This document shows, in pieces, positions 1 through 40,969 of a DNA stretch of 40,969 nt. The DNA comes from a virus, in IMG/VR virus record IMGVR_UViG_3300024520_000178, positions 1-40,969 of that record; one strand, given 5' to 3'. The first letter of the stretch is position 1, and each line of letters starts with the position of its first letter. Below the pieces are notes generated by a model. That model made no database searches. It saw only the letters and a list, made by a program, of their open reading frames with translations, and had not been told where the DNA came from. Made by a program: the position numbers and the translations under genes.

Positions 1-2
1 GA

Positions 3-179
3 TGTCGGACTCGTGGCTGGACAGAGGCGCTTGGAACTGATTCACCTATCGGCTGGCATCATTTGACTGTTGGCGGACAGGGCGGTCCTCACACGATGAA
101 GTGCAAAGTCCCGTTCATCCACGACATACTGGCCGAGCTGGAGCAGGAGGGCGCGGGGGCGGAAGTAGGGCTCGTGTGA
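3..179 (+). CDS. Possible 3' end of an upstream gene, or a 27-residue ORF
   Basis: This frame is open from the left edge of the window to TGA at 177-179, so it may be the tail of a gene that begins outside. If it starts at the first ATG (96) it would be only 27 residues, beginning MKCKVPFIHDI. No good ribosome site precedes that ATG. Its stop overlaps the proposed GTG start of the terminase gene (GTGA at 176-179), the stop-start arrangement used throughout this genome, which is the main reason to take it seriously. No family is recognised. Confidence 0.35.
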   Translation, partial: CRTRGWTEALGTDSPIGWHHLTVGGQGGPHTMKCKVPFIHDILAELEQEGAGAEVGLV

Positions 180-1480
180 CCCGGGAGATCCGCACTAAGC
201 TATCCTTCGAACCGCGCACCTGGCAGCGCCGGTTCTTCGTCAACGCGAAGCGCTTCAACGTCCTGGTCGTCCACCGGCGTGGCGGCAAGACGGTTTCTGC
301 GATCATGTGGCTGATCGACGGTGCGTGCCGCTGCGAACTCGCTCTGGGCCGCTTCGGCTACATCGCGCCCGAGCTCAAGCAGGCCCGCGAGATCGCCTGG
401 GACTACCTGAAGTTCTATACCAAGGATATTCCCCACTCCGTGGCAAACGAGACCAACCTCACGGTCACGTTTGGGAACGGGGCAAAGATCAGCCTGTACG
501 GTGCGGACAAACCAGATCGGATCCGCGGGAGCTATTTCGACCGGGTGGTCCTCGACGAGGTCGCCCAGATGAAGACAACGCTCTGGGGCCAGGTCATCCG
601 CCCGATGCTCGCCGACCGGGAGGGCGAGGCGCTGTTTATCGGCACGCCGAAGGGCATCAACCTGTTCTCCGAGCGGTACAACTTCGCTCGAGCCCACCCC
701 GACACCTGGTACTCCGAGCTGCTGACCTACCACGACAGCGGCGCGCTGAGCGAGTCCGAGGTGGCGGCGATGCGCGAGGACATGACCGACAACGAGTTCG
801 CCCAGGAGATGCTGTGCGACTTCTCGGCCTCGACGAGCAACGCCCTGATCAGCATGGCCGAGGTCGAGGAGTCATTCGACAGGGGCCTCGCCGACCACGA
901 CTTCAATTGGTCGCCGCGGGTCATGGGGGTAGATACAGCCTGGATGGGGAACGACCGCTCGGCGATCGCCCGCCGTCAGGGCCAGGCCCTGCTCGCTCTG
1001 CGCTCCTACCGCCAACTCGGTCCCATGGAGCTCGTTACGACGGTGTGTGGCCAGGCCGCAACCTGGCAACCCGACTGCATCTTCGTCGACGCCGGCTTCC
1101 TCCCGGGCATCTACCAGGGCGTGACCAACCTGGGATACAAGGCCTTGCCGGTGATGTTCGGCGACCCGCCAGACGAGCCCCGGTTCGCCAATAAGCGGGC
1201 CGAGATGTGGTTTGGGATCCGCGACTGGGTCCGCGGCGGCGGGGCGATGCCCAGATCGACCGAGCTCGCTCAGGATCTCTGTGCCCCGACGTACAAGGTG
1301 AACGCAAACGGGAAGATCCTCCTCGAGTCGAAGGAGGACATGCGGTCTCGGGGGCTCCCCTCGCCCGACCTGGGCGACGCCCTGGCGGTCACGTTCGCCT
1401 ACCCGGTAGCCGCTCGAGACCCCAGGACGGGCCGGCCACGGGACACCCGCCAGGCAAAGACCGTCTATCCGCCCAGTTGA
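176..1480 (+). CDS. terL: Terminase large subunit (ATPase/nuclease packaging motor)
   Basis: This is the DNA packaging motor that docks on the portal, pumps DNA into the prohead and cuts concatemers. Counting from GTG 176 (434 residues), the Walker A motif HRRGGKT has its Lys at about 38, and the Walker B motif VVLDE has Asp127-Glu128. The C-terminal RNase H-like nuclease has likely acidic ligands Asp253 (GVDTAW), Asp305 (IFVDAG) and Asp401 (LGDALA). A longer reading from GTG 101 adds 25 Arg/Gly-rich residues with no family character. I prefer GTG 176 because it forms a GTGA overlap with the upstream stop. The small terminase lies far away at the right end of the window (38697), so the two packaging genes are not adjacent here. 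Confidence 0.95.
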   Translation: MTREIRTKLSFEPRTWQRRFFVNAKRFNVLVVHRRGGKTVSAIMWLIDGACRCELALGRFGYIAPELKQAREIAWDYLKFYTKDIPHSVANETNLTVTFGNGAKISLYGADKPDRIRGSYFDRVVLDEVAQMKTTLWGQVIRPMLADREGEALFIGTPKGINLFSERYNFARAHPDTWYSELLTYHDSGALSESEVAAMREDMTDNEFAQEMLCDFSASTSNALISMAEVEESFDRGLADHDFNWSPRVMGVDTAWMGNDRSAIARRQGQALLALRSYRQLGPMELVTTVCGQAATWQPDCIFVDAGFLPGIYQGVTNLGYKALPVMFGDPPDEPRFANKRAEMWFGIRDWVRGGGAMPRSTELAQDLCAPTYKVNANGKILLESKEDMRSRGLPSPDLGDALAVTFAYPVAARDPRTGRPRDTRQAKTVYPPS

Positions 1481-1506
1481 CCTGGGTTCGCCGCCGGTCG
1501 TATCCT
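1477..1506 (+). promoter_or_regulatory. Putative sigma70 promoter for the tRNA gene
   Basis: TTGACC (1477-1482) and TATCCT (1501-1506) are separated by 18 bp. The expected transcription start, about seven bases after the -10 box, falls at about 1513, directly before the tRNA 5' end at 1514. The -35 box overlaps the terL stop codon. The match is good but not consensus. Confidence 0.5.
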
Positions 1507-1513
1507 TGGTTGC

Positions 1514-1589
1514 GACGGGGTGGAGCAGTCGGTAGCTCGCCAGGCTCATAACCTGGAGGTCGCGGGTTCGAGTCCCGCCCCCGACACCA
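1514..1589 (+). tRNA. tRNA with CAU anticodon, initiator-like body
   Basis: A full 76-base cloverleaf with encoded CCA can be folded. The acceptor is GACGGGG against CCCCGAC, with an A2-A71 mismatch. The D stem is GAGC/GCTC, the anticodon stem CCAGG/CCTGG with loop CTCATAA (anticodon 1547-1549), and the T arm GCGGG-TTCGAGT-CCCGC. The D arm and anticodon region closely resemble bacterial initiator tRNA-fMet. However, base pair 1:72 is G-C, not the unpaired C-A of initiators, and only two of the three diagnostic G-C pairs remain in the anticodon stem (29:41 is A-U). It could be an altered initiator, an elongator Met tRNA, or a lysidine-type Ile tRNA. It sits between terL and the next gene. Confidence 0.85.
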
Positions 1590-1602
1590 CAGGAGGTGCG
1601 AA

Positions 1603-1884
1603 ATGGGAGGCGGGAGCGTACCGGGGCCCACGCAGATTGTCTCAGGACCCCCGCAGCCGGCGGCGCTCGACCCGCAGATGCTCGAGGCGCACCGGCGCCG
1701 GCGGAGTCGACGCACCGGCCTGCGGGCGCGGACCGTCCTCGGTCCCGGAGCTGCGCGGCCCAGCGGGACGCTGAGCGCCCCCGGGCTGATCGGCGGCAGC
1801 GGCAGCGGCGGCAGCGGCGGCGGGACGATAGGGAACGCCGTGGCGGCGGCCCTGCGGCAGCGACGTGCAAATGGCGTCCGCTAG
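1603..1884 (+). CDS. Small Gly/Arg-rich phage protein next to portal
   Basis: This is a 93-residue protein with a near-perfect ribosome site, AGGAGGT at 1591-1597, five bases before ATG. It starts MGGGS, has an Arg-rich middle (RRRRSRRTGLRARTVLG, about 32-48) and a Gly/Ser linker (GGSGSGGSGGG, about 64-74). Many phages carry a short Pro/Gly-rich protein beside the terminase and portal genes, with an Arg-rich segment followed by a T-(I/V)-L-(T/G)-G-like motif, and this one has that look. Its function is unknown; a virion or portal-associated role is inferred from position only. The 3' end overlaps the portal reading frame. Confidence 0.7.
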   Translation: MGGGSVPGPTQIVSGPPQPAALDPQMLEAHRRRRSRRTGLRARTVLGPGAARPSGTLSAPGLIGGSGSGGSGGGTIGNAVAAALRQRRANGVR

Positions 1885-3706
1885 CACGCTGTCCACCATG
1901 GCCCGGATCTACGCCGACATGGGCAGGCAAGGCGCCGAGCAGGCGATCCGGATCTCCGACATCCGCAAACGCCGGGACCTCGACCCCAACACGGCCCAGC
2001 GCTACCGCCGGCGCAACGAGTACCTCCGGAACCAGCGGAACAGCTCGTGGATCGCTCACTGGAGAGAGCTGAGCGAGGTGCTCCTGCCGCGGCACGCCCG
2101 GTTCGACCCGTCTGATCGCTGGCGGGCTGGCTCCAAGAAGAACCAGAAGATAATCAACAACACGGGGACTCGAGCGCTCCGCATCCTGGCCGCCGGCCTG
2201 ATGGAGTTGACGAACCCTGCCCGGCCCTGGCTCCGACTCCTGACCCACCACCCGCACCTCAACCGGAACCGGCGCGTACGCGCCTGGCTCGAGGAGGTCA
2301 CACGGGTTCATCTCGACACGTACGCGATGTCGAACACCTACCACGCGCTGTCCTGGGTCGCGCTCAACCTGGGCTGCTACGGCACGGCGTGCGCCTTCAT
2401 CGAGGAGCACCCGACCGACACCCTGCGGATCCACCCCATGGCGATCGGGTCCTACTGTCTGGCCACCGACGAGAACCACGTCGTCAATTCGGTGTACCGC
2501 GAAACGACGATGACCGTCGAGCAGCTCGTCCGCCGGTTCGGCCTGGAGAATTGCTCGTCGCACATCCAGACGATGTGGTCTCGCGGACACTATGACGGCT
2601 GGGTCCACGTCCTGCACGTCATCGAGCCCAACGACTGGGTCGTCCACGGGAACATGGACCATACCGGCAAGCCGTTCCGCTCCGTCTGGCTCGAGTACGG
2701 CGGGACGACCGACTACACCACCGGCTCGGTCGACACCAGCGAGTCCGCGTTCGACCGCCTGCTCGGGGTCAAGGGGTTCGACGAGTTCCCCTGTCTCGCG
2801 CCCCGCTGGGAGCTCGGCGAGGTCGACGACGTCTACGGCACTGCGCCGGCAATGGACGCTCTCGGCGACGCGAACAGCCTGCAGAATCTCGAGAAGCGGC
2901 GAGCGCTGGCCCTCGAGAAGATCGTCGATCCCGCGATGAACGCGCCGGCATCGCTCCGCGCCGATGGCGTCGGCCTGGTCCCCGGCTACGCCAACTACAT
3001 CCCCGATGGGAGCCGGCAGAAGCTCGAGCCGGCGCACCTGATCGACTCCCGGGCCCTACTGCTCAAGGACGAGCTCGAGCGGTTCGAGACCCGCATTAAC
3101 GCGGCGATGTTCAGCGACCTATTCCTCGCCCTGACGATGCACACAGGCGCGGTCAAGACGGCGCGGGAGATCCAGGAGCGGCACTCCGAGAAGGTCGTCC
3201 AGCTCGTGACGATCATCGAGCGGATGCACGACGAGCTCCACGACCCACTGGTCGATCGGACGTTCAGCATCCTATTCCGCCAGGGCAAGATCCCCCCGCC
3301 CCCGCCGGAGCTGGAGGGCCTCGACCTGCGACCGGAGTACGTGTCCATGCTGGGCGCCGAGCTCAAGCTGCTGCAGACCGGGTCGATCGAGCGTCTGGTC
3401 GGCATGGTCGGGGGTATGACCGAGGTCTGGCCCGATGCGGGGGACAAGATCAACGTCGACAAGGTCATCGACAACTACAGCGAGCTCCTGATGGTCGAGC
3501 CGACCCTACTGCGAGACGACACCGAGGTCGGGCAGCTCCGGGCCCAGCGCAAGCAGGAGCAGATGATGAGCGCCGAGGGCGCCGGGATGGCCCGCGACGC
3601 CGCTGCTGCAGCGCAGAGCCTGGCCGGGGCCCAGCCCGCACCGGACAACATGCTTGGTCAGCTTGGCTCCGCGCTACGTGGCGAGGGTGAGGAGGAGGTC
3701 GCTTGA
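1871..3706 (+). CDS. Portal / head-tail connector protein (T7 gp8-like)
   Basis: This dodecameric portal sits at the capsid vertex through which DNA passes and on which terminase and tail assemble. The product from ATG 1871 is about 611 residues, the usual size for podovirus connectors. Family features include the N-terminal RRNEYLRNQRNSSWIAHWREL segment followed by LLPRHARF, then KIINNTGTRALRILAAGLMELTNPARPW, typical of the T7/BPP-1-type head-tail connector family. The C-terminus is acidic and Ala/Gln-rich. The start is uncertain: GTG 1865 and ATG 1871 lack a clear ribosome site and lie inside the previous gene, suggesting translational coupling; ATG 1898 is another option. Confidence 0.92.
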   Translation: MASASTLSTMARIYADMGRQGAEQAIRISDIRKRRDLDPNTAQRYRRRNEYLRNQRNSSWIAHWRELSEVLLPRHARFDPSDRWRAGSKKNQKIINNTGTRALRILAAGLMELTNPARPWLRLLTHHPHLNRNRRVRAWLEEVTRVHLDTYAMSNTYHALSWVALNLGCYGTACAFIEEHPTDTLRIHPMAIGSYCLATDENHVVNSVYRETTMTVEQLVRRFGLENCSSHIQTMWSRGHYDGWVHVLHVIEPNDWVVHGNMDHTGKPFRSVWLEYGGTTDYTTGSVDTSESAFDRLLGVKGFDEFPCLAPRWELGEVDDVYGTAPAMDALGDANSLQNLEKRRALALEKIVDPAMNAPASLRADGVGLVPGYANYIPDGSRQKLEPAHLIDSRALLLKDELERFETRINAAMFSDLFLALTMHTGAVKTAREIQERHSEKVVQLVTIIERMHDELHDPLVDRTFSILFRQGKIPPPPPELEGLDLRPEYVSMLGAELKLLQTGSIERLVGMVGGMTEVWPDAGDKINVDKVIDNYSELLMVEPTLLRDDTEVGQLRAQRKQEQMMSAEGAGMARDAAAAAQSLAGAQPAPDNMLGQLGSALRGEGEEEVA

Positions 3707-4080
3707 GCGCTCCGGTCGACCCGCGTATCGCCGACCAGCAGGAGCGTCTGAAGCTCGAGCAAGCCAAGGCCCGGGAGGATCTCAAGGTCCTTCTGGCGTC
3801 TACGGAGGGCCGACGCTCCCTACGTCGCCTGCTCCAGACCGCCGGCGTCAGTTTCTTCCCGTCCAACCCGATTGTGTATACCCGGTCCGGCGAACTGGTC
3901 GACGTCCAATCGACCATGGTGGCGCTCGGAGCGCAGCAGGTCGCCCGCAACATCCAGCAACAGCTCTACGAGATCGACCCCGCCGGCTGGCTGACCCTCG
4001 TGGCTGACTGGGCCCACGACCTCGCGATGGAGCGGGAGCGGTTCAACGCCCGGAAGCGGAAGGAGGCCGAGAATTCGTGA
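3703..4080 (+). CDS. Bbp19-like phage protein
   Basis: This protein has 125 residues. TTG at 3703 is the likely start because GGAGGAGG lies at 3691-3698 and the codon overlaps the portal stop. The central segment STEGRRSLRRLLQTAGV (about 33-49) followed by a short aromatic stretch and an Ala/Gln-rich helix matches the conserved core of the small Bbp19-type proteins found beside the portal gene in BPP-1-like phages. The biochemical function is unknown; head-to-tail joining or a capsid-assembly role is inferred from position. It ends in a Lys/Arg-rich helix. Confidence 0.75.
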   Translation: MSAPVDPRIADQQERLKLEQAKAREDLKVLLASTEGRRSLRRLLQTAGVSFFPSNPIVYTRSGELVDVQSTMVALGAQQVARNIQQQLYEIDPAGWLTLVADWAHDLAMERERFNARKRKEAENS

Positions 4081-4763
4081 ACAGCGCCGTGCTGCCGAGT
4101 AACCTACCCTCTGTCGCCAGAGCCAAGCTGCCCGAGGTCTACGAGTCCGCCAGGACCGCGCTCCAGCACTGTTCCAAGGTCGACCAGTGCAAGGAGTGGG
4201 CGGACCAGGCCGAGGCGTTGGCCAGCTACGCCAAGCAGGCCGGCGACGACTCCATGCGGAAGATGTGCGACCGGATCCAGGCCCGGGCGATCCGGCGGTG
4301 CGGGGAACTGCTTGAAAAGCTACAGCCGAAGGACTCTCCCGGCAGGCCGAAAAAAGGTAACGGTGCCGTTACCATTTCCAGGAAGAAGGCTGCCGAAGAC
4401 GCCGGACTCTCTACTCGTCAAAAGCGCACAGCTCTGCGCGTCTCCAAACTACCCGCCGACGAGTTCGAGGAAGCCGTAGAATCCGCCGACCCGCCGACCG
4501 TAACGGACCTCGCCGAACGGGGCACCAAGAAGAAGCCGAAACCACTGATGGACCTGGAGGGCCGCGATCCCAAGGAGTTCGCACTCGCGACCACGGCGCA
4601 GGGCGAGGTGATGTCATTTGGCGCCATGGCCGCCTCCTCGGATGCCGGCGCCGTTGCCCGGGGCCTTTTCGACAGGGAACGCAGGGCCGTGCTGAAGGAA
4701 GTACCTGCGATCAAGGCCTGGCTAGACCGGCTTGTAAAGGCCATCGAGAAGGAGATCCGGTGA
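4077..4763 (+). CDS. Accessory protein, possible DNA-binding (unknown function)
   Basis: This is a 228-residue protein starting at GTG 4077 (GTGA overlap, AAGGAGG upstream). It resembles a widespread family of phage and mobile-element proteins with an N-terminal four-Cys-poor helix LPEVYESARTALQHC, the block DQCKEWADQAEALASYAKQAGDD, then QARAIRRCGELL. A helix-turn-helix-like segment follows at about 102-122 (KKAAEDAGLSTRQKRTALRV). The C-terminal half is helical and ends in a Lys/Glu helix. DNA binding is an inference from the helix-turn-helix-like pattern. It interrupts the usual portal-scaffold order, so it is probably an accessory insertion, perhaps a regulator acting on the nearby control region. 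Confidence 0.7.
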   Translation: MNSAVLPSNLPSVARAKLPEVYESARTALQHCSKVDQCKEWADQAEALASYAKQAGDDSMRKMCDRIQARAIRRCGELLEKLQPKDSPGRPKKGNGAVTISRKKAAEDAGLSTRQKRTALRVSKLPADEFEEAVESADPPTVTDLAERGTKKKPKPLMDLEGRDPKEFALATTAQGEVMSFGAMAASSDAGAVARGLFDRERRAVLKEVPAIKAWLDRLVKAIEKEIR

Positions 4764-5215
4764 ACGAAAGCCAGCTATTCGCGGAGGTCTCAGAGATCGT
4801 CAAGAGTAAGATCGAGGCGGGGCAGGTCGTTGTCCAGCCCTGGCTGGTCCAGCACGTCATCCAGTCGCATTCCGAAATTCAAGGCGGCGACTCCGACTTC
4901 TATCTACTGTGCGCCCACGGGTACTTGCCGCATGTCGTCAAGAATGTCCTGCGGCACTGGAAAGACGACCCTGCCAAGCAGCGCGAGCGGGACGCGCAGA
5001 TGGTCCTCGACGGGTTCGAGAGGTTGCAGCGAGCCTACCTCGTGCGCCGGGACGACGACAGCGTCCTGGTTCCGATCAACCAATTAACCTACGACGAGGG
5101 CATGGCGAAGGTCCGGGAGTATGAGCGCATGGCTGCGGGCTGCAAACTCCACAGCGAGGAACTCCGCCGGTACTTCGCTGGTCGGCAGTCTACGGTAATG
5201 GTTCAGTTTGACTGA
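4760..5215 (+). CDS. Hypothetical accessory protein
   Basis: This is a 151-residue protein from GTG 4760, overlapping the previous stop (GTGA). No family is recognised with certainty. The sequence is mixed alpha-helical, with Trp/His/Tyr-rich stretches such as VQPWLVQHVIQSH (about 25-37) and LPHVVKNVLRHW. That pattern recalls small helix-turn-helix proteins but is not diagnostic. It pairs with the preceding gene as a two-gene insertion between portal-side and scaffold genes. Its last codons contain the left arm of an 18-bp inverted repeat (5194-5211). Confidence 0.65.
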   Translation: MNESQLFAEVSEIVKSKIEAGQVVVQPWLVQHVIQSHSEIQGGDSDFYLLCAHGYLPHVVKNVLRHWKDDPAKQRERDAQMVLDGFERLQRAYLVRRDDDSVLVPINQLTYDEGMAKVREYERMAAGCKLHSEELRRYFAGRQSTVMVQFD

Positions 5216-5266
5216 CCGCCCGCTTGGCTGTCAGCAACGAGCGCCCGTGCCCATCGGGGTGCCTCC

Positions 5267-5275
5267 TGGTATACT
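5267..5275 (+). promoter_or_regulatory. Extended -10 element TGGTATACT
   Basis: The TGnTATACT pattern is a strong extended -10 match, without an evident -35 box. Transcription would start near 5282, just ahead of the 5299-5318 hairpin, so it may make a short RNA or be fortuitous. Confidence 0.35.
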
Positions 5276-5298
5276 CTGACTTGCAAGGGAAAACGTAA

Positions 5299-5318
5299 GG
5301 GGCGGGTTTCCCCGCCCC
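5299..5318 (+). terminator. GC-rich hairpin, probable terminator of the upstream operon
   Basis: GGGGCGGG-TTTC-CCCGCCCC forms a perfect 8-bp stem with a four-base loop. The downstream T content is modest (CTCGCCCTTTCT), so termination may be partial or need Rho. Confidence 0.5.
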
Positions 5319-5466
5319 CTCGCCCTTTCTAGGGGCGTGCTCCTATGGCATAGGGGCCACCTCCTTGCGGGCGGCAGCTCCGGTATCCGCAGGCAACGGT
5401 TTCAGCCGGGGCAGCCGCTCTCTGTTTCCATTTCAAACTGAACCATTACCCTACCCGGAGTTCAAT

Positions 5467-5496
5467 TTGACTCCGATTCGATCCCGGGGGTACTCT
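5467..5496 (+). promoter_or_regulatory. Putative promoter of the scaffold/capsid operon
   Basis: TTGACT (5467-5472) and TACTCT (5491-5496) are 18 bp apart. The -35 box is good and the -10 box weak, as expected for an activated or repressed promoter. A palindromic 9-mer TCAATTTGA (5462-5470) overlaps the -35 box. The predicted start is about 5503, the first base of the long hairpin. Confidence 0.45.
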
Positions 5497-5502
5497 AGCA
5501 GC

Positions 5503-5545
5503 GCTACGACAGGCCGAGGGATCGGCTTATGTGGCCTGTCGTAGC
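5503..5545 (+). promoter_or_regulatory. 13-bp-stem hairpin at the 5' end of the capsid-operon leader
   Basis: GCTACGACAGGCC (5503-5515) pairs perfectly with 5533-5545. The loop can form its own small GCCGA/TCGGC hairpin with part of the outer stem. At the very start of a transcript such a structure usually protects mRNA from decay; that role is inferred. Confidence 0.6.
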
Positions 5546-5595
5546 ATTCAGTTCCAGAGCCGCTTCCCCCGGCCTGTCGGGCTCCACCACCAAAA

Positions 5596-5630
5596 CGGAC
5601 GCCGCCCCTGGAGAGGGGTTAGTGCGTCCG
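5596..5630 (+). promoter_or_regulatory. Nested hairpin abutting the scaffold ribosome binding site
   Basis: The outer stem CGGACGC/GCGTCCG (5596-5602/5624-5630) encloses an inner CCCCT-GGAG-AGGGG hairpin (5605-5618). It ends three bases before AGGAGG (5633-5638) and 12 bases before the scaffold ATG, a place where it could influence ribosome loading. Confidence 0.5.
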
Positions 5631-5642
5631 CCAGGAGGCTGA

Positions 5643-6302
5643 ATGGGTGAGCCCGCCACCCCGGCCGAAGCGCCGTCCCCCGGAGAGGGGGCGCCGCCGC
5701 CCGCCGGCACTCCAACCCCAGCGACCCCCACCCCCACGCCGGCCGCGGATGCGGGCGGGGTTCCGACGCCTGGCCCGGCTGTGGGCCCTGGCGAGAAGAC
5801 GCCGGAGCCGAAGCCCAGCGGCGAGACGCCGCCGGGCGCCCCGGAGAAGTACGAGGCTTTCACGACCCCCGAGGGGGTCGACCTGGACCCGAAGCTGATC
5901 GAGACGGCTACGGAGGCGTTCCGCGAAGCGGGATTGCCCCAGGGGCAGGCGCAGAAGTTCGTCGACCTACACTCGAAGGTGCTGGGCGACTACCAGCAGG
6001 CGCAGGCCCAGACCGTCGAGGCCTGGTCCAAGGAGCTCCGCGACGATGCGGGGTTCGGCCAAAAGTTCGACGAGAACCTGACTGCGGTGCGGGGCCTCGT
6101 AGAGAAGGTGGCGGGGGCCGACGCCCAGGAGATCCTGGCGATTGGTCACTTCCCGCCGCTGATGAAGATGCTCCTCACGATCGCAAACGCGACCAGCGAG
6201 GACACCTGGGGCGGCTCGAGGATGCCGGGCGGACAGCCCGGCCCTGGCGCAAGCCCGGCCGAGAAGATGGCCGGGATCTACACCGACATGACGAAGAAGT
6301 AA
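5643..6302 (+). CDS. Capsid scaffolding-type protein
   Basis: This 219-residue protein has an excellent ribosome site, AGGAGG at 5633-5638. The N-terminal ~70 residues are Pro/Ala/Gly/Thr-rich and probably disordered. They lead into PEKYEAFTTPEGVDLDPKLIE and a helical segment (GLPQGQAQKFVDLHSKVL, VEAWSKELRDDAGFG) that is characteristic of the phage scaffold-like family with a PEKYEF-type motif. The gene lies immediately upstream of the major capsid gene, the standard place for a scaffold. It would guide capsid protein polymerisation and leave before DNA packaging. No protease motif is seen. Confidence 0.85.
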   Translation: MGEPATPAEAPSPGEGAPPPAGTPTPATPTPTPAADAGGVPTPGPAVGPGEKTPEPKPSGETPPGAPEKYEAFTTPEGVDLDPKLIETATEAFREAGLPQGQAQKFVDLHSKVLGDYQQAQAQTVEAWSKELRDDAGFGQKFDENLTAVRGLVEKVAGADAQEILAIGHFPPLMKMLLTIANATSEDTWGGSRMPGGQPGPGASPAEKMAGIYTDMTKK

Positions 6303-6317
6303 AACAGGAGGCATCCC

Positions 6318-7319
6318 ATGGGTGTCATCGGAGCCGGATATCCAACGCTCCTCGACATGGCCAAGCGGACCGACCCCAACGGGTCGATCGCCGGCATCGT
6401 CGAGGCGCTCACGCAGCGCAACCCCATCCTGATGGACGCGATGGCCATGGAGGGCAACTTGCCCACCGGCCACCGTTGCACCATCCGCGCAGGACTGCCG
6501 ACCGTCGGCTGGCGACGGTTCAACCAGGGCGTCGCTCGCTCGAAGTCCACCACGATCCAGATCGACGAGAATATCGGGATGCTCAACGGCCAGTCCTTCG
6601 TCGACTGCGACCTGGCCGAGCTCAACGGCAACGAAGCCGCGTTCCGCGCCAGCGAGGACATCTCGTTCCTGCAGGCGATGAACAATGAGGTGGCCGCGAC
6701 GCTGTTCTACGGCAACAGCGACCTCGACCCCGAGGAGTTCATGGGGCTCACCCCGCGGTACAACAACATCAGCGGGAACGACAACAGCGGCCACGTCTTG
6801 GACTCCGGAGTCGGCACAGGCACCGGCTCCGACCAGGCGTCGATCTGGTTTGTCACCTGGGGCCCCGACACCGCGTACCTCGTCTACCCGAAGGGGTCGA
6901 CCGCGGGCCTCACTCCGACCCCCATGGGCAAGCAGCTCGTCGAGGACGGCGCCGATAGCGACCGCTACTTCCTGGCGTGGGTCACCGACTGGAAGTGGAA
7001 AGTCGGGCTGGTGGTCAAGGACTGGCGCTACCACGTCCGCATCGGCGACATCGACACGGGCGACTGGGCCACGACCGAGATCGAGCTGATCGACCAGATG
7101 ATCGAGGCCTACAACCGGGTCTACGACCTCAACGTCGGCCGGACGGTGATCTACATGAACCGCACGGTGAAAAGCCACCTGGACAAGACCATCTACAACA
7201 AGGACGAGATGCACTTCACCCCCGCCGAGTGGCACGGCCGCCAGGTCGACAGTTTCCGCGGAATCCCGATCCTGACCTGCGACGCCCTGAGTATCGTCGA
7301 GTCGGCGATGACCGCGTAA
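6318..7319 (+). CDS. Major capsid protein (BPP-1-like, HK97 fold expected)
   Basis: This protein has 333 residues, with AGGAGG upstream. The N-terminal MGVIGAGYPTLLDMAKRTDPNG, the block ALTQRNPILMDAMAMEGNLPTGHR, and the C-terminal YMNRTVKSHLDKTI ... FRGIPILTCDAL are typical of the short podovirus capsid family that includes Bordetella BPP-1 Bbp17. No N-terminal delta domain is present, in agreement with a separate scaffold gene. The middle region with several Trp (WKWKVGLVVKDWRY) would be part of the P domain. It is followed by a hairpin and then the cement protein gene. Confidence 0.93.
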   Translation: MGVIGAGYPTLLDMAKRTDPNGSIAGIVEALTQRNPILMDAMAMEGNLPTGHRCTIRAGLPTVGWRRFNQGVARSKSTTIQIDENIGMLNGQSFVDCDLAELNGNEAAFRASEDISFLQAMNNEVAATLFYGNSDLDPEEFMGLTPRYNNISGNDNSGHVLDSGVGTGTGSDQASIWFVTWGPDTAYLVYPKGSTAGLTPTPMGKQLVEDGADSDRYFLAWVTDWKWKVGLVVKDWRYHVRIGDIDTGDWATTEIELIDQMIEAYNRVYDLNVGRTVIYMNRTVKSHLDKTIYNKDEMHFTPAEWHGRQVDSFRGIPILTCDALSIVESAMTA

Positions 7320-7332
7320 GTCGCGCCCCACT

Positions 7333-7360
7333 GCCCCGCCGGGTGTGAGCTCGGCGGGGC
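7333..7360 (+). terminator. 9-bp GC hairpin between capsid and cement genes
   Basis: GCCCCGCCG (7333-7341) pairs perfectly with CGGCGGGGC (7352-7360), with a ten-base loop. There is no T tract, so it more likely attenuates or protects mRNA than fully terminates. It would help set the high ratio of capsid product. Confidence 0.5.
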
Positions 7361-7382
7361 GAATGACTGAAAGGAGAGTTCC

Positions 7383-7862
7383 ATGCTTCTCGACCTACAA
7401 GCGACGTTCGGCGAATGCGATGCGCTCGGGGCCGCAGCGACCGACAACACCTACATCCTCGGCAACGGGGGCGCGGCGGACGAGATCGCCTACGACCTCA
7501 CCGCAAACAACAACAACTTTGCCTCCGGCTGCCCGCTGTACTTCATCTCGAGGGTAACGACAGCGCTTGCCGGAACCACGACCACCGCGACGGTCCAGGT
7601 CATCCAGTCGGCCAGTGCCAACCTGACGACCCCGACGGTGATCGCGCAGAACGTCGCCATCGATACCGGCACCGCCAACATCGCGGTGGGTACTCAACTC
7701 GCCGAGATCGTCGTACCGCAGGAGAACCTGACCCAGCGGTACGTCGGGATGCGGGTCATCACCACCGGCACCCACACGGGTGGCATCATCGAGGGCGAGC
7801 TCACACTCGACCGTCCGTCTCCGCAGAACATCGGAGGCTTCCCGGCTGAGGACGGGTTCTAA
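7383..7862 (+). CDS. Capsid cement/decoration protein (Bbp16-like)
   Basis: This is a 159-residue beta-rich protein with ribosome site AAGGAGAG. It begins MLLDLQATFGECDAL. The pattern (short N-terminal helix, ITLxN-type strand LGNGGAADEIAYDL, then GCPLYFISRVTTAL and many Thr/Val strands, ending in a GELTLDRP segment) fits the Bbp16 family that staples capsid subunits together in BPP-1. Location directly after the major capsid gene supports this. Homotrimeric outer-surface binding is known for the family, not seen here. Confidence 0.8.
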   Translation: MLLDLQATFGECDALGAAATDNTYILGNGGAADEIAYDLTANNNNFASGCPLYFISRVTTALAGTTTTATVQVIQSASANLTTPTVIAQNVAIDTGTANIAVGTQLAEIVVPQENLTQRYVGMRVITTGTHTGGIIEGELTLDRPSPQNIGGFPAEDGF

Positions 7863-8347
7863 TGGCGACCCCGACGAAACAAGCCGACAACCTCGATGGT
7901 CTCGCGGCGGCGCTCCGGGGAATGTCCCCGGGCGACCGTACGAAGCTCGCGAAGATGGTTGCGGGGCCAGCTCCGAAGTCCGACGAGGAGCTGGCCAAGG
8001 AGGCCGCGGCCCGCGAGAAGGTCCCAAACGACACGATCGTCTGCCGCGTCCAGCGGACCTGGTTCCGGTCCTTCGAGGCTCGCCGCTACAAGCGCGGGCA
8101 GCTCGTTGAAGTTCCGCAACCGGGGTCCAAGGCGCACTTTGCGGAGTTCCGCAACGACGAACTACCCGCGTACCTCGAGTTGCTCGACAAGGACGCCCTG
8201 CTCGTTGAGAAGGCTCGCGGGACTCAGCCGCCGCGGAGGGCCAAGGGCTACGTCCGCACGAACCAGGTCCCCGAAGAAGTCGAGACCGCAAAGGACCTGA
8301 TGAAGAAACAGGGCAGCGTCCGGACGATGTCCGACCGGGCGGGCTAG
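7862..8347 (+). CDS. Hypothetical virion-region protein
   Basis: This 161-residue basic protein has an ATG overlapping the cement-gene stop by one base (TAATG). No clear family. The N-terminal third is helical and Ala/Lys-rich; the middle holds a compact segment with RVQRTWFRSFEARRYKRGQLVEV (about 62-84), a pattern seen in small beta-barrel folds of phage head proteins; the C-terminus is a charged helix. It is the last gene before a strong terminator, so it belongs to the capsid transcription unit. A head-completion role is possible but not shown. Confidence 0.7.
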   Translation: MATPTKQADNLDGLAAALRGMSPGDRTKLAKMVAGPAPKSDEELAKEAAAREKVPNDTIVCRVQRTWFRSFEARRYKRGQLVEVPQPGSKAHFAEFRNDELPAYLELLDKDALLVEKARGTQPPRRAKGYVRTNQVPEEVETAKDLMKKQGSVRTMSDRAG

Positions 8348-8371
8348 AAAGAGTTCCCTCCTCGGGAAGTT

Positions 8372-8422
8372 GGGCCCTCCGGTGGCGTCCGTCCAGACCG
8401 CGCCTCCCGGAGGGCCCTTTTT
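8372..8422 (+). terminator. Rho-independent terminator of the capsid operon
   Basis: GGGCCCTCCGG (8372-8382) pairs perfectly with CCGGAGGGCCC (8407-8417) and is followed by TTTTT (8418-8422). This is the best terminator in the window. It separates capsid genes from tail genes, which would then depend on read-through or their own promoter. Confidence 0.85.
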
Positions 8423-8436
8423 AGTGAGGGAGCAAA

Positions 8437-9516
8437 TTGGAGCAGGCACTCACCAACCCGTCGCTCGAGCTGGCGACACCGCCTCCGGTGCTCACAGGCG
8501 GTGCGGGCCGAGTCGCTCACCCTCGTACCGGCTCGTGGGGCCTGGAGCTCGTCAGCACCTGGATCAGCGTCCACTCGTCGGCCACCTGGTCGGAGACCGT
8601 CACCCCGGGCAAGCGCTACGAGCTGCTCTCGTTCGTCAAGATGCCCGCCACCGCGCCTCCCGGTGGGGCGAAACTCTGGCTCCGGGCCATCATCCGCACG
8701 GGAGGCCAGCAGGTCATGTTCGCCCAGCGGGAGTGGTCCGACCTCCCCCCCGGCGCCTTCGAGCTGGTCGTCTGGGGCACCGCCGTCGCGACCGCCTCCG
8801 ACCTCGAGTTCGAGCTCGACACCGTCCGGACCGAGCCGTCAGGGATCACCGGCTCGCGTACCATCTACGTTGACGACGTCGCCCTGATCGACGCGGAGTA
8901 CGAAATGCCCCTGAACTCAGTTGAGATCGCCAACATGGCTTTGGGCCACATCGGGGTCAAGCGCACGATCGCCGCCCTGACCGACGACGAGGTCGACGCC
9001 CAGGTGCTGAACTCCCACTACAGCAGCGCGCTCGAGACCGCGCTCGCGAAGGTCGACTGGCCGTTCGCTCGCCGGCGGGTCGACCTGGTCGCCCGGGTCG
9101 GCACCGCGCCGCTCCCCTGGGCGTACCAGTTCGAGTACCCGGACCAGACCGTCAGCGTCCGCGCGGTCCGGATCGACGACCAGGCCCAGCAGCGACCGCG
9201 GGAGGACTTCATCCCGTTCGTGATCGAGGACACAGACACCGGACAGATCATCCTGTGTGACGTCGAGGAGCCGACGCTCATCTACACGGGCAACCTCACC
9301 GACACGACCAAGTACCCGCCAGACTTCTCGTTCTATCTGTCCTGGGTCCTTGCGGCGCGCATCGCCCGGCCGCTCGCCGGCGGTGACAAGCAGATGGAGG
9401 CCCAGGCGGAGCAGATGGCCGACCGGCTCCTGCGGGAGGCGATCGCGAACCAGTTCAAGGCCGAGGTGCAGCCCGACCCCCGAGCGATAGACGCCTCGTG
9501 GCTGCGGGGCCGATGA
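8437..9516 (+). CDS. Tail tubular protein A (gp11-like) fused to an N-terminal CBM-like domain
   Basis: This is a 359-residue protein. TTG 8437 is the only plausible first start: GAGGG lies six bases upstream and an in-frame stop is at 8425-8427. Residues 1-155 look like a carbohydrate-binding jelly roll (NPSLELA start, W/F-rich strands, ending IYVDDVALID), as in CBM_4_9-type domains. Residues 157-359 are a T7 gp11-like tail tube/adaptor protein (NSVEIANMALGHIGVKRTI, SHYSSALETALAKVDWPFARRRV, LSWVLAARIARPLAG). Met157 (8905) is preceded by GGAG at 8895-8898, so a short gp11-only form may also be made. The adaptor would connect portal to nozzle. Confidence 0.88.
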   Translation: MEQALTNPSLELATPPPVLTGGAGRVAHPRTGSWGLELVSTWISVHSSATWSETVTPGKRYELLSFVKMPATAPPGGAKLWLRAIIRTGGQQVMFAQREWSDLPPGAFELVVWGTAVATASDLEFELDTVRTEPSGITGSRTIYVDDVALIDAEYEMPLNSVEIANMALGHIGVKRTIAALTDDEVDAQVLNSHYSSALETALAKVDWPFARRRVDLVARVGTAPLPWAYQFEYPDQTVSVRAVRIDDQAQQRPREDFIPFVIEDTDTGQIILCDVEEPTLIYTGNLTDTTKYPPDFSFYLSWVLAARIARPLAGGDKQMEAQAEQMADRLLREAIANQFKAEVQPDPRAIDASWLRGR

Positions 9517-9517
9517 C

Positions 9518-12472
9518 ATGCCGCGCCGGGTTCCCAGCGTCAAGCAGGCCACCTTCGTCGGCGGCGAGGTGTCCCCGGACCTCTACGGCCGCGAGGATCT
9601 CGCTCGATACGGCCAGTCGGCGGCCCGGATGCAGAATTGGTTCGTGGCTCCGACGGGTGCGCTCAAGAACCGGCCGGGAACGGCGTTCGTGCGCGAGGTG
9701 AAGGACAGCACCGACCGCTGCCGGCTGATCCCGTTCATTGTGTCGAAGACCGCCTCGTACGTGCTCGAGCTCGGCGACCTCTACATCAGGTTCCACAAGG
9801 ACGGTGCAACCATCCTCGACGGCACTCCGTACGAGGTCGTGACGCCCTGGCCCGCGGCGGACCTGCCCGACATCAAGTTCGCCCAGCGGTCGGACGTGAT
9901 GATCCTGGTTCACCCGCTGCACCCGCCCCAGGAGTTGCGGCGATTCGCCGACGCCAACTGGGAGTTGGTCGAGTACTCCACCAATAAGACGGTCGAGCCC
10001 CCGATCGATGTCATCCTCGACCCGGCCTACACCTGGACAGTCGAAGCCGCCCCGACACACACGTTCTCGCTGTGGGAGTGGGTCGTGACCGCAGTGTCGC
10101 TCACCGGCGAGGAGTCCATCGCTTCCGAGGCCCTGACCGAGTCCCAGGCCCTGCTCTACAGCGATAGGCCGAAGCCTACCATCCAGTGGACAGCCGCGGC
10201 GACAGGATCCACGCCCGTTCGTTACAACATCTACCGCGGCCGCCACGGTGTCTTCGGCTACGTCGGGTCGAGCACTACCACGAGCTTTATCGACGAGGCC
10301 GCGCTCCCCGACTACGCCCTCGTCCCGCCGGAAGCCAACAGCCCGTTCGAATTCACGCCGGTTGACGGGACGGAGTTCGCCTACCCGCACCAGCTCTACG
10401 TCGGGCTGCACACCACGGGTGCCGCATCGGCGACCCTGCAGGACACTGGTCGGACGTGGACCGTCAACGAGCTTGTCGATGCGTTCGTGCGGAACCTCAC
10501 AGACGCCTCGAACGGTGTCTGCACCGCAAACACCGCGACGGTCGTCACGGCGCCGCTTGCCGGCGGGACCGACAACCTCTGGGACGTCAACGACCAGTAC
10601 GGGATCGTTGGTATGCGCGCGATCAAAGCGCAGGCCGCGGAGGCGTTCGACGACACATATAACTTATTCTCCGTCATTCACATCGCGGTCGGGGGTACAG
10701 CCGATATCGCCTACGAGAGCAGGCTTTCGGGCGGTGGTTGGACGACTCACGCCACAATCACCTACGGCCCAGGTGTAAACGCTGACGTCCAGTCGTTCGT
10801 TCGCGACGGCCTCGTCGCCCTCGCCGAGTTCCGCGTTCGGATCGTCTCGGAGACGGGCCTGGACAATATTCAGCTTGGGCATGTTCAGTGGTACACGTCA
10901 CCCGCCCCGACGGTCACGACCAACTTCCCTTCTTCCGTGACGTTCTTTGAGCAACGCCTAGTCTTCGGTGGCATGTTCCAGGAGCCGCAGCGGATCACCG
11001 GCTCTGCTGCGGGGACGCTCCGCGACTTCGACAAGCGGGACGTACCGACCGAGGCCGACTCGTGGGACTTCACGCTCGACGCCAACACACTGGACGAAGT
11101 GCGGGCGCTGATCTCTCACAAGGCCCTGCTCATCCTGACGGCCTCGTCGGAGTGGGTCGGACGGGGTGTCGAAGGCGGGCCGCTGACCAATACGAGCTTC
11201 GACCTGAAGCCGCGGACGCGCACGGGTACCTCCGGCGTCCAGCCTGTCGCGATCGACAGCGGCGTGCTGTTCACCGGCGAGCGTGGCCGCTCGGTCCACG
11301 AGATGACGTGGGCGGTATGGGATGAAGCCGGCGGGACCAGCTCGTCGGCCCCCGAGCTGTCCCTGATCGCCGAGCACCTGTTCCGCGAGTACGGCATCGA
11401 GGAGTGGGCCTGGCAGCCGCAGCCCGGGCGGATCCTCTGGTCCGTGCGCGCGGACGGCGTGCTCGTTGGGATGACACTGAACCGCGAGCAGGAGATCCTC
11501 GCCTGGCACCGGCACACAACGGGGCTGAGCTCGGCGGATGACTTCGAGTCGGTCGCGGTGGTGCCCGAGGGGGGCGAGTGGGTGCCGTACGTGATCGTCG
11601 AGCGGACGATCAACGCGGCGACAGTGCGGTACGTCGAGCGCATGGCCAGCCGGACGTGCCCGATCGACGCGGACGTCCCTACTGCCGACAGTCTCCTATT
11701 CCTTGACTCCGCGCTGATGTTCGACGGGCGGAACACCGGCTCGAACACGCTTCGCGTAACCGGCGGGACGACCTGGCTAGCCGGCGAGGCGATGCAGCTC
11801 CAATCGCTAATCTCGCAGTTCGCGGCTGGAGATGTCGGGGACGACTACGAGCTGACGATTGGATCGGACACCGTGCGCTTTAGGGTGACCGGCTTTACCT
11901 CGGTCCAAGAGGTGGACGTCGAGCCGGCGACAAACGTACCGATTGGGATGCAGGGATCTCCTGGACCATTCACGGTGACGTGGGGCCACGGCTTCCCTGA
12001 CTTCTCCGGCCTGACCCACCTCGAGGGGGCGACGGTCGGTCTCCTGGTCGACGGGAACGACGGTGGGGTCGCGGTCGTCGCGAGCGGCGCGATCACTCTG
12101 CCGAGCTCGCTCCGCGGGATCCTCGTCCAGGTGGGCCTCCCGATCCCGACCGCGGTGGTCGAGTCGCTTCCTCTGTCCGCCGGCCAGGACCCGTCGATGC
12201 GGACGGCGCAGAAGATGGTCGAGACGATCGGTCTCGAGCTCGCCGACTGGCGCGGGATGGAGGTCGGGCCGGACGTCGACCACCTGTACGACGTGCAGGA
12301 GCGCGAGGTCGAGCTCTCGTTCTCGACGATCCAGCCGGACCACGGCATTGTCGTGGTCCCTTCGGCGTCCACCTGGCAGCGCCAGGCCCGGTTCGCCGTG
12401 CGCCAGAGCGCCCCCCTGCCGGCGACCCTGCTCTCGGTGATCGTCGGCCTGCGGGCTGGGGGGAACCTCTAA
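9518..12472 (+). CDS. Tail tubular protein B / nozzle-like protein (gp12-like)
   Basis: This is a 984-residue protein that begins two bases after the previous stop. The N-terminus (QATFVGGEVSPDLYGREDLARYGQSAARMQNW, then PTGALKNRPGTAFV) is the signature of the podovirus nozzle/stabilisation family. A fibronectin-like insertion occupies about 170-260 (WVVTAVSLTGEES ... PVRYNIYRGRHG). The block NFPSSVTFFEQRLVFGGMFQEPQRI and the late GLTHLEGATVGLLVDG ... GAITLPSSLRGILVQVGLP strand set (about 828-885) are also family features. It should form the hexameric tail tip that docks fibres. An inner beta domain at about 760-800 may be a local expansion. Confidence 0.9.
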   Translation: MPRRVPSVKQATFVGGEVSPDLYGREDLARYGQSAARMQNWFVAPTGALKNRPGTAFVREVKDSTDRCRLIPFIVSKTASYVLELGDLYIRFHKDGATILDGTPYEVVTPWPAADLPDIKFAQRSDVMILVHPLHPPQELRRFADANWELVEYSTNKTVEPPIDVILDPAYTWTVEAAPTHTFSLWEWVVTAVSLTGEESIASEALTESQALLYSDRPKPTIQWTAAATGSTPVRYNIYRGRHGVFGYVGSSTTTSFIDEAALPDYALVPPEANSPFEFTPVDGTEFAYPHQLYVGLHTTGAASATLQDTGRTWTVNELVDAFVRNLTDASNGVCTANTATVVTAPLAGGTDNLWDVNDQYGIVGMRAIKAQAAEAFDDTYNLFSVIHIAVGGTADIAYESRLSGGGWTTHATITYGPGVNADVQSFVRDGLVALAEFRVRIVSETGLDNIQLGHVQWYTSPAPTVTTNFPSSVTFFEQRLVFGGMFQEPQRITGSAAGTLRDFDKRDVPTEADSWDFTLDANTLDEVRALISHKALLILTASSEWVGRGVEGGPLTNTSFDLKPRTRTGTSGVQPVAIDSGVLFTGERGRSVHEMTWAVWDEAGGTSSSAPELSLIAEHLFREYGIEEWAWQPQPGRILWSVRADGVLVGMTLNREQEILAWHRHTTGLSSADDFESVAVVPEGGEWVPYVIVERTINAATVRYVERMASRTCPIDADVPTADSLLFLDSALMFDGRNTGSNTLRVTGGTTWLAGEAMQLQSLISQFAAGDVGDDYELTIGSDTVRFRVTGFTSVQEVDVEPATNVPIGMQGSPGPFTVTWGHGFPDFSGLTHLEGATVGLLVDGNDGGVAVVASGAITLPSSLRGILVQVGLPIPTAVVESLPLSAGQDPSMRTAQKMVETIGLELADWRGMEVGPDVDHLYDVQEREVELSFSTIQPDHGIVVVPSASTWQRQARFAVRQSAPLPATLLSVIVGLRAGGNL

Positions 12473-13005
12473 TGTACGGCTTAACGCCTGGCGGTAATTC
12501 GGGAAGTGCATTGCACGATGCTGCGCACCCGAAAGTCCCCATAAAAGTGGACGTGACCCCCGTCGATGCCCAGATTGTCGAGGATCTCGTGCGCTGGATG
12601 CGCCCCGCCGACATGGAGGAGATCGGCCGATACACCGAGGATTCCCCGGTGGCCCACCTGATGGAGCAGGTTGAACGGTCCATCGTCTGCCGAGCGGGAT
12701 TCGTCAACGGAGAGCTCCTGGCCTGCTGGGGCCTCTGGCCGATCAACCTGCTCCAGGGGGTGGGGCACGGCTGGTGCTACTCCGCCAAGGCCGTCGAGCG
12801 GTACCCGAAGACTTTCTTCGCCCGCTGTAAGGTGGAGCTCGCGGAGCTGCAGCGTGTCTGCCCCCTGGTGGTGGCATGCGTCGACCTCGAGTACACCAGG
12901 GCCCGGGCCTGGCTCGAGCGCCTTGGCTTCGTGGAGCGGACCCAGCGCCGGTCGCCCCGCGGCCACCCGTTCGTCCTGATGGAGGCTCGACGCCATGAGA
13001 CTTGA
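12472..13005 (+). CDS. GNAT-fold internal virion protein (gp13-like position)
   Basis: This 177-residue protein has an ATG overlapping the previous stop (TAATG). It has the acetyltransferase-like order seen in phage proteins at the T7 gp13 position: VTPVDAQIVEDLVRWMRPADMEEI, a strand pair GELLACWGLWPINL, HGWCYSAKAVERYPKTFFARCKVELAELQ, then VVACVDLEYTRARAWLERLGF. The last block is the usual GNAT C-terminal helix-strand. The canonical acetyl-CoA loop (Q/R-x-x-G-x-G/A) is not obvious, so catalytic activity is doubtful and a structural or ejection role is more likely. Confidence 0.8.
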   Translation: MYGLTPGGNSGSALHDAAHPKVPIKVDVTPVDAQIVEDLVRWMRPADMEEIGRYTEDSPVAHLMEQVERSIVCRAGFVNGELLACWGLWPINLLQGVGHGWCYSAKAVERYPKTFFARCKVELAELQRVCPLVVACVDLEYTRARAWLERLGFVERTQRRSPRGHPFVLMEARRHET

Positions 13006-13480
13006 CGACGACCTGATCCCCCCGCTGTATCACGGCCCCGCGGTGCTCGGCGCCCAACTGTTCGCTGCGGGCGCCCAGGTGTACTCGGCCCGTGCGGCGG
13101 CCAGGCTGCAGAAGCGTGCAGCTCGTCACAACGCGAACGTCGCCCAACAGCAGGCCGACGACGCCCGCCGGCGCGGCGAGTCCCGGGTGAATCGCTACCG
13201 CCAGCGGTTGAGGGCCCTGCTCGGGCGGCAGAGGGCCGTCATGAGTTCGTCGGGGGCCGACCTGGGCTCGGGCTCGCCGCAGCAGATCCAACTCGGCCAG
13301 GAGCTCCTCGGCGCGCTCGATGTGAAGATGATCCAGGCCAACGCCGAGCGGGAGGCGTGGGGTCACGAGGCGATGATCCCGCAGTTCGCGTTCCAGGAGG
13401 AAGCGGCCAGGATCGAGGCGTTCGGCGGAACGATCGGCGGGATTGCCCAGGGCGTCGGCGCCGTCGCCGCGACGAGGTAG
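12995..13480 (+). CDS. Internal virion protein (gp14-like position)
   Basis: This is a 161-residue protein overlapping the previous gene by 11 bases. It is Ala/Gln/Arg-rich with a hydrophobic N-terminal segment (LGAQLFAAGAQVYSA, about 18-32), then a long helix (LQKRAARHNANVAQQQADDARRRGESRVNRYRQRL). The block MSSSGADLGSGSPQQIQLGQEL matches the common gp14-like motif for small core proteins, which are ejected to make the outer-membrane part of the DNA channel. It ends with a Gly-rich helix GGTIGGIAQGVGAVAA. Assigned by these features and gene order. Confidence 0.82.
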   Translation: MRLDDDLIPPLYHGPAVLGAQLFAAGAQVYSARAAARLQKRAARHNANVAQQQADDARRRGESRVNRYRQRLRALLGRQRAVMSSSGADLGSGSPQQIQLGQELLGALDVKMIQANAEREAWGHEAMIPQFAFQEEAARIEAFGGTIGGIAQGVGAVAATR

Positions 13481-13482
13481 CA

Positions 13483-13516
13483 ACTTACCAGTAACTTACC
13501 AGTAATTTACCAGTAA
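13483..13516. repeat. Three tandem 11-bp repeats of palindromic TTACCAGTAA
   Basis: The unit ACTTACCAGTA recurs at 13483-13493, 13494-13504 and 13505-13515, the last with one C-to-T change. Each contains TTAC-CA-GTAA, a 10-base imperfect palindrome, at 13485, 13496 and 13507. An 11-bp spacing places copies on nearly the same face of the helix. It is AT-rich against the GC-rich flanks and lies in a 73-bp gap between the gp14-like and gp15-like genes. Confidence 0.9.
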
Positions 13517-13553
13517 GAATCGGCGCAATTCCCTGACGATGATGAGGTAAGCG

Positions 13554-15797
13554 ATGCCCAGGGTTCCTTTCGAGCCAGTGCAACAGGTCGAAGCCGAGCC
13601 GATCCGCTCGCCGTTCATTCAAGACGCCCGGGCGGGAGCGATCCGCAGGACGGGCGAGATCATCGGGCGCAGTGTGGCTGGCGCCGGCGAGGCGATCGCC
13701 GCGGCCAAGGAGCGGGCGGACGCGATGCGCCGCCTGGGCAAGACCCGGGAGGCGCAGTCGACCGCGTCGGGCCTACTGTCCGAGTTCCAGACGCTCCGCG
13801 GCATGGACCCCATGGAGCAGTGGGGCGAGTTCCAGCAGCGGTTCGAGGGCAAGGTCAGCGATCTCGACTCCGACTTCAGCTCCGAGCGGGAGCGCAAGGC
13901 GTGGCAGCTCGAGGTGGTCGACCCCATCCGGATGAACCTGAGCAGTCGAGCGGCCGGGCACATCAACTCGGAGAGCCAGGCCCACGCGAAGGAGCTCCTC
14001 GAGGCCTACCGCGTCGAGGGCGGGCGCGAGTTGGTGTCGTCTGCCGCGGCGCAGCCGGTCACCGGCAACGTCGAGGAGGACGCCGAGCGGGTCTCCGACC
14101 AGTTCGGGTTCGAGATGTCGGCCTACCTGGATGAGATCGAGAAGCTGGCCCTGAAGATCACCCGCTCGCCGCAGGCCGCCGAAGCGATGGTCAGCCAGTC
14201 CCGGTCCGACGCCATCGTGCTCCTGGTCGAGAGCCTCGCGCGGCAGCAGGACGACACCCCGGGGCGCCTCGAGGCGGCCAAGGCGATCTTCGAGGAGTCG
14301 TCCGAGTTCATTGCCGCCGAGCAGCGCGAGGTGCTGGGGGACATGCTCCAGACCGCTGACCGTCGTGAGACGGCACTCAAGGCGATGGCGACCGCCGCCG
14401 AGAAGGCCGGCTTCGACGACCCATTCTGGATCTACGAGAACCCGGACGCCCTGCGGGAGATGCAGCTCGTCGTGGACGATGAGACCGACCCCGAGCTCCG
14501 CGCGACGATGGCCGCCGACCTGAACCGCCGCGAACGCGACCTGGCCGGTGCCCGGCAGGCCCAGCAGACCCAGAGCGTCAGGGTGCTTAACGAGGCACTC
14601 ACGGCGTCGGGGGGCGACATCACGGCGATCAAGCGGGATTTGCCCCAGTGGCGACGCCTCGACCACCGCGACCAGATATGGCTCGAGACCAGGGCGGCCC
14701 AGATCACCGCCCGGCAGGAGCCGGTCACCGATCACGTAGCGATCCTCGAGAACTACTGGTCGAAGCCGAACCCTGACGGCAGCCGTAGCGCAACAACGAA
14801 GGCCGAGCGGGCCGCCGACTGGCCGGGACGTTACCGGGCGATTGCGAACGATGCGGACTTCAACGCCATCCGTAGGGACTGGCAGTCCGTCAATGACGAG
14901 ATCGCTGCCGGCAAGGTCGAGGTCGACACGATGTCCGGCACGATGCGCCAGCGGGTCACCGACCAACTCAAGGCAGACGGTTTTGCCCTGACGCCGGAGA
15001 TCCAGTCCTGGGTCAACCGCCAGTCGATCGCCGAGCAGGAGGCCGCGGAGCGAGGCGGTCAGGAGGTCACGCCGGAGAAGGCCGACGAAATCGCCGACCG
15101 GATCCGCTCAGGGGCGGTGCAGGAGATCGAGTTCTTTACCGGGCCGGCGACCGGGATGTTGGGCCGCAACGCCTCCTTCCCCGTCCGCGACGTCCAGGCG
15201 TGGACCGAGCACCTGCGCGAGTCGGGCATCGAGCCGCCCCAGGTTCCACGGGGAACATGGATCGACTACGAGCAGCTCGACGAGGTCGAGCGCGCCGTCG
15301 CCGAGATATACATCCAGTCGAACCAGCGCGCCCAGGGCCTCGACGAGCTCCCCGAGGACTCCAGCCGGCTCCGCACCGCGGCCGGCGAGTACAGCGCTGC
15401 GGCGGCGATGACCGAAGCCTGGCGCCGGCTGGGGATGAACGTCGCCGAGACGGCCGGCCAGCAGTTCCTAGGCGATTCCCGGCTGATGCGTCAAAGGGCT
15501 CGGGTCTATCTCGAGTCGCTCGGCACGCCGATCACCGACGAGAGCATGGCGCACGCGATCCGCGAGCTCATCCCTTTCGACCAGGATCGCGCCGGCCAGG
15601 TCGACGACACCGAAGTGGTCCGATACCTGCGCAAGCTCGGCCGCCTCTACCACGCCGACCTCTACGAATCGTTCCGATTCCAGGGGATCGAAGCGGAGGA
15701 GGCGGCACGCAGAATCGGGATCAACCCCGAGTCCCTGCCGGCCGAGCCCGCGCCGTCTACTTTGCCGCCGGCGCCGGTGCCCCCCGGGGTGCGATAG
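13554..15797 (+). CDS. Large internal virion protein (gp15-like position)
   Basis: This 747-residue protein is almost wholly alpha-helical, rich in Ala, Glu, Arg and Gln. Typical of gp15-like core proteins are the N-terminal region with AGAIRRTGEIIGRSVAGAGEAIA (about 24-46), the long heptad-like segment with EFQQRFEGKVSDLDSDFSSERERKAW, and repeated helical modules. A lysozyme motif is not seen. The C-terminus is Pro-rich (after about 725). In T7 this protein forms the periplasmic part of the ejection tube; the same place here is inferred from order, length and composition. The stop is immediately followed by the ATG of the giant gene. Confidence 0.82.
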   Translation: MPRVPFEPVQQVEAEPIRSPFIQDARAGAIRRTGEIIGRSVAGAGEAIAAAKERADAMRRLGKTREAQSTASGLLSEFQTLRGMDPMEQWGEFQQRFEGKVSDLDSDFSSERERKAWQLEVVDPIRMNLSSRAAGHINSESQAHAKELLEAYRVEGGRELVSSAAAQPVTGNVEEDAERVSDQFGFEMSAYLDEIEKLALKITRSPQAAEAMVSQSRSDAIVLLVESLARQQDDTPGRLEAAKAIFEESSEFIAAEQREVLGDMLQTADRRETALKAMATAAEKAGFDDPFWIYENPDALREMQLVVDDETDPELRATMAADLNRRERDLAGARQAQQTQSVRVLNEALTASGGDITAIKRDLPQWRRLDHRDQIWLETRAAQITARQEPVTDHVAILENYWSKPNPDGSRSATTKAERAADWPGRYRAIANDADFNAIRRDWQSVNDEIAAGKVEVDTMSGTMRQRVTDQLKADGFALTPEIQSWVNRQSIAEQEAAERGGQEVTPEKADEIADRIRSGAVQEIEFFTGPATGMLGRNASFPVRDVQAWTEHLRESGIEPPQVPRGTWIDYEQLDEVERAVAEIYIQSNQRAQGLDELPEDSSRLRTAAGEYSAAAAMTEAWRRLGMNVAETAGQQFLGDSRLMRQRARVYLESLGTPITDESMAHAIRELIPFDQDRAGQVDDTEVVRYLRKLGRLYHADLYESFRFQGIEAEEAARRIGINPESLPAEPAPSTLPPAPVPPGVR

Positions 15798-18700
15798 ATG
15801 GCCGACGAGAAGAAGGATCAGCTCCTCGAGGACGACCCGCTCAGCCGGTCGCCCTTCGGCGTGAGTCGTGTCCAGGGCCAGCCGCAGTTCCCCCCGAGGT
15901 CTCCGGCTCCACCGCCCCTGAATATGCGCGACCCGAAGGATCGGTCTCTGGCCGACTTCCGGGCCCTGGGCGAGCTCCACAAGCAGGGGCAGGTCCAATC
16001 CCTGGCCGCTTCGTTCGACCGCGTTGCGGAGCGTAACACCGCCGACGAGCGCGAGGCTTTCTCGCTCGCGGCCTTCCTGAACCGCGACCCCGCGCGGGTC
16101 CGGGGGAACCTCGACGCCTATCGGGAGATCGCCCGCAAGCAGGGCTTCGACTACGCCCACCTGCTCGAGGTGGCGCCGGCGGTGGCGGGCTTCGCTCACC
16201 AGCACCCCGGGGTCGTTGTCGACGACCTGGCCCGGGCCGGCTGGTGGGAGTGGCTCACGCGGGCCCCTGTCGTCGCCTGGCGCATGGGCGCCGAGGATGT
16301 CGAGTTCGGCCGACTCGGCTTTGCCGACCTGGCCGGGGTAGCGTCGATCGAGGACGAGAAGCGCATGGCCGAGCTCGAGCGGACCATGGGCGAGCGCTAC
16401 CTGGGACAAGACGCCTGGATGACCAAGAGCTACGTCGAGGCGATTCGGCAGCTTCCGATCCTCTGGGGCTCGCTGAAGTGGGGCGTGGCCACCGGAACCG
16501 CGTACGCCGCCGGGGCGGCCTTGATCGGCCAACTCGGCCCCCAGGCAGCCACGCCCGAGGAGGTCGTCACCATGCCGGCGGCGTTCCTCATCGGGACCGC
16601 GTACGGCATGTGGGCCTTCAATAGCTCGCTCGAGGCTGGCCATACGTACAAGGCGATTCAGCAGGAGTTCCGCCGGAAGGGCCTGCAGGCGCCCGATGAT
16701 CTCGAGACCCGGGCGATCGCGGCATTCGCCGGGGCGGTGTCCGGCACGCTGGAGACGGCCTCCCAGCGCGTCCTGGGCGGCGCTGCGGGCGTGGGGCGGG
16801 CGATCCGAGGGATGGCCAGCCGGAAGACTGCCGCACTCGTGGCGCAGCGCGGGACACGGCAGGCGTTGCAGAATTTCGTTCGCAGGTCCGCGACCACGAT
16901 GGGGACCGAGGTCTCGACCGAGATCCTGCAGGAGATCACCCAACTCGCCGGCGTCGCGACGGCCGAGGTACTCAAGACCGGCGGGAGCGACATGACCATG
17001 GAGCAGGTGGTCGACCAGTCGCTCGAGATCGCGGTCACGACGGCCCAGGCGATGACGATCATGGGCCCGCTGGCCTCCTCGAGCTCGCTGATCGTCGACG
17101 TGAGGGACGCCCGGCGGACCACCCGGGAGGGCGCTCGGCTCGAGATGCTGGCCGGCACCGTCCGCGGGATGGAGATGCTCGACCAGGCCCCGGAGGCCTT
17201 CCGCGAGCTCGCGAAACAGATCGGGTCCAGATACGGCCAGATGGAGACCGCGCATATCAAGGTTAAGGATTTCAACCAGGTCGCCGAGGCAGCCGGCATC
17301 GACCCGACCGAGTTGGCCCAGGAGATCCTCGGCAGCACCGACTCATACGCCCAGGCGGTGAGCGAGGGCGCCCAGGGCGACCTCGTCATCCCCATGGCCG
17401 ACTTCTTGACCAAAGTTGTCCCGACTCCGCTGTACGAGCAGCTCAAGCCGCACGTCCGGCTGTCCCAGGCGGCGATGAGCGAGCAGCAGGTCACCCAGAA
17501 GGCGGACGCCGTGCGGGAGGTCCTGCTGGCGTCCCTCCCCGAGGTCGATACCCAGCTCGACCAGGCCGAGCAGACGATCTATGTCGACGTCTACCGCCAG
17601 ATGCTCGACGAGACGGGCGACCCGTCCCTCGCCGACCTGACCGCGACCACTCACGCGCGGGTGATCTCCACTCTGGCCCGACGAGAGGGGATCGACCCGG
17701 TGGCCTACCACCGGACCTGGGGCCTTGCCATCGAGGGTCCGGACAACGCCCGGGTCGCTCGGGCTGTCGATGCCGAGGTCCGCGGCATCCTCGACGAGCG
17801 CCAGGCTGCCCAGGAGCAGCCGGCGACGGCGCCGCTACCAAAGGCCCCTCGCCGGTCGGCGATCCGCGATCTCGGCCAGGTCAAGACCGCCCGGGACTTC
17901 TACTCCTGGGTCAAGAACATGGGCGGCCTGAAGGGCGGGGACCGCTTCTCCGACCTGCCCCAGGGCGACGAGCTGTTCGATCAGATCCCGGCCTTCGCCA
18001 AGAACCAGCAGGCCGGCAAGACCATCTCGGAGCTCGGCGAGGAGCTGATGCAGATGCGCGGCTCGCCGTTCGCCGACCTGGACGCGGCTGCCGATTGGCT
18101 GCTCGACGCGCTGCAGAACCCCGAAGGGGTCGAGTTGCCCCGCGGTCTGGCCGAGGCCGACCTGGACCCCGGATCCGCCGGGATCCTCGAGGAGCAGCTG
18201 GAGCACGACACCGAGCTACGCGCTCGAGTCGACCAGGTCGACGCGCTGTACGACGGCCTCGAGGGCGCGGCGCCGGCGGACGCCGCCCGGGTCCAGCTGG
18301 AGATCGCCAGCCAGTGGCTCGAGGTGGCCCGCGAGTTCGGCCAGGACGTCGTCGACCTGCTCCTGCGGCGGGACTACGGCACGTCCCTGCGGGCGCTCCA
18401 GGCGAACGTCAGACGGTCCGGATTCGACCCCGAGGGCGAGTCCAGCGTCACCCCGTACGACCCGCGGTACGAGCCGGACAAACTCGCCTTATGGATGTCG
18501 CGCAATGGCGGGATCGACCCCAAGGAGCAGGGCGCCTGGCGCGGGCGCTACCCGGGCGTGGTCAGTCCGGGCGGGCTGACCCTCGATCGTTGGGCCGAGG
18601 AGATCCGCAGCCACTGGCCGGAGTACTTCCCCAGCGACGATGCCGCGCTCGAGTGGCTCCGCGAGGAGTGGGCCACCGGCGCCGGCAAGCCTCAGTCGAC

Positions 18701-21700
18701 GACCCTGACCGGCGAGGCCGCGGTGCTCGAGGTGCGGGCCCAGACGCTCTCGGCCGACATCCAGGAGATCATCCGCGAGGCGCGGGAGCAGGGCGTCCGA
18801 CCTGACGCCGCCCAGGTGGCCCGGACGGTGCTCGAGGACTCTGGCTGGTCTGAGGTGTCCTCTGCCAACCTCGGCGAGGGCGACGTTGTCCTCGAGCGGG
18901 AGACCGGGGCGATCTTCCGCGTGGTGGCGGACGGCGATCAACTGCGCCTCGAGGGCCGGGCCGGCGACCTGCCGCTGACCGCCTTCAACTTCTACAGCGC
19001 CATCCCGCTCGGTCGACGAGCTCAGCGCTTCCACCAGAAGAAGACCGAGGCCCAGGTCCGCCGAGGGCATCTGCTGCGCCGGCTGGCTCCGTTCATCCAG
19101 CAGGCCGACGTCTCCAGGTCGAAGAACGCCACGCTCCAGGGGGCGATTGATCTGATCCGAGCGCTCCCATCGGCCATTGAGATGGCGTCTGTCGCCTGGG
19201 CCGGGCGCAAGGCGCGCCGTTGGTATCAGCGATCGGCGCGGATGATCCTTGAGGTGTTCGGTCCGGACGATGCGCCGCGATTCGGCGCACTGCTTGCGGC
19301 GCTGTCGCCCCGGACAGACGTGCAAGACAACCTGTACAAGGCGGTGACTCTCTGGGCCAAGTGGGATGCCGCTGGCAGGCCCCGGGACGAGGTGTCGATC
19401 CGGCGACTTGCCTCGAAGCACAAGCCGACCCTGATGGGGATGCTGCAGAACAACATCGTCATTGCGCTGACCAGCGAGGCTCCGGGGTCGGTCGTCCTGT
19501 CCGGTCCCAAAGTGGCGTCGTTCGCCAAGAACCTGCGCGGCGAGTTGCGGGCCGTGACCAATGACGGCCATATGGCGTACTACTTCGGCATCGACCCGAA
19601 ACTACTGGAGAGTGATCGCAGCGAGGCCAAGGGCGTGCCCCAGGCACTGTTCAGCGCGCACTACCTAGCCCTGACCTGGATCACCCGGAGGGCCGCCGCG
19701 ATACTGCACCAGCGCACGGGCGAGGCGTGGGAGCCGGCCGAGGTCCAGGCCGCCGTCTGGGCCTGGTCGCGCACGCTACGCTTCACGGTGAAGCGGGACG
19801 ACCAGAAAAACCGGCTATCGAAGTTCGAGATGGTCCGCTATGGGATGTTCGGCCCGGGGGACGTGAAACCGGACGACTTCGCAGAGCTGATGATGTCGAC
19901 GGTTCAGCGGGGCGTGGAGCTGTTCGAGCGGGGCAAACTGCCCAAGGCCAAGGAGGTTCTCGGTGGACTCGCAAAAAGAACAAGAAGTGCGCGACGCGCT
20001 GTCGGCGATTTTGGATTCACAGCACTCGAAGGCGGACCAGATGAAGGGTTTTCTGCTGGACACGCTGCAGACCTCCGACGAGCTGCCCGGCGGCTCGACG
20101 AGCGATTCCCCGTCGAGGAGCGACAGCAGCAGGCCACCAAGCGCGCCCGACTCCGAGAGCCCGGAGCCGACTACTCCCCCGCCGACCAGGAGCAGCGAGC
20201 CAGCGACGCCCTTGCCGAGATCAGAGACAGTGCCGCCGAGCAGCAGGGCGAGCTCGCCGCCCGCCCCGCCCGAGAGCTCAAGCCCGGAGATCGCGTCACC
20301 TACCGAGGAACCGAGGTTGCCGGGTTCGCAGGAACCGAAGGGACCGTCAGCAGCGTAGGGCCCGGCAAACTCGGCGTGGGCGTCGACTGGGACAAGCCGC
20401 TCAACAAGAGCGGCGCCAACCACGGGACACACCCGGCCACCGAGCTGGCCGAGCCTGGCCAGCAGGCCGAGCTCGACTTCGGCGACACCCCCGACGCCGC
20501 CGAGCCCGCCGGCCCCGAGCAGCGCGGAGGCGTCCGGGTCCTCGCCCGAGACCTCCCTGCCAGGATCGAGCGCGACCGAGGGGCCGAGCTAGTCGGGTCG
20601 ACCGTCATCACGCCCCGCGACCTCGCGACGCTTGCCTCGATCCTCCGCGACCGTCGTATCGAGACAATACGCCACTTCTGGATCGATAAGAACGGGAAGA
20701 TCGTCTCGACCGAGGCCGGCTCGAGCGGGATGCCCGGCTACTCCTCGATTGCGATCGGGTTGGCCCCGGAGTCCGCAGAGGATTTCATCCCGTACTACCA
20801 CCGGCTCGCCCGGAGGGCCCTACGCCTACTGAAGTCTCGGGGTGTGCGTGAGCTCTACCTCATGCACAACCACCCATCAGCCACCCCGACGTCGAGCATG
20901 GACGATCGCAAGGCGAACCGCCGGGCAACGGTCGAGTTCCTGGCCCATCAGATCAAGATCGTCGCCAACGAGGGCGCCCCGAAGGGCCAGAAGCGGCGGG
21001 TTCAGCGCCTGATGAAGGCGATCGAGGACGACCGCTTCTGGCCCTACAGGCCGCACGAGCACGACCCCGACAACTTCATCATGACCGAGCCGGGGGCCCT
21101 GCAAGATCCTGACGCGCCGCCGGGAGTGCGCGAGCAGCTCGACGACCTGACGAAACTGTACGACGCCGGCGTCCTCGTCGAGCCCCGCGGTCACGTCGTG
21201 ATCGACCACGACCGCTACACCTGGATCGGGCCCACCGGAGAGTTGAAGTCCGACCTGCCGACGCACGACTTCCACAACCTGGACGACAAGCCCGACCCCC
21301 TGCGGCGACCCGAGGACATCGCCATCCCTCACCCGAAGCTGCGGGCGCACCGGGGTGCAGGCCCACAGGACGTCGCGGAGCTCGGCAGTCAGATCGTCAC
21401 CGGGGAGCGGGACGTCGTGCTGATCTACGCCGACGCCGCCGGCCGCGTCGTGGGACTCGAGGAGGTCCCTCGAGGGCTGCTCGATCAGACGATGGAGCTC
21501 GCCAACTGGGTCCGAGGTCGAGTGCCGGAGTACGGCGCGGTGGAAGTCTTCCTCTACACCCGCGACAAGGAGACGGTCGAGTCCATGCGGCGGGCGATGC
21601 AGGCGGGAATCGTCCGCGATGCACTCATCGACACGTCTTCGGTCTGGAGCGCGCAGGAGAAGGGCATCTTCGCGCTGTACGAGCTCGGCAAGGCCAAGGG

Positions 21701-24700
21701 GAAGCCCAAGGCGTCGCGGCGTCTGTGGGAGCGGGCCACGCGCTACGGCACCGACCCCCGCCCGGTCGGCGAGATCCTCCGCGAGCGCCAGCGGGCCTAC
21801 AACGGGGCGGGGGTGCGGTTCCCGCGCTTCTCGACGAAGTTCATCGGGTCCGGGGAGAGCACGCTCAACTACGGCTGGGGGCTGTACTTCACGTCGCTCA
21901 AGGCGATCGGGCAGTGGTATCGCGACGCCGACATGCAGCGGAAGGGCAGGGTCGCCACATTCTTCCGAGGCGCCGAGTTCCAGGCCGGACTGATCGACAG
22001 CACGGGCCACGCGCAGGCTGTCGTCGACCTGGTCGCCGGGATCGACCTCGACGAGATCCGGGCGAAGCTGCCCGACGACATGAAGCAAGCGGAGAATGTG
22101 GTCCTCGTACATGCTGCAAGGCACTTGATGTTCGCCTGGGGTCGCGAGGTGACTATCCGGGGGGTCACGGTCGAGGGCTTGCGGAGACGGGTACTGGCAG
22201 TTGCAGATAACGGGATCATGAACGCCGAGATGGCTCGCGACGGCTTTTCCGGCAAGCCAGAGTTGCACTCGCCATCTCGTCTCGAGGCCGCCGACTTCCG
22301 CGTTTTCGAGGCCAAACTGAACCGCGAGGTCTGGCGGCAGATGGTGCCTGAGCTCACCCTACAGGGCCGCGAGGGCCAGGTGGCCGAGGTCGAGATCCCC
22401 GGGCCGGAGGAGATGCTGCACTGGAACGGTGCGATGGGGGACATCGACTCCGAGGGGGAGTTCATCAAGCCCGACATCGACAACCCCAACCACCACGCAT
22501 ACACGCGACTCGCGGCGGCTGGGTGGGACCCCGAGTATGGGAAGCAACCGCGGAAGCGGAGGCCGACGCCACTGGCCGACAACACCGGCCACACGATCTA
22601 CCGGATCCTCGTACAGCAGGCGGCGTGGTTTATCGAGAGCCCGGATAGGCAGCCGGGGGCTCCCGAGAACATAGCGAGCGATAGCTACGCGAAGTTCCTG
22701 CGGGACCATGACCTTAAAGACCCCGAGGAGGCCGCGTCCCGCTACCTCGACTCCATCGGGATCCGCGGCGTGGCCTACGTCGGCCGGACGAGCGGCGAGC
22801 CGGGCTACGTCGTGTTCAACGACGACCAGGTGTCGCTCCCCGTCGCGTTCTACCAGGACGACCGCGGGCGGATCGACATCGACCGGGTGTCGAAGCAAAT
22901 CACCATCACACTGACCGACGCGGCCGACGCCTCGACGGTCTTCCACGAGATGGCCCACTTCTACCTCGAGGCCATGGCCGATCTGGTCGAACGGCCCGAA
23001 GCGTCGCCCGAGCTCCAGGCCGACTGGGCCGAGGTGCTGCGCTTCCTGAAGGTCAAGACTCGCGAGCAGATCGACACCCCGCAGCACGAGAAGTTCGCCA
23101 GATCCTTCGAGGAGTACCTGCGTCGAGCCCAGGCGCCCAGCGAGGGCCTGCGCTCCGTCTTCGGGCGGATCCGGGCCCTGATGCTCGCCGTCTACGGCCA
23201 GGCCGAGAAGCTCGCCAGCCTTTCCCCGCGGATCAAGGACGTGTTCGACCGGCTGCTCGCCACCGAGCAGGAGATTGCCGCAGCGCGTTCCGCGATGCGT
23301 CTCGAGCCGATCGAGGCACTGACCCGTACGATGTCCTCCGACGAGCTGGAGCGCTACCGCGAGGCCGCGGAGAAGGCGGCTGCGGAGGCCGAGGACGACC
23401 TGCGTGTCGCCGCCCTGGCCGACGCCGAGGAGTTCCGCGAGCATGTGGCGGGCCGGCGCGAGCTGATGGCCGCCGAGATCCGCACCGCCTGGGCGGAATC
23501 CCGCCTGATGACCGCGCTCCACTACCTGCAGCGTGGCCGGATGATCGAGGGCGAGACCCCGCGCGAGCTCCTGAACGACGACGGGAAGTCGCTGAAGCTC
23601 GACAAGCAGGCCCTGATCGACGAGTTCGGCGGCGGGATCCTCAAGCAGCTCGCCCGAGGGAACCAGCACCCCTACACCAACCAGGCTGACCGGGCGACCG
23701 ATCCGGGCACCCTCGCTGAGTTGCTGGGGTACGACTCCGCGGCCGAGCTCATCGCCGAGCTGACCGGCGCGCCCAACTACCAGAAGGCCTTCGACGAGGA
23801 GATCGAGCGCCGGGTCGAGGCCCGCTACGGCGACATCATGCGCGACCCCGGGGCCCTGACCGAGCGGGCGATGGACGCCGTGGTGGCGCCGGCGGCCTTC
23901 GAGCAGCTCCTGATCGAGCTCGACCACGCCCGCCGGCAGCTCGCGCCTGGCGAGGCCGCAAACGCCTCGATGGTCGACCGCGCCTCGCTCAAGGCCTACG
24001 CCGGCCGGGTGATCGCTGGCAAGACAATCATGGAACTCCAGCCTTACGCCTACGCCCAGGCGGCACAGCGGCACGGCACGAAGGCCCAGAGGTCGACCAA
24101 CCCGGAGACCATCCACCGGGAGCGGATGCTCCAGCTCGTCAACCTGGCGCTCTACCGCGAGGCCCGGGACGCCCGCCTCGAGGCCGACCGAGCCCTGCGC
24201 TACGCCCGCCGGATGATGGGCAAGTCGACCCAGCAGATGCTCGGCAAGGCCGACAGTGCTACGGCCGACCCGACCCAGGGCATCGCCGGAGGGTCCTACC
24301 AGGCGACGGCCAACCAGCTCCTCGAGCACTTCGAACTACGGCCGGAGTCGAAGCGATCGACCGAGCGCCGGCAGAGGCTCCGCGACTGGGTGGCCGAGCA
24401 GATCGCCGAGGGCGAGGACGTCGTCGTCACGCCCCGCCTAGTCGAGCTCACCGAGCGGGCGAAGAAGCATTTCCGGGAGCTGCGGGTCGACGAGTTCCGC
24501 GACCTGCGGAACGCGCTGCAGAACATCGAGGGGCTGGCCCGGCTCAAGACGAAACTACTCGACGGCGAGGACACCCGAGACTTCCGCCGTGGGGTCGGCG
24601 AGCTCATCGACTCCGGCGACGCCAACCTGGCCGCGGCGAAGCCGATGTGGGATCCCGAGGTGGACCGGCAGAGGACTATAGGAGAAACGGTCAGCGAGTG

Positions 24701-26801
24701 GGTCGACACCTGGGACTCGAAACTGCTCCGCATGGAGGAGATCATCGACCGGCTGGACGGCCGGGACGTCCGCGGGCCGTGGACCCGGCTCATCTGGCAG
24801 CCGATCGTCGAGGCGCAGAACGCCGAGAACGAGATGACCGCCACTATCGCCCAGGCCCTGGTCCAGCAGTTCGAGAAGCTGGGCAAGAAGCGCAAGCAAG
24901 ATCTCCTGACCGAGGAGGTACCGATCCGCCGGCTGGGCAGGTCGATCCTCAAGCAGACCGCTCTGGTGGTTGCGCTCAACACGGGCAACGCCGGCAACTA
25001 TGACCGGCTGCTCCGCGGGGGCATGGGTCTCGGCGAGCAGTGGGGCCCGGAGGTGATCGAGGAGATTCTCTCGACCCTGACCATCGAGGACTGGACGTTC
25101 GTCCAGGGGCTCTGGGACACGCTCGAGTCGCTCTGGCCGCAGATCGCGGCGCTCGAGAAGCGGGTCACGGGCGTGGCCCCGCCGAAGGTGGAGCGGGTGC
25201 CGTTCCGCCGCTCGTTCGCCAACGAGACGACAGGCGAGAGCACTACCGAGACGTTCGAGGGTGGGTACTACCCGATCGTCTACTCCGAGCGGACGCGCCA
25301 GGCGCAGCAGCAGGCCCGCGAGGGCCAGTCGATGCTGTCGCTGTTCGGTGGGAAGTACGTTCGGGCGATGACGCCCCACGGGCACGTCCAGACCCGCGTC
25401 GAGTCCTTCGGCGGCGAGCTGTCGACGTCCCTCGAGACGGTGACCCAGCACGTCTCGAAGGTGATCCACGATCTGACGCACCGCGAAGCGACGATGCAGA
25501 TATTCCGCATCCTGCACGACCGCGAGTTCATGCAGTGGGCGTGGAACCGGATGGGTAAGACCCGCTGGAAAGCGCTCGAGGACTGGCTCCGCCGGATCAT
25601 CCAGGTCCAGAACACCAACGACCCGGACGTCGAGTCCTTCATCCGCAAGGGCCGGCTCAACGTGGCAGCCGCGGCCATGGGGTTCAAGGCGACGGTGAGT
25701 CTGCAGAACATCGTCAACCTGTCCAACGTGGTGGAGAAGGTCCCGGTCAGGTGGTTCGGGCCGGCGTTGCGCGAAACGATGCGCCACCCGATCGCTACCC
25801 GGGAATTTATCCACGGCAAGTCGGGCGAGATGAAGTTCCGCTTCCAGACCCTCGACCGCGACATCCGAGAGGCTCTGCAGCGGCAGGGGTCGATCCGGGG
25901 CATGACCGGCCGGCAGAAGTTCATCAAAGAAGCGCAGAAGCTGGGATTCGGGGTGATCGCAGCGACAGACATGATCTCGGCCTATCCGGCCTGGATCGCT
26001 GCGTACCGGCACGCCATGGCGGCCGAGGGCGAGCACGGTCTGGGCCTCACCGAGAAGCAGGCGATCGCTCACGCTGACCGGACGGTCCGGACCACCCTGT
26101 CCGCCGGCGGGGAGAAGGACATCGCGAACATCCAGGCCAGCTCGAGCGAGCTCCTGAAGGCCCTGACGATGTTCTATGGCTGGTTCTCGACGGCCTATAT
26201 GAGGTTCCGGGCCCTGGGATTCGACATCCGCACGGCCCGCCACAAGGAGGAGGGGGCTGTCGCCCGGGGTCTCCCGTGGTATCTGGGCCGCATGCTGGCC
26301 TTCTGGATCGTGCCGGCCACCGTCGCCGAGCTCCTGGCCAACCGCGGCCCGGACGCCGAGGACGACGAGGGGTGGGTCGAGTGGTTCATCACCAAAACGC
26401 TCCAGTATCCCATGCTGACCATCCCGGTCCTCCGCGACGCTTCGAGCCTGGTCGAGGGCCATATCCGCGGCGAGCGCCGGTCGGCTCGCTTTGGCGCCCT
26501 CTCGACGGTGCTCGAGGAAACGGTGCGGGCCGGTGCGGTCCTGGCCGAGGAGGCCGTCGACCTGTTCGGGCCCGAGGACTTCGACGAGGACAAGGCCGCC
26601 GTCGCCGCGGCCCGCGCGATGGGCTATACCATGGGCCTGCCGTCGAGCCAGTTCGAGATCACCGGCGGATACCTGTGGGACGTGTTCATCAACGGCCAGG
26701 AGCCTGCAGACGTGCTCGAGTTCATACGTCACCTGCTGTACCGCCGCTCCCCCGAGGAGCGGAAAGAATCCGGGGACGAGCCCGTGGCGAGGCGCAACTG
26801 A
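15798..26801 (+). CDS. Giant polyvalent virion protein (gp16-position) with JAMM, ART-like and zincin motifs
   Basis: This is a 3667-residue protein, over a quarter of the window. It has a Pro-rich N-terminus, a hydrophobic hairpin (~218-275), and two related FYSWVKNMGG/LALWMSRNGG-type modules (~695-775, ~885-965). A conserved phage domain (~1090-1300) centres on LSPRTD (1169-1174). An SH3-like segment (~1490-1535) follows. A RadC-like JAB domain (~1595-1725) has an intact HxHx7Sx2D motif (His1690, His1692, Ser1700, Asp1703). An ART-PolyVal-like domain (~2005-2345) has SGES and YGWGLYF (Tyr2025) and ends YVVFNDD. A zinc metallopeptidase motif is HEMAH (His2383-His2387). The rest is helical, like C-terminal parts of phage polyvalent proteins, with a hydrophobic stretch near 3495. 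It is probably ejected into the host with the DNA, delivering protease and ADP-ribosyltransferase activities. Domain names are from motif recognition. Confidence 0.9.
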   Translation: MADEKKDQLLEDDPLSRSPFGVSRVQGQPQFPPRSPAPPPLNMRDPKDRSLADFRALGELHKQGQVQSLAASFDRVAERNTADEREAFSLAAFLNRDPARVRGNLDAYREIARKQGFDYAHLLEVAPAVAGFAHQHPGVVVDDLARAGWWEWLTRAPVVAWRMGAEDVEFGRLGFADLAGVASIEDEKRMAELERTMGERYLGQDAWMTKSYVEAIRQLPILWGSLKWGVATGTAYAAGAALIGQLGPQAATPEEVVTMPAAFLIGTAYGMWAFNSSLEAGHTYKAIQQEFRRKGLQAPDDLETRAIAAFAGAVSGTLETASQRVLGGAAGVGRAIRGMASRKTAALVAQRGTRQALQNFVRRSATTMGTEVSTEILQEITQLAGVATAEVLKTGGSDMTMEQVVDQSLEIAVTTAQAMTIMGPLASSSSLIVDVRDARRTTREGARLEMLAGTVRGMEMLDQAPEAFRELAKQIGSRYGQMETAHIKVKDFNQVAEAAGIDPTELAQEILGSTDSYAQAVSEGAQGDLVIPMADFLTKVVPTPLYEQLKPHVRLSQAAMSEQQVTQKADAVREVLLASLPEVDTQLDQAEQTIYVDVYRQMLDETGDPSLADLTATTHARVISTLARREGIDPVAYHRTWGLAIEGPDNARVARAVDAEVRGILDERQAAQEQPATAPLPKAPRRSAIRDLGQVKTARDFYSWVKNMGGLKGGDRFSDLPQGDELFDQIPAFAKNQQAGKTISELGEELMQMRGSPFADLDAAADWLLDALQNPEGVELPRGLAEADLDPGSAGILEEQLEHDTELRARVDQVDALYDGLEGAAPADAARVQLEIASQWLEVAREFGQDVVDLLLRRDYGTSLRALQANVRRSGFDPEGESSVTPYDPRYEPDKLALWMSRNGGIDPKEQGAWRGRYPGVVSPGGLTLDRWAEEIRSHWPEYFPSDDAALEWLREEWATGAGKPQSTTLTGEAAVLEVRAQTLSADIQEIIREAREQGVRPDAAQVARTVLEDSGWSEVSSANLGEGDVVLERETGAIFRVVADGDQLRLEGRAGDLPLTAFNFYSAIPLGRRAQRFHQKKTEAQVRRGHLLRRLAPFIQQADVSRSKNATLQGAIDLIRALPSAIEMASVAWAGRKARRWYQRSARMILEVFGPDDAPRFGALLAALSPRTDVQDNLYKAVTLWAKWDAAGRPRDEVSIRRLASKHKPTLMGMLQNNIVIALTSEAPGSVVLSGPKVASFAKNLRGELRAVTNDGHMAYYFGIDPKLLESDRSEAKGVPQALFSAHYLALTWITRRAAAILHQRTGEAWEPAEVQAAVWAWSRTLRFTVKRDDQKNRLSKFEMVRYGMFGPGDVKPDDFAELMMSTVQRGVELFERGKLPKAKEVLGGLAKRTRSARRAVGDFGFTALEGGPDEGFSAGHAADLRRAARRLDERFPVEERQQQATKRARLREPGADYSPADQEQRASDALAEIRDSAAEQQGELAARPARELKPGDRVTYRGTEVAGFAGTEGTVSSVGPGKLGVGVDWDKPLNKSGANHGTHPATELAEPGQQAELDFGDTPDAAEPAGPEQRGGVRVLARDLPARIERDRGAELVGSTVITPRDLATLASILRDRRIETIRHFWIDKNGKIVSTEAGSSGMPGYSSIAIGLAPESAEDFIPYYHRLARRALRLLKSRGVRELYLMHNHPSATPTSSMDDRKANRRATVEFLAHQIKIVANEGAPKGQKRRVQRLMKAIEDDRFWPYRPHEHDPDNFIMTEPGALQDPDAPPGVREQLDDLTKLYDAGVLVEPRGHVVIDHDRYTWIGPTGELKSDLPTHDFHNLDDKPDPLRRPEDIAIPHPKLRAHRGAGPQDVAELGSQIVTGERDVVLIYADAAGRVVGLEEVPRGLLDQTMELANWVRGRVPEYGAVEVFLYTRDKETVESMRRAMQAGIVRDALIDTSSVWSAQEKGIFALYELGKAKGKPKASRRLWERATRYGTDPRPVGEILRERQRAYNGAGVRFPRFSTKFIGSGESTLNYGWGLYFTSLKAIGQWYRDADMQRKGRVATFFRGAEFQAGLIDSTGHAQAVVDLVAGIDLDEIRAKLPDDMKQAENVVLVHAARHLMFAWGREVTIRGVTVEGLRRRVLAVADNGIMNAEMARDGFSGKPELHSPSRLEAADFRVFEAKLNREVWRQMVPELTLQGREGQVAEVEIPGPEEMLHWNGAMGDIDSEGEFIKPDIDNPNHHAYTRLAAAGWDPEYGKQPRKRRPTPLADNTGHTIYRILVQQAAWFIESPDRQPGAPENIASDSYAKFLRDHDLKDPEEAASRYLDSIGIRGVAYVGRTSGEPGYVVFNDDQVSLPVAFYQDDRGRIDIDRVSKQITITLTDAADASTVFHEMAHFYLEAMADLVERPEASPELQADWAEVLRFLKVKTREQIDTPQHEKFARSFEEYLRRAQAPSEGLRSVFGRIRALMLAVYGQAEKLASLSPRIKDVFDRLLATEQEIAAARSAMRLEPIEALTRTMSSDELERYREAAEKAAAEAEDDLRVAALADAEEFREHVAGRRELMAAEIRTAWAESRLMTALHYLQRGRMIEGETPRELLNDDGKSLKLDKQALIDEFGGGILKQLARGNQHPYTNQADRATDPGTLAELLGYDSAAELIAELTGAPNYQKAFDEEIERRVEARYGDIMRDPGALTERAMDAVVAPAAFEQLLIELDHARRQLAPGEAANASMVDRASLKAYAGRVIAGKTIMELQPYAYAQAAQRHGTKAQRSTNPETIHRERMLQLVNLALYREARDARLEADRALRYARRMMGKSTQQMLGKADSATADPTQGIAGGSYQATANQLLEHFELRPESKRSTERRQRLRDWVAEQIAEGEDVVVTPRLVELTERAKKHFRELRVDEFRDLRNALQNIEGLARLKTKLLDGEDTRDFRRGVGELIDSGDANLAAAKPMWDPEVDRQRTIGETVSEWVDTWDSKLLRMEEIIDRLDGRDVRGPWTRLIWQPIVEAQNAENEMTATIAQALVQQFEKLGKKRKQDLLTEEVPIRRLGRSILKQTALVVALNTGNAGNYDRLLRGGMGLGEQWGPEVIEEILSTLTIEDWTFVQGLWDTLESLWPQIAALEKRVTGVAPPKVERVPFRRSFANETTGESTTETFEGGYYPIVYSERTRQAQQQAREGQSMLSLFGGKYVRAMTPHGHVQTRVESFGGELSTSLETVTQHVSKVIHDLTHREATMQIFRILHDREFMQWAWNRMGKTRWKALEDWLRRIIQVQNTNDPDVESFIRKGRLNVAAAAMGFKATVSLQNIVNLSNVVEKVPVRWFGPALRETMRHPIATREFIHGKSGEMKFRFQTLDRDIREALQRQGSIRGMTGRQKFIKEAQKLGFGVIAATDMISAYPAWIAAYRHAMAAEGEHGLGLTEKQAIAHADRTVRTTLSAGGEKDIANIQASSSELLKALTMFYGWFSTAYMRFRALGFDIRTARHKEEGAVARGLPWYLGRMLAFWIVPATVAELLANRGPDAEDDEGWVEWFITKTLQYPMLTIPVLRDASSLVEGHIRGERRSARFGALSTVLEETVRAGAVLAEEAVDLFGPEDFDEDKAAVAAARAMGYTMGLPSSQFEITGGYLWDVFINGQEPADVLEFIRHLLYRRSPEERKESGDEPVARRN
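19963..20358 (+). CDS. Nested out-of-frame ORF inside the giant gene
   Basis: This 131-residue ORF lies in the +1 frame relative to the giant gene. GTG 19963 is preceded by AGGAGG (19951-19956) with ideal six-base spacing. In its first ~45 codons the nested frame ends mostly in G or C (GTG GAC TCG ... GCG CTG TCG GCG), like other genes here. Over the same stretch the giant frame has rare AGA, CGA, AAA and ACA codons. The product starts MDSQKEQEVRDALSAIL and has an amphipathic helical N-terminus; after about residue 43 it becomes a Ser/Pro-rich tail, probably constrained by the other frame. Function unknown; it could alternatively be a fossil gene start. Confidence 0.5.
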   Translation: MDSQKEQEVRDALSAILDSQHSKADQMKGFLLDTLQTSDELPGGSTSDSPSRSDSSRPPSAPDSESPEPTTPPPTRSSEPATPLPRSETVPPSSRASSPPAPPESSSPEIASPTEEPRLPGSQEPKGPSAA

Positions 26802-27352
26802 TGGTCGAGAACGACACCCGCCTAGTCGAGGAAGCGGGCGACGGCATCGAGACGGCGTTCAACTTCGCCTTCCGTGTCCTCGCCAAGGAGCACCTATACG
26901 TCGTCAAGCGGACAAACGCGACCCTGGTCGACACCGTCCAGGTCCTCGACGTCGACTACACGGTGACTGGTGTCGGGGTCCGCACCGGCGGAACGGTCAA
27001 CTACACCGTCGCCCCGACGTCCGGAGAGAATTCCATCATCGAGCGCCAGGTGCCGTACAAGCAGCTCTACGACTTCCGCAACCAGGGCAACTTCCGGCCA
27101 CGCAGCGTCGAGGACGCGCTCGACTTCCTGATGATGGCGGTCCAACAGTCCAACGGGACGCTCGCGATCCTGACCGGGTCTGGAGGCGGCATTCCCCTGC
27201 TCACCTCCCTCCCGCCGGCGTCGGCCTTCTGGACCCAGCGTAAGATCCACGTCCGCGGGGCCACCACGAACAGTGAGACCCGGGAATACTCGTGCGCTGA
27301 AACCTCAAGCACTGGAGTCTATGAATGGATCCCACAAGGCACCACGTCCTGA
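26801..27352 (+). CDS. Tail fibre adaptor (T7 gp17 N-terminal-like)
   Basis: This 183-residue protein has ATG 26801 overlapping the giant-gene stop (TGATG). A much longer upstream reading in this frame lies inside the giant gene and is a shadow. The sequence has the T7-type fibre N-terminal domain: GIETAFNFAFRVLAKEHLYVVKR, DYTVTGVGVRTGGTVNY, then ENSIIERQVPYKQLYDFRNQGNFRPRSVEDALD. That domain attaches a fibre to the tail. There is no receptor-binding part: after about residue 125 only a short beta region with YEWIPQG remains. It may be a docking adaptor for products of the next genes. Confidence 0.88.
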   Translation: MVENDTRLVEEAGDGIETAFNFAFRVLAKEHLYVVKRTNATLVDTVQVLDVDYTVTGVGVRTGGTVNYTVAPTSGENSIIERQVPYKQLYDFRNQGNFRPRSVEDALDFLMMAVQQSNGTLAILTGSGGGIPLLTSLPPASAFWTQRKIHVRGATTNSETREYSCAETSSTGVYEWIPQGTTS

Positions 27353-28866
27353 TCCGGTTCCTTCTGGCCGCCCTGCTCCTGGTCGTCGCGCCGGCGGTCG
27401 CCCAGGTGCGGATCGCTCCGGTGATCGCTATCGACAGTGCGCCTACTGCCGCGACGAGCTGCACTGGGTTCTCTAAGTCGATCATCTACGCGGTGACCTA
27501 TGCCGACGTCGCGAACGCCGGCGAACTCTGGGCCTGCGATGGCTCGACCCTGTGGGTAATGGTCTCCGGAGCGTTCCTGGTCCCAGGGAACGACACCGAG
27601 GTGATCTTTAACGACGGGGGCTCATCGCTCGGAACTGCGGCCAGCCTGACCTTCGACGACGCGACCGGCATAATGACGGTCCAGGGCGACGCGGCGTCCA
27701 CGGTGCTCCTCGACAATACAGCTACATCGGCCGCCGCGAGCCCGTCGCTGACGCTGTCGAACGCGGACTCGGACGACAAGCAGTGGGAGGTCGAGTCGAG
27801 TTCGACGGGAACCTACGATCTGATCGGCGATGACGCGAACGTCTACTGGTCGATGACCCAGACGGGTGACATCACCCACGAAGGCACCGTGATTATAAAC
27901 AAGGCGAACGGGGCAGAGCCGCAGATTATGATTAACCAGAGCCAGCCCAACTTCCACGCTCTGGAGCTGCGGAACATCAACCCCATCCTGTCCGGCTCGC
28001 CCCGGATTCAGTTCAGAACGGGAGGCGACCCTACGACCTACCGCTTGAAGATGGGCATCGACTGGGACGGGGTGGACGCCGTCTGGCGCCACTACGGGGA
28101 CGGCAATCAAGTGCTGTTCGAGATCAATGTCCTCGACGATGCCACCGCCGGCTTGTATACGATTTTCGGTAACCCCTCGTCGGGCCTGGTGATCGACAAC
28201 GCGGAGCCGACATCCGAGGAGTCCTCCCCTACCTTGCATTTCAGCAACGGCGGCGCAACGTCTGCATCGGACGACGTGTTCCTCGACACCGACTCGGTGG
28301 GTACGTTCCACGTCAGGAACGACGGCGACACGTCGGGTCTGAGCGTCGAGCAGGATGGGGACGTCGCGATATCGGGGGACCTGGCGCTAGGACAGCAGGT
28401 CGACGCGGACATCTGCATCACATTCGACAGGGCCACCGACGACCACACGTTCTGCTATGACGAGATCAACGCGCGCTTCGAGTTGGATTCAGCGTCTATC
28501 GGTGGGAGCGTGACCAAGTGCCGCACGATCGAGAACCTCGCCGCGGCTGACACCGACCGGCCGATCTTCTCCTACCACTCGGCCGTCACCCTCGCGACCG
28601 CCTGGTGCCAGTGCGAGGGGACCTGCACCACAGAGGCCGACATCACCCTCGAGACGCGCCAGGTCGGCACCGCGTCGACCGTCGACGCCGTCACCGGGAC
28701 GATCACCTGCGAGGATATGGCCACAGCGGCGGCCGAGGTCGCGCTCTCCGGCGCTGGCGCGACGGTTGATGCCCTAGACATCGTCCGGTTTGACGTGGCT
28801 GCGAGCCCCGTGGTCTCCCCGGAGACCGATACGTATATCCTGTGCTGGAAGTATTCGGAGGATTGA
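27325..28866 (+). CDS. Signal-peptide-bearing fibre-like beta protein
   Basis: This 513-residue protein starts 28 bases inside the previous gene (GGAG eight bases upstream). Residues 1-26 form a textbook Sec signal peptide: basic RHHVLIR, hydrophobic FLLAALLLVV, cleavage after AVA. Two Cys flank a domain resembling the CTG...LWACDGSTLWV pattern at about 45-76. The rest is Ser/Thr/Asp-rich with repeated fibre-like units such as PSLTLSNADSDDKQWEVES and SPTLHFSNGG, and strands resembling phage and bacterial fibre shafts. The last ~120 residues hold at least six Cys, including WCQCEGTC. A receptor-binding fibre is expected at this position; why it should be secreted is unclear. Confidence 0.75.
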   Translation: MDPTRHHVLIRFLLAALLLVVAPAVAQVRIAPVIAIDSAPTAATSCTGFSKSIIYAVTYADVANAGELWACDGSTLWVMVSGAFLVPGNDTEVIFNDGGSSLGTAASLTFDDATGIMTVQGDAASTVLLDNTATSAAASPSLTLSNADSDDKQWEVESSSTGTYDLIGDDANVYWSMTQTGDITHEGTVIINKANGAEPQIMINQSQPNFHALELRNINPILSGSPRIQFRTGGDPTTYRLKMGIDWDGVDAVWRHYGDGNQVLFEINVLDDATAGLYTIFGNPSSGLVIDNAEPTSEESSPTLHFSNGGATSASDDVFLDTDSVGTFHVRNDGDTSGLSVEQDGDVAISGDLALGQQVDADICITFDRATDDHTFCYDEINARFELDSASIGGSVTKCRTIENLAAADTDRPIFSYHSAVTLATAWCQCEGTCTTEADITLETRQVGTASTVDAVTGTITCEDMATAAAEVALSGAGATVDALDIVRFDVAASPVVSPETDTYILCWKYSED

Positions 28867-30239
28867 TGCGACGACTCCTGATGGCTCTGCTTCTGCTCGG
28901 CGGCCTTCCGGCTCTGGGCCAGCCGACCGTCTCCGACGAGGAGATATTCTTCGTCTTCCAGACCGACACGACCGGGGGGACGGGGACCGACTACACCCCG
29001 ATCCTTGGTCCCCTGGGCAGCCCGACCGACGAGGACGACGCCGTCTGCGAGATGACCTCGAGCGGGACGGTCAAGCGCCTGGCGGTGTACCGCACGGGGG
29101 GCGCGGGTGGCGGCGCGACGTTCACGGTGACCGTCCGGCACGATAGCGGCGCCGGCTTCGCCGATACCTCGATGTTCTGCACCATGTCCGGCTTCGTCGA
29201 CAACCTCTGCACCTGCCCGGGATCGGGCGAGGCGTGCGGTAACACCGACGCCGATGACATCACCTTCGCCGCGGGGGACAAGCTCACTATAAAGGGTGTG
29301 TGTACCGCCGGGACCTGCGGGGCCAAGTCGATGCGCGGCAGCCTGGCCCTGCAGATGGACCAGCTCGGGACGCAGATCCTCTGCGGAGGCAACAACGACG
29401 GTGACCTGACCATCGACTCGAACGGCTGGTACAGCTTCGGCGGGCAGGCGAACGTAACGTCGTCCAGCGAGAGCGCGAACCAGATTGTCTTCCCCTTCGG
29501 GGGCCGGCTGCGGGACCTCCGCGTCTTGCTCGAGAGCGATGCCGCCGGCTCTGGCGACACACTCACCTGGACCGTCTACCAGAACGGCGGGGCGACTGAT
29601 CTGGACTGCTCGATCGTCGGGACGAAGGAGAGCGACCTGAGCTGCACGAACAGTTCCGACGAGGTCGACCTGGTGCATGGCGACCTCATCGCTATGAAGG
29701 CCACGGTCGACGCCGGCACGTTGGACGCGACGGCGGGGATTCACGCCTCATTCAGCGCCAACTTCGTCCACTCCAAGCGCGGGCACTTCATCATGCCCTG
29801 CTCGACCAGGACGGCGCTGGACACCGCGGCGACCGACTACTACCTGTTCCCTGGGGGCGACTGTTCGAAGTCCTCCTCGTTCCTGAATAATACGCGGACT
29901 GGCGTGACGGGCTTCGGCGGGATGCAGCACTTCGAGATCACGGGCCTGCTCATGGATCTCAACGTCGCCCCCGGGGCGTCGAAGTCCTGGAACGCCGACC
30001 TACAGAAGCGCTTCGGCTTCGGGGCCCCGGCAGACACCGGGCACAGTCTCACTCTGACCGGCGCCTCGGCGACGTTCGATGAGGACTGGACGCCGGCGGA
30101 TTACGACATCGACCAGCACTTCAAACACAATTTGGCGCTCAAGATCGTGCCGACCTTCACGCCGGCGTCAAGCCGGGCTCGCTGGACGGTCGTCGGACGG
30201 GCCATCGACCCGATCCAGAGGAGGGTATATGGGGACTAG
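28866..30239 (+). CDS. Signal-peptide-bearing protein with three tandem tail-type beta domains
   Basis: From ATG 28866 (GGAGG four bases upstream, TGATG overlap) the product is 457 residues. Residues 1-18 are a compact signal peptide (MRRLLMALLLLGG, cleavage after ALG). Three related domains of about 120-140 residues follow. Each has a GTVKRLAVYR / GRLRDLRVLL / ITGLLMDLNV strand, then TFTVTVRHD / TLTWTVYQNG, a Cys-bearing strand, and a GD-K/L strand near its end. Phage tail proteins often contain such G-x-L-x-x-L-x-V domains. Domains 1 and 2 have paired Cys, suggesting disulfides and an extracytoplasmic destination. The product is probably a secreted or virion-bound adhesin. Confidence 0.75.
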   Translation: MRRLLMALLLLGGLPALGQPTVSDEEIFFVFQTDTTGGTGTDYTPILGPLGSPTDEDDAVCEMTSSGTVKRLAVYRTGGAGGGATFTVTVRHDSGAGFADTSMFCTMSGFVDNLCTCPGSGEACGNTDADDITFAAGDKLTIKGVCTAGTCGAKSMRGSLALQMDQLGTQILCGGNNDGDLTIDSNGWYSFGGQANVTSSSESANQIVFPFGGRLRDLRVLLESDAAGSGDTLTWTVYQNGGATDLDCSIVGTKESDLSCTNSSDEVDLVHGDLIAMKATVDAGTLDATAGIHASFSANFVHSKRGHFIMPCSTRTALDTAATDYYLFPGGDCSKSSSFLNNTRTGVTGFGGMQHFEITGLLMDLNVAPGASKSWNADLQKRFGFGAPADTGHSLTLTGASATFDEDWTPADYDIDQHFKHNLALKIVPTFTPASSRARWTVVGRAIDPIQRRVYGD

Positions 30240-30819
30240 GCTCTGCATCCTGCTGGCGATTCTCGCTTCGCTCGCCTGTCCTGGCCACGCGGTGGCTGAT
30301 CCGTGCATCACGATCGACGCGAGCTCGTGGACGCAACCGGAGCGGAAGGCGGTCTGCGCCCACGCGCATAACATGCTCTGCGTCCCGCTCGACCAGGCCG
30401 GCAACTGTACGGGTCACGCCGCGATCTGCGAGAACCACCGGCCGACGTCCTACGACGAGCTGACCGGGGCGCTGGCGATGTGCTTCGAGTACATCACGAC
30501 GGGCGATCCGATCTCGGTCGACCCCGACACCCTGCTCACCGCGGCCGGCCTGCTCTCGAGCATCCAGGCCCACGCCGCCGCGATGGCTGCGGCCTCTGCC
30601 GAGCTCGCGGCCGAGGAGTCCGAGCAGGACGAGGAGGTTGACGTCGGAGGGGGCAACAACCCGTTCTGCGGCGCCCGCCGGATGGCTGACGTCAACCAGC
30701 ACGTCGACGACGTGCTCGACTCGGCGCTGAACATGGCCCAGCTCCGCAATAGGACCAAGATACTCCTGAAGCAACTCGCTCGGTGCCTACTCGTGACCCG
30801 AAGGCGGGGCGGTCAATGA
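30229..30819 (+). CDS. Secreted Cys-rich protein of unknown function
   Basis: ATG 30229 has AGGAGG five bases upstream and overlaps the previous gene by 11 bases. The product is 196 residues. The N-terminus is a signal peptide ending AVA at residue 23. The mature N-terminal part has about six Cys spread between residues 26 and 85 (CITID, VCAHAHNMLC, NCTGHAAIC, AMCFEY), enough for several disulfides. The middle is an Ala-rich helix followed by an acidic linker (EESEQDEEVDVGGGNN). The C-terminus is helical and basic, ending RRRGGQ. No homologue is recognised. The Cys pattern suggests folding in the periplasm or outside the cell. Confidence 0.7.
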   Translation: MGTRLCILLAILASLACPGHAVADPCITIDASSWTQPERKAVCAHAHNMLCVPLDQAGNCTGHAAICENHRPTSYDELTGALAMCFEYITTGDPISVDPDTLLTAAGLLSSIQAHAAAMAAASAELAAEESEQDEEVDVGGGNNPFCGARRMADVNQHVDDVLDSALNMAQLRNRTKILLKQLARCLLVTRRRGGQ

Positions 30820-31430
30820 GGCGCCGTCTCGTTCTGCTGCTGGCGCTCGCCGCCAGCCCGGAGGCCCTGGCGGGCACGATATCGGTCGGCTGGTCCGCCG
30901 TGGAGGACCCTCGGCTAGTAGAGTACCGCGTGTGCTACGGCGTTGGCACGCTGGACGACAGCAGTCCTTGCGACGCCGTGGTGCCGTGCCCTGGGTCGAC
31001 CTGCGCCCACGTCGTCGATCCCGTGCCCGACTGTACGGAGATGCACGTCTCGATCAAGTCAGTCGGGGCCAGCGAAACCTCCAGCTGGCCTACAGACGGG
31101 GACGGCGTCCCGATCGTCGGGAGGTGGTGGGCCGTCCCGGTCATCAGCGACGTAACCTGGGACGAGACCGGAATCCATACCATCATCGGGTCCAACTTCA
31201 ACGTCGGAGCTCGCGTGCGCCTGGACGGCGTCTGGGTGGCAGACATCGACACGATCGTGGTCGACTGCCATACCGTCAAGATCCCATCCAGGCCCGCGGT
31301 CGAGGTTCTGGTCTGGCAGGCCGACGACGTGAACGCCGCAGGTATCGCGCCAGGCTTTCTGTACGTGTCGCCCCTCGTCGCGCCCATCGCCTTTACGATC
31401 TCGGGCGGCTTCCCTGGGCCGCCGGCATGA
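30816..31430 (+). CDS. Secreted protein with fibronectin-III-like and IPT/TIG-like domains
   Basis: From ATG 30816 (ATGA overlap) the product has 204 residues. Residues 1-19 are a signal peptide (MRRRLVLLLALAAS, cleavage after ALA). A fibronectin-like domain follows: GTISVGWSAVEDPRLVEYRVCYGVG and ...MHVSIKSVGASETSSWP, with four to six Cys. After a WWAVPVISDV junction, residues about 108-190 look like an IPT/TIG immunoglobulin-like domain (GIHTIIGSNFNVGARVRLDGVWV ... VEVLVWQADD). Such domains usually mediate surface binding. It is the last of four signal-peptide genes before the lysis cassette. Confidence 0.75.
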   Translation: MRRRLVLLLALAASPEALAGTISVGWSAVEDPRLVEYRVCYGVGTLDDSSPCDAVVPCPGSTCAHVVDPVPDCTEMHVSIKSVGASETSSWPTDGDGVPIVGRWWAVPVISDVTWDETGIHTIIGSNFNVGARVRLDGVWVADIDTIVVDCHTVKIPSRPAVEVLVWQADDVNAAGIAPGFLYVSPLVAPIAFTISGGFPGPPA

Positions 31431-31519
31431 TGCGCGAGCTCCTGGTCAGCTTCGGGTGCTTCGTCGGCCTGGTTGTCGTCGCCGCGCTGTACGACTGGAT
31501 CTCCCGGTGGCTGCGGTGA
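31427..31519 (+). CDS. 30-residue single-span membrane peptide
   Basis: ATG 31427 overlaps the previous stop (ATGATG; 31430 is an alternative start), and its own stop overlaps the next GTG start. The product is one hydrophobic helix (residues 6-22, VSFGCFVGLVVVAALYD) with a basic end (RWLR). Such tiny membrane peptides are common at the head of phage lysis cassettes. No homologue is claimed. Confidence 0.55.
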   Translation: MMRELLVSFGCFVGLVVVAALYDWISRWLR

Positions 31520-32046
31520 AGGACAGCCGCGACATGCGCGACCTACACCCCGCGTTCGCCCCGGTGGCCGCGGAGATGCTGCGGAGGTGCAACGCGAAGG
31601 GCGTCCCGATCTACGTCTACTGCACCTGGCGCAGCCCAGAGCGGCAACTCGAGCTCTGGCAGCAGGGGCGGGACGATACGGGTCGGCGGACCCCCGGCGG
31701 GCGTGTTGTGACCAACGCGAAGCCCGGGGACTCGAAGCATAACACCGTAGTCGCCGGAAAGAAGCCGGCGTCGGAGGCGTTCGACGCTGTGCCCCAGGAG
31801 ATCCTCGACGAGCGCAGCGGCGTACCCCTCCGGTACAAGCTCGACTGGACCCCGTTCTACCGCAAGGAGGACGAGCGGCCCTTCCGCGAGTCGGGCGACC
31901 TCGAGCTGCTCGACCCCCGCTGGCGGGTGATGGTCCAGGTCGCCGAGGCCCTCGAGATCGAGTGGGCCGGACGGTGGACCGGCTCTCTAATCGAGTACGT
32001 CCACTGGCAGCGGCCGGGCAAAACGCTGGGGGACCTTCATGTCTGA
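31516..32046 (+). CDS. Endolysin: M15-family D-Ala/L-Ala peptidase
   Basis: This peptidoglycan peptidase frees progeny by cutting peptide stems or cross-links. It has 176 residues from GTG 31516 (GTGA overlap); ATG 31534 is an alternative. Motifs are WRSPERQLELW (38-48), GGRVVTNAKPGDSKHN with zinc ligand His75, AFDAVP with Asp90, and EYVHWQ with His163, matching the M15 (VanY/endolysin) zinc site. Fourteen residues separate His75 and Asp90, longer than the common SxHxxGxAxD spacing, so it belongs to a variant with an insertion (AGKKPASE). It has no signal peptide, so it needs a holin. Confidence 0.88.
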   Translation: MKDSRDMRDLHPAFAPVAAEMLRRCNAKGVPIYVYCTWRSPERQLELWQQGRDDTGRRTPGGRVVTNAKPGDSKHNTVVAGKKPASEAFDAVPQEILDERSGVPLRYKLDWTPFYRKEDERPFRESGDLELLDPRWRVMVQVAEALEIEWAGRWTGSLIEYVHWQRPGKTLGDLHV

Positions 32047-32302
32047 TGGGACCATCATCGCGTTGATCGGGGTCGTGGTCGCGACCCTTGCCCTAGTGGG
32101 ACCGGCGCTGGTCTACCTCGGCCTGAAGCTCGGGACGTTGACCAACAGTTCAGAGGGGGCGCACAAACGGATCGACAGGTTAGAGTTGATGCTGACAGAG
32201 GAGTTTCGACTGCTGCGAGGTTCGATCGCTACAATGATTGGCGACGCCTGGAAGAATTGCCCGTTGGCGCATGATGGCCGCGGGCCAACGGAGAAGCCAT
32301 GA
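32039..32302 (+). CDS. Holin-like membrane protein, one span plus helical tail
   Basis: This 87-residue protein starts inside the endolysin gene's last codons. One strong transmembrane helix (about 5-30: IIALIGVVVATLALVGPALVYLGLKL) is followed by an amphipathic charged segment (AHKRIDRLELMLTEEFRLLRG). Small single-span proteins in this arrangement beside an endolysin are candidate holins or anti-holins. The family cannot be named with certainty. Confidence 0.65.
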   Translation: MSDGTIIALIGVVVATLALVGPALVYLGLKLGTLTNSSEGAHKRIDRLELMLTEEFRLLRGSIATMIGDAWKNCPLAHDGRGPTEKP

Positions 32303-32487
32303 GAGACTGGAACAAGCTCGACTACATGCTCGCTATCGGTGGCGGCGCTGCGTCGCTGCTGGTCATCTTCGACCGCCCGCCGCCGACCAACGCCTGGGAG
32401 GTTGCCAAGGTGATCGTGCAGGGGATCAGCCTGTTTGCCCTGGCGGTCGCCGGCACGAGCGCGACGGGACCGGGGCCCGGGGAATGA
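32299..32487 (+). CDS. Two-span small membrane protein (holin candidate)
   Basis: This 62-residue protein has an ATGA overlap with the previous gene. Two hydrophobic helices (about 9-24, YMLAIGGGAASLLVIF, and 37-53, KVIVQGISLFALAVAG) are joined by a Pro-rich turn (DRPPPTN). A short N-terminal basic/acidic start and a small polar C-terminus are typical of two-span holins. It is the best holin candidate in the cassette by topology. Confidence 0.65.
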   Translation: MRDWNKLDYMLAIGGGAASLLVIFDRPPPTNAWEVAKVIVQGISLFALAVAGTSATGPGPGE

Positions 32488-32705
32488 GGCGGCTCGGCTG
32501 GGCGCTCGCCCTGGCCTTGCTTGTGGTGTTCGCCGTATTGCCGGAGCTCTGGTTGCTTGCGGCGGGCGACACCAAGGGCCTGTCCGACCGACAGCGCGTG
32601 GTGCTGTACAGGGCCGGCGTCGACCAGGCCGTGAAGCTCATCGAGGAGCAGCACTACGACTCCGCGCTCAGCGTCCTACGGAAGGTCCGCGAGGACACCC
32701 AGTGA
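32484..32705 (+). CDS. Small membrane-anchored protein of the lysis cassette
   Basis: From ATG 32484 (ATGA overlap) the product is 73 residues. An N-terminal hydrophobic helix (residues 4-26, after MRR) could be a membrane anchor or a long uncleaved signal. The rest is a soluble helical tail (QAVKLIEEQHYDSALSVLRKVRED). No family is recognised. It may be part of the spanin set or an accessory. Confidence 0.6.
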   Translation: MRRLGWALALALLVVFAVLPELWLLAAGDTKGLSDRQRVVLYRAGVDQAVKLIEEQHYDSALSVLRKVREDTQ

Positions 32706-32947
32706 ACGAGGAGCTACTGAAGAAGCTGCTGCTGGTGGTGATCGCAGCGCTGCTCGCCGTCTGTGGCGCGATCGGCAGCCTGGTCGCCTGGCACACCAAG
32801 AACGTCCACAGCGAGCTCGTCGGCCTGCGCGCGGACGTGAAGCAGGCCGAGATGCGCTTCGTGGCGCTGAGCAGGGTCGTCGACGTCGAAGCCGGCATCA
32901 ACCCCTACGCCGAAATCGTCCCGGCGGAAACAACGGAGGTCCCATGA
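32702..32947 (+). CDS. Inner-membrane spanin-like protein (i-spanin candidate)
   Basis: This 81-residue protein starts at GTG 32702 (GTGA overlap). It has an N-terminal transmembrane helix (about 9-30, LLLVVIAALLAVCGAIGSLVAW) and a coiled-coil-like periplasmic segment (NVHSELVGLRADVKQAEMRFVALSRVV), the Rz-type plan. It is short for an i-spanin, so the call depends on position. The next gene carries a lipobox-like Cys that could supply the outer-membrane partner. Confidence 0.55.
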   Translation: MNEELLKKLLLVVIAALLAVCGAIGSLVAWHTKNVHSELVGLRADVKQAEMRFVALSRVVDVEAGINPYAEIVPAETTEVP

Positions 32948-33597
32948 GTAACATCGACTTGACGGCGCTGCGAGACGATCTCGAGCGCGAGGGAGCGGAT
33001 ATCCTCGAGGAGCTCGGCGCCTCGAAGGACCAGGCCCGGGCGGCACTGACCGCCATGCTGGCCGACGCCGAGGCGGCGATCGCCGCCGGTGACCTCGAGC
33101 ACGCCGACGCCTTACGGGCGGAGATCCCGGTCATCCTCGAGCGCGAGCTCGTCGAGATCCGGGGGATGAGCCGCCATCGCGCCCTTGGGATCGGGAGCCG
33201 GGTCCTGGGCGCCCTGGTCAGCCTACTCACGCGAGCTCGAGCTGCCGGCCCGGTGGTCCTGTTGCTCCTGCTGACCGCGGGCTGCTGGGCGCACCGGGGG
33301 ACGGTCAGGTCCGACGCCATCGACGGCATGGTGGCTAACCTGTGCGACGTGGTGGCGACCTGCGTCGAGGAGGGTCTGCGCCCTGCCACGGTCGCCGACT
33401 GCGGCGAGGACGGCCTGGTGGGCCGGTTACAGGTCGACAAGCGGATCACTGGCGAGGAGTTGGCTGCCGGAGTCCTGTCGATCTGCGGGCCCGTAGAGGC
33501 GTGTGTCGCCGCCTGGCCGGACCTACCGGCCCATCGGGGGCGGTCGTACGTGAGGTGGTGCGACTTGCTGGGGTCGACGGCGGCATCAAGCCTTTAG
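32944..33597 (+). CDS. Coiled-coil protein with an internal lipobox-like segment (spanin-related?)
   Basis: This is a 217-residue protein with GGAGG five bases before ATG. Residues 1-73 are a charged coiled coil (EADILEELGASKDQARAALTAML). Residues 93-118 form a strong hydrophobic segment, LLTRARAAGPVVLLLLLTAGC, ending in a lipobox-like TAGC (Cys114) followed by a Cys-rich soluble domain with about seven Cys. An internal ATG at 33166 (Met75, GGGGG upstream) would put that segment near an N-terminus and yield a lipoprotein of about 143 residues. Either the full form is a one-span protein, or two products are made from one gene. Confidence 0.65.
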   Translation: MSNIDLTALRDDLEREGADILEELGASKDQARAALTAMLADAEAAIAAGDLEHADALRAEIPVILERELVEIRGMSRHRALGIGSRVLGALVSLLTRARAAGPVVLLLLLTAGCWAHRGTVRSDAIDGMVANLCDVVATCVEEGLRPATVADCGEDGLVGRLQVDKRITGEELAAGVLSICGPVEACVAAWPDLPAHRGRSYVRWCDLLGSTAASSL

Positions 33598-33637
33598 GGG
33601 CCGACCGAGAGAGAGGGTCGAAACGAGTGTCGACGGC

Positions 33638-33817
33638 GTGAACTTTGCGGTCGCAATGCGTACCGACGGACAGGTGATCAATACTACGGTGAGTTCCGAC
33701 GGCGTGTCCCATCTTGCTTTCCATGGTCCGCTGCCTTACGTCCGTGGCAGCGCAACGGCGGTCGTTAGCGGTACCTGTGCGTTCCAGTTCGTGGTGGAGG
33801 AAGCTGTCCCGGGCTAA
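33638..33817 (+). CDS. Possible 59-residue protein
   Basis: GTG 33638 opens a 59-residue frame starting MNFAVAMRTDGQV and ending FQFVVEEAVPG. It has alternating polar/hydrophobic residues, as in a small beta domain. No clear ribosome site precedes it (the purine-rich GAGAGAGAGGG at about 33607-33617 is too far) and codon choice is less GC-biased than neighbours. It is the only coding candidate between the last lysis gene and the leftward gene group. Confidence 0.35.
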   Translation: MNFAVAMRTDGQVINTTVSSDGVSHLAFHGPLPYVRGSATAVVSGTCAFQFVVEEAVPG

Positions 33818-33841
33818 CCTCCGGGGGCGGGAATAGTCGCT

Positions 33842-34036
33842 TCACGACCCCCTCTTGAGATCGCGGCAAACGCGGCCGCAGCGGATTCTCTTGACGCTGA
33901 CACCGAGCACACTCCGTAGTTTGCGCTTGCCGGCTCGGCCGGCGGCCAAGGCGTCCTTCTCGTCGAGGTCGTGGACGGTGGTCTTCCAGTCGCGCCCGTT
34001 CTTGAACGTGACCTTGTAACTGGCTTTGAAGATCAT
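33842..34036 (-). CDS. Small basic protein, leftward operon gene 3
   Basis: This is a 64-residue basic protein. The ATG (complement of 34034-34036) has GGAGGAG about eight bases upstream on the minus strand. It starts MIFKASYKVTFKNGRDWKTTVHDLDEKDA, a short strand-strand-helix, then many Lys/Arg and two Cys (CGRVC). No family is recognised. It could bind nucleic acid, judged only from charge. It is last in a three-gene unit driven by the leftward switch promoter. Confidence 0.6.
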   Translation of the reverse strand: MIFKASYKVTFKNGRDWKTTVHDLDEKDALAAGRAGKRKLRSVLGVSVKRIRCGRVCRDLKRGS

Positions 34037-34053
34037 CGGTTCAACTCCTCCAT

Positions 34054-34263
34054 CTACCTTCCGGCGAATTGGTCGAACGTAAACGAAGTTCCAAGCGCGG
34101 CGTTCGCAGCGTCTAGGAAAGCCTGAGATTCCGGGGCCGTCACTTCTCCCCACTCGTCTACCTGTTCCCCGGATGTGTCCAGGGGTCGCGAAAACAGTGC
34201 GTCGTGCCAGTGTGCGACGGCGCATCCGAAATCGAGTAGGTTTGGTGTAGTGGTTTTCCCCAT
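34054..34263 (-). CDS. Small acidic protein, leftward operon gene 2
   Basis: This 69-residue protein has a start codon overlapping the stop of the upstream leftward gene (ATGA), with AAGGCGG ahead. It begins MGKTTTPNLLDFGCAVAHWHDALF and ends in a helical AFLDAANAALGTSFTFDQFAGR. The Trp/His/Phe-rich front and acidic middle are unlike the structural genes. No homologue is recognised. Confidence 0.6.
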   Translation of the reverse strand: MGKTTTPNLLDFGCAVAHWHDALFSRPLDTSGEQVDEWGEVTAPESQAFLDAANAALGTSFTFDQFAGR

Positions 34264-34529
34264 CACGCACCGCCTTTGCTCGGCGTCCAGCCAGCCAAGA
34301 TGTTCAGTTTCCACGGGCGGGTCATCCCGTGGCCGACGCTGCCGTCCAGAACGGGCATCGAGCAATTCCGACAGTGGACGGCGTCTTCGATCCTGTCGAG
34401 CTCGGCTTGGTCGTAACCGTAGGGCTGACGGTCGCCGGAAAGTTCCAGCCGCTCGCCGTCGTAGGGCGATTCGAGATAGCCCAAAAACTCGTTCGTCTGT
34501 TGGTCGATGACTTCGATCGTGTAGCTCAT
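34263..34529 (-). CDS. Small protein, first gene of the leftward operon
   Basis: This 88-residue protein has GGAGG six bases before its ATG (complement of 34527-34529). It begins MSYTIEVIDQQTNEFLGYLESPYDGERLELSG, a beta-rich start, then an Arg/Asp helix and HCRNCSMPVLDG, a CxxC motif that is half of a possible metal site. It lies directly below the leftward sigma70 promoter (34564-34592). No family known to me. Expression is expected to be set by the HTH protein of the divergent operon. Confidence 0.65.
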   Translation of the reverse strand: MSYTIEVIDQQTNEFLGYLESPYDGERLELSGDRQPYGYDQAELDRIEDAVHCRNCSMPVLDGSVGHGMTRPWKLNILAGWTPSKGGA

Positions 34530-34563
34530 TGTGTTCCTCCGTGCGTCTCTGCTTGTGCCCCAG

Positions 34564-34592
34564 ATCGTAGCGCACCCCGTTGGCGCTGTCAA
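34564..34592 (-). promoter_or_regulatory. Leftward sigma70 promoter
   Basis: On the minus strand TTGACA (complement of 34587-34592) and TACGAT (complement of 34564-34569) are 17 bp apart. The -35 box is perfect consensus. It fires into the three small leftward genes. Confidence 0.75.
34580..34592. promoter_or_regulatory. Operator candidate OL
   Basis: The 13-mer, read on the minus strand, is TTGACAGCGCCAA; it matches TTGACACTGCCAA at 34614-34626 in 11 of 13 positions and is itself an imperfect palindrome (TTG...CAA). It covers the -35 box of the leftward promoter. Confidence 0.6.
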
Positions 34593-34613
34593 CACCTCAA
34601 TATCAAGCAGTGG

Positions 34614-34626
34614 TTGACACTGCCAA
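34614..34626. promoter_or_regulatory. Operator candidate OR
   Basis: TTGACACTGCCAA covers the -35 box of the rightward promoter and mirrors the leftward site 21 bp away. The likely ligand is the small HTH protein encoded immediately downstream. Confidence 0.6.
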
Positions 34627-34641
34627 CAGGCGCGTTATACT
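34614..34641 (+). promoter_or_regulatory. Rightward sigma70 promoter of the HTH/recombination operon
   Basis: TTGACA (34614-34619) and TATACT (34636-34641) are separated by 16 bp. The -35 box is consensus and the -10 box matches at five of six positions. A start near 34648 leaves a short leader with AAGGAGG before the HTH gene. Confidence 0.8.
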
Positions 34642-34666
34642 CCAGGGTGAAAGGAGGTGTTCCCTA

Positions 34667-34885
34667 ATGGCAACATACGCAACCCGAGCCGAGGTCAAGG
34701 CTGTGGCCGCAAGGCTCAAAGAGGCTGGAAGCTCCCAGCGGGAGTTGGCGCGCGTGTCCGGGATGAACCATTCGACGATCTCGAGGTGGTTCTCCGGTCA
34801 ACGGTGCGACCGTGTCCGGCGTTGGAAACTGCAAGTCCTCGATAGCGCACTGCGCCTGATCGAGAACCAGAAGGAGGCATCATGA
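34667..34885 (+). CDS. Small HTH (Xre/Cro-like) transcription regulator
   Basis: This 72-residue protein has AAGGAGG ahead of ATG 34667. The helix-turn-helix is clear: SSQRELARVSGMNHSTISRWFSG at about 22-44, as in the Xre/Cro family, followed by one C-terminal helix. There is no dimerisation or cleavage domain like that of CI, so it resembles Cro or a CII-type regulator. It is first in the rightward operon and most likely binds the two 13-bp sites in front of it, repressing or balancing the two divergent promoters. Confidence 0.85.
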   Translation: MATYATRAEVKAVAARLKEAGSSQRELARVSGMNHSTISRWFSGQRCDRVRRWKLQVLDSALRLIENQKEAS

Positions 34886-35055
34886 CCGACGCCGATTTCC
34901 GCCAGCTCGTCAAAGAGATGCGCGAGGCTCAGGACAGGTACTTCAAGTTCAGCCGCAGCGGTAGCCAGCGGCAGTTAGGCGACGCGCTTCGCGAGTCTCT
35001 CGCCCTGGAAAGGCGCGTCGACAAGGAGCTCTCACAGGAGGGTCTGTTCTCTTAA
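34882..35055 (+). CDS. 57-residue helical protein
   Basis: ATG 34882 overlaps the HTH gene stop (ATGA) and has AAGGAGG at 34871-34877. The product begins MTDADFRQLVKEMREAQ and is one or two charged amphipathic helices. It is coupled to the HTH gene and precedes the Sak4-like gene. It may be a partner or modulator of either; nothing in the sequence decides. Confidence 0.65.
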   Translation: MTDADFRQLVKEMREAQDRYFKFSRSGSQRQLGDALRESLALERRVDKELSQEGLFS

Positions 35056-35075
35056 CCCATTCCCGAGGAGAAACC

Positions 35076-36236
35076 ATGGCTCTAAAGATCATCAGCCCCA
35101 CAGACCCCATCACGGTCGACCAACTGGTCGTCGCGATCTACGCTCAGCCCGGCTCCGGCCGGACTACGATCGGCTACACCGCCGATAGGGCCCTCGTGTT
35201 CGACTTCGACCAGGGCTCGCACCGATCCGCGTTCCGCACCCTGGGCGACACCGTGCGCCCCACGCGGTGGGCCGACGTCCAACTCACCGCCGACGAGCTC
35301 GGGCCGTACGACACGGTAGTGCTTGACACCATCGGGCGCGCTCTCGAGATGCTCGCGGTCCACCTGATCGAGAAGGACCCGAAACTGGCCCGGTCAACAG
35401 GAGACCTCGCGCTCCAGGGCTACGGCGCGCTCAAGTCCGTGTTCGCCCGCTGGGTCGGTCAGGTCAAGTCTTCTGGCTGCGACCTCGTATTCTGCTGCCA
35501 CATGGACGAGCAGCAGAAGGGCGACCGTACCATCGAGCGGCTTGACTGTATCGGCGGTACACGGCAGGAGGTGTACAAGGTGTCCGACCTGATGGGCAAA
35601 CTCACTGTCGGTGTTGCCGGCAAGCGACTCCTCGACTTCCGCCCCGGCGAAACGTCGTTCGGTAAGGACCCCGTGGGTCTGGGCCTGCTCGACGTTCCTG
35701 TGCTCGACACCCTCGACGACAAGCGTTGGCTCGGAGGCCTGATTCGCGGTGCTAAGGCCAAACTGAACGAGATGACTGAGGACCAGCGCAAACTCCAGGC
35801 CGAGCGCGACGACTTCGCCGACATGGTCACGGCGACCGAGGAGCCGGCCGAGCTGACCGATCTAATGAAGGCCGCGAACGGCGACAGCGTCATGCGGGCG
35901 ATCGTCGCAAGGCGAGCCAAGGAGCTCAACTTGGTCGTCGACCAGGAGCAGAAGTGCTTCGTGAAGCCTGAGCCCGCGGTCATCGAGGGGGCCGAGAAGC
36001 ACACGCCTGCGGTGGCAGCAAAGACATCCACCGCCGCAGAGGTGTGCGAGAGTCCCCGGGCGGGGAATCTGCCGGAACCGCCGGCCGAGCCGGCAGACAC
36101 GTCCCTGCCGGATCCGAAGGCCAAGCCCAAGCCGAAGCGGAACCCCAGGAAGGAGGCCCAGCAACAGCGCCTAGAGAACGTGGCTGCGTCCGGGAAGGCC
36201 CCCGCGTCCGGCGACCGAGAGGAGATGGAGTTTTGA
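35076..36236 (+). CDS. Sak4/AAA_24-like RecA-fold ATPase with altered Walker A
   Basis: This is a 386-residue protein with GAGGAG ahead of ATG. The N-terminal ~230 residues have the AAA_24/Sak4 core: AIYAQPGSGRTT (20-31) as Walker A, ALVFDFDQGSHRS, YDTVVLDTIGRALE as Walker B region, a Gln/Gly-rich LALQGYGALKSVFARWV segment, and DLVFCCHMDE as the sensor strand. Such proteins act in phage single-strand annealing/recombination beside a nuclease, and that is so here. The Walker A Lys is Arg29 (CGG codon, not a one-base change from AAG), so ATP use may be altered. After about 300 the tail is Pro/Lys/Ala-rich and probably disordered. Confidence 0.85.
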   Translation: MALKIISPTDPITVDQLVVAIYAQPGSGRTTIGYTADRALVFDFDQGSHRSAFRTLGDTVRPTRWADVQLTADELGPYDTVVLDTIGRALEMLAVHLIEKDPKLARSTGDLALQGYGALKSVFARWVGQVKSSGCDLVFCCHMDEQQKGDRTIERLDCIGGTRQEVYKVSDLMGKLTVGVAGKRLLDFRPGETSFGKDPVGLGLLDVPVLDTLDDKRWLGGLIRGAKAKLNEMTEDQRKLQAERDDFADMVTATEEPAELTDLMKAANGDSVMRAIVARRAKELNLVVDQEQKCFVKPEPAVIEGAEKHTPAVAAKTSTAAEVCESPRAGNLPEPPAEPADTSLPDPKAKPKPKRNPRKEAQQQRLENVAASGKAPASGDREEMEF

Positions 36237-37015
36237 AGGCCCGACTGTCCATCACAACGATCGACTGGTGGCTGTCCTGGGAGGAAGCCACCCTCTATGA
36301 ACTCCAGGGCAAACTCACGCACCGCCAGCCGCAGACCGAGGCGATGCTCCGCGGGATCGCGTTTCACGAGGCCCTCGCGCACCTTTCAAGCCTGTGCGAG
36401 GGCGCGGACTACACCACGACCGACTCAATAGATTCCCGTGGGTTCACCTTCGACTTCAACGGCGTCGAGATCCAGATCGAGTCGGTGTCGCCGTACCAGA
36501 CCGAGCTCAAGATCGAGCGTAGGATCGACAGCTCGCTTCTCGACACCGAGATCGGCAGCGAGATCACCCTGGTCGGCAAGGTCGACCGCATCGATGGAAG
36601 CACCGTCGAGGACCACAAGACAACCAGTCACTTCGACGCCGAGCGGCTGCTCGCCTCCTGGCAGTGGCGGTTCTACCTGTGGCTGACCGGAGCGGACGTC
36701 TTCCGCTGGCACGTCTACGAGATGAAGCCTATGGAGACTCCGCGCAAGGCGTTCGCGGCGTGGCTCAAGCGGTTCGACGACTGGCGGGACAACCCGCCGG
36801 CCGAGGAGCTCGCGGCTGCCCTACGGCGCTACAAGGTGACCAACTACCACCAGCTGGAGGCGGCCCGCTACCCCAACCTCGAGGCCGAATGCCTCGGAGC
36901 GATGGATCAGTTTCTACGGGCCGTCAATCTGCTCTGTGACGCCGGCAACCTGGACCCCGGGCGGGTCGGGATCCCGGCGGGCTGGACCCCGAGCGGGGTG
37001 GAGGTGCTGGCATAA
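36233..37015 (+). CDS. PD-(D/E)XK nuclease (RecB/Cas4-like exonuclease)
   Basis: TTG 36233 overlaps the previous stop; GAGGAG eight bases upstream supports it. The 260-residue product has the RecB-like nuclease order: GIAFHEAL (41-48, His45), GKVDRIDG with Asp118, VEDHKTT with Asp127 and Lys129, then QWRFYLW (144-150). This is a plausible partner for the Sak4-like protein: the nuclease resects DNA ends and the ATPase promotes annealing or strand exchange. It is the last gene of the rightward operon, followed by hairpins and a terminator. Confidence 0.88.
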   Translation: MKARLSITTIDWWLSWEEATLYELQGKLTHRQPQTEAMLRGIAFHEALAHLSSLCEGADYTTTDSIDSRGFTFDFNGVEIQIESVSPYQTELKIERRIDSSLLDTEIGSEITLVGKVDRIDGSTVEDHKTTSHFDAERLLASWQWRFYLWLTGADVFRWHVYEMKPMETPRKAFAAWLKRFDDWRDNPPAEELAAALRRYKVTNYHQLEAARYPNLEAECLGAMDQFLRAVNLLCDAGNLDPGRVGIPAGWTPSGVEVLA

Positions 37016-37022
37016 GTTAACC

Positions 37023-37043
37023 GCCCCGGGTGCGGCCCGGGGC
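37023..37043 (+). terminator. GC hairpin after the nuclease gene
   Basis: GCCCCGGG pairs with CCCGGGGC around TGCGG, a perfect 8-bp stem, but no T tract follows. It may strengthen the terminator located 35 bp further on. Confidence 0.4.
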
Positions 37044-37077
37044 ATTCAAACGGAGACCGGAGACCAAGTGCTGGACC

Positions 37078-37107
37078 GGGGCCGGGGGCCGCACCCTCGG
37101 CCCTTTT
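37078..37107 (+). terminator. Rho-independent terminator of the recombination operon
   Basis: GGGCCG (37079-37084) pairs with CGGCCC (37098-37103), with an inner GGG/CCC pairing, followed by TTTT (37104-37107). It lies about 60 bp after the nuclease stop. Confidence 0.6.
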
Positions 37108-37110
37108 CCG

Positions 37111-37205
37111 ATTTCCGCAGTCCGTCCACAACGATTTCCACATTATGAATGGGACGCAAGATGCTCAGCTTCAACGACTTCCACAACTTATCCGCAATTT
37201 CCACA
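37111..37205 (+). other. Candidate replication origin: six DnaA-box-like sites
   Basis: The boxes are ATTTCCGCA (37111), CCGTCCACA (37122), ATTTCCACA (37134), ACTTCCACA (37177), TTATCCGCA (37188) and ATTTCCACA (37197). All read the same way. Against the bacterial consensus TTWTNCACA, three have eight of nine matches and the rest are looser. The segment is richer in A and T than its surroundings. Clustered directional boxes point to host DnaA binding. Confidence 0.6.
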
Positions 37206-37351
37206 ACGCCTACTACTACTGGTCCCCTCTCTGGGGCCTCTCTGAGTCCGGATCCGGAGTTTCAGTACACGCCCTGCTGAACCTTGAATAGAGGGGGCGA
37301 CGTGGCCGCGGCACTTCCGTGGTTCCATGCCGATGTGGTACTGTTCCACGC

Positions 37352-37750
37352 ATGGTGAAACCGTGTTCCCGTTGCCGTCTGATGAGGCGGCGCCCCGGTG
37401 GGCGCTGGTGCAAGGGCTGTCACAGTGAGTACGAGCGGGAGCGACGACGGCTCAAACGAGGAGGAACGATGTCCGAGGCGAGAGAATGCTACGACGCCGG
37501 ACGGCCTGGGGTGGTCAGCCAGGGCGACCAGGTGCTGATCGTCTGCGTCCCTCGGGGCTGGACCGACTCGCTGATCGAGCAGTACGCCTCCGAGGTGGCG
37601 CCCACGGGCGCTTCGTTGACGCCTCGCGCCTGGCGCGTGCCCGTCGGCGCCCAAGGTGAGCAGCCGCTCAGGGAGCTCTGCAGGACGGCCACTCGGCAGG
37701 CCATGGAGCACCTGGTCCTGGTCCGCTGGCCGGTGGCGGCGTCGGCGTGA
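37352..37750 (+). CDS. Zinc-ribbon protein with possible second internal start
   Basis: From ATG 37352 the product is 132 residues. The first 40 carry CSRC and CKGC pairs around a basic stretch (RCRLMRRRPGGRWCKGCHSEYERERRR), a small zinc-binding module as found in phage DNA-binding and HNH-type proteins; no HNH catalytic core follows. A second ATG at 37469 has AGGAGG five bases upstream, better than the first start, and would give a 93-residue protein (MSEARECYDAGRP...) without the ribbon. Function unknown. It is first in the right-hand block after the origin candidate. Confidence 0.6.
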   Translation: MVKPCSRCRLMRRRPGGRWCKGCHSEYERERRRLKRGGTMSEARECYDAGRPGVVSQGDQVLIVCVPRGWTDSLIEQYASEVAPTGASLTPRAWRVPVGAQGEQPLRELCRTATRQAMEHLVLVRWPVAASA

Positions 37751-37902
37751 AGATCCAGACGGTCGACGTGTACTGCAAGGGCTGCTCCAGCGAGGTCAGG
37801 GTCGATTTGCCCATCGAGTGCCCGCTCCAGGTGACGATCGCGGCGCTCAAGGCCCTTTGCTGTCCGTCTTGCGGAGCCAGCAGCCAACAGGTGTGCGTGT
37901 GA
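37747..37902 (+). CDS. 51-residue zinc-ribbon protein
   Basis: GTG 37747 overlaps the previous stop (GTGA). Two Cys pairs (YCKGC at 9-13 and CPSCG near 38-42) with extra Cys between and at the end suggest a zinc ribbon. Such mini-ribbons are common in phage early blocks. No specific function is recognised. Confidence 0.6.
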   Translation: MKIQTVDVYCKGCSSEVRVDLPIECPLQVTIAALKALCCPSCGASSQQVCV

Positions 37903-38270
37903 GCCGGAAGGGCCCAGGGCCCGAGGACGCCTTCCGCGAGGCTGTGGAGGAGCTCGCCCAGCTCCGTGGTTGGAGGGTCCACCACGTCCGGGCGGCGCTC
38001 AAGAAGGACGGGAGCTGGTACTCCCCGGTCACGGGCAACCCAGGCTTCCCCGACAACGCCTTCGCCCGGGACGGGGTCGTGCTGGTCGTCGAGTTCAAGA
38101 CCGACGATAGGTACCCCTCGGCGCAGCAGCGGGGGTGGCTCGACGCGATCCACCCACACTGGTCTGCGAGCAAGGGCGACCGCCCTCCGCTCCGGCCGCC
38201 GAAGGCTCGCCTCGCCGCCTACGTCTGGCGCCCGAGAGACTGGAAATTCATCGAGGAGGTGCTGAAGTGA
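37899..38270 (+). CDS. VRR-NUC domain nuclease
   Basis: This 123-residue protein starts at GTG 37899 (GTGA overlap). It has a complete VRR-NUC core: LRGWRVHHVRA (22-32), GFPDNAFARDGVVLVVEFK with Asp52, Glu66 and Lys68 as the PD-(D/E)XK triad, SAQQRGWLDAI with Gln76, and AAYVWRPRDWKFIEEVL at the end. Stand-alone phage members cut branched DNA and may resolve junctions before packaging. It is linked to the recombination and terminase genes by position. Confidence 0.85.
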   Translation: MSRKGPGPEDAFREAVEELAQLRGWRVHHVRAALKKDGSWYSPVTGNPGFPDNAFARDGVVLVVEFKTDDRYPSAQQRGWLDAIHPHWSASKGDRPPLRPPKARLAAYVWRPRDWKFIEEVLK

Positions 38271-38692
38271 GCCAGGGCCTGCTGAAATTCCGAGAGTCTC
38301 GAGCCCGGCAACTGTACCGCCAGTGGAAGCGCTACCACCTGACTAACCTGCACGTCTGGCGCCGGTTCGACCAGAACGCGCTAGCAATGGCCAAGGTGCG
38401 CGAGTTCTACAGCGCCAGGACGATTATCTCGGTCCTGCGCTTCGAGATCGACTCCATCAACGGGGATAGCCTGGTCAAGATCAACGACCACTACAGCCCG
38501 TTCTACGCCCGCCTCTGGATGGAGGTCCACCCCGAGCACGAGGGATTCTTCGCGACGCGCCGGCGGACCAGTGAGTCCCGGCCGGCTCGAGGCGACGAGG
38601 ACGAGGTATTCGACTCCGGCCCGACTGGCGCCGAGGAGCGCTGGCTCGAGCAGGAGATCGCCGACCTCGCCCGGGAGACGCTGCGGGGATGA
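38267..38692 (+). CDS. Conserved phage protein of unknown function
   Basis: This is a 141-residue protein from GTG 38267 (GTGA overlap). The N-terminal ~100 residues match a common phage family: NLHVWRRFDQNALAMAKVREFYSARTIISVLRFEI, then KINDHYSPFYARLWMEVHPEHEGFFATR. The helical fold with NxHVWxxF and YSPFYARLWM blocks is recurrent near terminase or recombination genes in many phages; no function is established to my knowledge. The C-terminus is acidic and variable. Confidence 0.75.
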   Translation: MSQGLLKFRESRARQLYRQWKRYHLTNLHVWRRFDQNALAMAKVREFYSARTIISVLRFEIDSINGDSLVKINDHYSPFYARLWMEVHPEHEGFFATRRRTSESRPARGDEDEVFDSGPTGAEERWLEQEIADLARETLRG

Positions 38693-38696
38693 AGTC

Positions 38697-39212
38697 GTGA
38701 AACTGACACCAAAGCAGGCCGCATTCGCCCAGCGCTACCTGGCCACGCTCAACGCGACCCAGGCGGCGAAGGACGCCGGCTACAGCCCTCGGACGGCCCG
38801 GTCTATCGGCGCCGAGAACCTGACAAAACCTCACATTCAGGCTGCGATCGCCCAGGCGATGAAGACCCAGCAGAAGAAGCTTGAGTTGGACGCCGAGTTC
38901 GTCATCGGCCGGCTGATGAAGGCCGCTGCGTTCGACATCGCCGATGTGTTCGAGGATGACGGGGCGCTGAAGTCGATCAAGGACTGGCCGACCCACGCCC
39001 GCGAGCTCGTCTCGGGCTTGAAGACCCAGGAGACCACCGACGGCAAGGGCGTCGTGATCGGCCAGACCCGCGAGCTCAAACTCCCCGACCGGATCCGGGC
39101 GCTCGAGCTGCTGGGCAAGCGGCTACGGCTCTTTGTCGACCGGGTCGAGCACGAGGGGGACATCAAGTACACAGTCATCACTGGCGTTCCGCGACCCGAG
39201 GGCGCCGAGTGA
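38697..39212 (+). CDS. terS: Terminase small subunit
   Basis: This 171-residue protein from GTG 38697 (four bases after the previous stop) recognises the packaging start and recruits the large subunit. The N-terminus is the classic small-terminase helix-turn-helix: LTPKQAAFAQRYLATLNATQAAKDAGYSPRTARSIGAENLTKPHIQAAI (3-52). Central helices and LKLPDRIRALELLGKRLRLF (about 126-145) follow, typical of the Terminase_2 family. The large subunit is at the opposite edge of the window, at least 2 kb further on if the genome is circular. Confidence 0.92.
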   Translation: MKLTPKQAAFAQRYLATLNATQAAKDAGYSPRTARSIGAENLTKPHIQAAIAQAMKTQQKKLELDAEFVIGRLMKAAAFDIADVFEDDGALKSIKDWPTHARELVSGLKTQETTDGKGVVIGQTRELKLPDRIRALELLGKRLRLFVDRVEHEGDIKYTVITGVPRPEGAE

Positions 39213-39382
39213 AATTGGCTAGGCGTGGCGTGGCGAGCACGGCGGGGCGTGGCCCGGACAGGACCGAGGGGCATGGCTTGGCAGGCGAGGCCCGGCATGG
39301 CCCGGAAGGATTGGCACGGCGAGGCAGGAGCGGAGCGGAACGTAAAAGCGGAACGTAAAACAATCGAAACCGAGGAGGGTTT
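39213..39382 (+). repeat. 170-bp repeat tract: GGCnn pentamers plus two 13-bp tandem copies
   Basis: From about 39216 to 39339 GGC or GG recurs with a mostly 5-bp period (for example GGCATGGCTTGGCAGGCGAG). It is followed by two perfect tandem copies of GCGGAACGTAAAA (39335-39347, 39348-39360). The top strand is strongly G-rich and C-poor in runs. No coding frame here looks real. It lies between terS and the next gene, whose ribosome site (GAGGAGGG) follows the repeats. Confidence 0.85.
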
Positions 39383-40144
39383 ATGGCAAAGAGTAAACAG
39401 TCAGCACCGGAAGCGATCGAGATCAAACCTATCAAGATGGGCCAGGTTCAATTCTGGATCGTGGGCGAGAGTCCGCTCGTTCTGAACCGTCTACCCGAGA
39501 AGGCTCGCCAGGAGCTGCTCCTCCCGAAACCCCGGGGCGTGAGTAGGAGCACGCTCAAGCACGACCCCATCGCGGAGTTCCGCTCGTCCATGTGCCTGCG
39601 TCCCAGGGACCACAAGGGGACGCGAATCTGCGTGCCTTCCACCGCCCTGAAAAACTCAATCCGCACCGCAGCGCTTGATCTCGACGGCGCGTCCAAAGCC
39701 CAGGTTGGGCGCCTGTGTTACATACCGGGGGAGAAGGTCGATGTTTACGGAACCCCGGAGGTCTACATGGCTGTCGTACGACAGTCCGGCATCGGTCGCA
39801 CACCAGACGTCAGGACTCGGGCGATCATCAAGGAGTGGGCGTGCGGGTTCTCCGTTGACTATGTCAAGCCGATGTTGAGCGACACGGTCCTCGGCAATCT
39901 GGTAAACGCGGCCGGCGTCTTCTGCGGCATCGGTGACGGTAGACCAGAGAAGGGCGCATTGTCTTTCGGCCGGTTCTCTCTCGTCCCCGAGACTGACGCG
40001 AAGCTCCGCAGGATCGTCAAGATGGGCGCCGCCGAGCAGGATGAGGCTATCGCAGACCCAGCCTTTTACGACCAGGACAGCGAGGATCTCTACTCGTGGT
40101 TCCACGGCGCGGCTGGTGAGCGCGAGCTCGAGGTGGCTAAATGA
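39383..40144 (+). CDS. Conserved phage protein of unknown function
   Basis: This 253-residue protein has GAGGAGGG before ATG. It belongs, by pattern, to a phage family with the blocks FWIVGESPLVLNRLPEKARQELLLPK (24-49), LKHDPIAEFRSSM, GTRICVPSTALKNSIRTAALDLDGASKAQVGRLCYI and RTPDVRTRAIIKEWACGFSVDYVKPMLS, then FCGIGDGRPEKG. I recall homologues in many temperate and lytic phages without an assigned role. It is soluble, mixed alpha/beta. The repeat tract lies in its 5' region, so its expression may depend on that sequence. Confidence 0.75.
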   Translation: MAKSKQSAPEAIEIKPIKMGQVQFWIVGESPLVLNRLPEKARQELLLPKPRGVSRSTLKHDPIAEFRSSMCLRPRDHKGTRICVPSTALKNSIRTAALDLDGASKAQVGRLCYIPGEKVDVYGTPEVYMAVVRQSGIGRTPDVRTRAIIKEWACGFSVDYVKPMLSDTVLGNLVNAAGVFCGIGDGRPEKGALSFGRFSLVPETDAKLRRIVKMGAAEQDEAIADPAFYDQDSEDLYSWFHGAAGERELEVAK

Positions 40145-40608
40145 AGCTGTCAGAGATCGGCGCGGCCCTCGACGGAATCTATCTGAAGCGCGGGGCGCTC
40201 GACGCTCAGGCGGTCGTGGATGAGTCTAAGCCCAGGGGCGCGCCCCTGCACGCCTGCTTCGAGTGGGACGACAAGAAGGCCGGCAATCAGTACAGGGTGG
40301 GGCAGGCCCGGCGGCTGATTCGGCGAGTTCCAATCGAGCGCGGCAAGTCCCGCAAGGTCGCCCCGAAATACCTACCGATCACGACTTCGGAGATGGAGCT
40401 AGACGGGGGCTATCGGCCAACGACCGAGCGCCAGTCGCATGGGGACCGAGTTGCCGCGGTGGCCTTCGAGTGGCGCCAGGTCTTGTCGCTGGTATCCCGC
40501 GCAAGGTCCATCTGCGAGGAGCTAGATGTCGACCCAGAGGGGGCGGCGGACCTAGAGTCTCGCGTGGAGTCGATGATCTCTCGTCTTACCTGTGCAGACG
40601 CGGCTTGA
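40141..40608 (+). CDS. Conserved phage protein of unknown function
   Basis: This 155-residue protein has an ATGA overlap with the previous gene, so the two are coupled. The conserved block GAPLHACFEWDDKKAGNQYRVGQARRLIRRVPIE (33-66) is typical of a small phage family that often follows the preceding gene; the rest is helical (EWRQVLSLVSRARSICEEL). No function is known to me. The pair conservation suggests a shared role. Confidence 0.72.
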   Translation: MKLSEIGAALDGIYLKRGALDAQAVVDESKPRGAPLHACFEWDDKKAGNQYRVGQARRLIRRVPIERGKSRKVAPKYLPITTSEMELDGGYRPTTERQSHGDRVAAVAFEWRQVLSLVSRARSICEELDVDPEGAADLESRVESMISRLTCADAA

Positions 40609-40635
40609 GGTGGGGCGAGGTCGTGGTCCGACCCT

Positions 40636-40863
40636 GTGCCGTACCAGGGTCTCAAGTGTGAGGGCAATCGACTGGTTCTCCGGCATCGGCGGCTTCAGGA
40701 TGTCCCCGAGGTTGGGGCAGTCCTGCTGGAGCGGTGGAAGGCGGTTGGTTTGTACCACGTAACGCACCAGCCAGGGAAGGGATTCCTGGCCGATACGAAC
40801 CAACTGCTGCCTGAGACGAGCCGGTACTTCACAAACAAAGCCAAACAGGAGCCCGGATCGTGA
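40636..40863 (+). CDS. Hypothetical 75-residue protein
   Basis: GTG 40636 opens a 75-residue frame starting MPYQGLKCEGNRLVLRHR. There is no strong ribosome site, but the stop overlaps the next start (GTGA) as in neighbouring real genes. It is basic, with a helical middle (VGAVLLERWKAVGLYHV). Family unknown. Confidence 0.5.
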   Translation: MPYQGLKCEGNRLVLRHRRLQDVPEVGAVLLERWKAVGLYHVTHQPGKGFLADTNQLLPETSRYFTNKAKQEPGS

Positions 40864-40969
40864 GCGCATACGCAAAAAATACAAAGGTGCCCATCAGCCG
40901 ATCACGGGACCAGATCACAGAGTTACTTCGACAGTGGCAATGTACTGGTGTCGGATGGCAGGACGACTT
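40860..40969 (+). CDS. Conserved phage protein, N-terminus only (cut by window edge)
   Basis: GTG 40860 overlaps the previous stop. The first 36 residues contain SAYAKNTKVPISRSRDQITELLRQW, the signature start of a widespread phage family of about 130 residues. The gene runs off the right edge, so its end is not visible. If the right edge is joined directly to the left edge, the frame stops after 49 codons, too short for the family. This suggests the two edges are not adjacent in the genome. Confidence 0.75.
   Translation, partial: MSAYAKNTKVPISRSRDQITELLRQWQCTGVGWQDD

Follow-up and report, generated by a model that had tools for sequence, protein, structure and literature searches.

Bacterial initiator tRNAs are marked by a broken pair at position 1:72 of the acceptor stem, and the single tRNA gene of one tailed phage genome, whose anticodon is CAU, pairs these positions and is broken at 2:71 instead. 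What kind of tRNA is this, and is its altered end a working arrangement, a sign of decay or an error? We addressed these questions computationally in one virus record of 40,969 bases and about 66% GC, the whole of which is called the window here. We judge the chance slightly better than even that the gene encodes a working, phage-encoded initiator-type tRNA of a phage-associated acceptor class; read from sequence, the class would be defined by G at position 1, a broken 2:71 pair and a retained C3-G70, and in it the opening that marks bacterial initiators appears to have moved or extended from 1:72 to 2:71.

Table 1. Coordinates of the tRNA gene, its parts and neighbouring or diagnostic phage features in the window
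Feature	Coordinates	Strand	Details
Terminase large subunit, upstream of tRNA	101-1480	+	phrog_2, E 1.4e-42
Sigma-70-like promoter TTGACC-N18-TATCCT (candidate)	1477-1506	+	9/12 consensus matches; consensus match only
Initiator-like tRNA(CAU)	1514-1589	+	76 nt, CCA encoded; ARAGORN tRNA-Met(cat)
5' acceptor strand	1514-1520	+	G1 A2 C3 G4 G5 G6 G7 (GACGGGG)
3' acceptor strand, C66-C72	1579-1585	+	CCCCGAC; then A73 at 1586, CCA at 1587-1589
Shine-Dalgarno AGGAGGT	1591-1597	+	starts 2 nt past tRNA CCA; precedes ATG 1603
Small ORF, 93 aa, downstream of tRNA	1603-1884	+	without family match in PHROGs/Pfam
Portal (head-tail adaptor) gene, candidate start	1865-3706	+	phrog_332, E 6.2e-128
Major head protein	6318-7319		family match
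Terminase small subunit	38571-39212		

An initiator body with an altered acceptor end

ARAGORN reports the gene as the sole tRNA of the window, and it scores 65.2 bits (E 4.3e-12) against the Rfam tRNA model as a complete cloverleaf; the interval given in the preliminary description, 1477-1589, included the promoter, and the tRNA itself begins at 1514. Direct reading of the sequence bears out the paired G1-C72 and the A2·A71 mismatch described there, with C3-G70 and the remaining acceptor pairs formed. The D stem is GAGC/GCTC, giving A11-U24; the anticodon stem, CCAGG/CCTGG, contains A29-U41, G30-C40 and G31-C39; and the anticodon and its loop, CTCATAA, are standard. All stems but 2:71 are intact, which argues for upkeep.

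The body proved to be of the initiator type, as first proposed, with A11-U24, G30-C40 and G31-C39. In the published tables of PMC5143459 (Tables 3 and 4), 4,430 of 4,438 bacterial initiators carry A11-U24, whereas not one of the 2,762 elongator Met genes or the 2,717 Ile2 genes does, and AGG/CCU at 29-31/39-41 (Table 4) occurs in 522 initiators against one elongator Met and one Ile2 gene; these class frequencies identify the body as that of an initiator. Elongator tRNA-Met is recognized by C11-G24 and the lack of a G-C run at 29-31, and tRNA-Ile2 (CAU, lysidine) by C11-G24, where the window tRNA has A11-U24 and AGG/CCU. It has two of the three G-C pairs expected of a bacterial initiator at 29-31/39-41, the other being A29-U41, a known cellular variant, and it keeps C3-G70 and G4-C69 of the expected acceptor run, 2:71 being A·A in place of G2-C71. 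Position 1:72, unpaired or a weak U-A in bacterial initiators, is by sequence G1-C72, a pair found in 0 of 4,438 initiators and 1,287 of 2,762 elongator Met genes in Table 2 of PMC5143459, so that the window tRNA joins an initiator body to an end that none of those cellular initiators has.

The A29-U41 pair is present as described, but the idea that it specially marks this tRNA did not hold, and we dropped it as a phage signature: AGG/CCU and AGG/UCU together make up 556 of 4,438 bacterial initiators (12.5%; PMC5143459 Table 4), and A29-U41 is the native form in the alphaproteobacterial genomes sampled and common among the viral initiators listed. The odder state is U29-A41: 23 of the 100 entries in one viral sample have it but only 1 of 113 cell-contig initiators does, and Table 4 of the same paper does not list it for cellular initiators.

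One review names the open 1:72 as the major element read by the formyltransferase and counts A73, G2-C71, C3-G70 and G4-C69 among the minor elements (PMC9976931), and a second adds A11-U24 (PMC7949028); of these the window tRNA lacks the open 1:72 and G2-C71 and retains the others. In the predicted ensemble, P(1:72) is 0.23, P(2:71) 0.00 and P(3:70) 0.52, so that the acceptor end is modelled as mostly frayed, and the G1-C72 pair, predicted to be mostly open, may still act as an open 1:72. The suggestion that the tRNA favours unusual start codons found no support: the anticodon and loop are standard, and ATG is the majority among the 26 Shine-Dalgarno-supported starts that a simple heuristic finds in the window alone (17 ATG, 7 GTG and 2 TTG).

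The displaced opening in viruses and cells

We typed tRNAs with an anchor-based parse; ARAGORN ends mis-set position 1 in several 77-nt tRNAs (L082, L083 and others). The surveys comprise the matches listed and are not random samples, and counts are of loci, not independent events, unless grouped. A loose viral survey, with an intake of 100 entries from 120 viral loci and 10 of 11 fetched phage-collection loci passing, gave 122 parsed initiator entries (Gordonia phage GodonK present twice). At 2:71 the entries listed show 112 cases of G-C, 6 of U·C, one each of A·C and U-A, and 2 of G·G. The two G·G cases (L182, L193) are parse artefacts with an extra base in the 3' strand, and the U2-A71 of L154 is paired; seven of the 122 are therefore mismatched. 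None of the 122 has G-C at 1:72.

A targeted scan for initiators beginning G1-A/U2-C3 returned at least 61 viral loci, 49 of which parsed as initiator-like with a mismatched 2:71; the other 12 fell outside the initiator rule, six because the anticodon stem or loop differed or the acceptor parse was broken, and six because they gave no parse. At 2:71 these 49 carry U·C in 47, A·C in one and U·U in one, and at 1:72 G·A in 33, G-C in ten and G·U in six. Deduplication, with the window set apart, reduces them to 38 distinct loci in 15 flank-similarity groups, in which short loci may be under-merged, and the ten with G1-C72 to four distinct tRNAs (L395, L402, L409 and L428), each in its own flank group. 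A search with the 3' end added at least five further loci, among them L450, with G1-C72 and C2·A71, and L447 and L449, with C1·C72 and G2·A71; L446 and L448 were left out of the count for their C11-G24 D stem. The four G1-C72 tRNAs of the targeted scan lie in unlinked phage backgrounds, and the displaced arrangement, as read from sequence, seems to recur in unrelated phages. We call the G1-W2-C3 group the phage initiator-like class, a name coined here, and the window tRNA shows each of its features: G1, a mismatched 2:71, C3-G70, a GAGCAG D arm and GG/CC at 30-31/39-40. Among the matches listed in the viral surveys, only the window combines A2·A71 with G1-C72, and among the papers listed from the open PMC literature we found none that describes a displaced acceptor mismatch in the initiator tRNA of a phage. 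Five G1-U2-C3 loci (L391, L414, L437, L442 and L453) have C-G or another altered state at 31:39, which breaks the G-C run further.

Two cultured phages of Rhizobiaceae carry the mismatch. The tRNA of Sinorhizobium phage phiLM21 (L452) has the acceptor strands GTCGGAG/CTCCGCA (G1·A72, U2·C71) and U29-A41, and is followed at a distance of about 0.9 kb by the gene for the small terminase subunit; that of Rhizobium phage RHph_TM3_3_3 (L453) has the same acceptor ends but C31-G39, which places it outside a definition requiring G31-C39. According to PMC12429752, many phiLM21-like prophages have a single tRNA-Met or tRNA-fMet gene, distinct from the tRNA genes into which they integrate; its passages on these tRNAs do not discuss the acceptor.

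Several neighbouring features were recorded alongside. Both cultured phages have a NusG-like antiterminator gene near the tRNA, with an HNH or HTH gene between, and in phiLM21 the tRNA stands just before the terminases. Under a lenient rule, a terminator-like hairpin whose T tract ends no more than 14 nt from the tRNA 5' end precedes 13 of 37 distinct G1-W2-C3 loci (L082, L390, L396, L418, L426 and L439 among them), 13 of 87 G2-type viral initiators and 6 of 109 cell initiators; other members of the class often have the tRNA just before a gene's ribosome site or behind such a hairpin. Existing annotations overlap the initiator-like tRNA with a 'repressor' CDS in L102 (Pan5) and L454 (vB_MseS-P1), leave it out in L097 (CN1A), and place it on the strand opposite to the parsed one in phiLM21.

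In cellular genomes the targeted pattern occurred in 1 of 398 Pseudomonadota, the match being the copy whose genome centred the draw, and in 0 of 149 Bacillota; the pattern scan of cells covers these two phyla, and some of the tRNAs closest to that of the window come from Gordonia phages and a mycobacteriophage, viruses of Actinomycetota. A control pattern in the same frame with G2 matched 32 of 60 Pseudomonadota, so the frame sees about half of such genomes. Among cell-contig initiators listed, 112 of 113 have G2-C71. The exception, L333 from Albibacillus kandeliae, has exactly the sequence of the viral-contig copy L082, whereas the second initiator of its own genome is different, and for both reasons L333 is probably a prophage gene. 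Among alphaproteobacteria, a group that includes Bosea, 28 of 30 loci parsed, of which 27 have G2-C71 and the remaining one is the L333 copy. The displaced-opening class is absent from the cellular samples examined, bar this probable prophage copy.

Genomic setting

Family matches to terminase, portal, head and tail genes identify the window as a tailed phage genome. The proposal that the tRNA has its own promoter stands as a promoter-like match, by consensus only: the candidate site overlaps the terminase stop codon, its -10 element TATCCT ends 8 nt 5' of the tRNA, and the predicted start is tRNA position 1 or adjacent. The whole window holds six promoter-like matches, where shuffled sequence would give about 3.1 in the sum of three scans; by after-the-fact arithmetic, chance would place a match on the correct strand and in a suitably spaced 5-nt interval about 2e-4 times.

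The window capsid protein is 45-47% identical to those of Caulobacter phage Jess A, Burkholderia phage BcepC6B and Escherichia phage phiV10. The 80 terminase-relative loci examined (80 kept of 190 matching viral stretches; at most 47% identical) yielded no tRNA, which leaves no orthologous tRNA to support upkeep in the window phage's lineage, and a tail-protein query returned one distant locus only. The 2:71 mismatch, whose conservation the preliminary description proposed to examine, exists in other phages, four distinct tRNAs also having G1-C72, which strengthens the reading of a displaced opening. The phage collection held no close DNA relative of positions 1-25000, where 13 megablast records match over the tRNA alone, and the exact pattern of the tRNA 5' half occurs in 0 other stretches of the viral contigs and 0 of the genome contigs. 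An origin as an attachment site is not favoured, the tRNA gene being whole and sitting between terminase and portal; PHROGs and/or Pfam searches of 27 ORFs of the window gave no integrase match.

Elsewhere in the window, a 3,667-aa ORF (15798-26801) has DUF7178 as its only Pfam match; the ORF at 4077-4763 strongly matches phrog_33995, of unknown function, and weakly, below the Pfam cut-off, an AbiEi antitoxin; and strong divergent promoter-like sites at 34564-34641, TTGACA-N16-TATACT (+) and TTGACA-N17-TACGAT (-), are perhaps a regulatory switch.

Function, alternatives and relation to known tRNAs

We infer the expression, charging, formylation, use in initiation and selective reason of the window tRNA from its sequence and setting. 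It would be transcribed from the candidate promoter, together with the terminase-portal genes, or both; G1 and the G1-C72 pair would suit RNase P, and the encoded CCA would help maturation; host MetRS would charge it through CAU; formylation might suffice because a lone G1-C72 beside an A·A mismatch would fray; and the product would initiate on phage mRNAs when the host initiator pool is limiting or attacked. In the part of PMC5143459 that cites Meinnel and Blanquet 1995, C1·A72 is stated to lower 5'-end processing, and G1 could be favoured through better 5' processing or through less acetylation by AtaT. Weighing against the initiator reading, both 1:72 and 2:71, elements read by the formyltransferase, are changed in the window tRNA; the toxin AtaT, moreover, lost the greater part of its activity on E. 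coli initiator transcripts altered to G1-C72, so that this pair can matter to enzymes that act at the acceptor end. As a broader and tentative proposal, which we consider rather doubtful, phages may several times have evolved an initiator class with its opening at 2:71, freeing position 1 for G and so combining easy processing, poor reading by host enzymes that attack initiators, and an initiator pool of their own for late genes.

Selection by such attack is the alternative that survives best, possible in our estimate if not probable: the acceptor and anticodon-stem changes would make a replacement proof against VapC- or AtaT-type toxins and nucleases, which is a reason for initiator function and not an alternative to it. 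VapC toxins from several bacteria, Bosea included, are described as cutting tRNAfMet (PMC8522696), and AtaT acetylation of Met-tRNAfMet is given as falling to about 10% when C1·A72 is changed to G1-C72 (PMC7595197). However, AtaT mainly reads the lower acceptor G-C pairs, which the window tRNA retains. Evasion of anticodon nucleases has been proposed for phage tRNAs (PMC10264068), but the mutations cited lie in the anticodon loop, unchanged in the window, and the same paper states that, where the anticodon is the target of VapC, phages as a rule do without a tRNA-fMet gene. The viral enrichment of U29-A41 would also fit evasion, the window itself having A29-U41.

We consider it unlikely that the tRNA is an elongator-competent or dual-use Met tRNA, in which the restored G1-C72 would escape formylation and enter elongation through EF-Tu. 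This pair is usual in elongator Met genes and absent from initiators in the published counts above, and G2-C71 is also lost; yet A11-U24, G30-C40 and G31-C39 are kept, the A·A next to G1-C72 leaves the end mostly open in the predicted fold, and 33 of the 49 typed relatives have an unpaired G·A at 1:72. Less probable again is a decaying copy of a captured host initiator whose acceptor is drifting: the tRNA-free terminase relatives and the unique A2·A71 would suit it, but all other stems pair, the gene retains its CCA and has a promoter-like site before it, and phages of unlinked background repeatedly show a broken 2:71 beside an intact C3-G70.

It is improbable, too, that the main role of the tRNA is to punctuate the late transcript, as a site of processing or regulation that separates terminase from the gene after it. 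The closeness of the Shine-Dalgarno sequence to the CCA, the frequency of hairpins before the tRNA in distinct class members relative to G2-type viral and cell initiators, and the NusG-like genes of phiLM21 and RHph_TM3_3_3 are consistent with such a role; we saw no terminator-like hairpin before the window tRNA, however, and since any tRNA would serve for processing, the retained initiator features would go unexplained. An assembly or sequencing error at 2:71, raised at the outset and conceivable in a tRNA known from one virus record only, is very improbable, as positions 1, 2, 71 and 72 are all unusual and would need several independent errors, independent contigs share similar architectures, and cultured phages carry a 2:71 mismatch.

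For the favoured reading, a working initiator-type tRNA, what is new, as far as sequence comparison goes, is an initiator body with what appears to be a displaced opening at 2:71 and a G1-C72 end absent from the published cellular count (PMC5143459, in its tables). A natural shift of the break by one pair probes whether the formyltransferase, EF-Tu, peptidyl-tRNA hydrolase and RNase P read a given pair or a loose end. It suggests phage redesign of the initiator, is relevant to the question of why a small phage would have just one tRNA, and is made testable by phiLM21 and RHph_TM3_3_3 as cultured carriers of the 2:71 mismatch.

Compared with bacterial tRNAfMet, the window tRNA has the same CAU anticodon, CTCATAA loop, A11-U24, G30-C40, G31-C39, C3-G70, G4-C69, A73 and encoded CCA, and differs in the paired G1-C72, in A2·A71 replacing G2-C71 and in A29-U41, a cellular minority form. 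Gordonia phages GodonK and Phendrix and mycobacteriophage Myrna provide some of the best whole-gene matches among sequenced phages (91%, 87% and 88%, respectively); their tRNAs share the CCAGG/CCTGG stem, C72 and A73 with that of the window but have a paired G2-C71, a position 1 mismatched with C72, and a place in multi-tRNA clusters. Among G1-W2-C3 relatives, 47 of 49 have U2·C71 and one U2·U71 where the window has A2·A71, and L093 begins GAC as the window does, but with A2·C71 and G1·A72. The phiLM21 and RHph_TM3_3_3 tRNAs share G1, a mismatched 2:71, C3-G70 and the initiator D arm with the window, and the four distinct tRNAs L395, L402, L409 and L428 have in common with it G1-C72, a mismatched 2:71, C3-G70 and the initiator D arm.
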